From a virus: DNA of 41,320 bases. Positions 1 to 41,320 of the stretch are shown here, one piece after another. The notes under the pieces were generated by a model. It had not been told where the DNA came from and ran no database searches. It saw nothing but the letters and a program-made list of their open reading frames with translations. The DNA lies in IMG/VR virus record IMGVR_UViG_3300031539_000106, positions 1-41,320 of that record; one strand, written 5' to 3'. The position numbers and the translations under genes are program-made. Within the stretch, counting starts at the first letter, position 1. Every line of letters begins with the position of its first letter.

Positions 1-749
1 TTCTGCGCCTTCGCCGCCTCCGCGATGCCACCGAATCCGCGCTTCGCTTCCCGGCGAGACTTCTCCGCTTCGCGGTCGCGCTTGGGCTTCTTCGCGGCGG
101 CCTTCTTGGGCTTCTTCGCGGCGGCCTTCTTGGGCTTCTTCGCGGCGGCCTCCTTGGGCTTCTTCGCGGCGGCCTTGGCCGTCCTCCGGTTCGGCGTGGC
201 CGTGGCGGTCCGCTTGCGTCGGTTCGGGGTCGCGCGGCGCTTGTTGGCCGTCGTGCGTCGGTTTCGTGCTGCAGTAGCCACCTTGGTCTTGCCCTTTCTG
301 TTGGGACGCTGCCGGACGCCCTTGAAGCTGGCGCCGCCTCGTCGCTCGTTCTGGGTGAACGGAACCTCCCGCACCGCAGCGCGGGCGGCAGTGTTCTCGG
401 CGAGCCCGCGTCCACGCGCGGCTCGGTAGGCGGCAAGTCGCTGCCCGGCGCGGCGCTGTTGTCCCGCCGGCGCTCCGTTGCTGCGCATCTTTTTCACGAA
501 CGCCGCGCGGTGCTGGCCAGCGTTGGCCATCATCCCTCGGGCGCGATTCAGCTGCTCACCGTGCGAGCGGTTCGTGGCAGCGCTCCGAGCGGACCGAGCG
601 CCGCGTCCGTTGACCGTCGTCAGCGCGGTGACGCCGATCGGGTTCGGCGTGACGCGACGGCCGGCGCCGGGACGATCGACCATGCGGTACGACCCGACGT
701 CTGCTTCTCTGATGGGAAACGCTCTCCCGTAAGACTTCTGACCTGCCAA
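1..749 (-). CDS. Lysine/alanine-rich basic DNA-binding protein (histone H1-like tail), cut by window edge
   Basis: About 249 codons are visible and the frame runs off the left edge. The protein is extremely rich in Arg, Lys and Ala, and residues ~192-223 hold four near-perfect copies of an 8-residue unit of the type AAKKPKKA, as in histone H1-like bacterial and viral proteins. No fold is recognisable. Such proteins bind and condense DNA, so a role in packing the viral genome or as a virion core protein is likely (inference). I chose the TTG at 749 because GAGG lies 10 bases upstream; ATG codons at 683 or 533 are alternatives. It has its own promoter with a palindrome inside (826-854), so it may be expressed separately from the genes before it. 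Confidence 0.7.
   Translation of the reverse strand, partial: MAGQKSYGRAFPIREADVGSYRMVDRPGAGRRVTPNPIGVTALTTVNGRGARSARSAATNRSHGEQLNRARGMMANAGQHRAAFVKKMRSNGAPAGQQRRAGQRLAAYRAARGRGLAENTAARAAVREVPFTQNERRGGASFKGVRQRPNRKGKTKVATAARNRRTTANKRRATPNRRKRTATATPNRRTAKAAAKKPKEAAAKKPKKAAAKKPKKAAAKKPKRDREAEKSRREAKRGFGGIAEAAKAQ
81..176 (-). repeat. 24-bp tandem repeat, four units, coding for AAKKPKKA units
   Basis: Four in-frame units of 24 bases encode the Lys/Ala/Pro repeat of the basic protein. One unit has Glu in place of a Lys. In-frame repeat number in such tails commonly varies between relatives. Confidence 0.85.
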
Positions 750-825
750 TTTGGACGTACCTCTGCTGTCAGGCGAGGCACTGGGGCTGTCGGGAAGCCG
801 CCGCAGCGTTGCCGATACAATCCGG

Positions 826-854
826 AGACTACCCGTGGCACATGCCACGGTCAA
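826..854 (-). promoter_or_regulatory. Sigma70-like promoter with palindrome in the spacer
   Basis: On the minus strand, TTGACC (854-849) is separated by exactly 17 bases from TAGTCT (831-826). The spacer and -35 carry a perfect 8-2-8 palindrome, CCGTGGCA-CA-TGCCACGG on the plus strand, at 833-850. It faces the basic protein gene. A repressor or activator bound to the palindrome would sit exactly between -35 and -10. The sequence around the -10 (822-838) recurs at 35331-35347. Confidence 0.6.
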
Positions 855-876
855 CACGGAAAGATCGCAAGTGGAA

Positions 877-892
877 GCCCCGATTCCGGGGC
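877..892 (-). terminator. GC-rich hairpin after the virion operon, possible terminator
   Basis: GCCCCG-ATTC-CGGGGC gives a 6-bp stem and 4-base loop, 40 bases downstream of the stop codon at 932. No convincing U tract follows on the minus strand, so intrinsic termination is only possible. The gene-free stretch 750-931 contains this hairpin and the promoter at 826-854 and nothing else that I can see. Confidence 0.3.
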
Positions 893-931
893 CTGGGGGG
901 CAAGCCGCACCGGAACCGAGGCCCGTGAAGC

Positions 932-1294
932 CTATGCTGCGCGCCGGCGGCGCACCAGGACGGTCGCACCGAAACCTACAACGAACCAAAAAATCCCTGC
1001 GATTGCCATGGAACGCCCGAGGCTCGGGGGTCCTTGGTACGCCGGCTTCGCCAGTCCTCGAAAGCACTTCTCGGGGTCGTCCGCCGCGTCGCACTGCGCC
1101 GACCACGCTTGCCAATCGTCCAGCGTCACGCCGCGCTCCTCGGACGCCTTGAGCAAGATCAGAAACGACTCGTTCGCAGGACGTCCCTCGATGTCTTTGC
1201 GATCTACCCCAGTGAGATCGACGATCACGGAGGCGTACAGCAGGTTGCGCTGGTCCTGCGTCAGCGCTGGTCGCGGCGCAGCGATCGTGTTCAT
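932..1294 (-). CDS. Small membrane-anchored protein, putative virion protein
   Basis: 120 residues. Residues 1-90 are soluble, with two cysteines at 68 and 77 in a C-x8-CF arrangement. Residues ~94-114 form one membrane helix followed by the basic tail RRRRAA, so the C-terminus probably faces the inside. The ATG at 1294 overlaps the previous stop as ATGA. This is the last gene of the long minus-strand run before the hairpin at 877-892. I recognise no family. The layout (soluble N-domain, C-terminal helix, basic end) is shared by many of its neighbours and suggests a membrane protein of the virion. Confidence 0.7.
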   Translation of the reverse strand: MNTIAAPRPALTQDQRNLLYASVIVDLTGVDRKDIEGRPANESFLILLKASEERGVTLDDWQAWSAQCDAADDPEKCFRGLAKPAYQGPPSLGRSMAIAGIFWFVVGFGATVLVRRRRAA

Positions 1295-1854
1295 CGCATC
1301 CCCCGAATAGCGACTGCACCAGCGACCACAACGACAACGAGCCCGAGCACCGCACCGATCTTCGCCGTTTTGACGTCGCCGCCGCGCTGCTGCGCCTGGT
1401 ACATCTCCTGGTTCAGCGTCTGCCGGAAGCAGTTGACGTCGTAGTTGCACGCGGGCAGCCAATCGCCCACGTCGTCGGGTGAAACCCCGCGCGCGATCAA
1501 CGCTGCGTCGACATCCGCTACCGATGCAGAGGGGGCAAGCCCCAACTCGCCAGTGAGGATCACCCACGCCTGTAGCTCGGGGCCCATCGTCGCGTTCTGC
1601 GCGGCGAAGACCTCGTTGCATCCTCCAGGGTTCAGCCCGTAGCAGGCTGGGTTCTGGCACTCCGCCACGATCCCCTGCTCCTGCCGCACGACTGTGCAGA
1701 GGTACGCAATCTGCGCGGGAGTCAGCTGATCCGGCGGAGGGGCAGCCGCTGGCTGCTGCGCTGCATAAGACGACTCCATCTGCTCCACCGCTTCCGGCGG
1801 AAACATCGTGAAGGAGTCCTCCACCGAGTTTGGGTCGTAGCCCAGCGCGATCAT
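1291..1854 (-). CDS. Membrane protein with one CxxPxCY cysteine module
   Basis: 187 residues. Residues 44-80 match the cysteine module that occurs four times in the protein at 6857-8281: QIxYLC, then Gly, then CxxPxCYxLNxxGC. A second cysteine pair (C136, C142) ends in CF, like the neighbouring protein at 932-1294. Residues ~165-183 are a Val/Ala-rich membrane helix, followed by a short basic end. The start at 1854 forms ATGA with the stop of the 24-residue gene before it. Sharing a module across separate genes argues that these proteins act in the same structure. No enzymatic motif is visible. Confidence 0.7.
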   Translation of the reverse strand: MIALGYDPNSVEDSFTMFPPEAVEQMESSYAAQQPAAAPPPDQLTPAQIAYLCTVVRQEQGIVAECQNPACYGLNPGGCNEVFAAQNATMGPELQAWVILTGELGLAPSASVADVDAALIARGVSPDDVGDWLPACNYDVNCFRQTLNQEMYQAQQRGGDVKTAKIGAVLGLVVVVVAGAVAIRGMR

Positions 1855-1925
1855 CTGCGCCCCCGCGCGATCAAGACCGCCGTGGTGACCAGAAGCCCAA
1901 GGCCGATGTATCCAGCGAGATTCAT
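1851..1925 (-). CDS. 24-residue single-helix membrane microprotein
   Basis: A 25-codon frame that starts at ATG 1925 and stops at 1851. The product starts MNLAGYIGLGLLV and continues as a hydrophobic helix ending in ARGRR. Its start overlaps the stop of the 629-residue gene as ATGA, and its stop overlaps the next start as ATGA, so it sits exactly in the translational chain. Removing it would leave a 67-base gap in an operon where gaps are rare. Very short single-helix proteins are typical of membrane-containing phage virions. It is easily missed by length cut-offs. Confidence 0.6.
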   Translation of the reverse strand: MNLAGYIGLGLLVTTAVLIARGRR

Positions 1926-3811
1926 CGCCTCCCCAGTATCTCAGCGGCTGCCCAGCCTGCCAAGGCTCCGACGCCACTCATGAACAAGCCGGCGTTAAGC
2001 TGCGCTTCCATGCTGGCCTTGGCACGTCGCTCACGCAACAGATCGCGGCGAGCCTGGGCGACCTGTGCCGTCATCACGCGCGCGATCTGCTGCTGCGAAA
2101 CGTATGTCTCTGCGGCGCTCGCGAATCCCTCTCCATAATACTGGAGAGCGCTGGCTTCGGAATCCTGGAAAGCGCTGGCGGCAATCGCAGCCCTCTGTGC
2201 CTGGACGTTTTGCTCCGCAGCAAGTGCAGCGACCGTCTGGTTGATGTTTCGCGAAACGAGCCCCTGCGCCGGACCGGCCTGATCGAGCGACCGGATCATG
2301 TACTGGCTCCACTCCGGAACCTTGCACATCTCCAGATCCTCGGGCCGCAGTGCGCTCCGGACTCGCGATAGGTACTGCAGGTACTCCCTGTCCGTGTGCG
2401 GTGTGTCAAACCAGCACTGCACGTAGCTCCCTGACGTGCGACCGCCCGACCAGCACTTGGTCGCCCCGTCGCCGAGCCAATTGCCGTCGGCGATTCCGAA
2501 GTATTCCAACATCCCGTGAAACGGCGTGACGAAGCGACGCGCGTTCCAAAACGCGAGCGCCAAGTAGGCGGATAGGTACGTCCCCTGCGACGAGACGTGC
2601 CATGACCCACGGGCTGGGTGGCCGGTTTTGGTCACGTTTGGCGCCGTGTCGCGCGTCTTCGGCGAAGCGCCTGGAATCCGAATCCATGCTCCAGCTGGGT
2701 TCGGCTCGTCGTAGTACAGGCACCCGGACTCCACCTCGCAGCCGCGCGCTACCGGAAACGGTACCGGCTCGAAGTAGTGCAGTGACTTTTTTCCGAACGG
2801 CATCTTGATGTCCTTCGGTAGCGCGATCAGGCCGACGTCACCGAAGTACCGCAGCCCGTCGCCCATGTACGGAGCCTGCTCGTTCAGAATGCCCTGCAGA
2901 TTCGTGATCAGTTCGTTCCAGTACGCATTGTAGGCGTCCCACGCCTCCGTGGCCATCTGGAGGCACTGCGCCTCCATCGCCGCCTTGGCCTTGAGCATCG
3001 CGTTCCATGCTTTGCCGCGCAGTTCATCAGCGGACTCACCGAAGCCCAGCCAGTCGTAGATGACGCCGGTCACCAGGCCACCTACGAAGGCACCAACCGG
3101 CGCGGGAATCCCGAAGTATTGGCCGATCGCCGCGCCGACCGCGGCGCCGACAGCGGTGACGATGCCCTTTATCTCGTCTTCGTCGAGCTTTCCGTCCCAG
3201 AGCGCCGAGATCGTCGTGGTTACGACTCCGACACCTGGGATGCCAGCGGTCGTCATGACGGCGCAGGCGCTGGCGGCCACCATCGACTTCGCGCTCATGT
3301 CCGTCGGGATCGGAAGCCCGTACTGCTGCCCAATGTTGATCGCGACGTCCTTGAGCCGATCCGCCGCCTCCTCCGGCGTGTCAGGCCAATCTTTGATGAA
3401 CCCGACGGCATTCAGTAGCGCCGGGTGAAAACCCATCTGCTGTCCCTGCTGATCGAGGTACGCCCACGCCATATCGACGGCCTCGTCCGGCGTGGTCGGA
3501 TAGCCGTGCACGGCCACATGCGCGAGCATCTGCGTATAGGATGTGTCGGGGTCCACCGTTAGCTGGTCGCTGTACGGGATCTCCTTGTTGACGGCCTCTT
3601 GCAGCTGTCCCTGCGTGTCCCTGATCATGCCTTGCACCTCGGGACGACTCCAGACGTCGGTCTGCTCGTCGATCCATCCCGATAGTTCCTCCTGGCTGGT
3701 GGGCACGTACGTGGGCATTGGAACCGTTGGGCTGACCCCCTGCACGGCGAGCGTCAGCTTGCCCATTCCGCTCGGCACGTAGAGCGGACCGCTGCGGTGA
3801 AAGCGTGTCAT
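1922..3811 (-). CDS. 629-residue protein with central Gly/Ala membrane segments, putative virion or entry protein
   Basis: The largest protein of the membrane-protein cluster. Residues 1-170 are soluble and helical. Residues ~176-204 and ~216-256 are hydrophobic, Gly/Ala-rich segments with a glycine-zipper look. A soluble, Trp- and Cys-containing domain follows, then a long helical stretch (~510-595), and a last hydrophobic helix at ~603-625. No known domain is recognised. Paired Gly/Ala helices in a large virion protein could serve membrane insertion or DNA delivery (inference). ATG 3811 overlaps the previous stop, and its own stop overlaps the microprotein start. Confidence 0.65.
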   Translation of the reverse strand: MTRFHRSGPLYVPSGMGKLTLAVQGVSPTVPMPTYVPTSQEELSGWIDEQTDVWSRPEVQGMIRDTQGQLQEAVNKEIPYSDQLTVDPDTSYTQMLAHVAVHGYPTTPDEAVDMAWAYLDQQGQQMGFHPALLNAVGFIKDWPDTPEEAADRLKDVAINIGQQYGLPIPTDMSAKSMVAASACAVMTTAGIPGVGVVTTTISALWDGKLDEDEIKGIVTAVGAAVGAAIGQYFGIPAPVGAFVGGLVTGVIYDWLGFGESADELRGKAWNAMLKAKAAMEAQCLQMATEAWDAYNAYWNELITNLQGILNEQAPYMGDGLRYFGDVGLIALPKDIKMPFGKKSLHYFEPVPFPVARGCEVESGCLYYDEPNPAGAWIRIPGASPKTRDTAPNVTKTGHPARGSWHVSSQGTYLSAYLALAFWNARRFVTPFHGMLEYFGIADGNWLGDGATKCWSGGRTSGSYVQCWFDTPHTDREYLQYLSRVRSALRPEDLEMCKVPEWSQYMIRSLDQAGPAQGLVSRNINQTVAALAAEQNVQAQRAAIAASAFQDSEASALQYYGEGFASAAETYVSQQQIARVMTAQVAQARRDLLRERRAKASMEAQLNAGLFMSGVGALAGWAAAEILGRR

Positions 3812-4386
3812 CCGACGACCCCGTCCTCCTCGATGCCAAGCTCACCGCCGGTCAGCACGACGTGCACACCGCGAGCGTCGTAGACGAACAGAAACTTCTC
3901 GCCCGTCTGCGGATGTGCCGCCCCGCCGAGATACGCTCGCGCGACGGTGATCTCGAACAGGTTGCCGTCAGCCCCGTCGCCCTTCGGGAGATAGTGCTCC
4001 TCATCGTCGCAGCGGTAGAGACGCACCTGCAGCCCGAGCAGCGGACCGAGACGAGCGAAGTGCTTCGGCATCGGCTCCTCGAACGACACCATCGGTCCGC
4101 ATAGCTCGATGGAACGCCGTGGATTCCCCCACTCGCGCAGAAACCCTAACACCATGTAGACGGTGCGCGTCCCCTCGACGACGTGCTTGTACTCGTCGTA
4201 GTCCGCGAGGTTCTTCTGCCACTTGTTGGAGCGGTACATCTCCGCTTTGCCCTCGCCGACCTCCTGCATCTCGGCAGGCCAGCCGAAGGTCATCGGGATC
4301 TCCTGGCGAAAGCGCCGATCGTGAAAGACCTTGAACGTCTTCTCGGCCTCCGCCTTGGTGTCGACTACGCGCACGCGCCCCATCAT
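3808..4386 (-). CDS. Soluble protein of unknown function in the virion operon
   Basis: 192 residues, no membrane segment, and one of the few purely soluble products in this part of the operon. Mixed alpha/beta character: residues 1-60 are charged and helical, residues ~135-180 look like beta strands (NLFEITVARAYLGG, KFLFVYD, GVHVVLTGG). Two adjacent ATG codons begin the gene at 4386; the first forms ATGA with the previous stop. No family recognised. It may be a capsid-associated or assembly protein. Confidence 0.6.
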   Translation of the reverse strand: MMGRVRVVDTKAEAEKTFKVFHDRRFRQEIPMTFGWPAEMQEVGEGKAEMYRSNKWQKNLADYDEYKHVVEGTRTVYMVLGFLREWGNPRRSIELCGPMVSFEEPMPKHFARLGPLLGLQVRLYRCDDEEHYLPKGDGADGNLFEITVARAYLGGAAHPQTGEKFLFVYDARGVHVVLTGGELGIEEDGVVG

Positions 4387-4730
4387 GCTGCCTTTCGGTA
4401 GTACCAGACGATGAGGCCACCGAGGAGGCTGCCCAGCAGCAGGGAGCGCCAGTCGACGCTGAGCCCTACTCCACCGAGCGGCCCGGTCCTCGCGACGAGC
4501 CGCGTGCTGTCGACCGGGGCGACCAGTCCCTGAGCGAACTCGCCATCCCCGGCGTACGTGGCACCGAACGGAATCGGGCGCCCCGCTTCGATGGATGGCA
4601 CTCCGATGCGTGACGCCGGCACGAGATCCGGTGTCGGCAGATCGTCGTTCAGGTTCGGCGACGGCTCGGCAGCGTCGAAGTACGACCACGCCCCGGTTGC
4701 TGGATCCCAGCGCGAGTACCTCGTACCCAC
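4383..4730 (-). CDS. Small protein with C-terminal membrane helix
   Basis: 115 residues from a GTG start at 4730, one base after the previous stop and 10 bases after GAGAGG. The first ~90 residues are polar and proline-rich. Residues ~95-111 (SLLLGSLLGGLIVWYY) form a membrane helix followed by RKAA. The open frame extends further upstream, but that part has no protein-like character. Another soluble-head, C-anchor protein like its neighbours. Confidence 0.6.
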   Translation of the reverse strand: MGTRYSRWDPATGAWSYFDAAEPSPNLNDDLPTPDLVPASRIGVPSIEAGRPIPFGATYAGDGEFAQGLVAPVDSTRLVARTGPLGGVGLSVDWRSLLLGSLLGGLIVWYYRKAA

Positions 4731-4731
4731 G

Positions 4732-5274
4732 TCACGCGATCCTCTCTGCCACACGCTTCGACGCCTTCGAGAAAGGGCGCAGAAACGCGAAGTGGATGTA
4801 CGCTCCGCCGGCGAACAGCGCCGCTCCCAAAAGCAGGTGCTTTGGTGGCACAAGAGGCGGTTCCTTCGGGGTGTCCCCGTAGGTTCCCTCCGAGGTCTTC
4901 CGCGACGGTTGCCCCATCATCTCCTCGGTAGTCATGCCAGTTTCCTGCACATAGATCACCTGCTCCAACTCTTCGGGCGTCGCAGCGTTCGCTCGCTGGA
5001 ACTCGTCGCGTATCATGCGCGCCTCGTCCCAGTGGACACACGGCAAGCTGGCACAGTCGTAGTAGTAGTCGACGTAGCCAAGCGAGTCGTACCACTCGAT
5101 CCACTCGTCGCGAAGCGCAGTCGCCGTAGCGCTATTGCATCGCGGTGGAGAGCCGCAGGCGTTGACCATGTATTCGTTCAACGCGAGCATGTTCTCGCGG
5201 TACTCCGAGTATTCAGGTTCGTTCCAGCCGTCGCCGGTCATTGCCCCGAGCCCAGCGTTGCCGTGATAGGTCAC
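4732..5274 (-). CDS. Cysteine-containing protein with C-terminal membrane helix
   Basis: 180 residues. GTG at 5274 forms GTGA with the preceding stop. The head contains four cysteines (about 40, 46, 74, 79) around Tyr- and Trp-rich helices, which may form two disulfides. Residues ~146-164 are a membrane helix, followed by a basic tail (RPFSKASKRVAERIA). The N-terminus carries GNAGLGAMTGDG, an instance of the GLG motif seen in many virion-cluster proteins. No family recognised. Confidence 0.65.
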   Translation of the reverse strand: MTYHGNAGLGAMTGDGWNEPEYSEYRENMLALNEYMVNACGSPPRCNSATATALRDEWIEWYDSLGYVDYYYDCASLPCVHWDEARMIRDEFQRANAATPEELEQVIYVQETGMTTEEMMGQPSRKTSEGTYGDTPKEPPLVPPKHLLLGAALFAGGAYIHFAFLRPFSKASKRVAERIA

Positions 5275-5636
5275 GCCGCACCCCGCTTCTTCTCGCCGCG
5301 CCACGACATGTAGGCGAAGACGCCGAAGGTCCCAGCCATCACCATCCAGGCCCAGCGTGGCACCTGGTTCACGGCCGTCGACAGATCCCGTCCGAACGCG
5401 CTCGGACGCTCGCCTCCCTCGATGTACGAAGCCCACCGCGCCGGGAATATCTCCGCCGGCGTGTAGTAGCCGAGGTTCACCATCGTCGCGGCATCGTTGT
5501 GGCCGTGGGCAACCGTCGACGACGAACCCATCCCAGCGCGCTGGTACGCGAGCACGGCTCCGTCGGTCACGGCGTCCCACTCGCCGCTCAACGGAACGCC
5601 GAGACGGCTCTGAACCATTTCGACGCGGCTAGGCAT
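5271..5636 (-). CDS. Short peptidoglycan-binding-like domain with membrane anchor
   Basis: 121 residues. Residues 1-35 resemble half of a PG_binding_1 repeat: VQSRLG followed by LSGEWDAVTDGAVLAYQ, where related domains have DGxxGPxTxxAVxxFQ. Residues ~95-112 are a membrane helix, with the basic end RGEKKRGAA. It sits among three other genes with the same type of repeat. PG_binding_1 domains bind murein, so attachment to the cell wall is likely. The repeat is divergent and lacks the Cys found in its neighbours. Confidence 0.6.
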   Translation of the reverse strand: MPSRVEMVQSRLGVPLSGEWDAVTDGAVLAYQRAGMGSSSTVAHGHNDAATMVNLGYYTPAEIFPARWASYIEGGERPSAFGRDLSTAVNQVPRWAWMVMAGTFGVFAYMSWRGEKKRGAA

Positions 5637-5639
5637 CGG

Positions 5640-6140
5640 CTACTTCTTCTTGCCCTTCATGATGAGCGCCGCGCCCACCGCCACGAGCGCGATGGCTCCG
5701 CCGTAGACCAGCGCGTTACCGCCGCCGAGGCTCATGCGCCGCGTGGGTCGCGCGATCGAGAGCTTCATCGGCTCGGTGAAGGACTGGCACGTCGCGGGAG
5801 CCTCTCCGATCATCTCTTTCACCGCGCCACAGGTCGATGGGCCGAGCACGCCGTCGGCTTCGATCGGCGCGTAGCCTCCCTTGGTGAGCGCGATGTTCGT
5901 CTCGTCCTGCAGCGCCTTGGTGTCGGCGCTGTACTGCTTCCATGGGTAGCTTGGGTCCTGACCCATGCCACGCGAGACGATGCCAAGCGAGTTGCCGGAG
6001 AGCGCCCCGTTGCTCGTTCCGAGCCCGTGGATGGGCGAAGCGTAGATCGGGTTGTAGCCGCCCGGAAAGTCCTGATCCCAGCGGGCATTCAGGTCGCTCA
6101 GGTCGACGTATCGGTGGCTGCCCCATTCGACGGTTTCCAT
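5640..6140 (-). CDS. Membrane-anchored peptidoglycan-binding-like protein
   Basis: 166 residues from ATG 6140, preceded by GGAGG. Residues ~65-118 resemble a PG_binding_1 repeat: YPWKQYS, then LQDETNIAL, then DGVLGPSTCGAV and a second Cys 14 residues later. Residues ~142-161 form a membrane helix and the protein ends MKGKKK. The motif YPWxxYS and the TCGA cysteine are shared with the protein at 6159-6860. Likely role: displayed on a membrane and bound to murein during adsorption or entry (inference). IHGLGTSNG at 38-46 is another GLG motif. Confidence 0.7.
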   Translation of the reverse strand: METVEWGSHRYVDLSDLNARWDQDFPGGYNPIYASPIHGLGTSNGALSGNSLGIVSRGMGQDPSYPWKQYSADTKALQDETNIALTKGGYAPIEADGVLGPSTCGAVKEMIGEAPATCQSFTEPMKLSIARPTRRMSLGGGNALVYGGAIALVAVGAALIMKGKKK

Positions 6141-6158
6141 GGCGTCCTCCAGTATATC

Positions 6159-6860
6159 CTACGCCGCCTTCTTCTTGCGGCTCATGGCGAAAATACCGAC
6201 GCCCACGACGGCGGCGATGCCGAGGCCGATCAGGCCCGGAGACATTCCTGCGCGTGAGGTCGGCGACGAGGTAGGCGTCTCAAAACCGGGAGGCGCCGAT
6301 GACGTCGTGGCGCTCGTTGTCGACGCCTGGGTGGCGATGATCGTGGTCGGCGCGGTCTCGTCCGGGGTCCCGTACACGAGGGCGGGATTGTAGGATGACT
6401 GCTGGCAGGTGCTCGGCTTGAGGATCGAGACGCCCTGCGCCTTGAGAAAGTCGATCGCTCCGCAGGTTTCCGGGCCCAGGTACCCGTCCTGCGTGATGGG
6501 CTGCTTGTTGAAAGTCGACAGGTAGCCGTTGACCTGACCCTGCAGCGAGTAGGTGGCTGACGAGTACGTGTTCCACGGGTAGGTGGCCACAGCGCTCGTG
6601 GTGGTCGGCGTGTTGGTTGGAGCGCCGGGGCCCGTGATCACGGCGGCGCCGCCGCTCGTGTAGGCTGGACCGCTCGCCGTTTGCTGCTCTGCGAGCCAGT
6701 CGTCGAAGTCATCACCGATCCCTCGCACGCCGGCTGCCGCCTGCTCGTACTGGCCCAGTCCACCGAAGCCCATGCCAGAGCCGTCGAAGATTCCGCCGCC
6801 GTAGCCACCGGGGCCGAAGACGCCCCCTCGCGTTCGTACTGCCAATCCGAGGATGTTCAC
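6159..6860 (-). CDS. Membrane-anchored peptidoglycan-binding-like protein with Thr/Pro-rich linker
   Basis: 233 residues. GTG 6860 forms GTGA with the preceding stop. Order of parts: Gly-rich N-terminus with GFGGLGQ (31-37), Thr/Ser-rich spacer, YPWNTYS (94-100), PG_binding_1-like repeat at ~104-140 with DGYLGPETCGAI, a partner Cys at 152, a long Thr/Ser/Pro linker (165-205), a membrane helix (~207-226) and the tail MSRKKKAA. The linker looks like a stalk that lifts the binding domain from the membrane. Close in plan to the protein at 5640-6140. Confidence 0.7.
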   Translation of the reverse strand: MNILGLAVRTRGGVFGPGGYGGGIFDGSGMGFGGLGQYEQAAAGVRGIGDDFDDWLAEQQTASGPAYTSGGAAVITGPGAPTNTPTTTSAVATYPWNTYSSATYSLQGQVNGYLSTFNKQPITQDGYLGPETCGAIDFLKAQGVSILKPSTCQQSSYNPALVYGTPDETAPTTIIATQASTTSATTSSAPPGFETPTSSPTSRAGMSPGLIGLGIAAVVGVGIFAMSRKKKAA

Positions 6861-8281
6861 ATTCCACCTGCTGCTTTCGTTTTCGCGTAGTACACGCCGC
6901 CGCCGATAGCAGCGGCCAGAAGCCCACCGATGCCGACGATGGCGGCGGTGCTCATCTTTCTCTTGGTGCCGGTGGGAGCAGCTGGCTCCAGCGTCGGGGC
7001 GGTCACGCGCGTCGGCATCGTGACCTGCGGGCAGTCCCCTGGAAAGATGAAATCTTGCCCGTCGCACCACTGGTTCGCGTCGACGTCGTAGCGGAAGCTG
7101 CCGCCGAGCGTGTACTGGGCGCCGCACGTTGCGGCATCCCACACGCCGGTCACGGCGATCGGAGCGTAGCCTGCCGCCTGGAGCGCCACGTTGATGGCTT
7201 CCTGGAAGTGACGAATGTGGGGGCCCCTGTCGCCTGGACGGACGTAGCAGTCGCATGTCTCCAGGCCGTCCGAGTGGATGAAGCAGGCGTTGGATTCGGG
7301 CATCGGCGTCATGCCGGGGGTGGACGGGGGTGGCGGAGGCGGCGCCTGGGCGGCCTGAGCAGCTGCGGCATCACATCCCGCCGGGTTGAGCAGGTAGCAC
7401 TTCGGATCCCCGCACGTTCCAAGGACGCCTTGCGATGCCATCATCGCGAAGCACCGAGGAGCTTCCGCGCGAAGCTCCTCGCATCCGGACGGGTTCAGCG
7501 CGTAGCATTCGGGGACATCGCATGCTGAAAGGGTGCCGTCCTGCGCGATCTTCGCCATGCACAGGTACTGAATCTGCTCCGGCGTGTATTGCGGAGCGGC
7601 CGCCGCCTCGGAGCGCTTTCGATCGCAGAGTTCCTTGCTGAGTGCGTAGCACTCCGGGATGTCACACGTCGGCAGAACGCCATGCTGCTGCGCGTTCACC
7701 TGACACAGATAGGCGATCTGCTGCGGCGTGTAGCCGGACGGGGTCTCGGGGGGGTACATCGCGGCGTCGCAGTTCGCCTGGTTCCGCATGTAGCAGTCTG
7801 GGTTCTGGCAAGCGGCCACAAGACCGTCCTGCTGTGCCGCGGCGGTGCAAAGGTACGCGATCTGCTCCTCCGTGTACTGCGGAGGCGCCTGTGGCGGGGG
7901 CCCCGATGCCGTCGGCATCGTCCATGGTTTCACCACTTGCTGATCGCACACCGTTCCCACCGCTGGGTGCGCCTGCATGTAGGCCACGACCGCCTGTGCC
8001 TCGGTCGTGGCTAGTTGCACGAGTTCGGCCGGCGCCTGCGTGAACCAGAACTGGAGGGCTCCGCACGTCGCCTTGCCGAGCTTCCCGTCTTCCTGCAACG
8101 GCGCGTAGTTCAACGCGGCATGCAAGGCGTTCAGCACCTGCTGCGCGCCGAGCACCTCCGCGTTGTAGACGCCGGCGTAGATGGCGCCCAGGCCCAGCAG
8201 CCCGAGCCCATCGATCGGCTCCGGCTCGTAGAAGCCCGCACCGGTGGCCGCGCCGATGACATGCCCGTTGTTCCAGTACAT
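6857..8281 (-). CDS. 474-residue membrane-anchored protein: two peptidoglycan-binding-like domains and four cysteine modules
   Basis: Order of parts: hydrophobic Gly-rich N-terminus with GLGLLGLGA (25-33); first PG_binding_1-like repeat (~45-80, EDGKLGKATCGAL); four copies of a cysteine module at about 136-171, 184-219, 232-267 and 275-303, each of the type QIxYLC-x7-G-x4-CxxPxCYxLNxxxC at a spacing of 48 residues; a Pro run (314-319); second PG_binding_1-like repeat (~355-390, TGVWDAATCGA); a membrane helix (~443-466) and a short C-tail. This appears to be the most elaborate cell-wall-binding protein of the set, probably disulfide-stabilised and exposed. I know no named family for the cysteine module. 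Confidence 0.75.
   Translation of the reverse strand: MYWNNGHVIGAATGAGFYEPEPIDGLGLLGLGAIYAGVYNAEVLGAQQVLNALHAALNYAPLQEDGKLGKATCGALQFWFTQAPAELVQLATTEAQAVVAYMQAHPAVGTVCDQQVVKPWTMPTASGPPPQAPPQYTEEQIAYLCTAAAQQDGLVAACQNPDCYMRNQANCDAAMYPPETPSGYTPQQIAYLCQVNAQQHGVLPTCDIPECYALSKELCDRKRSEAAAAPQYTPEQIQYLCMAKIAQDGTLSACDVPECYALNPSGCEELRAEAPRCFAMMASQGVLGTCGDPKCYLLNPAGCDAAAAQAAQAPPPPPPSTPGMTPMPESNACFIHSDGLETCDCYVRPGDRGPHIRHFQEAINVALQAAGYAPIAVTGVWDAATCGAQYTLGGSFRYDVDANQWCDGQDFIFPGDCPQVTMPTRVTAPTLEPAAPTGTKRKMSTAAIVGIGGLLAAAIGGGVYYAKTKAAGGM
7373..7876 (-). repeat. Four-fold repeat encoding the CxxPxCY cysteine module
   Basis: Coding repeat of about 144 bases per unit inside the 474-residue protein. The first three units are complete; the fourth lacks the QIxYLC lead. 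A fifth, separate copy lies in the gene at 1291-1854. The DNA has diverged more than the protein, so the repeats are not recent. Confidence 0.75.
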
Positions 8282-8284
8282 GCG

Positions 8285-8791
8285 CTACGCCTTCCTTCCG
8301 AGCCAAAAGCCCGCAACGAACACCACGCTCAGACCGATCAGCCAACGCCGACCGTCCTTCGCCTGCTTCACGCGCTCCTGGCACGCCTCGTTTTGCATGT
8401 ACGCGGCGAAGTCCTCGGCGCTTTCGACCGAGACCGGAACGGGGAACGCCGCGTTGCAGTCGGCCGCGTTGCGGGGCTCAGCCGGCGGCACGCACTTGCC
8501 CTGCACCGGATCGTAGACGTAGCCCTTGAAGTTAGGCCCGAGCACCGCGCATCCGCCGGGTGCTGCCGGGTCACCTTCCATCGAGGGTGGCGCCCCGTTC
8601 TGCCAGACGTCCCCGAGCCCAGCGGTCCCAGACGACACGCCGAAGTCGTACGGACGATCCATCCAGTCGAGCGAGTGCATCGGTCGCGTGTAGACGGGGC
8701 CGTGGTACCGCGTCGGATAGGCGTGGACTCGGACGCCGAACGGGTTCGGCACGCCGGCCGGGTACGGGCCGTCGTAGGTGTTCATGCTCAT
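8285..8791 (-). CDS. Cysteine-containing protein with C-terminal membrane helix
   Basis: 168 residues. ATG 8791 overlaps the previous stop as ATGA; a second ATG lies two codons on. The head is rich in Pro, Tyr and Gly, with cysteines near 81, 100, 112 and 137 that may pair. SGTAGLGDVW (54-63) is a GLG motif. Residues ~149-165 form a membrane helix with the end GRKA. No family recognised. By position and plan it is a virion membrane protein. Confidence 0.65.
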   Translation of the reverse strand: MSMNTYDGPYPAGVPNPFGVRVHAYPTRYHGPVYTRPMHSLDWMDRPYDFGVSSGTAGLGDVWQNGAPPSMEGDPAAPGGCAVLGPNFKGYVYDPVQGKCVPPAEPRNAADCNAAFPVPVSVESAEDFAAYMQNEACQERVKQAKDGRRWLIGLSVVFVAGFWLGRKA

Positions 8792-9216
8792 GGGCTCACC
8801 TCTCGGATTACGATCCTGTCGAAGTAGGGCTCCTGCTGCTCGCGGTACATCTCGGCGTCAGAGCGCCGGTCGAAGTGACGCTCGTACCGAGGATCCCACG
8901 CGCCACCGGCGTAGCGCTTGTCGTCTTCGTCGAGGTACATCTCGACGATGAAGGCCGCCTCCTCCTCCTCCTCCTCGTCCTCGTCCTCCTGCGAGGAGCG
9001 CCAAAGCAGGTAGCCGCCACCGGCCACGAGGCCGAGCAGCAGCAGCGTGCCGACGCCGGCTCCTGTGCCTGTGGCACCCACGGCGCGCTGCGATGGAGCG
9101 GGCGGAGTGCCCCACAGCGCATCCCGGCCCCACGGGTCGAGGTGCGTGTACCGCATCTCGGGCGCCTGCGACGGCATGTGCTCCGGAAGCGTTGGGGCTT
9201 GGTCGATGAAGGCCAT
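8788..9216 (-). CDS. Membrane protein with acidic run, putative virion protein
   Basis: 142 residues from ATG 9216, 12 bases after the previous stop. Residues ~54-72 (LLLLGLVAGGGYLLW) are a membrane helix near the middle. Directly after it comes a run of about ten Asp/Glu (77-86), then a charged C-terminal domain. This is the reverse charge pattern of the neighbours with basic tails, so the two kinds could pair across or along a membrane. No family recognised. Confidence 0.65.
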   Translation of the reverse strand: MAFIDQAPTLPEHMPSQAPEMRYTHLDPWGRDALWGTPPAPSQRAVGATGTGAGVGTLLLLGLVAGGGYLLWRSSQEDEDEEEEEEAAFIVEMYLDEDDKRYAGGAWDPRYERHFDRRSDAEMYREQQEPYFDRIVIREVSP

Positions 9217-9227
9217 CAGCGCTGGAC

Positions 9228-9674
9228 TCAGCCCTTCCGCTGGGAGACCCAGCCCATGATGCCGAGGCCGAGGGTCCCAGTGAGGAGCCCGACAGGTACG
9301 CCGATCCAGCCCCACTTCTTCGCGTCGCTCGGACTCGGAGCCATCGCCTCGCCGGCCTGGTACGAGAGCCAGCCGCCGGCGCCGAGGAGCAGGACCCAGA
9401 TGAGCATCCCTCCGAGGAGGCCCCCGGTCTGTCCCATGCCCTGCATTCGCGCCTGCTGCTGCTGCTGGCGCATCGCTTGAGCCGCCGCCGCGACCGGGGA
9501 GACCAGCGCGAGGGTCGGCGAGACGATGCCCAGCCCGAAGCCGCTCGGGCCCCGTGGCGAAACTTCTCCAGGCATGTACTGGCCGGCCTTCGGAGGACGC
9601 CCGACCATCGGCATCGTCTGAGCCGGCGGATTCGCGAAGACGTCGAATTGCGGGAGGATGCTCTGCTGGTTCAT
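9228..9674 (-). CDS. Two-helix membrane protein
   Basis: 148 residues. ATG 9674 forms ATGA with the preceding stop. The N-terminal ~65 residues are Pro/Gly-rich with GFGLGIVSP (45-53), followed by a Gln run (70-74). Two membrane helices lie at ~87-104 and ~123-141 with a short loop between, and the end is SQRKG. No family recognised. Confidence 0.65.
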   Translation of the reverse strand: MNQQSILPQFDVFANPPAQTMPMVGRPPKAGQYMPGEVSPRGPSGFGLGIVSPTLALVSPVAAAAQAMRQQQQQARMQGMGQTGGLLGGMLIWVLLLGAGGWLSYQAGEAMAPSPSDAKKWGWIGVPVGLLTGTLGLGIMGWVSQRKG

Positions 9675-9931
9675 GTGTCCCTCAAAACTGCAATAGCCAA
9701 GGCCGCCGTGCCGGCTGCGGCACCGCCAGCGGTCCAAACCCCAACGCGGCGACCAGTCCTTTTGGCAAAAGAACGTCCCACTACGGCGCCGATGATGGTT
9801 GGTCCCAGTGCAATCGCTCCTATAGCCGCATAGAACAGCACCACGGCGACGGTGCCATCCCCCTCGATGATTCCCAGACCGTCCCGCATGGCGCCGACAG
9901 GCGCGACTCGCTGCTCGAACTCGAAGCGCAT
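9671..9931 (-). CDS. Small two-helix membrane protein
   Basis: 86 residues. Residues ~27-50 and ~62-83 are membrane helices joined by a basic loop (AKRTGRR), so both ends probably face the same side. MRDGLGIIEGDG at 15-26 repeats the GLG motif. The stop overlaps the next start. Comparable in size and plan to small virion membrane proteins of membrane-containing phages, but no homologue can be named. Confidence 0.65.
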   Translation of the reverse strand: MRFEFEQRVAPVGAMRDGLGIIEGDGTVAVVLFYAAIGAIALGPTIIGAVVGRSFAKRTGRRVGVWTAGGAAAGTAALAIAVLRDT

Positions 9932-9934
9932 CTT

Positions 9935-10636
9935 CTACTTTCCCATCACCGTTGCTGCGAACAGTCCCAGGGCGACGCCGACCACCGCGGCGCCGAACAG
10001 CTTCTGGCCACCGGTCGCGCCGCCGTTCGTCTGCCCCATCCCCGACACCGGGTACGCATACTCGCTCGGGATCCACGTGCTGGCGAAGCCTGGCCCAGTC
10101 ACCGGATTCGGGTTGTACTCGGGAGGAAGCTCCCAGAGGTTCCGGCGCATCTCCAGCGCGTCGCGCTGCGCGGCGTCGATGGCGACGGCGCCGGCCGGCA
10201 CGTACATGATCGGCTGACCTGTGGTGCCGTCGATCACCTGGCTCGGTTGGTAGAACCGATCGCGGACGATGTAGCCTGGCAGCGACTCGTGATCCGCGAA
10301 GACGCCCTCGTCCGGGTGCACGTTGCCGTGCGATCCATCCGGATCGAAGATCCCGTTGCCCTGCACGTCGTCAGCCGCAGCGAGAAGGTTGAGTTCGTTC
10401 GGGTAGTCGCGAATGCCTTCGTCGGCGCTCGGCACGTCGTTCATGTCGTTGGCTCCTAGTCCCGCGATGTTGCGGCCCCACGCTCCCTTGTAGAGCGAGT
10501 ACGATGGATTGATCAGAGACGTCGGCCGCACGTCGGGCGGTCCCAGGTCGTCGATGGAGGGAAGCTCGCCACCGAACAGAGGCGTCTGCGCGTAGACGGG
10601 GTACGGGGGGGCCAGCTGTGAAACTCGGTTCGACAT
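9935..10636 (-). CDS. Acidic protein with C-terminal membrane helix
   Basis: 233 residues. The soluble head (1-205) is acidic, Pro- and Asn-rich and has no cysteine. NIAGLGAND (56-64) is a GLG motif, and SGMGQTNGG (198-206) precedes the membrane helix at ~213-230; the protein ends MGK. It begins at ATG 10636, directly abutting the stop of the transglutaminase-fold gene. No family recognised. Confidence 0.65.
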   Translation of the reverse strand: MSNRVSQLAPPYPVYAQTPLFGGELPSIDDLGPPDVRPTSLINPSYSLYKGAWGRNIAGLGANDMNDVPSADEGIRDYPNELNLLAAADDVQGNGIFDPDGSHGNVHPDEGVFADHESLPGYIVRDRFYQPSQVIDGTTGQPIMYVPAGAVAIDAAQRDALEMRRNLWELPPEYNPNPVTGPGFASTWIPSEYAYPVSGMGQTNGGATGGQKLFGAAVVGVALGLFAATVMGK

Positions 10637-11203
10637 TCAGATCCCCATGCTCATTCCCGCGCCGGCCGGTTCGTCCAGGCTGACGGTGTAGTAGGTGGAC
10701 GCACGCTCCAGCATCCCGCGCTCGTCCGTGCCCGCCACCGGGTCGCACACGATCCATTCGCCGGACCTCGGCTCCTTCACTCGGGCGAAGACGTGGGAGT
10801 ACGACCCAGCGCCCCCGAACCCGACGACGACGTACTCGGCCTCGCGACCAAGCTGCAGGCACATGGTGCCGATCAGGGTCGCGATGTCGTCGCAGTCGCC
10901 GACCGCCTGTCCGCGCGCGGCGATCTCCTCGCACAGACGCTGCGGGTCCTTGACCATCTCGACGTGCATCGGATCGTTCGCGTACCTCACGCGCTCCGTC
11001 ACCCAGTACCGCACGGCCAGGATCTCGCCCAGGTAGTCCTTCGGCTGCACCGACCGCACTACCTCTTCGAGCATCGAGCGCACGAGCATACTTTGCTCGC
11101 CTCGCGGCCCGTGGGCCACCTGCACCATGGCGGCCAGCGTATCCGGGTGACCGGAGAAGCCAGCGAGCGTGTGCGGTGGTTCGTAACTGAGGGCTGCGGG
11201 CAT
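10637..11203 (-). CDS. Transglutaminase-like cysteine peptidase/transferase
   Basis: 188 residues. The transglutaminase-like catalytic triad is visible: Cys104 in GDCDDIATL, His137 in SYSHVFARV and Asp154 in VCDPVAG, in the order and spacing of the family. The enzyme could cleave or cross-link peptides, either in the host wall or within the virion. It is the first gene after a good promoter (11246-11274) and heads the membrane-protein run, which points to virion assembly or entry. The leader carries a perfect hairpin (11211-11226) just before the ATG at 11203. Confidence 0.8.
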   Translation of the reverse strand: MPAALSYEPPHTLAGFSGHPDTLAAMVQVAHGPRGEQSMLVRSMLEEVVRSVQPKDYLGEILAVRYWVTERVRYANDPMHVEMVKDPQRLCEEIAARGQAVGDCDDIATLIGTMCLQLGREAEYVVVGFGGAGSYSHVFARVKEPRSGEWIVCDPVAGTDERGMLERASTYYTVSLDEPAGAGMSMGI

Positions 11204-11210
11204 ACCTGTA

Positions 11211-11226
11211 CCGACGCAGGCGTCGG
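11211..11226 (-). promoter_or_regulatory. Perfect 7-2-7 palindrome in the leader before the transglutaminase-like gene
   Basis: CCGACGC-AG-GCGTCGG lies 7 bases upstream of the start codon and about 20 bases after the predicted transcription start. As RNA it would form a stable hairpin at the ribosome site; as DNA it could be an operator. Confidence 0.5.
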
Positions 11227-11245
11227 GAAGCGCTCCGCAGACCGA

Positions 11246-11274
11246 ACTCTACCGAGCCCGGGGTACTAACTCAA
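11246..11274 (-). promoter_or_regulatory. Sigma70-like promoter for the virion membrane-protein operon
   Basis: TTGAGT (11274-11269), 17-base spacer, TAGAGT (11251-11246) on the minus strand. The -35 contains the stop codon of the preceding gene. The flanks GG before TAG and CGG after the -10 match the promoter-like elements at 822-838, 17617-17627 and 35331-35347. Confidence 0.6.
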
Positions 11275-13808
11275 GCGTTCGCAGGTACTTGCGGCTGAGA
11301 CGCGCCAGCGTGCTGCTCTTGGAGCGCCTGCCACAGTGATTCCACCCACTTTTTTCCATCGCGGCGCAGGACAGGGCTCTCAGCGCCCCCCATGGCCTCG
11401 ACCACGTGGAACAGGTCTTGGGGGGTGAAACCAGTGGCCAGCCGGAAGCTCGGCTCGGGGTACGCCTGCGCAAACCGCTCGGCGAACACCGTCGCGGAGA
11501 ACCCCGTCTCGACCGCGCGCTCGACCTCGGCGCGGAACTGCTGGATGTACTCCGCGGTGATCCCAGCTGCGCCGAACCGGTTCTGTAGCTCGACGTTGAC
11601 GGCGCCGGCGCCGGGAGGCGCGGGCTGCTGCGGTGACTGTTGCGCTTGAGGCGCGGCCTGTGCCTGCGCTGGCGCTCCAGCGCCATTGGTCGGTTGAGGC
11701 GCCGACTCCGCCGGCTGCCAGCCCACGTCGTTCGCTGGCATATGCGGCTGGGCCCCATCGATCGGCACGTCAGCCTTCGATGCCCACGCGACGGCACGAC
11801 TGCGCCGCTGCTGAGGTGCTTGCGACCCCTGCTGACGGGCGCCGGGTGGCATCCCGGTCGGCAGCTGCCTCGGCTGTGGCATCCCAGGCGGTAGCCCTGG
11901 CGTCCTCGCTGCAGAGCGAATCTCCGCGACCTCGCGCATCGTCTTTGGGAGCCAGTCCTGGATTCCTTCCAGCGCTTTGCCGAGACCCATGCCGACGCCA
12001 GATGCAAGTCGCTCCGTCGCCGTCTGAGGCGCGTTCTCGTCCGCCTTCGTGAAGCCGAACGCCTCCGCGAGAGACTCGGCCTTCTCTTTCACCTTGATCG
12101 GGTCCTTCGCGTCGTCCACTTCCTGGCGCAGTCGCTCCGCTTCTTCGCGGGCAGCCTGTGCGCGCTCCTCAGCTGCCAGACGCTGAAAGTCCAGGGTCGT
12201 CTTTTGCGTCTCGATGCGCGTCGTCGCGTGCTGTTCGTTCATGCGTAGCTCGCGATCGTGCTGCTCCTTCATGTCCCTGATGCGATCCTCGAAGCGTTTC
12301 TCCGTCTCTCGCACGCGCTCCGCGGCCACGTCGCGCTCGTCGCGTCGCACGCGATCGATCTCGTCCTTGAGTTCCTTCTCGCGCTTCTCCGCGTGCTTCT
12401 CGACGTCGTCGATCTTGCGTCGATAGTGCTCCTCCAGATCGCGATAACGAGCGTGTTCGCGGTTCATCTCGCTCTGATGCGATTCCTTGAGCGCCTGCAC
12501 CGTGGTCTGGTGGGTCTCGCGCAAGTGCCTCACCTCCTCGCCGTGGCGTTCCTTCGCAGCGGCGAGTGCCTCTCGCGCTGCCTCGTTCGCCTGCCGGGTG
12601 GCCTCGGCTGGGTTCAGTAGCTGCAGCGTTTTGAGCGTGTTGTCGTCGCCCCCCCTCCCTTTCTCAACGACGGCATCGAGCTTTTGCTCCAGACGCCTCC
12701 GCTCAGCCCGCTCCTCCGCAAGCTGCTCCGCTAGCGCCCTCTCGCGCGAATCCGCGGCCTTCGTGGCTGCGTCCACCGCTTGTCGGCTGCTGTCGCTGAT
12801 CACCTTGAGTACATCCCCGGACATTTGGCCTCGCTTGTCTAGTTCGCGTCGTAGATCGCGACTCTCTTCGTCGCCGCGCTTGAGCAGCTTCTCCATGAAG
12901 TCCACGGAGGTGCGATGCATCGTCGCCTCCGCCGGCGTCGCCGGAACTCCGGCGCCCATCCCAAAGAGCGTCTGAAACGGATTGATCTCTGCCATGGCAG
13001 CCACTTCCTCCTTCTTCGTTGCCTTCGCGGCCGGGAGCACTCGGAGGTTGGGCGGCAGCATCGGCACCGTCACCTTGATTGCCTCGGTCTTCGCTTTGAT
13101 GATCGGCTCGTCGGTATTCGGATCGCGACGGCCTTTCGGATCGGGGCCGTACAGAGTCACCAGGTACTCCTTGCCCCCGAAGTATCGTTGGAACTCTTCC
13201 TCGCTGATCGGGCTGCTGATCTCCCCCAGGTAGCCAGCCACCGCGATCTTCTCCCAGACCTTCGGCTGAACGCGCTCGACGCGCAGGTAATGCTGGCCGT
13301 CGCCGACGGGCCACCGCGCGTAAATGTCCTGCAGGGTCTTCGGCGGTGCGACTCCGACGAGATCCTCGTCCTCCACGACGTTGATCGGACCGATCGTCAT
13401 CTGCGAGCGCCGGCGAGCGTCCGATTCCGTGGGGGGTACCGTGTCTCCCGCTGTGCTGACCTGGGCTGGCATGTCCTCGTCCTCGTCTTCAACGCCTGCG
13501 TGCTTGGCGACCAAGTCGTCCATGCTCGTCGGCTTCGGGCGTGGCCGCTTCTTCTTCGCCGCTGCCTTCTCGTCGCGCTCCGGGTTCTGCTCACGAGCGT
13601 TCTGGCGCTCGTCCTCGGTCATCGCGACGAAATCCTCCGGGTCGAGGCCCCTTCTCCGGGCCTCGACCTTGAGCTTCCGCGTCCACTGCGCTTTCGCCAT
13701 GGCGCGCTCGCGCGGCGACATGTTCGCGTACGCCTTGTACGGAACCTCGTACACGTGCGCTTCGGCCTGCAGCTTCCGATCGATCGGCTGTGCAGGCGAA
13801 TCGGTCAT
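11271..13808 (-). CDS. 845-residue protein with long coiled coil, putative structural or scaffold protein
   Basis: Order of parts: basic helical N-terminus (30-95) with an Arg/Lys patch at 84-92; acidic stretch (105-112); a beta-rich region at ~155-255; a very long charged coiled coil from ~305 to ~580, dense in Glu, Arg and Gln; GVGMGLG (604-610); a Pro/Gln/Ala-rich disordered linker (640-745); and a C-terminal helical domain (~745-830). No signal peptide or membrane helix. Long coiled coils with disordered linkers suit a scaffold, spike base or DNA-organising protein. It is not a typical tape measure, which would have hydrophobic helices. ATG 13808 overlaps the previous stop. Confidence 0.65.
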   Translation of the reverse strand: MTDSPAQPIDRKLQAEAHVYEVPYKAYANMSPRERAMAKAQWTRKLKVEARRRGLDPEDFVAMTEDERQNAREQNPERDEKAAAKKKRPRPKPTSMDDLVAKHAGVEDEDEDMPAQVSTAGDTVPPTESDARRRSQMTIGPINVVEDEDLVGVAPPKTLQDIYARWPVGDGQHYLRVERVQPKVWEKIAVAGYLGEISSPISEEEFQRYFGGKEYLVTLYGPDPKGRRDPNTDEPIIKAKTEAIKVTVPMLPPNLRVLPAAKATKKEEVAAMAEINPFQTLFGMGAGVPATPAEATMHRTSVDFMEKLLKRGDEESRDLRRELDKRGQMSGDVLKVISDSSRQAVDAATKAADSRERALAEQLAEERAERRRLEQKLDAVVEKGRGGDDNTLKTLQLLNPAEATRQANEAAREALAAAKERHGEEVRHLRETHQTTVQALKESHQSEMNREHARYRDLEEHYRRKIDDVEKHAEKREKELKDEIDRVRRDERDVAAERVRETEKRFEDRIRDMKEQHDRELRMNEQHATTRIETQKTTLDFQRLAAEERAQAAREEAERLRQEVDDAKDPIKVKEKAESLAEAFGFTKADENAPQTATERLASGVGMGLGKALEGIQDWLPKTMREVAEIRSAARTPGLPPGMPQPRQLPTGMPPGARQQGSQAPQQRRSRAVAWASKADVPIDGAQPHMPANDVGWQPAESAPQPTNGAGAPAQAQAAPQAQQSPQQPAPPGAGAVNVELQNRFGAAGITAEYIQQFRAEVERAVETGFSATVFAERFAQAYPEPSFRLATGFTPQDLFHVVEAMGGAESPVLRRDGKKWVESLWQALQEQHAGASQPQVPANA

Positions 13809-14314
13809 GCCTCTCCGACGCCTTCGCCTTCCTTCGGCGTGCCATCGTCGTCGTCGTCACCTCCGTCGTCGTCGTCAGCTGCGATCGACTGGGTGAACTC
13901 GATGCGATCTTCGGTCATGCGAAGCAGGGTGGCGAACACCTCTTGCTGCTCTGGCGGAGCACCCGGCACCGCAGCAAGCTCGCTCAGCAACCTTTTGATC
14001 TGCTCGAAGTAGGCGACGTACTGCTGCGCATCATCGGCAAGCAGGAAGGACTCGTTGGGTATCCCTGCCGCGGCGTCCTCTTCCAGATTGAAAAGGCGGT
14101 CTTCGATCAACTCGAATGCTGCCCCGCACTGAGCGACGACGTCCTGCAGGAGATCGAGCACAGTGCCGTCGACCTCTTGCAGTACCTGGCCGGACGGCCC
14201 GCCCATCTTTTGGGCGAGCGTCTTGATCCTGTCGCGCTGGCTCTTGACCTCGTTGAACAGCACCCGAAATTCCTCTTCGGTGCCGGTGTTGATGTCGTCG
14301 TCGGTGTCGGACAT
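13805..14314 (-). CDS. Acidic helical protein of unknown function
   Basis: 169 residues, all-helical in appearance, with a strongly acidic C-terminal tail (runs of Asp at about 145-158). No Cys-rich motif or membrane helix. It lies one base after the gene upstream and overlaps the coiled-coil gene downstream. Acidic tails on small phage proteins often contact basic partners. A partner of the basic protein or an assembly chaperone would fit, but nothing proves it. Confidence 0.55.
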   Translation of the reverse strand: MSDTDDDINTGTEEEFRVLFNEVKSQRDRIKTLAQKMGGPSGQVLQEVDGTVLDLLQDVVAQCGAAFELIEDRLFNLEEDAAAGIPNESFLLADDAQQYVAYFEQIKRLLSELAAVPGAPPEQQEVFATLLRMTEDRIEFTQSIAADDDDGGDDDDDGTPKEGEGVGEA

Positions 14315-14315
14315 G

Positions 14316-15149
14316 TCACTCTTCCTTCTGGGCTGAGCCCTCGAATATCCCGCCGGGGCTGGTCACGCTCTCGAACATACTCAGGTGCTCACGCTGCTCG
14401 CCCTGCCTGATCTTCTCGGCATCGAACTCGTCGAGCTTGATCTCGACCTCGGGAACACGCGGGTTCCGCACGGCACAAGCAAGCATACCGCTATCTCGCA
14501 GCTGCATCATGGCCCCGGATGTGTCTCGGCGAGCAGCGCATGCGCGTAGCATGATGCCCTTCTTCGCTCCCTCGATGCTCCCCGGGTGAAGCAGCTGGCG
14601 CACGTAGAAGCGACACTCTGGGCGAATCGGCTCGACCTCGAACCACTCCTCGGAGTGACGCGGCGGCTGTACGCCGAAGCCGTCGTCGTCGTGTAGTGTG
14701 CGCACGAACTTCGCGGCGAGAGCGGCCAGCAGAAAGTCGTCCTTGTCTCGCTCGCCTTTCCCGCGGGCGGCTTCGAGCGCGGGCCCGGCCTTCTGGACGG
14801 CGAGCTTCATCGGCACGCGCCAGGTTCCGTTCGGAGCCCGGTCGACCTCCATGGGATCGAACTCCGCGACCACCGAGCCCCAGCGATCCCTGATGACGAA
14901 CTTCGAGTAGTCCGCCATGCAGACCATCGTCTCCTTCGAGAGCACCGGGATGTCGCTGTGCGCCGTCTGGTCTGGCACCGTCGGCAGTCCGTCCTCGCCC
15001 ATGACCGCCCGGATCGGCCGTGGCTGGTACTCGTCGTCGAACTCGTCGAAGGGGTTGAAATCGAGAGCGTCGCCTTCGCCCTCGGGGTCAACGGCCACAT
15101 CTTCCGGCGGTGCGTCTTCCCGCACCTCGGGCTCATCAGATTCGGACAT
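14316..15149 (-). CDS. 277-residue acidic soluble protein, unknown function
   Basis: Residues 1-45 are very acidic. Residues ~70-200 have mixed strands and helices (KFVIRDRWGSVVAEFDP; RPECRFYVRQLLHPG). No membrane helix. It starts at ATG 15149, after a 45-base gap that contains a promoter-like element with a near-palindrome (15160-15189), so it may be the first gene of a transcript including the two genes that follow. No family recognised. Confidence 0.55.
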   Translation of the reverse strand: MSESDEPEVREDAPPEDVAVDPEGEGDALDFNPFDEFDDEYQPRPIRAVMGEDGLPTVPDQTAHSDIPVLSKETMVCMADYSKFVIRDRWGSVVAEFDPMEVDRAPNGTWRVPMKLAVQKAGPALEAARGKGERDKDDFLLAALAAKFVRTLHDDDGFGVQPPRHSEEWFEVEPIRPECRFYVRQLLHPGSIEGAKKGIMLRACAARRDTSGAMMQLRDSGMLACAVRNPRVPEVEIKLDEFDAEKIRQGEQREHLSMFESVTSPGGIFEGSAQKEE

Positions 15150-15159
15150 TTGAAGGGCA

Positions 15160-15189
15160 ATCCTATCTCGGCCGGCGCGCCAGCCGCAA
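15160..15189 (-). promoter_or_regulatory. Promoter-like element with imperfect palindrome in the spacer
   Basis: On the minus strand TTGCGG (15189-15184), 18-base spacer, TAGGAT (15165-15160). The spacer holds GGCCGGCGCGCCAGCC (15170-15185), a 16-bp palindrome with one mismatched pair. Same plan as the promoter at 826-854. Confidence 0.45.
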
Positions 15190-15194
15190 TATAC

Positions 15195-15737
15195 CTAAGC
15201 GGGATCGTGGGGTGGCGACGTTGCCTCGATGGGCTCGTTGAGGGCAGCGGGCCCGACGATCTCGCGTTCCAGGCGCTCCGCCTCAGCGTGGCCAGGAGCG
15301 CGCGGGACCTCGGCGTTCGTCTGCTGCTCGAAGTCCTCGATGAACCGTTTCAACTCCGGGCTCACCTGCACGGAGAGCACCTTCTCTCCGTGCTTCCGAA
15401 GGCGCGCGGCGTAGGCGTTTGCGGCCCGCACGACCTCCGAGAGATCCCGGATCAGCCAATTCTGGGCCACGCCAGCCTGCGACATGCCCCGCCGGTAGAG
15501 CTTCCGCCACATGTCGGCCTCGGCTTCGACGCCCTGGATCAGCCCGAAGAACTCGTCGGCGCGGCGTCGCTGCATGTCCCGCTGACGCTCGGTGTCGTCG
15601 AGCGCTCGGTAGGCAGCGTCCATCTCGGCCTTGGCGCGCGCAGCGTCGCTTCGGAGCGCTCGTCCGCGGTTCAGGAGATAGCCGATGTAGCTCGTCGCGC
15701 CCAAGGCCCAGATCGCCAGGATGGTCTCGAAGCTCAC
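15195..15737 (-). CDS. Membrane-anchored coiled-coil protein
   Basis: 180 residues. Residues ~5-22 form an N-terminal membrane helix (ILAIWALGATSYIGYLL) and ~28-75 a charged coiled coil rich in Arg, Ala and Asp. The rest is helical with a Pro-rich end. This helix-first layout is opposite to that of the virion cluster. A spanin-like inner-membrane protein is conceivable by layout alone, but no lipoprotein partner overlaps it, so I leave it unassigned. Confidence 0.55.
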   Translation of the reverse strand: MSFETILAIWALGATSYIGYLLNRGRALRSDAARAKAEMDAAYRALDDTERQRDMQRRRADEFFGLIQGVEAEADMWRKLYRRGMSQAGVAQNWLIRDLSEVVRAANAYAARLRKHGEKVLSVQVSPELKRFIEDFEQQTNAEVPRAPGHAEAERLEREIVGPAALNEPIEATSPPHDPA

Positions 15738-16075
15738 TGTGGCGCTTCCTCGGGGTCTGCATCGCTCGGCTCGTCGTCGAACTCGGCATCGGGCTCGCCG
15801 CTCGGCCGATCGTGCATGAAGACCCCGGACTGCACCATGACGCGACCGAGGCCCTCGCCGATGGCGTTCAGGTAGTCCTGCAGGCCGGAGCGACGTTCCG
15901 GTGCCGGCGGGGCCGTCGGGACAAGCCCTATCATGGCGTTCTGAGCGACCCCGAGCGCCAGCGCCTCAGACGGCGCCACGACGGTGATGTCGATCTGGCG
16001 CCCCTGTGGTCCGTCGACGGTGAAGCAAGCGCAGTAGGAGTCAGGGCCATCTTGTGGCTGAGTTTTATCGGACAT
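15734..16075 (-). CDS. Small soluble protein, unknown function
   Basis: 113 residues from ATG 16075, preceded by GGAAAG at good spacing; the frame is open further upstream but without protein-like content. Residues ~10-45 include CACFTVDGPQG and DITVVAPSEALALGVAQNA, a strand-strand-helix pattern. The C-terminus is acidic. The stop overlaps the next start. No family recognised. Confidence 0.5.
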   Translation of the reverse strand: MSDKTQPQDGPDSYCACFTVDGPQGRQIDITVVAPSEALALGVAQNAMIGLVPTAPPAPERRSGLQDYLNAIGEGLGRVMVQSGVFMHDRPSGEPDAEFDDEPSDADPEEAPQ

Positions 16076-16125
16076 GTGCTTTCCTTTCCCCGAGAACACG
16101 AAGGTGCGCACCCGGGCGTCGTGGG

Positions 16126-16611
16126 TCAACGGCACTGGTACTTTTCTACGATTTCGGCCAGGCGCCGTTCATGCGCAGCGCGCCGGTTGTCCTCCGCCGT
16201 TGCTTGCGGGTAGTGCTCAGCGCCGTGGCATCCGGTACAAAGCCACCGCACCACGGTCGGGGACTCGTAGTCGTCGTGGTGCATTTCGGCCTTCGCGCGC
16301 CCGCATCTCTCGCACGGCTGCCGCTTGACGGTACCTCGCGAAACGCGCTGTTGCATGCGGCTCCGCGCCCGGACGCGCGTCGCGAAGCCGGGATCCGACT
16401 GGTAGCGCTCCGCGCCCTCGTCCGTGCTGCCCGCCGCGCGCCGAGCCCGCATGTAGTCCCGGTGACAGGCCCGGCAGCGGCGCTGCCTCCCGTGCTTCGC
16501 ACACTTTCCGAACATTTCTCGGGGGAGTACCCGCTGACACGTCGAGCACCGTCGGTGCATCAAACCGTCGATCCCTTGCTCGAATAGCTCAGATTTCGTT
16601 CTGCGTGACAC
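16126..16611 (-). CDS. HNH-type endonuclease with zinc-binding cysteines
   Basis: 161 residues from GTG 16611. The N-part has CSTC (22-25) and CRAC (46-49), a zinc-ribbon pair. The C-part has CERC (100-103), HHDDY (111-115) and CTGCH (125-129), the treble-clef layout of phage HNH-like nucleases (C-x2-C...HHxDY...WLC-x2-CH). Such genes are often free-standing homing nucleases inserted between phage genes, and this one sits between unrelated small genes. The leader contains a repeated GTGAAAC. Confidence 0.75.
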   Translation of the reverse strand: MSRRTKSELFEQGIDGLMHRRCSTCQRVLPREMFGKCAKHGRQRRCRACHRDYMRARRAAGSTDEGAERYQSDPGFATRVRARSRMQQRVSRGTVKRQPCERCGRAKAEMHHDDYESPTVVRWLCTGCHGAEHYPQATAEDNRRAAHERRLAEIVEKYQCR

Positions 16612-16621
16612 GTTTCACGTT

Positions 16622-16990
16622 TCACAAAAAGTCGCGGTGAACCTCTTTGGACATGCGCTCTGACAGCGCACGGAGCCGCTTGTCGCGCTCAGGAGCGGGA
16701 TCATCCAAGTGGTCGAGGATCTCTTTCGCGGCCACGTCGAGCACACCCAGCATCTCGCTCACACGCGCGATCGGCACGTACCCAGCGTCCCGCATGTCCT
16801 TGTCGGTCGCGTAGTCCGTGCCCGCCGGCTTGAAGGCGGCCGCGCCGAACTTGTGCGCGAGCTTCGGGTCCACATTGGTGGTCCCTGGGCCCACACGAGC
16901 CACGAGGAGCACGAACTGCGTCGGATCCGGCCGCTGAAACGTGATCGGGCCCTGCATCTCGCGCTCGAAGCGCTGCTCGGTGTCGGACAT
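16622..16990 (-). CDS. Small soluble protein, unknown function
   Basis: 122 residues from ATG 16990. The N-terminus MSDTEQRFEREMQGP is charged. A central part (~25-60) has short strands (FVLLVARVG) and the C-terminal half is helical. No motif recognised. It lies between the HNH gene and a disordered protein, with 10-base gaps either side. Confidence 0.5.
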   Translation of the reverse strand: MSDTEQRFEREMQGPITFQRPDPTQFVLLVARVGPGTTNVDPKLAHKFGAAAFKPAGTDYATDKDMRDAGYVPIARVSEMLGVLDVAAKEILDHLDDPAPERDKRLRALSERMSKEVHRDFL

Positions 16991-17000
16991 GGTGCTCCCG

Positions 17001-17567
17001 TCAGCGGCGTCGGCCGCGCCCCAGCTGCCGGCGCCCCGTGCCCGGCAGCATATTCCCAGACAGCCTCGGGCCGCCGACGCGCTCCAGCAGGAGCCCAACG
17101 GCCTCGGTCAGCTGCGTCACCGCCACGGCTTGATGGGCGGTCGCCTGAGTGGCCGCTCGGCGCTCGGCGCGCTGCTCGGCCATCGGGTCATATTCCTCAG
17201 TGGCGATGGCGCCGTCGCCGAAGATCCCGCCGGCGCTCTGGCCGCCCCAGCCGTGCACACCGTCCGGAAGCTCCTGCTCCTCGCGATACCACCGCTCCTG
17301 GGCCTCGGCGGGCGTCTCGTCGTCGTCGTAGGCGGGACGCTGGATCGCCTCCTCGCGCCGCCGGACCACCGGCGAGCCGGGGAAGTACGGCTCCTCGTCG
17401 CGTCTCGCCAGCTGGGCCTGCCGGCTCGGGCGCGGAGCGCTCGGGCGCGTTCCGCCGGTGTGGTTCTGGAGACGATCGCGAATCAGGTCGCTCTTCAAGT
17501 CCTCTACGGACCGACCCTCGACTGCTGCCAGGGCCTCGAAAGCTCGCTCCAGATCGTCTTGCGCCAT
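17001..17567 (-). CDS. Disordered, charged protein, possibly virion-associated
   Basis: 188 residues from ATG 17567. A short helical start (1-33), a long polar region rich in Arg, Glu and Pro, and GGQSAGGIFGDG (108-119) are followed by a helical stretch (~130-165) and a very basic end (GRRQLGRGRRR). No domain recognised. It starts a minus-strand run and faces away from the small plus-strand gene at 17631; the 63 bases between probably serve both. Confidence 0.5.
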   Translation of the reverse strand: MAQDDLERAFEALAAVEGRSVEDLKSDLIRDRLQNHTGGTRPSAPRPSRQAQLARRDEEPYFPGSPVVRRREEAIQRPAYDDDETPAEAQERWYREEQELPDGVHGWGGQSAGGIFGDGAIATEEYDPMAEQRAERRAATQATAHQAVAVTQLTEAVGLLLERVGGPRLSGNMLPGTGRRQLGRGRRR

Positions 17568-17607
17568 GCTCCATGAGCAGCATCCCGCAAACGCTCTGTG
17601 AGGGCAA

Positions 17608-17629
17608 CTCCGATCCGGTAGAATCGGAG
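17608..17629 (+). promoter_or_regulatory. Perfect 7-bp inverted repeat overlapping a -10-like box and ribosome site
   Basis: CTCCGAT (17608-17614) and ATCGGAG (17623-17629) flank an 8-base loop. TAGAAT at 17619-17624, with GG before and CGG after, looks like the -10 elements at 826-831 and 35338-35343. The GGAG of the right arm is the only ribosome-site candidate for the gene at 17631, so the hairpin would mask it. No clear -35 is seen. Confidence 0.4.
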
Positions 17630-17630
17630 C

Positions 17631-17837
17631 ATGTACCCAGCGCCTTGTCCCTGTTCCGCGCCGCAGCCGCTCGGCGCTCTCACTGTCCCCTACGCGCAAA
17701 AGCTCGCGATGATCGGCCTCGTCGGGATCGCGGCGGGCGCCGCCGTCTCGAAGAAGTACGAGTGGGCGGCCCCAGGCGCGATCCTCGGGGGCGTCCTCGC
17801 TCTTGGACTCGGCTACGCCGTTCTCCAGAAAGCGTAG
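17631..17837 (+). CDS. Small two-helix membrane protein, lone plus-strand gene
   Basis: 68 residues. Three prolines and two cysteines near the N-terminus are followed by two membrane helices (~23-40 and ~46-66) with a short KKYEW loop and a QKA end. ALGLGYAV again contains GLG. It is the only plus-strand gene in the first 23 kb and is bounded on both sides by minus-strand genes, so it needs its own promoter, with a candidate just upstream. It resembles the virion membrane proteins more than any known lysis protein, but a holin is not excluded. Confidence 0.6.
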   Translation: MYPAPCPCSAPQPLGALTVPYAQKLAMIGLVGIAAGAAVSKKYEWAAPGAILGGVLALGLGYAVLQKA

Positions 17838-17844
17838 CCGCGAG

Positions 17845-18033
17845 TCAGCGGTTTCTGGCCGCGTGCACCTGCGCCAGCAGGCACAGCGCGAAGAAACTCG
17901 CCTGCGGCTCGCCGCCGCGCATCAGAAAGCTCCTGCGCAGGAGTCGCTTCGGCGACTCGTCTATCCCGCGCACCTTCCGGACACGCTCCAGCGCTGCCGC
18001 GAAGTCGGTGCTGATCATCTTGTTGTCGCTCAT
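17845..18033 (-). CDS. Small basic protein, unknown function
   Basis: 62 residues from ATG 18033, preceded by AAGAAAG. Helical, Arg-rich, with a moderately hydrophobic stretch (ASFFALCLLAQVHAA, 45-59). It ends 8 bases from the end of the convergent plus-strand gene. The 86-base gap upstream (18034-18119) holds an imperfect CCC-AAGCTT-GGG hairpin and nothing else that I can identify. Confidence 0.5.
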   Translation of the reverse strand: MSDNKMISTDFAAALERVRKVRGIDESPKRLLRRSFLMRGGEPQASFFALCLLAQVHAARNR

Positions 18034-18119
18034 GGTACACTTTCTTGGCCCGGCCCGGGGCGCGCAGGGCTACGCCATCACGCCCCAAGCTTTGGGCTCG
18101 CGCTATTCTCGCACGGCTG

Positions 18120-18440
18120 TCATCGCCGCCTCATGAAGTGAATCCACGCCTTCTGGCTTTCGCGAAGCTCCGTCGTAGCCTTCAACTCCATGAAGAAGGG
18201 CTCCTCTGCCTCGCGCAGCGCGTCGTGCGCTTCCCTCATGCTGCGCACCACGACCACGCGCACCCCACGCGGGGCCACGAACAGATCGGGGCCGCCGCCT
18301 CGCGTCTCAGGGTTGCCCTCCAGCGACGGGATCCGCAGCCCGAACTTGGTGCGACCGCGCGCGCCGGTGTGGTTCCGTGCCCATGGGACGCCTCGCTGCG
18401 ACATGAAGTCACAGACGGCGCGCTGCAGAAGTGCCTCCAT
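18120..18440 (-). CDS. VRR-NUC domain nuclease
   Basis: 106 residues, the size of the stand-alone phage VRR-NUC family (PD-(D/E)XK superfamily). Visible motifs: the N-terminal helix with E2, GGGPDLFV (~49-56, catalytic Asp), MELKATTE (84-91, ExK) and a Gln in ESQKAW. These proteins cut branched or recombining DNA and commonly sit beside phage replication genes, as here. The ATG shares its A with the upstream stop (TGATG). Confidence 0.8.
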   Translation of the reverse strand: MEALLQRAVCDFMSQRGVPWARNHTGARGRTKFGLRIPSLEGNPETRGGGPDLFVAPRGVRVVVVRSMREAHDALREAEEPFFMELKATTELRESQKAWIHFMRRR

Positions 18441-18790
18441 CAGTTCGCCGGCGCAGGCAAATGTCTTCGGTGCTCGTCGCCGATCGTGTCGAGGACGGTC
18501 TTGAGCGCCTCGGCCTGCGCGTAGGCGTGCTCCGCGTCGTCGTCGACGACTGCGATGCGCACCTCGATGCCACCGCGGCACACCCGAATCTCCTCCAGGT
18601 CGCTGCGCAGCGCCGCGATGGCTTCCGTCGCTTTGCCGAGCAGCTGCTTGACATCGGGGCGCTCGTTGGAATCCCATGACGCTGACCACCACCACGGCGT
18701 GACGTCACTGATGATCGATGTGTTCGAGAGCCTCATGCGCGCAGTATGGGGACTCGCTGTTAGCATCGCAACGCGAGTTTTCAGCGACAC
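18440..18790 (-). CDS. Small soluble protein, unknown function, start uncertain
   Basis: Up to 116 residues from GTG 18790, three bases after the previous stop; ATG 18736 would give 98 residues and a more protein-like start. The C-terminal half has a helix (KQLLGKATEAIAALRSDLEEI) and a strand (EVRIAVVDDD). No motif recognised. Coupled to the VRR-NUC gene by TGATG. Confidence 0.45.
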   Translation of the reverse strand: MSLKTRVAMLTASPHTARMRLSNTSIISDVTPWWWSASWDSNERPDVKQLLGKATEAIAALRSDLEEIRVCRGGIEVRIAVVDDDAEHAYAQAEALKTVLDTIGDEHRRHLPAPAN

Positions 18791-18793
18791 ATG

Positions 18794-18937
18794 TCAGCGA
18801 CGAGTAAGCCACCGCCAGAGCTTCTCGGCGGCATATACCACCAGCGAGAGCAGCGCGATGGCGACCATCATGACGAGCACAGCGATCAGCGCGACGATCG
18901 CCAGCGCGATCCAGTCGGAGATGTACGGGTTTCTCAC
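18794..18937 (-). CDS. 47-residue single-helix membrane protein
   Basis: GTG 18937 forms GTGA with the preceding stop. Residues ~8-35 are a long hydrophobic helix rich in Ala, Val, Leu and Met, followed by AAEKLWRWLTRR, an amphipathic basic tail. The size and plan suit a small inner-membrane protein of the replication module, perhaps a membrane tether or toxin-like peptide. No family recognised. Confidence 0.6.
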   Translation of the reverse strand: MRNPYISDWIALAIVALIAVLVMMVAIALLSLVVYAAEKLWRWLTRR

Positions 18938-19503
18938 TTGTGCGGCTTGAACCAGTACGCCTGCATGTGCCGCAGCAATCGGTCGGAGGCGACGCGGCGA
19001 GGGATCACCGCGTCGATACCGCAACGTGGGCACACGGCGGTCCGGTCCTTGTCCGCCCACTCCACCACCTCGGCTGACGGGAAGGTCTCCAGGCAGTGGT
19101 AGCAGGCGCACTCTTCGGCGCCTTTGATCTCCTCGCGGTTGTGAAACGACGCCTTCGCCGCCTCCTTCACAGCAAGCGTCGTCTCCGCCCTCGCCGTCAT
19201 GGACTGCGGATGTACGGTTCCGCGATCGCTCTGGACCCATGGCCCCCGCACGCCCGGCTGGTTGGCCAGCATCTCGTCGGGCAGCGCCTCCACCGCCCGG
19301 TTGATTGCGTCGTCGAGCGATTCGCCCTCTCCGGCAATAGCTCTCCCCGTGTCCGAGACCAACTCGTTGCCGCCTTGCATCAGCGTGACGATGAACTTCT
19401 GCCCAGTCTCCCCTCGGGTGTGCCACTCCGCTCCCTGCACACGCAGGCTGACGTTTTCCCGGAGCAGGAAACCGATCAGCGCCTCGTCAAACTCGGATGC
19501 CAC
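18934..19503 (-). CDS. Zinc-ribbon protein of the replication module
   Basis: 189 residues. GTG 19503 shares its first base with the DnaB stop (TAGTG). Residues 1-100 are mixed, with an odd hydrophilic stretch (QSDRGTVHP). The C-terminal part has CACYHC...CPRCGIDAVIP, a four-cysteine zinc ribbon that I recall from uncharacterised phage and prophage proteins of the type CxxC...ALCPxCGID. Probable nucleic-acid or protein contact. It is directly downstream of the helicase gene. Confidence 0.55.
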   Translation of the reverse strand: MASEFDEALIGFLLRENVSLRVQGAEWHTRGETGQKFIVTLMQGGNELVSDTGRAIAGEGESLDDAINRAVEALPDEMLANQPGVRGPWVQSDRGTVHPQSMTARAETTLAVKEAAKASFHNREEIKGAEECACYHCLETFPSAEVVEWADKDRTAVCPRCGIDAVIPRRVASDRLLRHMQAYWFKPHK

Positions 19504-20945
19504 TACGTCGTCCTGTCCTCGAACCACGATTCGTCGTCGCCATCGTACTCGTCGAAGTCATGATCGGCAAGAGTGTCGAAACGCACGTATTCCTTCGTGA
19601 AGCGCAGCGTAATCGTCCCCGTGGGGCCCTGCCGCTGCTTGCCGATGATGATCTCGGCGAGGCCCTTCGTCTCGTCCGGGTGGTCCGGGTACATGTCCGG
19701 TCTGAACACGAACATCACGACGTCGGCGTCCTGCTCGATCGCGCCCGACTCACGAAGGTCGCTCAGCTGAGGCCGCTTGTCTTTCTTGTCTCGCGTCTCG
19801 ACGGATCGGTTCAGCTGACTGAGTCCGAGCACGCACAGCTTCTCCTGCTTCGCGAGGGCCTTGAGCGCGCGCGACACCTCGCTGACCTGCTGCTCTCGCG
19901 TTTTGCCGCGCTCGTCACGTACGCCGCACAGCTGCAGATAGTCGACAACGACAAGCCGTAGTCCATGCGGCGCCGCAGCCTTGGCTCGTCCGCTCTTGAT
20001 CTCCTGCTTGAGCTTGCGCACCCGGGAGCGGATCTCGGGCACCGTGATCGCCGGAGTGTCGTCGATCCAGATCGGGGCGTCCTGCAGCCGGCCGATCGTG
20101 TCGCTGATGGCCACCCAGTCGTTTGGTCTCATGGCGGTCGGCATCCGGAACATCGACATGTTCACCTTGGATTCCGCTGCCAGGATCCGATAGCCCAGCT
20201 GCAGGTCCGTCATCTCCAGCGAGAACACCGCCGCGCCGCAGCCGTTCGCAGCCACGCGCGTCACCATGTTCATCGCGAGGCCCGTCTTACCGGCGCCGGG
20301 ACGCGCTGCGAGGATCACGAGATCCCCGTCGTGAAGGCCCGCAAGCCGCGCGTTGAGGCGATCGAATCCAGTGTCGATGCCTGTCAGCGCCGAGCCGCGC
20401 TGCTGCGCCGCCGCCAGATCGCCATGCGAGTCCGTCAGCACTTCCTTGACGTGCCGGAGTGTCCGCTTCGCTTGCTGGTGCGCCAGTTCACCGAACGTGA
20501 CTTCCGCGCCTTCGAGCAGCGTCTGCACATCCGCGTCGCTTTGCGCTGCGCCGCTCTTGATCTCAGCGATCATCGTCTGCGCCTTCGCCAGCGCCACACG
20601 CAGGCGCCACTTGTCTCGCACGATACGTGCGTGCGCCTCCACGTTCACCACCGCCGGCGTCGCGTCCATGATCTCGGCGAGGTAGACGGAACCGACTTGC
20701 CCCCACCGGTTCATCTCGTTCAGCCGCTTCGCGATGGTCACGGCGTCAATGGGCTCACCTCGCTCGTCCAAGTCGAGCGCGGCGCCGTAGATCAAGCGGT
20801 TGCGCGAGTCGTAGAGCGCCTCGGGTGTTGGCAGCAGGTCCCGCACCTCGGCGATGCGCGGGGGATCCAGGAGCACCGTGCTCAACACCGCGTCCTCTGC
20901 GCGCTTGTCGATTGTGTACGCGAGGTGTTCGCCTCCGCTAGCCAT
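19503..20945 (-). CDS. dnaB: Replicative DNA helicase, DnaB family
   Basis: 480 residues, typical for DnaB. N-terminal domain 1-110 (primase contact), linker, then the RecA-like motor: Walker A ARPGAGKTG (214-222), SLEM (242-245), Walker B VVVDYLQL (332-339), SQLNRSVE (376-383) and DLRESGAIEQDAD (396-408). It unwinds DNA at the phage fork as a hexamer. ATG 20945 overlaps the end of the loader gene by 8 bases, so loader and helicase are made together. The initiator, loader and helicase are transcribed in that order. Confidence 0.95.
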   Translation of the reverse strand: MASGGEHLAYTIDKRAEDAVLSTVLLDPPRIAEVRDLLPTPEALYDSRNRLIYGAALDLDERGEPIDAVTIAKRLNEMNRWGQVGSVYLAEIMDATPAVVNVEAHARIVRDKWRLRVALAKAQTMIAEIKSGAAQSDADVQTLLEGAEVTFGELAHQQAKRTLRHVKEVLTDSHGDLAAAQQRGSALTGIDTGFDRLNARLAGLHDGDLVILAARPGAGKTGLAMNMVTRVAANGCGAAVFSLEMTDLQLGYRILAAESKVNMSMFRMPTAMRPNDWVAISDTIGRLQDAPIWIDDTPAITVPEIRSRVRKLKQEIKSGRAKAAAPHGLRLVVVDYLQLCGVRDERGKTREQQVSEVSRALKALAKQEKLCVLGLSQLNRSVETRDKKDKRPQLSDLRESGAIEQDADVVMFVFRPDMYPDHPDETKGLAEIIIGKQRQGPTGTITLRFTKEYVRFDTLADHDFDEYDGDDESWFEDRTT

Positions 20946-21894
20946 TCTTACGCCGGTCCTCCCCTTGGAGCATAATCCTCCGTCCCATGCATCCCCACAG
21001 CCGCGAGTAAGCTCTCTCCCCTAGCGTCTGCCGGATCTCCTTCGCGCGCGCGTTCGTCGTCACGACGGTTGCGAAGCCACTAGACCACCGTGCGTTGAGA
21101 ATAATCAGCAGCTGCTCCTGCACCCACTCCGTGGTGCGCTCGGCGCCAAGGTCGTCCAGTACGAGCAGGTCGGCGCGCGTCGCCTTGCGTATGAGTGAGC
21201 GATTCGGGGAGTTAGTCGGTTCGTCGAAGGAACGTCGAATCGCGTCCAGGAACTCTGGCACGTACAGCATGTACGGGCGCCGCGAGGCACCTCGCTCGAC
21301 GAGCGTCCGCAGAACCGAGATCGCCAGGTGCGTCTTGCCGATGCCGAAGCCTTCGCCGATGAGAAGCAATCCGCTGCGCTTCGGATCGGTTGTGCCGAAG
21401 CTCTCGACGTACCCGAGGCTCGCCGACAGCGCGCGGCGCTGCAATTCGCTCACCGGCTCGAACGTGTCGAAGCCGCAGTCTAGCATCGCCTTGGGCACAC
21501 CAGCGATGCGGAGACGTTCCCGCGTCGTGTGCTTCGCGTATACGTCGCACGGATCCGCTGCGAGCCCAGCATCGGTCCACGCAGGCCGTAGCCCAATCTC
21601 CAGCAGCTGATCGGTACGCCCCGCACATCTCGCCGGCGCCCCGTCGCACCTCGCGCAGAAGCGCAGCCTCTCCTTCGCTGCATCCACGATGTAGTCGCTG
21701 GTGCCGCCGAGGTACTGACCCAAGCTCGTCTCGCGCGGCACGAGAGCCGCGAAGGCATCTCCGTGCTCGCGTGCCAGGTGCTCATGCATGTCTTGGTTGC
21801 CCAGCGCTTCGCGGACGCGCGCGGCACGGCTCTCGGCGGCGCGTTGTGACTCCGCCAGCACATGCGAGGCGACGTCCCCGAGCGGGCGCATCAT
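20938..21894 (-). CDS. dnaC-like: DnaC-like helicase loader ATPase
   Basis: 318 residues. The N-terminal part has a cysteine group (C80, C83, C90, C116) that may bind zinc. The AAA+ domain has Walker A GEGFGIGKTH (180-189), Walker B LLVLDDLG (243-250) and VVTTNA (277-282, sensor 1). This fits the DnaC/IstB/DnaI group, which loads DnaB onto DNA opened by the initiator. IstB is excluded by the context between initiator and DnaB. It starts with two ATG codons at 21894, the first overlapping the upstream stop. Confidence 0.9.
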   Translation of the reverse strand: MMRPLGDVASHVLAESQRAAESRAARVREALGNQDMHEHLAREHGDAFAALVPRETSLGQYLGGTSDYIVDAAKERLRFCARCDGAPARCAGRTDQLLEIGLRPAWTDAGLAADPCDVYAKHTTRERLRIAGVPKAMLDCGFDTFEPVSELQRRALSASLGYVESFGTTDPKRSGLLLIGEGFGIGKTHLAISVLRTLVERGASRRPYMLYVPEFLDAIRRSFDEPTNSPNRSLIRKATRADLLVLDDLGAERTTEWVQEQLLIILNARWSSGFATVVTTNARAKEIRQTLGERAYSRLWGCMGRRIMLQGEDRRKNG

Positions 21895-23021
21895 TCGAGC
21901 CCCGCCAGGTATTCGCCGAGCATCTCGCGGTCTTCGTCGTCGAGCATACTCAGATCCACCTCGTTCGTTTGCTTGGGAGCAGGCGGTTTGTCCTTCTGGG
22001 ATCGCCCCTTGCCGCGCTTGTCGTTTGCCCGCCCGTTTGCCCGCAGCTGGCGACCCCGCTCCTCGATGAAGCCGTTCAGCTTGCGGTCGAGGTACTCCGC
22101 GAGCGCGTTGCCCCCGCTGCGTGGCCGGGTGGCCTCCCGGTTGCGAAGCTCCGACACGGTCTCCTCGAACTGCTCGACGGTCAGGCCCCACTCCTCGGCG
22201 GCATAGGTGGCATGCTCGGGGAGGGGCTCGTAGTCGGCCACGGAGATCGGCGCGGGGCATAGCCCCTTGGGTCGGACAGGTGGGGTGCGGGTAGGTGGGG
22301 CTGCAGCCCCCGCCACGCCCTTACCAGTAACCCCACCACCTAACAGGTCACGATCATGAGTACGGCTAGGTACGGCTAGGCTAGGAGTGACGGTCTGTGA
22401 CGCCGTGTGACGATTTTCGGGGTTTTCGTCACGCGGCGTGATGCGGGGTTCGGCCCCCAACCGGGATTCCGTCACACCCTGTGACGAATCGTCACGCAGC
22501 GTGACGCTGTGGGCTCTGGGCCCCGATTTAGGCTCCGTCACATCCTGTGACGAATCGTCACGCGGCGTGACGGGTACCTGATCCTCGAAGAGAGACTGTT
22601 GCGTCACGTGGCGTGACGAATCGTCACGCGGCGTGACGCCTGGGGCTGCGGAGCCTCGGGCGAGCTTGGCGCGACGAGCGCGATCACGACGGCGCGCCCG
22701 GTACTCCGCAGCGCGCCGCTTGTCGTTGGTCTTCGCCTCCTGTGCGTCGATGAAGTTGGGGAAGACCAGCCAGTGATCGTGAAGCTCGATGACGTCACGC
22801 TCGGCGAGCGACGCGATCCCTGGCTCGACGACGTCCATGGGGATGTCGATCAACGCCGTGATCGCCGGCGCCATCTCCGCCCCCCCGAACTCGATGACCC
22901 CAGCGCGGTCACATTTGCGCAGCAGGAGCCCCACGATGCATTTGGCCTGCCAATTCAGCAGCTTCCATGTCGCCGTGTCCCTGGTGTAGAGACGGATGTA
23001 CCTTTCGTCCGCGAAGTCCAC
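21891..23021 (-). CDS. Phage replication initiator (O-like) containing iteron-like repeats
   Basis: 376 residues from GTG 23021, preceded by a near-perfect AAGGAGG. The N-terminal ~95 residues look like a winged-helix domain, as in phage replisome organisers. An Arg-rich helix follows (102-122), then a low-complexity region with a 22-residue repeat of the type VTPRDDSSxxVT (from 129, 151, 173 and, degenerate, 194). The C-terminal helical region (~260-376) would contact the loader. Position ahead of DnaC-like and DnaB genes matches lambda-type O proteins, whose origin lies inside the gene. Confidence 0.75.
   Translation of the reverse strand: MDFADERYIRLYTRDTATWKLLNWQAKCIVGLLLRKCDRAGVIEFGGAEMAPAITALIDIPMDVVEPGIASLAERDVIELHDHWLVFPNFIDAQEAKTNDKRRAAEYRARRRDRARRAKLARGSAAPGVTPRDDSSRHVTQQSLFEDQVPVTPRDDSSQDVTEPKSGPRAHSVTLRDDSSQGVTESRLGAEPRITPRDENPENRHTASQTVTPSLAVPSRTHDRDLLGGGVTGKGVAGAAAPPTRTPPVRPKGLCPAPISVADYEPLPEHATYAAEEWGLTVEQFEETVSELRNREATRPRSGGNALAEYLDRKLNGFIEERGRQLRANGRANDKRGKGRSQKDKPPAPKQTNEVDLSMLDDEDREMLGEYLAGLE
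22429..22636. repeat. Iteron-like array: seven TCAC-N5-GTGA palindromes, candidate replication origin
   Basis: Exact TCAC-N5-GTGA sites start at 22429, 22472, 22492, 22538, 22558, 22604 and 22624. From 22472 on they form three units 66 bases apart, each with two sites 20 bases apart joined by CGAATCG. A more degenerate unit lies at about 22398-22441. Multiple phased palindromes inside an initiator gene are the hallmark of lambda-type origins; here the initiator would bind its own coding sequence. Confidence 0.65.
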
Positions 23022-23052
23022 GAACTACCCTCCTTTCGACGGGAGCGCCTGG

Positions 23053-23265
23053 TCAGGCGACTGACGATTGTGGGGTAGCGGTGGCTGCAGCGGGCGCGCT
23101 CGCGGGTTCGAGAGTCTGCTTCGCGAACGCGCGGAGCGCGCGGCGAAGGATTTCGCTCTTGGGGAGCTTCTCGGCCTCGACGCATCGGTCGAGGAGGGCG
23201 GTGTCTTCGGCGTCCAGCTTCACGTTCGTGACGCTGGCCCAGGTCGGCGTTTCCGTGCTCGGCAT
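23053..23265 (-). CDS. Ribbon-helix-helix transcription regulator
   Basis: 70 residues. TNVKLDAEDTALLDRCVEAEKLPKSEILRRALRAFAKQ (~14-51) fits an Arc/CopG/MetJ-type ribbon-helix-helix: one strand that binds DNA as a dimer and two helices. The tail is Ala/Pro-rich. It heads the replication operon and probably represses its own promoter, which carries GTGT/ACAC repeats. No ribosome site precedes the ATG at 23265, and the predicted transcription start falls on or next to it, so the mRNA may be leaderless. Confidence 0.8.
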   Translation of the reverse strand: MPSTETPTWASVTNVKLDAEDTALLDRCVEAEKLPKSEILRRALRAFAKQTLEPASAPAAATATPQSSVA

Positions 23266-23439
23266 ACACAGCGTGTAGCCGAAGCGTGTGCGCGGTGTCA
23301 ACGCAACACACGCAGCACACACACTGAACACACGACACGCGCCAACCGAACTCCAGCGACTCCGCGGGTTTGCAGCCCGAAGCTCGCGGGCTTTCGAGAC
23401 GCTTGCACACGTCGGAAGCATCGTCGACCATTGGTCTGC
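23266..23439. promoter_or_regulatory. Divergent control region with GTGT/ACAC operator-like repeats
   Basis: No gene lies in these 174 bases. On the minus strand a perfect TTGACA (23301-23296) with an 18-base spacer faces TACACG (23277-23272), directly before the regulator gene. GTGT words cluster on the left (23273-23299) and ACAC words on the right (23306-23338), giving a loose mirror around about 23300 that overlaps the -35. A hairpin AGCCCG-N7-CGGGCT lies at 23374-23392. No strong plus-strand promoter stands out; TTGCAC near 23403 has only a poor -10. Confidence 0.55.
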
Positions 23440-23802
23440 ATGGCGCGCCTCGCCGAACTCGCCGCACATCCGCTCGTCTTTGCCGTGGGCGTGGGTGTGG
23501 CGAACGGAGTGCTCGCAGCGGTGCGGGACAAGCCCGTGTCGAAGCAGGCGGCGGCGATCACGGCGCTCGTGATCGCGGCCGGCGAGCTTGCCCTTGTCTT
23601 CGAGCTTCCCGACGAGGAGCGCCCTAGCATGACCGAGTTCGCGATCTTCACCATGACCGGCACGTTCCTCGGGCTGGCTCCGTTCGTGTCGTGGCGCGAG
23701 GGCGAACCGGGATTCCTGCAGCGCGCTGCCGAGGCGTGGGCGGACCGAGCATCGGAGAGCCAACTGGAGCCGGTAAGCGGCGACTACAGCCGCTACTACT
23801 GA
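23440..23802 (+). CDS. Holin-like three-helix membrane protein
   Basis: 120 residues with three predicted membrane helices (~10-28, 36-55, 65-84) and a polar tail of about 35 residues. The size and topology match class I holins, and the next gene encodes a small lipoprotein. It is one of two plus-strand genes in the middle of minus-strand modules, so it is separately controlled. I see no holin signature beyond topology. An unrelated inner-membrane protein is the main alternative. No good ribosome site precedes the ATG. Confidence 0.5.
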   Translation: MARLAELAAHPLVFAVGVGVANGVLAAVRDKPVSKQAAAITALVIAAGELALVFELPDEERPSMTEFAIFTMTGTFLGLAPFVSWREGEPGFLQRAAEAWADRASESQLEPVSGDYSRYY

Positions 23803-24029
23803 TGCGGCACGCGCTACTGATCTGCGTCCTCGCTGGGTGCTCGGCGCTGACGTCTCCCGAAACGCCGGCCGCCGTCCTCTCAGCGCTCGACACGATCGCG
23901 AGGATAGTCCGCCAGGAGACCGGGAAGTCGCTCGATCAGGTACCGACCACATGCGAGACGGAGAACCACCCCGAGTCCGGGGAGCTTCTCATCCTGTGCA
24001 CGGTCAACTACCGCAAGACGACCTACTGA
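23802..24029 (+). CDS. Small lipoprotein
   Basis: 75 residues. MRHALLICVLAGC is a lipoprotein signal with lipobox LAGC, and Cys13 would be the lipidated residue. The mature part (~62 residues) is helical, with two more cysteines (51, 66) that may form a disulfide. It starts inside the stop of the holin-like gene (TGATG). A small lipoprotein next to a holin-like gene suggests an outer-membrane lysis component (o-spanin-like), though it lacks the Pro-rich character of Rz1. Superinfection exclusion is an alternative. Its end overlaps the convergent gene by 7 bases. Confidence 0.6.
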   Translation: MRHALLICVLAGCSALTSPETPAAVLSALDTIARIVRQETGKSLDQVPTTCETENHPESGELLILCTVNYRKTTY

Positions 24030-24514
24030 GTCCGCAGCATATCCGCCAGGACGCGGAACTTGCCAAGCGACTTGCGGCCGTCGAGGAACGCGGCTTCCTT
24101 CGGGCTGATCTTACGTGGGCGCGCGGCGGTCTTCATGAGCATGTCTCGCGTGAATGGTGCCGGCGCCTTCCCGTCGATGCGGAAGAAGTCGCCGGTGACG
24201 AGCGGCGCGTCGAACGTCCCGTTGCGGTTGACGCTCCAGAACTTGCGCGCGGCCACCTCGAACACGAACATCGCGGCACCGCCCTTGCTCACAACGATGT
24301 AGCGCGCAGGCAGCGGCTCGACGTTCTGCCCGAGCGTCAAGCTGTAGCCGCTGCACTGCCACGCCGCCGTCCACTCGTGGGAGGACTGAACAACCTCGGA
24401 CACATCGACGATGCCGTGCGGCATCGTGACGCGCAGCAGGTGCGCCTCGCCGCGGCTCGCCTTCACTTCGAGGCCGCGGGCTTTGAGGAATCCGGCAACG
24501 GCTCTCGCTGACAT
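24023..24514 (-). CDS. Unknown protein of the recombination module
   Basis: 163 residues from ATG 24514 (GTG 24526 would add four). It overlaps the upstream nuclease-like gene by about 52 bases. The first 35 residues suggest a helix-hairpin (SARAVAGFLKARGLEVKASR); the rest is mixed, with strands (ARYIVVSKGGAAMFVFEVAAR). No catalytic motif recognised. It is the last gene of the recombination operon. Confidence 0.5.
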   Translation of the reverse strand: MSARAVAGFLKARGLEVKASRGEAHLLRVTMPHGIVDVSEVVQSSHEWTAAWQCSGYSLTLGQNVEPLPARYIVVSKGGAAMFVFEVAARKFWSVNRNGTFDAPLVTGDFFRIDGKAPAPFTRDMLMKTAARPRKISPKEAAFLDGRKSLGKFRVLADMLRTQ

Positions 24515-25095
24515 TCGGTCACCCACTTGGTGCGCTTTCGATCGCGCGGAAAGAACTTGGCAAGAGCACGGATGCTCCGCAAGTTATTCTGGCGCACACG
24601 CCAGCACGGTCGCGGCATATTGGCATCCCAGAACGTGGGCTGCCGCGCCTCGTCGCCGAAGCGCCAGCCGATCAGGAACATCGTCGGGTACGTCGAGCGG
24701 AGCGTGAGAACGAGCACGTAGGCGTTGCGCTGCACGTCGCTGCGGGCATCGCCGCCCAACTCGAACCTATCGTTGTGCTTCTGCAGCAGCAGGCAGCCGT
24801 CGAGTCGATCGGTGGCCTTCACCTGGATGCCGCCGCCGACGTCGCCGCCGCTCTCGCGCCACTCCAGCCACTCGTCCAGGCGCCGGAACGCGCCGTCCCA
24901 TTCCAGCTTGAGCGCGACCGCTACGGCTTTCTCCGCGAGCGCCCCCTGAATGTGCAGCTTGACGCCAGCGCGCGGGTCGACCCTGGTGTCGAACCGACCC
25001 GCGCGCTCGTGCTCAGCGTGTCTCGCACGCCCGATCTCGATGGCCTGAGCGCACTCCTCTGGCGTGAGGGTGACGCGCAGAACCTCCCGGGTCAC
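24463..25095 (-). CDS. Putative PD-(D/E)XK nuclease
   Basis: 210 residues. GTG 25095 overlaps the RecT stop as GTGA. GALAEKAVA (51-59), with a conserved-type Glu, then D85 and GGIQVKATD (88-96) match the core of restriction-like nucleases (E...D-x(n)-QxK). LIGWRF (141-146) is a typical following strand. It lies directly after RecT, where phages often keep a junction-resolving or accessory nuclease. The assignment rests on motifs only. Confidence 0.55.
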   Translation of the reverse strand: MTREVLRVTLTPEECAQAIEIGRARHAEHERAGRFDTRVDPRAGVKLHIQGALAEKAVAVALKLEWDGAFRRLDEWLEWRESGGDVGGGIQVKATDRLDGCLLLQKHNDRFELGGDARSDVQRNAYVLVLTLRSTYPTMFLIGWRFGDEARQPTFWDANMPRPCWRVRQNNLRSIRALAKFFPRDRKRTKWVTECQREPLPDSSKPAASK

Positions 25096-25946
25096 GCCTC
25101 GGCGTCAGCGCGTCGGCGCCGCCGTTGCTTGGGAGCCTCCTGCTGCTCGCCGGCTGAGTCAGCGACGGCATCGAGCGCGGGCTGCCGTTCGCCCAACTGC
25201 GGCGCGTCCTCGATAGACGGGAGCGCCTCCATCTCCGCGGCTTCCTCGCCGTCGACGTCCTCGGCGCCCATCGCCTTCACGATCGGGCTGTCCGCGCTGA
25301 GCGTGAGTGAGCCCAGGAGCTTGCGGAGCGCGCTCTTGCGCCACATGGCCTCCTCCCAGTTGGTCCAGGGAGAATCCTTGCTGGTCGCCGCGTCGCTCGC
25401 CTTCTTGATCTTGTTGATCTCGGGCGTCGTGAGCACGACGAAGCGATCGTACTCGTCCCGCCAGATGGCCTTCGCGTAGGCGTACTTAAGCTTGCCGCGC
25501 GCCTCCGGATCCTCGGCGGGGCGGAACTTCAACTCGGGAGGCTCGTACGTGTACGAGAAGTGGTCGTGCTCGTACACCTCGTGTGCGTACACGTCCCGTA
25601 GCTCTGGATCCGCCTGCAGCGCGAGCTTGCGGAGGCCCTTGTACCCAATCTGGAATTGCGCGACCTTCGCCTGCTGGTGCTTGTTCCAGCGCGGGATGAG
25701 GTACGCCTCGCCGAACACTGTGTCGAGCGAAAGGCCAAGCTGCGCCGCCTGCACGATGGCGCCGATGATCGACATGGGCAGACACTCCGAGAGCCCACGG
25801 CCCTTCTGAGCCGCGACCATGTAGACTTGGAAAAGACGACGGCCGTCGAGGTGCCGCGGCACCATCGCCGCGATCTTGCCCTCGTACTTGCGCAACAGCG
25901 TGCGCAGCTGCTGCTTGTTCTGATCGGTGCCCTGAATCTCGCTCAT
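25092..25946 (-). CDS. recT: RecT family single-strand annealing protein
   Basis: 284 residues from ATG 25946, with AAGGAG at good spacing. The body matches RecT: MSIIGAIVQAAQLGLSLD (~58-75), EAYLIP and QIGYKGLRKLAL are family hallmarks. Gly- and Lys-rich segments bind single-stranded DNA. The C-terminus is a disordered Glu/Ala/Gln region ending in RRRRRADAEA. With the YqaJ exonuclease nearby it forms a phage recombination pair: the exonuclease resects ends and RecT anneals them. Confidence 0.92.
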   Translation of the reverse strand: MSEIQGTDQNKQQLRTLLRKYEGKIAAMVPRHLDGRRLFQVYMVAAQKGRGLSECLPMSIIGAIVQAAQLGLSLDTVFGEAYLIPRWNKHQQAKVAQFQIGYKGLRKLALQADPELRDVYAHEVYEHDHFSYTYEPPELKFRPAEDPEARGKLKYAYAKAIWRDEYDRFVVLTTPEINKIKKASDAATSKDSPWTNWEEAMWRKSALRKLLGSLTLSADSPIVKAMGAEDVDGEEAAEMEALPSIEDAPQLGERQPALDAVADSAGEQQEAPKQRRRRRADAEA

Positions 25947-26638
25947 GTGCTCGCTCCTTCTTTCCGCCGCCGGAATGTGACGGCCCAGACCCACGGATCA
26001 CGATCCGCAGGAAACTTCTTGGCGTTGATCTCGTCCCACAGCGCGAAGAACTTCTCGCGCTCACTCTCGCCCCCAGCGCCGATTGCCATCGACAGCCGGG
26101 TGCGAGCGATGCCCTCAGCGATGGCGTCGCGGTCGGTCATCTCGCGCAGCTGCTGCAGCGTCACGTCGGTGATCTCCAGCGCGAGTCTGGAGGCCCAGCG
26201 CGGCATGAAGATCGACGGGCGCCAGGGGAAGCCGCGCTCCTCGCGCAATTCGGTTCCTGGCCAAGCCGGGTCGGCGGCGTACGCGACCGCCCACCAGCCG
26301 TTCTCGCTGCTCTTGGGAATATCCGTCGGGTAGTAGATGCTGTCCCCGTACCCAGTCTCCGGGTTGACGGCGACGCGGAGCGCCTGCCACGTCTCGCGGA
26401 CCCACAGCCGGTCGCCGATGCCACCGTAGGGGCACCTGAGCGCCTGGGGAATGTTCCCGTCGAGAGTGTCGGTGACGATCCAGACCGAGCGCCCATTGTT
26501 CTGGGGGATCGGCTTGGTGTAGCGGCTCGGGTCGCGGTTCAAGAAGTCGAGGCCCTGCAGGCGCCGCGTCTGCGTCTTGCGGTCCTCCAGGATGGCGCGC
26601 ACGAGACGTCCCTGAAAGATGATGCCGGTGTCCTTCAT
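25943..26638 (-). CDS. ASCH-like phage protein
   Basis: 231 residues from ATG 26638, overlapping the upstream stop. Features of a known phage/prophage family: GIIFQGRLVRAILEDRKTQTRR at the start, GDRLWVRETW (~75-84), PRWASRLALEIT (~149-160) and a C-terminal DPWVWAVTFRR. Members are related to the ASCH/PUA-like fold, thought to bind RNA or modified nucleic acid; the function is not settled. Placement between the recombination genes is common in phages. Confidence 0.7.
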   Translation of the reverse strand: MKDTGIIFQGRLVRAILEDRKTQTRRLQGLDFLNRDPSRYTKPIPQNNGRSVWIVTDTLDGNIPQALRCPYGGIGDRLWVRETWQALRVAVNPETGYGDSIYYPTDIPKSSENGWWAVAYAADPAWPGTELREERGFPWRPSIFMPRWASRLALEITDVTLQQLREMTDRDAIAEGIARTRLSMAIGAGGESEREKFFALWDEINAKKFPADRDPWVWAVTFRRRKEGAST

Positions 26639-26817
26639 GTACGCCTCCACTGCCAAACCATGACGCCGTCGCGGCTCGTCACGGGCGCGCCGCAGCGCGC
26701 ACACACGGCGAAGTCTCCGCTCGGGCCCTGCTCGTCGTTGTCAGGGCGCAGGCAGTTGGTGCACACGACCACGAGTTCCTGCGTCATGAGGCGCCGCAGC
26801 CGCTCCACGAACTTCAC
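26635..26817 (-). CDS. Small zinc-ribbon protein
   Basis: 60 residues from GTG 26817 (GTGA junction). CTNC (19-22) and CARC (39-42) form a four-cysteine zinc ribbon. The N-terminus is a basic helix and the C-terminus ends VMVWQWRRT. It probably assists a partner encoded nearby, such as the exonuclease, but nothing specific is visible. Confidence 0.6.
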   Translation of the reverse strand: MKFVERLRRLMTQELVVVCTNCLRPDNDEQGPSGDFAVCARCGAPVTSRDGVMVWQWRRT

Positions 26818-27770
26818 GCGGCCACCGCGTCCTTCGGGACCTTCTTGCTGTAGCGCAGGTCCCGGTAGCGTTGCGGCTCGACCGTGTACCCAGGCTTCTC
26901 GACGGTCACGAACTTGAGCACGCCGGGTCGGTCAGGGAATATGCCGTAGGACGCGGTGCCCATCGCCGACGCCAGCAGCCGCTTCGCCTCCTTGTAGTCC
27001 TTCTCGGCCTGCGAGCGTCGGGCGCTCGCCTCCTGCATCTGCTCGAACCACTCGACGACCAGCGGCGGCAGGTCGAGCGCCTGCCCCGACTCACGGAGCT
27101 TCTGGAGCGTCTCGTACGTGCTCTCGCTCGCGTCCGGCGCCGGCGCCTCGCCACGCTGGATCATCTCCCAGAACTCGTGCGTCTTGCGAATGAGTGCCCG
27201 CTGGAAGCGCTTGTGCTCCACGTAGTGCTTGTAGCGGAACTGCTGGCCGCCGATCAGGCAGCAGATGGAGCCGTAGCGCCGCGCGGAGACGATCAGCTGC
27301 TGCTGCAGCTGGCACTGGTAGGAGACAGGCGTGTCGGTCGCCCAATACTCGGCGTTGTGCTCGGCCGTGGTCTTGATCTCCAACAGGCCGGCGACCACGC
27401 GCGGCTTGAGGCGCTGCTCGTAGTCGGGCGTGGCGATGAGCCACGGGTAGTCGCGCGAGCGAAGGAGCAGACCACCCATGCCCTTGAAGACCTTGCGGCC
27501 GGTCGCCTCGTGGAATTGCTCGGCGATCAAAGGCTCCAGCCTGAGCCCCCACTTCATGCGCTCCTGCGCGACGGGGCTGTCGTCTTCCTCGGGGATCTGC
27601 CCGGTCTTCTTCATGAACAGCGTGTACGGGCTCTCGAACGGATTCGTGCCCATCACCGTCGCAGCTTCGCTGGCGCCAAGGCCGGTCCGTCTCGCGGCGA
27701 GCCACGTTTCCCGGTCGCCCGCGTCGGCGACGACCTCGTACTTGCTTTGCTTCTGGGTGCGGGCTACCAA
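26814..27770 (-). CDS. yqaJ-like: YqaJ-type recombination exonuclease
   Basis: 318 residues from TTG 27770, supported by AAGGAG 8 bases upstream; no ATG fits. Family motifs: RRTGLGASEAATVMG (27-41), GLRLEP (75-80), ATPDYE (113-118) with catalytic Asp116, and GLLEIKT (128-134) with Glu131 and Lys133, followed by YQCQLQQQL (151-159). The nuclease degrades one strand from DNA ends to feed RecT. It is the first gene of the minus-strand recombination operon, and two GC palindromes lie in its leader. Confidence 0.92.
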   Translation of the reverse strand: MVARTQKQSKYEVVADAGDRETWLAARRTGLGASEAATVMGTNPFESPYTLFMKKTGQIPEEDDSPVAQERMKWGLRLEPLIAEQFHEATGRKVFKGMGGLLLRSRDYPWLIATPDYEQRLKPRVVAGLLEIKTTAEHNAEYWATDTPVSYQCQLQQQLIVSARRYGSICCLIGGQQFRYKHYVEHKRFQRALIRKTHEFWEMIQRGEAPAPDASESTYETLQKLRESGQALDLPPLVVEWFEQMQEASARRSQAEKDYKEAKRLLASAMGTASYGIFPDRPGVLKFVTVEKPGYTVEPQRYRDLRYSKKVPKDAVAA

Positions 27771-27812
27771 TTGAGTGCTCCTTCCGTCTGTGCTCGGCGG
27801 AGTAGCGCCTGA

Positions 27813-27844
27813 TGGGGCGCCCCACCATGCTCCGGGGCGCCCCG
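27813..27844. promoter_or_regulatory. Two GGGGCGCCCC palindromes 20 bases apart
   Basis: TGGGGCGCCCCA (27813-27824) and CGGGGCGCCCCG (27833-27844) are both perfect 12-bp palindromes with starts exactly 20 bases apart, so they face the same side of the helix. They lie between the YqaJ start and the plus-strand promoter. Likely a tandem operator; RNA hairpins in the YqaJ leader are an alternative. Confidence 0.5.
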
Positions 27845-27911
27845 TCTCTTTTCCGGCACGGTAACCGGTCGCCGTTGTCCGCGCAAGCTGAGGTGTGACG
27901 TTCTTTGGCCC

Positions 27912-27940
27912 TTGCGCTGGTGAGCTAGCTCAGCTAGCTA
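27912..27940 (+). promoter_or_regulatory. Plus-strand promoter candidate with palindrome TGAGCTAGCTCA
   Basis: TTGCGC (27912-27917), 17-base spacer, TAGCTA (27935-27940). The spacer contains the perfect palindrome TGAGCTAGCTCA (27921-27932), and AGCTAGCT is repeated at 27932-27939. It would drive the small-gene train from 27985. Apart from this and the tandem palindromes, the 214-base gap 27771-27984 shows no gene. Confidence 0.4.
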
Positions 27941-27984
27941 TGCACCCGTCGGCCCGTCACGCAACGGCGGCCCGACGGAGAGCT

Positions 27985-28086
27985 ATGGCTGAACCGAATG
28001 AACTCTGGGCGATGGCCATGGGCCAGGAGTTGGCCGAGGCCGCCAGCTATGACCCGACCAAGCTGACCGGCGGAGGTGATGCGTGA
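27985..28086 (+). CDS. 33-residue peptide, unknown function
   Basis: ATG 27985 follows GGAG at 5 bases. MAEPNELWAMAMGQELAEA... is a soluble, helical, acidic peptide. It is the first gene after the divergent control region, a place where phages often put small host-takeover proteins. The open frame extends upstream in poor sequence. Existence is likely from the ribosome site; function unknown. Confidence 0.5.
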   Translation: MAEPNELWAMAMGQELAEAASYDPTKLTGGGDA

Positions 28087-28123
28087 GCAGCCCAATCCAC
28101 ACGCAAGACCGGGAGGTAGGAGA

Positions 28124-28381
28124 ATGAGTCCGCTGAGGTTTGCGACGGCATATGCCGTGGAAAGCTACGTGTCGACGGCCCCGGGTTGGCCCCCCATAGG
28201 GCGCCGACGCTGCCTCGTGCTCTCTCGCGAGTTCGCCGAGCGGTGCCTGTCCGACGTGAAGGCGACGCTGCCGAAGGGGCAGTGGGTGGACATCTCGGAA
28301 AAGATCGTCATCACAAACGGTAAGCAGTACCTAGAAATCAGCGGCCCCTACGGGACGTTCACCGATGTGGAGGCAGAATGA
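28124..28381 (+). CDS. Small protein, unknown function
   Basis: 85 residues from ATG 28124, preceded by AGGAG. Mixed strands and helices (RCLVLSREFAERCL; EKIVITNGKQYLEISG). No motif recognised. Its stop overlaps the next start. Confidence 0.55.
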   Translation: MSPLRFATAYAVESYVSTAPGWPPIGRRRCLVLSREFAERCLSDVKATLPKGQWVDISEKIVITNGKQYLEISGPYGTFTDVEAE

Positions 28382-28620
28382 GCCAGTTGGGTAAGCTGAC
28401 CATTTCCGTCGTGCGTGACCTCGGCCGTCTCTTGCGCGCCCGCGGCGTCGTGGTGCTCGCGCTCGACGACGAGAACATCGCGGTGGGCACGTGGGGCAGG
28501 CGCAAGCGCGACTGTGAGGACATGGCCCGGCTGGGCGACTCGCTGCTCGACGCGATCCAGCACGGGATCTTCTCGACGTGGCGCAGGCGCAACGCGGCGG
28601 GAAAGATCGTGCCCTCGTGA
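28378..28620 (+). CDS. Small basic protein, unknown function
   Basis: 80 residues, ATGA junction at 28378. A strand-like centre (GVVVLALDDENIAVGTWG) is followed by a charged helix (DMARLGDSLLDAIQHGIF) and a basic end. Unknown family. Coupled to its neighbours at both ends. Confidence 0.55.
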   Translation: MSQLGKLTISVVRDLGRLLRARGVVVLALDDENIAVGTWGRRKRDCEDMARLGDSLLDAIQHGIFSTWRRRNAAGKIVPS

Positions 28621-28928
28621 TGGCGACGTACTCGACCGAAACGCCGTACGTGCCTCCGCGACCTCCCGTCGACGAGGCCGAGATCCACGCACTGCGCGAG
28701 ACGCTCATCGACCACGCAGGCGACCCGGACATGCTGCTGAACGAGGTGGTGCTTCCGCTGCTGCGTGAGAAGCGCCGCGCCGAGCGCTTCATCCGATGGG
28801 TGGCGTCCTGGCCATGCACCGGTGCGCCGGGCAACGCTCCGTGCCGGCTCAACAGCGGCGACGACCCGGAGGAATACTGCGCGGTCTGCGCTGCGAGAGA
28901 ATATCTCAGGACCGGACGGTGGCCATGA
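28620..28928 (+). CDS. Small cysteine-containing protein, unknown function
   Basis: 102 residues, TGATG start at 28620. The C-terminal part has Cys at about 67, 75, 87 and 90 (WPCTGAPGNAPCR...YCAVCAA), a possible zinc site. The N-terminal half is helical. The stop overlaps the next start. Confidence 0.55.
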   Translation: MATYSTETPYVPPRPPVDEAEIHALRETLIDHAGDPDMLLNEVVLPLLREKRRAERFIRWVASWPCTGAPGNAPCRLNSGDDPEEYCAVCAAREYLRTGRWP

Positions 28929-29875
28929 CGAGCCCGCGCGGCGCCACGCCGGAGCACGCGGACGACATGTTCGAGCTTCCGGACTTTCAATCTCCCGCCG
29001 ACGCGCCGACGCGCACCAAGGACGGCGAGCCTTGGACACGTTGGGGCCACTACGGAAGCTACGAAGGCTGGTATGCGGCCGGCTCGCGAAGCGTCGGGAA
29101 GCAGGGTCGCCCCGCGTTTTGGGATGCGACCTTCTATGTTGCGTGTCTCGCGACGGGCGGCAGCTTGGACCAAGCGCACTGCTGCGGCAGCGGCATCCTG
29201 TCGCTGGGCGGTCTCGGTGTGACGCTGCGTTCGGGGTTTGCGCAGATCCTGCTGCACCAGTGCCTTCTGACGGACCCGGAGCGGTACATGCAGACGATGG
29301 CGCCGGTGCTCTACGAAACAGGCACGTACACGAAGCGCACCGAGAAGGCCGACACGGGGATCGCGCTCGTCGACAGTCAAGGCAGGCTGGTACTCACGGA
29401 GAAGCGCTTGCGCGATGTCGTGATGCTCGGCAGCGACGGCACGAAGTGGAGCGAGCGCCAGAAGAAGCGCGCGCGCATCTGGGTCACATGCTGTAGCAAG
29501 CTGCTGCGCGACGCGCGAATGGACGAGGCTCAGGGCGCCTTCGCCGAGCATGTGATGCCGGCGATGCTGACTGAGCGCACCAAGGAGATCGTGCGGTGGC
29601 CTCGCAACGGGATGCGAGACTCCTGGCAGTACACGCAGGAGCAGCAGGCGCTCTGGGCGTCGGTGATGATCATGGGCCTCGCCGACCCAGAGGAGACGGA
29701 GCGGATGGTCGAGACGTGCGTGGTAGGCGAGGGGCGCTTCCCAGACGCCGCGCAGTCCCTGCTGAACATCTGCACGTACGCGGGCGATGCCGCCTTCCTG
29801 CGCCGGCTGGATCGCACGATGCCCCGCCTCGGAGAGCTTTTCCGGGTGCAGCTGAACGCGCCGGAGGAACGATGA
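28925..29875 (+). CDS. 316-residue protein, possible muramidase-like fold
   Basis: ATGA start at 28925. YGSYEGWYAAGSRSVGKQG (43-61) leads into SLDQAHCCGSGILSLGGLGV (80-99), continued by TLRSG (100-104). The pattern GxLSxGxxxxTxxSG with a long helix after it resembles the substrate-side core of some phage lysozyme/chitosanase-fold endolysins, where it reads GxLSFGxxQWTxxSG. No catalytic Glu/Asp pair can be fixed by eye. There is no signal peptide. The C-terminal ~130 residues are helical. Alternatives: an unrelated phage protein family. It is the longest gene in the small-gene train. Confidence 0.5.
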   Translation: MTSPRGATPEHADDMFELPDFQSPADAPTRTKDGEPWTRWGHYGSYEGWYAAGSRSVGKQGRPAFWDATFYVACLATGGSLDQAHCCGSGILSLGGLGVTLRSGFAQILLHQCLLTDPERYMQTMAPVLYETGTYTKRTEKADTGIALVDSQGRLVLTEKRLRDVVMLGSDGTKWSERQKKRARIWVTCCSKLLRDARMDEAQGAFAEHVMPAMLTERTKEIVRWPRNGMRDSWQYTQEQQALWASVMIMGLADPEETERMVETCVVGEGRFPDAAQSLLNICTYAGDAAFLRRLDRTMPRLGELFRVQLNAPEER

Positions 29876-30282
29876 CGAAGAAGAAGGTGGTGCGAAAGCC
29901 GCACAGGCGTCGAGTAGCGGTGCAAACGGTGCGAGCGTACGGAGAAGCGCTCGCGCGCTACGGCGAGATGGGAGCGGACACGCCAGAACAGGACGTCGAT
30001 GCGGCGCTGGAGCGTTGCGACACACTGTGGGCCAAGCTGACGCCGGAGCAGCAGGCAGAGTTCGACGAGCCCGCGCTCAATGGTCCTACGTCGCCGGGGG
30101 GGGTAGACAACGTGCAGAACATGTTCGCGGCGCTGACGACGGCCTGTGCTCGCGGAGCCGTGGGCGACTGGGAGGGCTGCCAGGTACAGCTGCTGGCAGC
30201 GCACGAGCGCGTCCCCACCGGGATGCCGAGGAACGCGGTGAACTACTTGCTGCAGATCACCGAGGAGATGCGGCACCGATGA
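29872..30282 (+). CDS. Small helical protein, unknown function
   Basis: 136 residues. GGAGGAACG precedes ATG 29872, which overlaps the upstream stop. The N-terminus is strongly basic (MTKKKVVRKPHRRR); the rest is helical and acidic. The basic arm may touch nucleic acid. No family recognised. Confidence 0.5.
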   Translation: MTKKKVVRKPHRRRVAVQTVRAYGEALARYGEMGADTPEQDVDAALERCDTLWAKLTPEQQAEFDEPALNGPTSPGGVDNVQNMFAALTTACARGAVGDWEGCQVQLLAAHERVPTGMPRNAVNYLLQITEEMRHR

Positions 30283-30569
30283 ACTACTGGCTGCGGCAAC
30301 TCGCGCACCTGTCCGTGCACGTGGCTCTCGCCTGCGCGGCGGTGCGCCTCTGCTTCGCGTACGAGGAGTACGGCCTTGGCGTGTTCTGCTGGCTCTCCCA
30401 GCTGATCTACGAGATCGTGCTGGGACAGACCCGCCGGGTGGCGCGCGGGCTGGCGCTCATGGAGTTCAACGAGGCCCTGCATTCGCGAGTGGATGTGGCC
30501 ATGGACGATTGGTGGCGTCAGCGCGGCGAGACTGCGGCGCCGGAGGACACGAAGGGACGGACGCATTGA
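30279..30569 (+). CDS. Small protein with N-terminal hydrophobic helices
   Basis: 96 residues, ATGA start at 30279. Residues ~5-27 and ~31-48 are moderately hydrophobic (LAHLSVHVALACAAVRLCFA; LGVFCWLSQLIYEIVLG) and could be membrane helices; the tail is polar. Unknown family. Confidence 0.5.
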   Translation: MNYWLRQLAHLSVHVALACAAVRLCFAYEEYGLGVFCWLSQLIYEIVLGQTRRVARGLALMEFNEALHSRVDVAMDDWWRQRGETAAPEDTKGRTH

Positions 30570-30985
30570 GACGTGTAGTGGAAGTGCGCGCTGACGAGCC
30601 GAGGACCGTCGACGAGGCAATCGCGAGACGGAATGCCCTGATCACCGATGTGCAGAAGATCCAGGCGCAGCTGGGACGCGAAGATGGCGGCGATGCTGAA
30701 TGGCGGAGGACCGCCCTTCATGCGCTGAACGAGAAGCAGGGGGAGCTTCGACGCCTCAAGGACTGGCTGCGACGCAACGACGAACGCAAGGCCAGCGAGT
30801 GGCAGCTGCTGGCCACCGCGCATCGGCTGATGGAGGAGATCATGGAGAGCGGCGCGCTCGACCCGGACGCGAGCGACGCGCCGGCGCTCGTCTCCGAACT
30901 ACACGACCGCCTGGTAGCGCTTCTCGACGAGATCGAGAAGACGGTACCCGGGAAGTACCTGGAGGCGGCGAATGGCGGCGGTTAG
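30566..30985 (+). CDS. Coiled-coil protein, unknown function
   Basis: 139 residues from TTG 30566, which forms TTGA with the previous stop. Almost entirely charged helix (IARRNALITDVQKIQAQLG; LNEKQGELRRLKDWLRRNDE), so probably a coiled-coil dimer. No known motif. It overlaps the next gene by 14 bases. Confidence 0.5.
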   Translation: MRRVVEVRADEPRTVDEAIARRNALITDVQKIQAQLGREDGGDAEWRRTALHALNEKQGELRRLKDWLRRNDERKASEWQLLATAHRLMEEIMESGALDPDASDAPALVSELHDRLVALLDEIEKTVPGKYLEAANGGG

Positions 30986-31262
30986 CGAGCAAGCACACAT
31001 CCTCGTCGGAGACATTCTGGGGCTCGCGCGAGTGGATGACGACGACGTCGAGAGGCTGCAACAGATGGTGCTTGCGGCGCTGGAGCGCGCACAGCGCCAG
31101 GCGCTGCTTGTGGCGGTCACCGAGTGTGAGAGGGCGGCGGCGTCGAGCGATAAGCCCGAGGTGCGCGTCGCGATCCAGCAGCTTGCGATCCGCGTGGCGA
31201 AGCTCGCTCTCTCTCCGCATCTGGCGCCGATGAAGGGGCCACGAAAGGCGAACCAGCGATGA
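30972..31262 (+). CDS. Small helical protein, unknown function
   Basis: 96 residues from ATG 30972, preceded by GGAGGCGG. Helical, Ala/Arg/Leu-rich, and similar in character to the preceding coiled-coil protein. The stop overlaps the HNH gene start. Confidence 0.5.
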   Translation: MAAVSEQAHILVGDILGLARVDDDDVERLQQMVLAALERAQRQALLVAVTECERAAASSDKPEVRVAIQQLAIRVAKLALSPHLAPMKGPRKANQR

Positions 31263-31603
31263 CGCTTCCAAACTGGCGACGACTGCTCAAGAACCAGGCC
31301 GACCGATTCTGGGCGAAGACCATACGGCAGGGGCGCTGCCTCATCTGGATCGGAGCGCTCGACAAGGACGGCTACGGGAAGTTCACGATCAACTCTCGCA
31401 CGCAGAACAACAGGCACGGGCTGCGCGCGCAGAAGCACATCCGCGCGCACCGCGCGGCGTACGAGATAGCGAAGGGGCCCATCCCAGCTGGCATGTCCAT
31501 CCTGCACTCGTGCGACAACCCACAGTGCTGCGAGCCACGTCACCTGCGGCTCGGCACGCAGGCAGAGAACCGGCGCGATGCGTCGAGAAAGGGGCGAATC
31601 TGA
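31259..31603 (+). CDS. HNH endonuclease, HNH_3-like
   Basis: 114 residues. The layout fits the HNH_3 family well: RFWAKT...CLIWIGALDKDGYGKF (16-42), AHRAAYEIAKGPIP (61-74), ILHSCDNPQCCEPRHLRLGT (~78-97) and AENRRDASRKGR at the end. These nucleases are common as mobile homing genes or packaging helpers in phages. No large terminase is nearby to support a packaging role, so homing or an accessory role is more likely. Confidence 0.85.
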   Translation: MTLPNWRRLLKNQADRFWAKTIRQGRCLIWIGALDKDGYGKFTINSRTQNNRHGLRAQKHIRAHRAAYEIAKGPIPAGMSILHSCDNPQCCEPRHLRLGTQAENRRDASRKGRI

Positions 31604-32356
31604 ATGAGCAGCACGAACCGAGGCCGCGAGCGCAACGCGGACGACACCTACTTCACCCGGTGGCCGTGTGCGCTCGCGATCTGCGAGAAGCTCCGCGACG
31701 ACCGAATCTTCGGCGACCCTGGCGACCTCGGAGGCGGCGAGACGCCTGGGCTGCACATGCTGGAGCCCAGCTGCGGCAAGGGAGCTTTCGTCGGCGCCAT
31801 GCACGAGGTGTTCAACCCCGAGAAGCACAGCAAGCGGCTCCACGCGCTGGACATCAACGACCGGTTGCTGCTGCCAGAGTACCGCGACGTGGCGACGAAG
31901 GTCATCGCCGCGGACTTCGGGACCTACCGGCGCAGCGCGCTTCACGCAGGCTATGACGCGATCATCGGGAACCCTCCCTACACGCTCGCGGAGGACCACG
32001 TGCGTCACGCGATCACGTTGCTCAAGCAAGAGGAGCACGCCGCCGCCTGCTTCCTGCTGCGCCTCAACTTCATGGCCGGCATCGAGCGCCACGGCTGGAG
32101 CAAGTCCGAGAAGAAGTACGTGCCCGGGAGCTTCTACGAGAAGCACCCGCCGGAGTTCGTGTACGTGCTGGACAAGCGGCCACCCTTCATGGAGCGCAAC
32201 AAGACGGACAGCTGCGAGTACGGCGTGTTCGTCTGGCGGTCGCACACGCCTGATTACGAGACGATCATGCGACCCCTGCGGTGGCGCAACTACCTGGAGC
32301 AGTGGGAGATGGCGGTCGAGAAACGCCGGAAGGGAGCCGATGCCGATGGAGGCTGA
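31604..32356 (+). CDS. DNA adenine methyltransferase (N6), phage type
   Basis: 250 residues starting at ATG 31604, directly after the HNH stop. DDTYFTRWPCALAI (13-26) is typical of phage methyltransferases. Motif I LEPSCGKGAF (53-62) binds SAM, ALDIND (81-86) follows, and motif IV NPPY (123-126) marks an N6-adenine target. No restriction partner is evident, so protection of phage DNA or regulation is likely. It overlaps the next gene by 17 bases. Confidence 0.88.
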   Translation: MSSTNRGRERNADDTYFTRWPCALAICEKLRDDRIFGDPGDLGGGETPGLHMLEPSCGKGAFVGAMHEVFNPEKHSKRLHALDINDRLLLPEYRDVATKVIAADFGTYRRSALHAGYDAIIGNPPYTLAEDHVRHAITLLKQEEHAAACFLLRLNFMAGIERHGWSKSEKKYVPGSFYEKHPPEFVYVLDKRPPFMERNKTDSCEYGVFVWRSHTPDYETIMRPLRWRNYLEQWEMAVEKRRKGADADGG

Positions 32357-32717
32357 GCCCGAGATCAACCCGGCGCTGATCGCCATGGCCACAGTGGCGC
32401 CGGCATTGCTGGAGTGGCTCGCGTCGGACGATTTGAACCCGGAGTCCGTCGAGCGAGGCAGGCAGCTGCAGCGTCTGCTCGACGTCGTGCGCGCCGATCT
32501 GCTCGCGGAGGCGCTGGATGTGCTAACGCCGTTCGCGTTCATGGCGAGCGCGTACGCCGATGAGGAAAACTTGCTCGCGCCGGTCGCCAAGGTGAAGCAC
32601 CAGGCGCTGACCGTGGGCGCGTTGCGGAACGCGCGCGACTTCGTCGAGAAGTACAGCCAGCGCGACGCGCGGGAGGGCAAGACGCGCAATAGCGAACTGC
32701 GACTCGAAGGACGGTGA
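32340..32717 (+). CDS. Helical protein, unknown function
   Basis: 125 residues from ATG 32340, with GGGAG just upstream; a second ATG two codons later is possible. All-helical, with an acidic start. No motif recognised. It begins inside the end of the methyltransferase gene. Confidence 0.5.
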   Translation: MPMEAEPEINPALIAMATVAPALLEWLASDDLNPESVERGRQLQRLLDVVRADLLAEALDVLTPFAFMASAYADEENLLAPVAKVKHQALTVGALRNARDFVEKYSQRDAREGKTRNSELRLEGR

Positions 32718-32720
32718 CCG

Positions 32721-33122
32721 GTGAGCCACGGAATCGAGGAGATATACAGCGTATACCGCGAGACCCTCCGATGCGCGCGCAAGGCCCACACGTGCGACGC
32801 ATGTGGCGAGACGATTCAGCCGCGCCACCGGTACTACTCCGTCGCGGCGGTTTTCCAGGGCGAGGTCGAGAGCGCCAAGCGGTGCCTGCGGTGCCAGGAA
32901 ATCCACGTCCACCTGCGCACTCTTGCCCCTGGAGATATGTGGCCAGACGAGGCGCTCAACTGCGGCACGGATTACGAGGACGAGTGGGGTGACCTGCCGG
33001 ATGACGTGGCGCGGCTCGCGTTCTTGTCGCAGGACGAGGCGCAGGCGCTCGGGAAGGACGGAGCAGTCGAGTACGAGCAGCGCCAAGGGGAACCGGAGCG
33101 GCTGCACGGGAGGAACGAGTGA
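32721..33122 (+). CDS. Zinc-finger protein
   Basis: 133 residues from GTG 32721. HTCDACGETIQPRHRYY (~23-39) and KRCLRCQEIHVHLR (~53-66) form a treble-clef-like CxxC...CxxC site, and two His near the second knuckle may also bind. The C-terminal half is acidic and helical. I recall similar phage proteins of unknown function with CxxC-x(n)-G-x-x-Y. Confidence 0.6.
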   Translation: MSHGIEEIYSVYRETLRCARKAHTCDACGETIQPRHRYYSVAAVFQGEVESAKRCLRCQEIHVHLRTLAPGDMWPDEALNCGTDYEDEWGDLPDDVARLAFLSQDEAQALGKDGAVEYEQRQGEPERLHGRNE

Positions 33123-33721
33123 CACAAGGAGCCCTGGCTTTCGCCGCGAACGACAAGGGCGCGTGGATCAATCCGCGCGGGAACCGCCGGTACTTGCTGT
33201 GGCGCGTCTTCAACCCGGAGGGCACGACCGTCGCGTTCATCATGCTCAACCCGAGCGACGCGGACGCGAAGGACGACGACCCGACGCTACGGCGGTGCGT
33301 AGGCTACGCGAAGGCGTGGGGGTACGGGCGCCTGCTCGTCGCGAACCTGTTTTCGGTCATCGGAAGCGACCCGAAGGCGCTCAAGCTCCACGAACAGCCG
33401 GATCTCTTCGGGGATCGCATCAACGAGGCGGTCCTGGAGGACGTGCTGACGAGCGCGGACCTCGTGGTCTGTGCGTGGGGGGCGCACACGCGCATCGGGC
33501 ACGTGACAAGCCAGTTGATCGAGCTTGCACGCAGTCATCGCGTGGAGCTACACCGCCTCGACTCGAACAGCGACGGGTCGCCGACGCACCCGCTCTTTCT
33601 GTCGAAAGACCTCAAGCCGCAGAAGTGGGACCCGGCACGGGACTACCGCAAGGGACGTGATGGCAGCCAAGAAGAAGCGCAAGAGGAAGCCGAAGACGTA
33701 CGTGCTTCGGGTGACCGTTAG
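33119..33721 (+). CDS. DUF1643 family protein
   Basis: 200 residues, GTGA start at 33119. The family signature is clear: FIMLNPSDADAKDDDPTLRR (~40-59), WGYGRLLVANLFSVIGSDP (67-85), ADLVVCAWGAH (~112-122) and SPTHPLFLSKDLKPQ near the C-terminus. DUF1643 proteins are widespread in phages and bacteria and have no established function. Its last ~60 bases also encode the start of the next gene. Confidence 0.88.
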   Translation: MTQGALAFAANDKGAWINPRGNRRYLLWRVFNPEGTTVAFIMLNPSDADAKDDDPTLRRCVGYAKAWGYGRLLVANLFSVIGSDPKALKLHEQPDLFGDRINEAVLEDVLTSADLVVCAWGAHTRIGHVTSQLIELARSHRVELHRLDSNSDGSPTHPLFLSKDLKPQKWDPARDYRKGRDGSQEEAQEEAEDVRASGDR

Positions 33722-33854
33722 CCACGCGATGCACGAGGCGATCGTCGCCGAGGCAAAGCGTCGCGATCTCACGCGCAAGCAGCTGATCCATCAGGTGCTA
33801 CGTGACGAGATCGTGCAAGTGCACCTACCGTTTCGGAAAACCGCGCAGGGTTGA
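33660..33854 (+). CDS. Small basic ribbon-helix-helix-like protein
   Basis: 64 residues from ATG 33660, preceded by AGGGA. The basic arm AAKKKRKRKPK is followed by TYVLRVTVSHAMHEAIVAEA and KRRDLTRKQLIHQVLRDEI, a strand-helix-helix pattern like Arc/CopG DNA-binding proteins. It overlaps the DUF1643 gene by 62 bases in another frame. Probably a transcription regulator of this operon. Confidence 0.6.
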   Translation: MAAKKKRKRKPKTYVLRVTVSHAMHEAIVAEAKRRDLTRKQLIHQVLRDEIVQVHLPFRKTAQG

Positions 33855-33886
33855 CTGGCGATGCTCACCTTGTAGATCAACGCACC

Positions 33887-34603
33887 ATGTTCCTCCTCCT
33901 ACTCATCACGTTCACCTGCTCCCTCATTGCCGCACACTGGCGCAGAGCGACGCTCCTGTGCGCGGTGCCCTTGCTGCTCGGTTCGACGCAGCCGTCGCGC
34001 AGTTTGGAGCAGAAGCTCCTCGATGCGGCGCTAGCTCAGCCGCGCGCATGGTACGAGAATGGAGTCGACACGCCTGGCGCGCGCGAGACGCAAGAGGAGT
34101 ACGAGCAGCGCATCGCCCTCGCGGTGCGGGCTCTCTCGCACGCGACGATGCGCGAGCGCAAGGACGGCACGCACGCGACGATTCCACCGGACTGGTGGTG
34201 GCATCGCAAGACGCTCGTCGCTGCGGTGCTGACGCAGTGGTACGAGGAGAGTCGGCTCGCGTACGAGGTCCACGCAGGAATCGATCATCCGGTTTGGACG
34301 CAGGACGTCGGCCGCGCGCGATGCTTCGGGCAGCTGCACGTCGGGCTTGTCCCGCAGAACGAGTGGGAGAAGCTCGCCGGACTCGACGAGGAGGCCACGG
34401 CGCGCTGCGCCCTGTGGACGGCCAGGGCTCTCACGCGGATGGCGCTGCACTGCGGTCGCGGCAAGCGCGGCGCGGACAAGTTCGAGGACATTCTGCTACC
34501 GATGTTCTCAGCGATGGGCGGCCACGGCTGCGCACCAACGGTGTCGGGCAGGGCGAAGGTCGCGCGCTTCGCTAAGGTGTGGCGCGAAATTCAAAAGCGC
34601 TGA
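33887..34603 (+). CDS. Lytic transglycosylase-like protein with N-terminal membrane segment
   Basis: 238 residues from ATG 33887; a TTG at 33851 (TTGA junction) would add 12 residues. Residues 1-32 are hydrophobic with Arg19-20 in between, so a signal anchor. The enzyme part has WYEESRL (118-124), where Glu121-Ser122 matches the catalytic ES of SLT-type lytic transglycosylases, and ARCFGQLHVG (144-153), matching the GLMQI-type motif. A helical C-part follows. It would cut murein for entry or lysis. The end overlaps the convergent glycosyltransferase gene by 32 bases. Confidence 0.7.
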   Translation: MFLLLLITFTCSLIAAHWRRATLLCAVPLLLGSTQPSRSLEQKLLDAALAQPRAWYENGVDTPGARETQEEYEQRIALAVRALSHATMRERKDGTHATIPPDWWWHRKTLVAAVLTQWYEESRLAYEVHAGIDHPVWTQDVGRARCFGQLHVGLVPQNEWEKLAGLDEEATARCALWTARALTRMALHCGRGKRGADKFEDILLPMFSAMGGHGCAPTVSGRAKVARFAKVWREIQKR

Positions 34604-35273
34604 CGAGATCGTCGGTCGTAGCAAAGGCGTGGTGGTGCTCACGGTGCCACGCAGAGGAGCGCACGTGTACGCCCTTGCTTTCGCCGATGTTCTGCATCCG
34701 TGAGACGCGAGGGAACGCTTCGAGCCGTTCTCCGCGCAGTTTGTTCAGGCGCGTGTCCCAGCCTGTCCCGGGGAGGAGCGCGCCTCGCCAGGCGACCTGT
34801 TCCCACCTGTCAGCCCAGGTAGCGAAACCCCACGGATGGAACCACGGCCTGGCGCCGTACTCGAAGACGCTGCCAGACGGCATGCGCTCGTAGCCGGAGA
34901 CGGAGAAGAAGTCCGCGTTGCTCCCGAGATGTTCTGCCCACTCGAACCAGAGAAGTGTGCCCCTCGACGGCAGCGTGTCATCCTCCATGTGGACGTGGTA
35001 GCTGGAGCCGGCCTCGAAGCCCCAGCGCACCGCTTTGCCCGTGTTGCCATCGACGCCGAGTTGTCTCTCGTTTACGACGCAGTCGAAGCCGTACCGGTCA
35101 GCTTGCTCGACGCAGGCTTGCTCGACGCAGGCACGTTGCTCCCGCTTCCGCTTGGTCGGATCGCAGAAGATCCTGACGTGGTACCGCTCAATCCCAGCGC
35201 ACCGGGAAAGAGCCTGCAGCACCCTGCCGAGGTACTCCGGTCGCCGGTGGGCGGTGAGCGAAATGGTGCGCAT
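34572..35273 (-). CDS. Glycosyltransferase, GT2/GNT-I-like fold
   Basis: 233 residues from ATG 35273. LTAHRRPEYLGRVLQAL (6-22) is the start of a nucleotide-sugar-binding domain. HMEDDTLPS (95-103) supplies the acidic EDD triplet that binds metal and sugar nucleotide, and NERQLGVDGNTGKAVRW (68-84) is a family-typical segment. HPWGFATWADRWE (~147-159) would lie in the acceptor site. It sits alone on the minus strand beside the fibre genes, so decoration of a virion surface protein or host glycan change is plausible; DNA glucosylation is less likely without a base-modifying enzyme. Confidence 0.8.
   Translation of the reverse strand: MRTISLTAHRRPEYLGRVLQALSRCAGIERYHVRIFCDPTKRKREQRACVEQACVEQADRYGFDCVVNERQLGVDGNTGKAVRWGFEAGSSYHVHMEDDTLPSRGTLLWFEWAEHLGSNADFFSVSGYERMPSGSVFEYGARPWFHPWGFATWADRWEQVAWRGALLPGTGWDTRLNKLRGERLEAFPRVSRMQNIGESKGVHVRSSAWHREHHHAFATTDDLVSAFEFRATP
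35103..35133. repeat. 15-bp tandem duplication inside the glycosyltransferase gene
   Basis: GCTTGCTCGACGCAG occurs twice in direct succession around 35101-35130, duplicating five residues (protein reads ACVEQACVEQ). It is in frame and lies between the first strand and the NERQLG segment. Confidence 0.7.
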
Positions 35274-35349
35274 CGCGGCGATTTTAACGCAAAAGACGCG
35301 CGTCAAGGACGTCCTTCCCTCTGGCGGGGGCCACGGGTAGACTCCGGCA
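35274..35349. promoter_or_regulatory. Divergent promoter region: virion operon (plus) and glycosyltransferase (minus)
   Basis: Plus strand: TTCCCT (35315-35320), 17 bases, TAGACT (35338-35343). The block CCACGGGTAGACTCCGG (35331-35347) matches the promoter before the basic protein gene at 16 of 17 positions. The predicted start of transcription is at or next to ATG 35350. Minus strand: TAAAAT (35286-35281), 7 bases before ATG 35273, with TTGACG upstream at a non-standard 14-base spacing. Confidence 0.55.
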
Positions 35350-35928
35350 ATGTTCGACAACGAGAGCCCCGAAGTCTTCGCGAACATTCCCGACACATTC
35401 CGTCCTGACAAGGACCAGGAAACCAACGGCGTGTCGCAGGCGCACACCCCAGCAGCGCCACCGGGCATCTCGGGATACCCAGACGGCCTCGGTGGTCAGA
35501 GCCCAGACGGCCTCGGTGGCATGGGGGCATATGCCCAACCAATGCCAGAGGGGTTGCCCACGTCCTACCCACAGGGTGTGCAGCCTGGCGCCGGAGTGCC
35601 GATGGGGGCGATGGGCCAGTGGCAGATGCCCTTCGAGCCGATGGACGTTTCGCCCGAAGCGGCGATCCGGTCGGCGGGAATGACGACGCTTGCCACTGCG
35701 GTCGCCTTCGGCGGTGGCCTCGCCATCGGAGGATGGAAGGGGGGCATCGCCGGGCTTCTGCTGAGCGGCGGCGCCTTCAACCTCTACCGTGCGCAGAAGT
35801 GGTGGGGCTCCGCCGAGCCCAGCGAGAAGCACGAGGCGGTCGTATCGAGCATCGTGGGCGCGGCAGGCGTCGCTGGCGGCGGGTACGCTGCCTACAAGGC
35901 ATACACGGAGAGGGAGACTGCCGAATGA
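35350..35928 (+). CDS. Membrane protein with Gly/Pro-rich head, putative virion protein
   Basis: 192 residues. The head (1-105) is Pro/Gly/Met-rich with PDGLGGxxPDGLGG (44-57), which comes from an 18-base direct repeat. Three hydrophobic Gly/Ala-rich helices follow at ~109-128, 130-146 and 163-183, with a polar end. No ribosome site precedes the ATG, in keeping with a leaderless transcript. The composition and GLG motif match the minus-strand membrane cluster, so this gene links the two virion regions. Confidence 0.65.
   Translation: MFDNESPEVFANIPDTFRPDKDQETNGVSQAHTPAAPPGISGYPDGLGGQSPDGLGGMGAYAQPMPEGLPTSYPQGVQPGAGVPMGAMGQWQMPFEPMDVSPEAAIRSAGMTTLATAVAFGGGLAIGGWKGGIAGLLLSGGAFNLYRAQKWWGSAEPSEKHEAVVSSIVGAAGVAGGGYAAYKAYTERETAE
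35478..35519 (+). repeat. 18-bp direct repeat encoding PDGLGG twice
   Basis: CCCAGACGGCCTCGGTGG at 35478-35495 and 35502-35519, 24 bases apart and in frame. Confidence 0.75.
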
Positions 35929-36767
35929 GCGGCGCTGTCGTCCAGAACTCTGGCGCGACGATGGTCGACGCTCAGATGACCGCCGTGAAGGTGATCAAAC
36001 CGTTCGACGGATTCGAGGCTGTCTACAAGGGACAGCCGACAAGCACTCCGATTGCGTTCCCTGGCGTGCGCGACGCGCGTGCCGCAGCGAACAAGCCAGG
36101 CTTCGACCCCAACCTGCTCGCCGGCATTCCAGTGCCGCAGGGAGCGCGGGTACTCATCCAGTTTCCGTTGACGCCCGCTCCTGGCGAGCAGGGCGGCTTC
36201 ACGTCCTACACGTATCGCATCGTCGAGCGGTTCGCGAACCTGAACGACTATCGAGATCCGCCGCGAGGTCAGCCTCGACCGGCCTACCACTTCCCTCGTT
36301 CATCGCCCGGCGCTCCTGACACCACGGGCGGCATCTCGAAGCCCCGCACGCTGCGCCCGGCGTTCTTCAAGGACATCGGTTTCGAGGCAGCGCTCATGGC
36401 CGCGTCGAACGGCCAGCTGCGTCTTCGCCCAGAGGAGATCATCCTCGACGCGGCGAGCCTGCTCAACCTCGGGCTGCCGCTCCTCTCGGACGGAGGTACC
36501 GGAGTGCTGCAGCAGGGCGTTCTCGACCCAGAGACGAATCCCATCGCGGCGCCGATCCCGTTGTTCCTCCCCTTCTGGTTCGACGCCGAGGGCGACGAGA
36601 TTATCATTCTCGCGACGCGAACGGACCTGTCGGATCCCAGCGACACGTGGGACTTCGCGACCACCGAAGCCGACCTCCCGTTCTCGAACATCTACGGCAC
36701 GGGTAACGGAACGCACCCGAACTTCCCCGACCTGGGCATCTACGTCCAGACGGGCACGACGCCCTGA
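35925..36767 (+). CDS. 280-residue beta-rich protein, candidate major capsid protein
   Basis: ATGA start at 35925, directly after the membrane protein and before two fibre genes. No Cys except none visible in the body; no signal or membrane helix. The predicted strands are long and regular (ARVLIQFPLTP; FTSYTYRIVERF; PLFLPFWFDAEGDEIIILATRTD; LGIYVQTG), with long loops, as in jelly-roll capsid proteins. The size is close to the double-jelly-roll capsid protein of PM2 (about 270 residues) and too small for a typical HK97 protein with scaffold arm. This is a structural guess by strand pattern and position. Confidence 0.45.
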   Translation: MSGAVVQNSGATMVDAQMTAVKVIKPFDGFEAVYKGQPTSTPIAFPGVRDARAAANKPGFDPNLLAGIPVPQGARVLIQFPLTPAPGEQGGFTSYTYRIVERFANLNDYRDPPRGQPRPAYHFPRSSPGAPDTTGGISKPRTLRPAFFKDIGFEAALMAASNGQLRLRPEEIILDAASLLNLGLPLLSDGGTGVLQQGVLDPETNPIAAPIPLFLPFWFDAEGDEIIILATRTDLSDPSDTWDFATTEADLPFSNIYGTGNGTHPNFPDLGIYVQTGTTP

Positions 36768-36770
36768 GCT

Positions 36771-37682
36771 ATGACCGTCCGCGACAAGACAGGGACGGCG
36801 GGGCGAGGAACGCCGCGTGTGCCGCCAGGCGATGGGGGTGGGCCAGGACCCCCAGGACCCCCGGGACCGGCGGGTCCGCAGGGCCCCGGCGGCGGCCTCG
36901 TCGCCTGGGGCGTCACGTCGCTCCCCGTCGCCGCTGGCACCTATCGCGTCGCACCGTGGAACGAGGACATCGTTGCGCTAGCCGGTCAGTTCGCGTGGTC
37001 GTCAGGCTGCCCGCTTGTGCTCGCGTGCCTGACGGTGCGGCACAACGTGCTTGGCGCTGCTGCGGAGCCGATCACGTACACCCTGTTCATCAACGGCATC
37101 GCGACCGGGCTTTCGGTTGTGCTGAATGCAAACGCGGCGTACGCGACAACGGCGCTTCCGAATGTGCCGGTGGCGCCGTCCGACTTGGTCGAGCTTCGCG
37201 CGACGCACGCTGGGCTCACCACGAGCCCACAGCGCATCGTCGTCACCGCAACTGCCGGGGCCGGCCTCTTCGGTGTCGACTATCAGCGGGTCGACTCGCC
37301 AGAGGTCTTCACGACTGGCGCGGGAATCCCATCGCCGCAGCCATATGTACCAAAGCCGGGGGCAACGCTGACGACGCCTGCGCTCAGCGGAACGTATCGC
37401 GTGCGGTGGGAGCTTCTGATCACGGGCTCCACCGCCAACGTCAACGCCGCGGCGCAGCTATGGAACGTGACTGACGGCCTCGTGGTCCCGGACTTGAACG
37501 GCATCCAGCGCTTCGAGCCATCTTCGTCGAGCTTTGAGGTCGAGGACATGTCCAAGACGGCGCTCATCGTCTTCGCGGGAGCGCCGAAGACGTTCGAGAT
37601 TCGTGTCCGAAAGTTTTCAGGACCGAATCCTGGATCGATCATGTGCGCCCACGGCGTCATCGAGCTTTGGAGGGTCTTATGA
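36771..37682 (+). CDS. Fibre/spike protein with short collagen-like stalk
   Basis: 303 residues from ATG 36771. Residues 23-42 are Gly-X-Y triplets rich in Pro (about six triplets), a trimeric collagen-like stalk as in many phage fibres. Two beta-rich domains follow (~43-165 and ~175-303), with strands such as TYTLFING, RIVVTA, FEIRVRKF and VIELWRVL. The N-terminal 20 residues would attach to the particle. Likely receptor-binding spike. The stop overlaps the next gene. Confidence 0.75.
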   Translation: MTVRDKTGTAGRGTPRVPPGDGGGPGPPGPPGPAGPQGPGGGLVAWGVTSLPVAAGTYRVAPWNEDIVALAGQFAWSSGCPLVLACLTVRHNVLGAAAEPITYTLFINGIATGLSVVLNANAAYATTALPNVPVAPSDLVELRATHAGLTTSPQRIVVTATAGAGLFGVDYQRVDSPEVFTTGAGIPSPQPYVPKPGATLTTPALSGTYRVRWELLITGSTANVNAAAQLWNVTDGLVVPDLNGIQRFEPSSSSFEVEDMSKTALIVFAGAPKTFEIRVRKFSGPNPGSIMCAHGVIELWRVL

Positions 37683-38308
37683 GCCAACAGTATGTATTCG
37701 ACGTTGCCACGCAGACGGCCACCGGCAAAGTCAACGCCGACGTGATGGCGCAACAACTGATCGACGCGGCCTACGCGAGCGGGGGCCCCTTCGAGGGTCT
37801 ATGGGTCGTGGGGGGCACACCAGAGGACGGCGGTGTCATTGCCGGCGGGACGATGACGGTCCAATGGCAGAACGCGCTGAATGCTGCCGACGATGCGGCG
37901 CAGACGGCCCTCGTGCTGGCGCACACGGCCCCCACCTTCGGTCCCATCGTGCAACGCGCCTCCAGCGAAGGCGTCGATAGCACCACGTCCACGACACCGC
38001 AGGCCAAGGTGAGTGGAACCGTACTGCCGCTACCGGCGGGGAAGTATTTGGTCGCCGCGTACTGTGAGATGCGGATGTCCGCCATCGTCGCGAACAGCGG
38101 AGTGAGGGCCCGCGTTATCCTCAACGGAAACGACGTCGCGGAAGACAACTGGGGGGAGGCCCAGTGGCATGCTTTCAGCGCTGCCGGAATCGTCACCATC
38201 AAAGCCGGGGAGACTCCCATGATGCTGATCGACTACCAGCGTATCGGCGTGCTCAACACGGCGGAGATCCGCCGCGCGCGCATCTCGATCTCGCAGCAGT
38301 ACGACTAG
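37679..38308 (+). CDS. Fibre/spike tip protein
   Basis: 209 residues, ATGA start at 37679. The N-terminal ~95 residues are Ala/Thr-rich helices and loops. The C-terminal ~110 form a regular beta sandwich (SGTVLPLPAGKYLVAAYCEMR; VRARVILNGNDVAED; GIVTIKAGETPMMLIDYQRIG; RRARISISQQ), the pattern of C1q/TNF-like tips of phage fibres. It probably acts with the collagen-like protein in receptor binding. Confidence 0.65.
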   Translation: MSQQYVFDVATQTATGKVNADVMAQQLIDAAYASGGPFEGLWVVGGTPEDGGVIAGGTMTVQWQNALNAADDAAQTALVLAHTAPTFGPIVQRASSEGVDSTTSTTPQAKVSGTVLPLPAGKYLVAAYCEMRMSAIVANSGVRARVILNGNDVAEDNWGEAQWHAFSAAGIVTIKAGETPMMLIDYQRIGVLNTAEIRRARISISQQYD

Positions 38309-38340
38309 GCTGCACCCACCCAAAACCAGGAGACAGGAGC

Positions 38341-38808
38341 ATGGTGCTACACAAAGGGGCAAGAGTCGAAGGTGCCGATTACTTCGACGACTTCGGTACG
38401 AGGCAGAATCGCGAAGGCGGCGGCATCCTTTCGGGGCTCGGCCAGGACGACTTCGAGAGCGTGCAGGAAACGATCGGCGGCGAAGGGCTGCAGGTCAAGA
38501 TGAACTGCCGTCTCTGCGGCAAGCAGCACGTCGTCACGTTGGAGTGGGAGGAGTTGTTCGTCGTCGGCACGAATGGGCCTGGCGTCGCGCCTCTTATGCC
38601 GACCGGCTGGCAGTATTCCGAGAACAACGGCGCCTGCTACCCGGCGATGATCAACTGCGCCAAGTGCGGCGAGGATGGCGGCCTCTGTCCGATGGTCACT
38701 CCACAGGAGGCGCGTGACCGAGTGAACGAGGCGGTCGGCCGCGGCGCAATCCCCGTGGGCGCGATCCAGATGTGGAAGCAGCGTGTCTCGGGGTTCCGTG
38801 GCGGATGA
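38341..38808 (+). CDS. Zinc-ribbon protein, unknown function
   Basis: 155 residues from ATG 38341, with AGGAG at good spacing. CRLCGK (~58-63) and CAKCGEDGGLC (~107-117) form a split zinc ribbon around GPGVAPLMPTGWQYSENNG. The C-terminal helix (~122-150) is charged. It sits between the fibres and a peptidase. I recall no named family with certainty. Confidence 0.6.
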   Translation: MVLHKGARVEGADYFDDFGTRQNREGGGILSGLGQDDFESVQETIGGEGLQVKMNCRLCGKQHVVTLEWEELFVVGTNGPGVAPLMPTGWQYSENNGACYPAMINCAKCGEDGGLCPMVTPQEARDRVNEAVGRGAIPVGAIQMWKQRVSGFRGG

Positions 38809-39353
38809 ACTCATGCCGCGACACCGACACTGACCTGACGGTCGAGGAGGCGTACGCCATCCTCGAACCGTACTTTCTCGCGGTTCAGGAGCGGTTCGTG
38901 GCAGAGGGGGCCGGGCGCGCCTCAAGCGTGCGGCTCGAAGTTGCGCCCTGGGCGCACGACACGGCTCGCCACTTCGCGGCGACGGCGACAACCGGTTCTC
39001 CCGTGGTCGTCGCGCCCGAGTTGGCTGAGCTACCAGAGGAGACGGTGCTCGCGATTCTTTCGCACGAGTTTGGGCACGCGGTCGACTACCTCTACCCGGG
39101 TGAGTACGTGCTCGTCGACGACGGTGAGCTTGTGCGGCAGCCGCCGACGCCGCCGCACGACCTCGGGGGCAAGCGCGGCGAGCAGGCGTGCCTCGCACGC
39201 ATGAAGCGATGGGAGCGACGCGACGACGACGCCGTTGAGCGCACCGCGGACGCCATCGCCGAACACTTCACGGGGCATCTGATCGGGTACTGCGGCCCGT
39301 GCGACCTGCAGTGCTTCAACCGTGGCACGAGTCGCCCTGACGGGTTGCGATGA
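38805..39353 (+). CDS. Putative zinc metallopeptidase (HExxH)
   Basis: 182 residues, ATGA start at 38805. LAILSHEFGHAVDYL (83-97) contains the zinc site HEFGH (87-91), and AVERTADAIAEHF (143-155) supplies a third ligand Glu145 and Asp149 in the ERxAD pattern of gluzincin-like phage peptidases. The C-terminus has four cysteines (CGPCDLQC and an N-terminal one). No signal peptide. Placed in the capsid/fibre operon, it could process virion proteins or loosen host barriers. Confidence 0.75.
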   Translation: MNSCRDTDTDLTVEEAYAILEPYFLAVQERFVAEGAGRASSVRLEVAPWAHDTARHFAATATTGSPVVVAPELAELPEETVLAILSHEFGHAVDYLYPGEYVLVDDGELVRQPPTPPHDLGGKRGEQACLARMKRWERRDDDAVERTADAIAEHFTGHLIGYCGPCDLQCFNRGTSRPDGLR

Positions 39354-39366
39354 CAGGAGAAGTCCG

Positions 39367-40791
39367 ATGATTGCAAACAGCAAGAAGCTCGAATGGCAGG
39401 GCGGCTCCTTTCGCCCAAACGGCGCCCGCAGCGGCTACGGAGAGGAAGGCGCGCGGCTCGCCAAGAATTTCACGCGGTGGTCCTCGAACGAGATGATTCT
39501 TGCAGCGCGGATCTTCGTCGGTTTCAACGTGGGCCAGGAGCCGGTCTACACGCTCGAAGACCTCGTGGAGATCGTGAAGAACGCTCGGTGGGCGCAGACC
39601 GGAGATCCGAGCAGCACGTTCATCGCGCAGCGCGGCGTCTACCGACACGAGGGCGGCGAGGTCGTCGAGGAGGACGGCGCGCAGGTGATCATCCTCAACA
39701 CGGAGGAGATGCCGTACAAGGAGTTCGTCGACCAGATGATCACGCTTGCGGAGGCCATCGCGGAGCGCATGAAGCAAGAGGAGGTGATCGTCGAGATCCA
39801 GCGCGGCGGCATCACGCAGCAGGTGCTCGGGGTCGGCGCGGGCCGCATGGCCCCGAACATCTCCTACCCGTACTGGGACGTCATCACGCCGGAGGAGTAC
39901 GTCTCTCACCGTCGCGAGGCTAAGAGCGATCCTCACGCCGTGGAGGAGATTATCTCCCAACAGGAGATGGAGTTCGCGCGCGAGTATCCGGGCATCACGG
40001 GATACGAGGCGCGCCGCGCACGACGGTTGCATCAGTACGCCCCGAACGCCCATGGAGACATTCGCATCGAGTTCGGCGTGATTCGGCTCGACGACGACGC
40101 GGGATGGGTGCCAGCGATTTGGGAAGTTCTGACGGACACGCCGCCGCACCTGCTGACAAGCATTCCACCGCGCGGAGACGGCGACGACCGTGAGGACGCG
40201 CAGGCGAGCGCGCTGTCGCTTGCTCAGCGCGAGGCATCCCACTACATCGGCGACTGGAACATCTCGATCGTGCCCATCGAGGAGATGACGCAGGCGGAGG
40301 CAATCGCACGCGCGCGGCGGTATCACATGCGGCACCGGCCCAACGCCGACTGGGAGGCCACCGGCCGCATCGCGTACCGAGGCCGTGACGCCGGCGGACC
40401 GTCAGTCGAGACGAGCCTCGACACTCGCGCGGACGAGCGCCCAGGAGCCCGCATCGACTACAAGCTCGTGCCGAACATGCTGAGAAGCCGCTCTACGCCA
40501 CACGGAGCCGCGCCGCTCACCGAGAAGCAGGACGAAGACGCCTACGCCGCAGGCTACGACGCGGCGTCGCTGTTCAGCAGCAGCCGGGTGCCGACCGATC
40601 TCGACGACATCTTCCTGTTCACGCTCCTCCACGACCAACGAGTGCCGAACGTCAACGAAGAGGACCCGCAGTTTTGGGAGTGGCGGTTTATGGTCCGCGA
40701 GGGAGCCGGCGACTACCTAGAGGCGTACCCACCGGGGGAGCCAGACAGGGCTGCAACCCAGGCATTCCGTCGACGCTACGGGCTCGTCTAG
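39367..40791 (+). CDS. 474-residue protein, unknown function, possibly virion component
   Basis: ATG 39367 is preceded by AGGAGA. Soluble and acidic, no membrane helix and only sparse cysteine. Residues 1-40 are Gly/Ser-rich; ~50-150 alternate helices and strands (VYTLEDLVEIVKNA; VIILNTEEMPYKEFVDQMITLAEAI); later parts are charged with YDAASLFSSSRVP. No ATPase or portal motif is seen. It follows the peptidase in the same operon. Confidence 0.55.
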   Translation: MIANSKKLEWQGGSFRPNGARSGYGEEGARLAKNFTRWSSNEMILAARIFVGFNVGQEPVYTLEDLVEIVKNARWAQTGDPSSTFIAQRGVYRHEGGEVVEEDGAQVIILNTEEMPYKEFVDQMITLAEAIAERMKQEEVIVEIQRGGITQQVLGVGAGRMAPNISYPYWDVITPEEYVSHRREAKSDPHAVEEIISQQEMEFAREYPGITGYEARRARRLHQYAPNAHGDIRIEFGVIRLDDDAGWVPAIWEVLTDTPPHLLTSIPPRGDGDDREDAQASALSLAQREASHYIGDWNISIVPIEEMTQAEAIARARRYHMRHRPNADWEATGRIAYRGRDAGGPSVETSLDTRADERPGARIDYKLVPNMLRSRSTPHGAAPLTEKQDEDAYAAGYDAASLFSSSRVPTDLDDIFLFTLLHDQRVPNVNEEDPQFWEWRFMVREGAGDYLEAYPPGEPDRAATQAFRRRYGLV

Positions 40792-41219
40792 TGAAGCTCT
40801 GCGCCGGCATTCTGCTGTGCGCGAAGGACTCCGGCCGATGCCTGTTCCTGCTGCGCGACGACGCCCGCTGGGATCTCCCAGGAGGCCACGCGGAGCGCTA
40901 CGACCGCACGGCGCTCGATACGGCGCTACGCGAGCTTGCCGAGGAGACTGGCTACGGGGGCAGCTTGGCGCTCGCGCGCGAGCGCATGCGCGTCAGCTGG
41001 TGTCCCGATCTTCTGCTCGGACACCTGTGGCAGTCGTGCAAAACGCGCTACACCGGAGTAGTCGGCTACGTCCCAAGGGAGTTCGTGCCGCGGCTCGACG
41101 ATGAGCACATCGACGCGCTCTGGGCACATCCCGGAGACGCACCGGGGCCACTGCTGCCCGGGGTCGATTTCATGCTGGAGTGGGCCGATAGTCTTCAACT
41201 GCTGGGAGACGCATCATGA
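40791..41219 (+). CDS. Nudix hydrolase
   Basis: 142 residues. GTG 40791 shares a base with the previous stop (TAGTG). AGILLCAKDSGRCLFLLR (5-22), then DLPGGHAE (28-35) and ALRELAEETGYGG (45-57) show a Nudix box; the REL-EE-G core that binds metal is intact, while the segment between GGHAE and REL is one residue longer than usual and lacks the standard Glu. Nudix enzymes cleave nucleoside diphosphate-linked compounds. In phages they may clear nucleotides or decap RNA. Confidence 0.82.
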   Translation: MKLCAGILLCAKDSGRCLFLLRDDARWDLPGGHAERYDRTALDTALRELAEETGYGGSLALARERMRVSWCPDLLLGHLWQSCKTRYTGVVGYVPREFVPRLDDEHIDALWAHPGDAPGPLLPGVDFMLEWADSLQLLGDAS

Positions 41220-41320
41220 GGATGATCAGTGACGAAGATTGGTGGAATCTGATGCACGAGGCGATCGACGCGATCGGTGAAGGGCACGAAGCGATCCAGC
41301 GCAAGGCAGCGTACAAGTGG
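41216..41320 (+). CDS. Start of an unknown protein, cut by window edge
   Basis: ATG 41216 overlaps the Nudix stop as ATGA. The 35 visible codons encode an acidic, helical start (MRMISDEDWWNLMHEAIDA...). Too short to classify. Confidence 0.55.
   Translation, partial: MRMISDEDWWNLMHEAIDAIGEGHEAIQRKAAYKW

Follow-up and report, generated by a model that had tools for sequence, protein, structure and literature searches.

Internal membranes, many small virion membrane proteins and virion-borne muralytic enzymes are features of phages PRD1 and PM2, the former also carrying a collagen-like spike (P5), and most tailless bacterial membrane phages are of the double-jelly-roll type. The closest described system to the locus reported here is phage SSIP-1, an unclassified tailless virus with an internal membrane, T = 49 and a circular dsDNA genome of 44 kb (43.8 kb) (PMC6356626, PMC6260650). 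In the table of prokaryotic viruses given by PMC6260650 no tailless bacterial virus has a larger genome, while the archaeal virus HHIV-2 has a genome of about 30 kb (PMC6260650); both are counterexamples to the range of 10-15 kb given for membrane-containing phages in a preliminary description of this DNA. SSIP-1 possesses a P-loop protein, gp40, that is predicted to be its packaging ATPase (PMC4124505). With HCIV-1 and HHIV-2, membrane-proximal proteins position the capsomers, and membrane complexes at the vertices nucleate the shell (PMC6414509).

The DNA analysed here (the window) is one whole IMG/VR record of 41,320 bases, cut at both ends, with a G+C content of 66%. Codon-based gene calling gave 66 genes, with one further gene missed at 9671-9931. 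Using the gene g16 as query, 14 viral contigs were recovered, 8 of which exceed 110 kb, and these large relatives were read whole. Direct terminal overlaps occur in four relatives, namely G002 (138,414 bp), G013 (136,226 bp), G007 (111,584 bp) and G004 (about 140 kb), and these are thus taken to be complete (circular or circularly permuted) genomes of 111-140 kb. Over its entire length the window is collinear with complete G002 (genes 138 to 55) and with G013 (genes 154 to 73), so that it corresponds to approximately one third of a genome of this kind. Profile searches covered 21 records (the window, 19 relatives and SSIP-1), the largest being up to 182 kb. The source is probably a tailless membrane-containing bacterial virus of 110-180 kb, of which the window covers about one third, and positions 932-11203 probably encode the membrane proteins of the virion within the structural module of this virus. 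The preliminary description had proposed a large tailless membrane-containing phage, and this is supported by the relatives and by a link to SSIP-1; membership of the window in the group, the genome size, the lack of the tailed-phage genes searched for and the link to gp34 of SSIP-1 are shown, while the jelly-roll capsid, the lipid, the shape and architecture of the virion and the mechanism are only inferred. The genes at the left of the window are as follows:

3..683, minus strand: g01, 5' part, Lys/Ala-rich, running off the contig; 38-50% identity to G003_069, G013_154 and G007_099
932..1294, minus strand: g02, 120 aa, C-terminal TM and RRRRAA tail; orthologs in 5 relatives
1291..1854, minus strand: g03, 187 aa, head with Cys-rich repeats, then a C-terminal TM; repeat D2 common to g03 and g11
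1922..3811, minus strand: g04, membrane protein of 629 aa with orthologs in 8 related records; unmatched in Pfam and PHROG
3808..4386, minus strand: g05, 192 aa soluble core protein; 8/8 large relatives, 31-61% identity
4383..4730, minus strand: g06, 115 aa core protein, C-terminal hydrophobic helix
4732..5241, minus strand: g07, 169 aa, C-terminal TM and basic tail; no ortholog found by sequence
5271..5636, minus strand: g08, 121 aa, peptidoglycan-binding-like head (by eye) and C-terminal helix
5640..6140, minus strand: g09, 166 aa, repeat that by eye resembles peptidoglycan-binding domains, G[LM]G motif twice, C-terminal TM and KGKKK
6159..6860, minus strand: g10, 233 aa, architecture as g09, G[LM]G motifs, C-terminal TM and RKKKAA
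6857..8281, minus strand: g11, 474 aa, Cys-rich repeats, C-terminal TM
8285..8791, minus strand: g12, 168 aa, GLG motif, C-terminal helix and GRKA
8788..9216, minus strand: g13, 142 aa, acidic run after a central TM
9228..9674, minus strand: g14, 148 aa, two TMs by cut-off, GMG motif
9671..9931, minus strand: 86-aa gene, two TMs, DGLG motif, absent from the first gene call; no relative by tblastn in the records searched
9935..10636, minus strand: g15, core protein of 233 aa with GMG immediately ahead of the C-terminal TM, abutting g16; 8/8 large relatives, 39-61% identity
10637..11203, minus strand: g16, transglutaminase-like enzyme with a Cys-His-Asp triad; Pfam Transglut_core 4e-7

The module at 932-11203 has 16 genes, all on the minus strand. 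With a Kyte-Doolittle cut-off of 1.5, a membrane segment was detected in 10 of its 15 called genes, compared with 4 of the 47 in the remainder of the window (Fisher p = 2e-5). Three further proteins (g06, g08, g12) possess, by eye, a C-terminal hydrophobic stretch and basic tail just below this cut-off, and counting these borderline cases and the 86-aa gene, a hydrophobic segment is borne by about 14 of the 16, leaving only g05 and g16 without one. The preliminary count of 17 genes, about 15 of them with membrane helices, is lowered slightly by this recount, while the architecture that it described, a soluble head, a C-terminal helix and a short Lys/Arg tail, proved to be real, the commonest in the module and strongly enriched in comparison to the rest of the window. 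The combination of C-terminal helix and basic tail is also enriched in the module of four relatives (p = 2e-4 to 4e-10), where the module is seen to extend past the left end of the window, most of its proteins showing 30-60% identity to those of the window. The heads of g08 to g11 look, by eye, like peptidoglycan-binding domains. The enrichment in membrane proteins bears only indirectly on lipid in the virion, which, like the shape of the particle, is not something that sequence reveals.

Pfam and PHROG analysis of all window proteins identified DnaB, DnaC/IstB, RecT, YqaJ/RecE, nucleases, NUDIX and the transglutaminase core, without any head or tail gene among the listed families, in agreement with the DnaB/DnaC replication and RecT/YqaJ recombination read earlier from the sequence. 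To the right of the module lie:

11271..13808, minus strand: g17, core protein of 845 aa, long, charged and helical (coiled-coil-like); 8/8 large relatives, 24-42% identity, no match in phages or PHROGs
14316..15149, minus strand: g19, 277 aa core protein; 8/8 large relatives
19503..20945, minus strand: DnaB-type replicative helicase; Pfam DnaB_C 1.1e-87, PHROG 19
20938..21894, minus strand: DnaC/IstB-type helicase loader; Pfam and PHROG
25092..25946, minus strand: RecT annealing protein; Pfam 7e-35
26814..27770, minus strand: YqaJ/RecE-type exonuclease; Pfam 1e-27, PHROG 434 5e-66
35350..35928, plus strand: g58, GLG-rich, with a hydrophobic segment in its relatives; 8/8 large relatives
35925..36767, plus strand: g59, 280 aa core protein adjoining the fibre genes, a possible vertex or spike component (role inferred); 8/8 large relatives
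36771..37682, plus strand: collagen-like (GPPGPP) fibre-type protein, from sequence; collagen-repeat proteins at the same place in relatives
38341..38808, plus strand: g62, core Cys-motif protein, SGLGQD motif; 8/8 large relatives
38805..39353, plus strand: g63, core protein with HEFGH metallopeptidase signature; 8/8 large relatives, 38-66% identity

The genome size, the DnaB/DnaC/RecT content and the collagen-like proteins labelled by PHROG as tail fibers are typical of tailed phages, and many families are without any known match; these points could be read as a highly diverged tailed phage, its terminase, portal, capsid and tail genes escaping the profiles and its membrane proteins serving lysis or superinfection. 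However, terminase is usually the easiest phage gene to detect, and a six-frame profile search for Terminase_6N (PF03237) gave 0 of 21 records, with the controls ringing in 6. Phage_portal (PF04860) and Phage_capsid (PF05065) were likewise found in 0 of 21 records in six frames, while the control genomes rang. The families listed for the window by Pfam, PHROG and profiles include neither terminase nor portal nor HK97 capsid, and tube, sheath and baseplate are likewise missing; apart from that of the HK97 capsid, these absences had been noted before any searches were made. Among the families listed for nearly the whole proteome of complete G002 (Pfam and PHROG) there is no tail-machine protein, terminase, portal or HK97 capsid. 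The PHROG labels in G002 follow collagen repeats and were for this reason rejected as evidence of a tail. Terminase, portal or tail genes in longer relatives would have refuted the tailless reading; the 19 related records, four of them complete, gave no terminase, portal or HK97 capsid, and the G002 families listed no tail-machine protein. The late module of the group consists instead of small tail-anchored membrane proteins and beta-rich capsid candidates, and its sole named relative is tailless. A tailed phage is accordingly considered improbable.

The tailless reading leaves the packaging motor unidentified, as no terminase was found and neither of the other motor profiles passes its threshold. 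In the 21 records FtsK_SpoIIIE (PF01580) gave only sub-threshold matches at P-loops, the one in G002 being inside DnaB, and Pox_A32 (PF04665) also gave only sub-threshold P-loop matches. No Walker-A protein is common to the group besides DnaB and the DnaC/IstB-type loader. The FtsK/HerA-type packaging ATPase anticipated by the preliminary description was not found.

The capsid genes themselves are not in the window, and the candidates for them are known from the relatives, beyond window base 1. In 8/8 large relatives the homolog of g01, a cluster-22 protein, lies directly before a triplet formed by clusters 23, 24 and 25 (cl23, cl24 and cl25; about 250, 320 and 280 aa). The three are found together in 26 of 29 loci detected with the cluster-23 profile, cl25 not being found in the other three. 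Among close relatives cl23 shows 78-92% identity, a conservation above that of most module proteins which, judged from sequence, suits a putative major capsid protein. By sequence, no credible match to the capsid candidates was found in phages, in plasmids (72,556 records for the capsid candidate) or in the PDB. The AlphaFold models of cl23 and cl24 are beta-rich and of moderate quality (pLDDT 67.5 and 61.3). In a Foldseek search of the PDB, the cl24 model has the capsid proteins of HHIV-2 and SH1 on top, followed by PBCV-1 and D13, with HCIV-1 at rank six. The best match of cl23 is Sulfolobus polyhedral virus 1 (SPV1, 6oj0; prob 0.75, E = 0.047), followed by many viral jelly-roll capsids, and a viral structure library gives the same picture for this model. 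No match of either model reached E < 0.001 (all E > 0.01), and TM-scores are low (0.2-0.4). Since no single match is significant, a jelly-roll fold for cl23 and cl24 is likely on the basis of these models but not shown.

The preliminary description had expected a double-jelly-roll capsid, and a phage of the PRD1/PM2 type (Bamfordvirae) could find some support in the presence of PBCV-1 and vaccinia D13 among the structure matches of cl24. The candidates, however, are short (250-320 aa) and arranged as a tandem triplet, too short for two barrels, and their best structure matches are single-jelly-roll proteins (SPV1, HHIV-2, SH1, HCIV-1); no double-jelly-roll capsid family was found among the Pfam and PHROG matches listed, and the lack of an FtsK/HerA ATPase above cut-off also weighs against such a phage. 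From the models the capsid looks to be built of single and not double jelly rolls, making the double-jelly-roll type highly improbable.

It is worth mentioning that the capsid gene is also present on one MAG contig labelled Pseudomonadota and on one labelled Methanomicrobiales. A search of 399 genomes of Pseudomonadota found no further credible carrier. Both MAG contigs may be mis-binned virus contigs, and a host is therefore not assigned.

Among named phages only SSIP-1 is related to the module. The sole match of g16 among 50,697 phage records is SSIP-1 gp34 (E = 1e-7), annotated as a structural (virion) protein, and the g16 family profile matches gp34 at 1.3e-12, with all three residues of the transglutaminase triad (Cys, His, Asp) invariant, gp34 included. 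Transglutaminase-like folds are widespread, and this pair alone connects the group specifically, by sequence, with a phage proven to contain a membrane. Other SSIP-1 virion proteins show no credible similarity to proteins of the group, and comparison of cl23-cl25 and g59 with nine SSIP-1 proteins by hhalign gave nothing; without capsid sequence similarity, the kinship must be distant or shared only in part. With gp34 and gp45 as IMG/VR queries, only SSIP-1 itself was returned. Two further resemblances were set aside as evidence of kinship, that of SSIP-1 ORF54 to G014_210 being a transglycosylase-type similarity and that of gp43 to window g53 a methyltransferase similarity.

A short G[LM]G motif recurs in the structural modules, often located where a short N-terminal stretch meets the head, or immediately ahead of the helix. 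Its density is 4-5 per 1000 residues in the modules of six relatives versus 0.4-0.9 elsewhere, and in these six the module counts are above all of 200 shuffles; the module of G007 has only 2 per 1000 residues. In SSIP-1, 9 of 10 copies lie in the late half (p = 0.05). A natural guess, and no more than that, is that G[LM]G may be a processing or cross-linking site for g16.

That these genomes form no virions at all, being large plasmids or conjugative elements with a secretion or surface apparatus of membrane proteins, is scarcely credible: the lack of an identifiable packaging ATPase, the circular or permuted genomes and a large tyrosine-recombinase protein in 7/8 relatives could be read in this way, but the capsid candidate has no match in the plasmid records, no relaxase or conjugation family is among the listed Pfam matches of G002, the genes include a lytic transglycosylase, an amidase, fibre proteins and one homologous to that of an SSIP-1 virion protein, and IMG/VR classes these records as viruses.

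If the reading as a tailless membrane-containing virus holds, the C-terminal helices would anchor the membrane proteins in a lipid vesicle that derives from the host membrane and is enclosed by the capsid, with the heads of these proteins tying the vesicle to the shell and taking part in DNA delivery. The shell may be formed from the cl23-cl25 triplet as vertical single jelly rolls. The g16 protein would most likely reside in the virion and act in maturation by cross-linking or cleaving the membrane proteins. Receptor binding could fall to the collagen-like fibres (window 36-38 kb), and the peptidoglycan-binding-like heads, together with the lytic transglycosylase (and amidase) found in relatives, may guide passage through the cell wall. 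DnaB/DnaC and RecT/YqaJ would replicate and recombine the circular or circularly permuted genome, and fit theta or recombination-dependent replication.

A search of open-licence PMC titles and abstracts, the coverage of which is partial and no proof, revealed no account of a bacterial virus that lacks a tail and reaches this size. Eukaryotes are known to have large DNA viruses with jelly-roll capsids, and if the reading is true, membrane-containing capsids scale to large genomes in bacteria too, with genomes in this group up to four times the size of that of the largest tailless membrane phage so far described, and SSIP-1 is no longer an orphan but part of a diverse group. The question raised is which motor, with neither a terminase nor an FtsK/HerA ATPase recognisable, packages 140 kb of DNA. 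Much of the structural module also goes unrecognised by the standard libraries of viral families. A wider proposal can be advanced only tentatively and is on present evidence doubtful, namely that of a widespread undescribed high-rank lineage of 110-180 kb with three tandem single-jelly-roll shell proteins, transglutaminase-type maturation acting on G[LM]G-tagged proteins, and a motor that is neither terminase nor FtsK/HerA.

In comparison with known systems, the Tectiviridae and Corticoviridae (PRD1, PM2) provide only an analogy of how such a virion works; they have a double-jelly-roll capsid and an FtsK/HerA ATPase, neither of which was found here, and genomes of 10-15 kb. Sulfolobus polyhedral virus 1, an archaeal virus, shows a resemblance of fold only. 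The Sphaerolipoviridae/Helvetiavirae (HHIV-2, SH1, HCIV-1, P23-77) have two major capsid proteins with vertical single jelly rolls. They are approached by the top PDB matches of the cl24 model, by the adjacent small beta-rich capsid candidates and by the small tail-anchored membrane proteins expected beneath the shell. However, the group described here is without sequence similarity to them, has three tandem capsid candidates instead of two and genomes of 110-180 kb against about 30 kb for HHIV-2, and their FtsK/HerA ATPase was not found. Most viruses of the jelly-roll membrane lineage have a packaging ATPase, as does SSIP-1 with gp40, for which no counterpart was found in the group. The SSIP-1 genome is also three to four times smaller, and the DnaB, DnaC, RecT and YqaJ proteins of the window match none of its proteins. 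By inference the virus works like a phage of the SSIP-1 or sphaerolipovirus type, although membership fails or is undecided on the packaging ATPase and the capsid sequence. With SSIP-1 it has in common circular dsDNA, a transglutaminase-like protein (virion protein gp34 in SSIP-1, its homolog g16 here) and late genes rich in C-terminal-helix proteins (in SSIP-1 gp34, ORF35, 36, 39, gp41, ORF42, 50, 52, gp53 and ORF54 each have a C-terminal hydrophobic helix), some of which carry the G[LM]G motif at the N-terminus.

Several proteins are conserved among the eight large relatives (related viral records of >110 kb), with coordinates given here in the window or in stretches L021 and L022 of G002, a complete relative.

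window 38805-39353: g63, metallopeptidase-like protein with HEFGH, kept in 8/8
L022:8807-10174 and L022:12051-13160: two glycosyltransferases adjoining the structural module, 8/8
L021:19372-19992 and homologs: small Cys-motif protein with a DnaJ-like domain at its C terminus, 8/8
L022:15849-19688 and homologs: tyrosine-recombinase-domain protein of 1279 aa with a long C-terminal extension, 7/8

The product of g63 is a second candidate for a maturation enzyme. The two glycosyltransferases possibly glycosylate fibres or the capsid. The gene of the small Cys-motif protein lies inside the structural module in all eight.

Gene g01 sits immediately ahead of the capsid triplet (capsid candidates of clusters 23, 24 and 25) and possesses a tandem repeat with a 24-nt unit (window 57-200) that encodes AAAKKPKK. 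The resulting Lys/Ala stretch resembles histone H1 and lies close to the protein's N terminus. A capsid-candidate gene is present in two MAG contigs from the genome collection, L107 and L108, labelled Pseudomonadota and Methanomicrobiales. As both are likely virus contigs binned into MAGs, these labels are weak evidence on the host.

Within the gene adjoining that of DnaC there is a repeat in three copies with 66-nt spacing and CGTCACA/TGTGACG-type palindromes (window 22442-22647; repeat families D4 and D5). The copies may form an array that binds an initiator, or an origin, but could equally be coding repeats.

The motif G[LM]G is strongly enriched in the structural modules, both in the window (932-11203 and 35350-38808) and in the relatives, and is a possible tag for processing or cross-linking. 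Its enrichment is also found in the late genes of the tailless membrane-containing phage SSIP-1.
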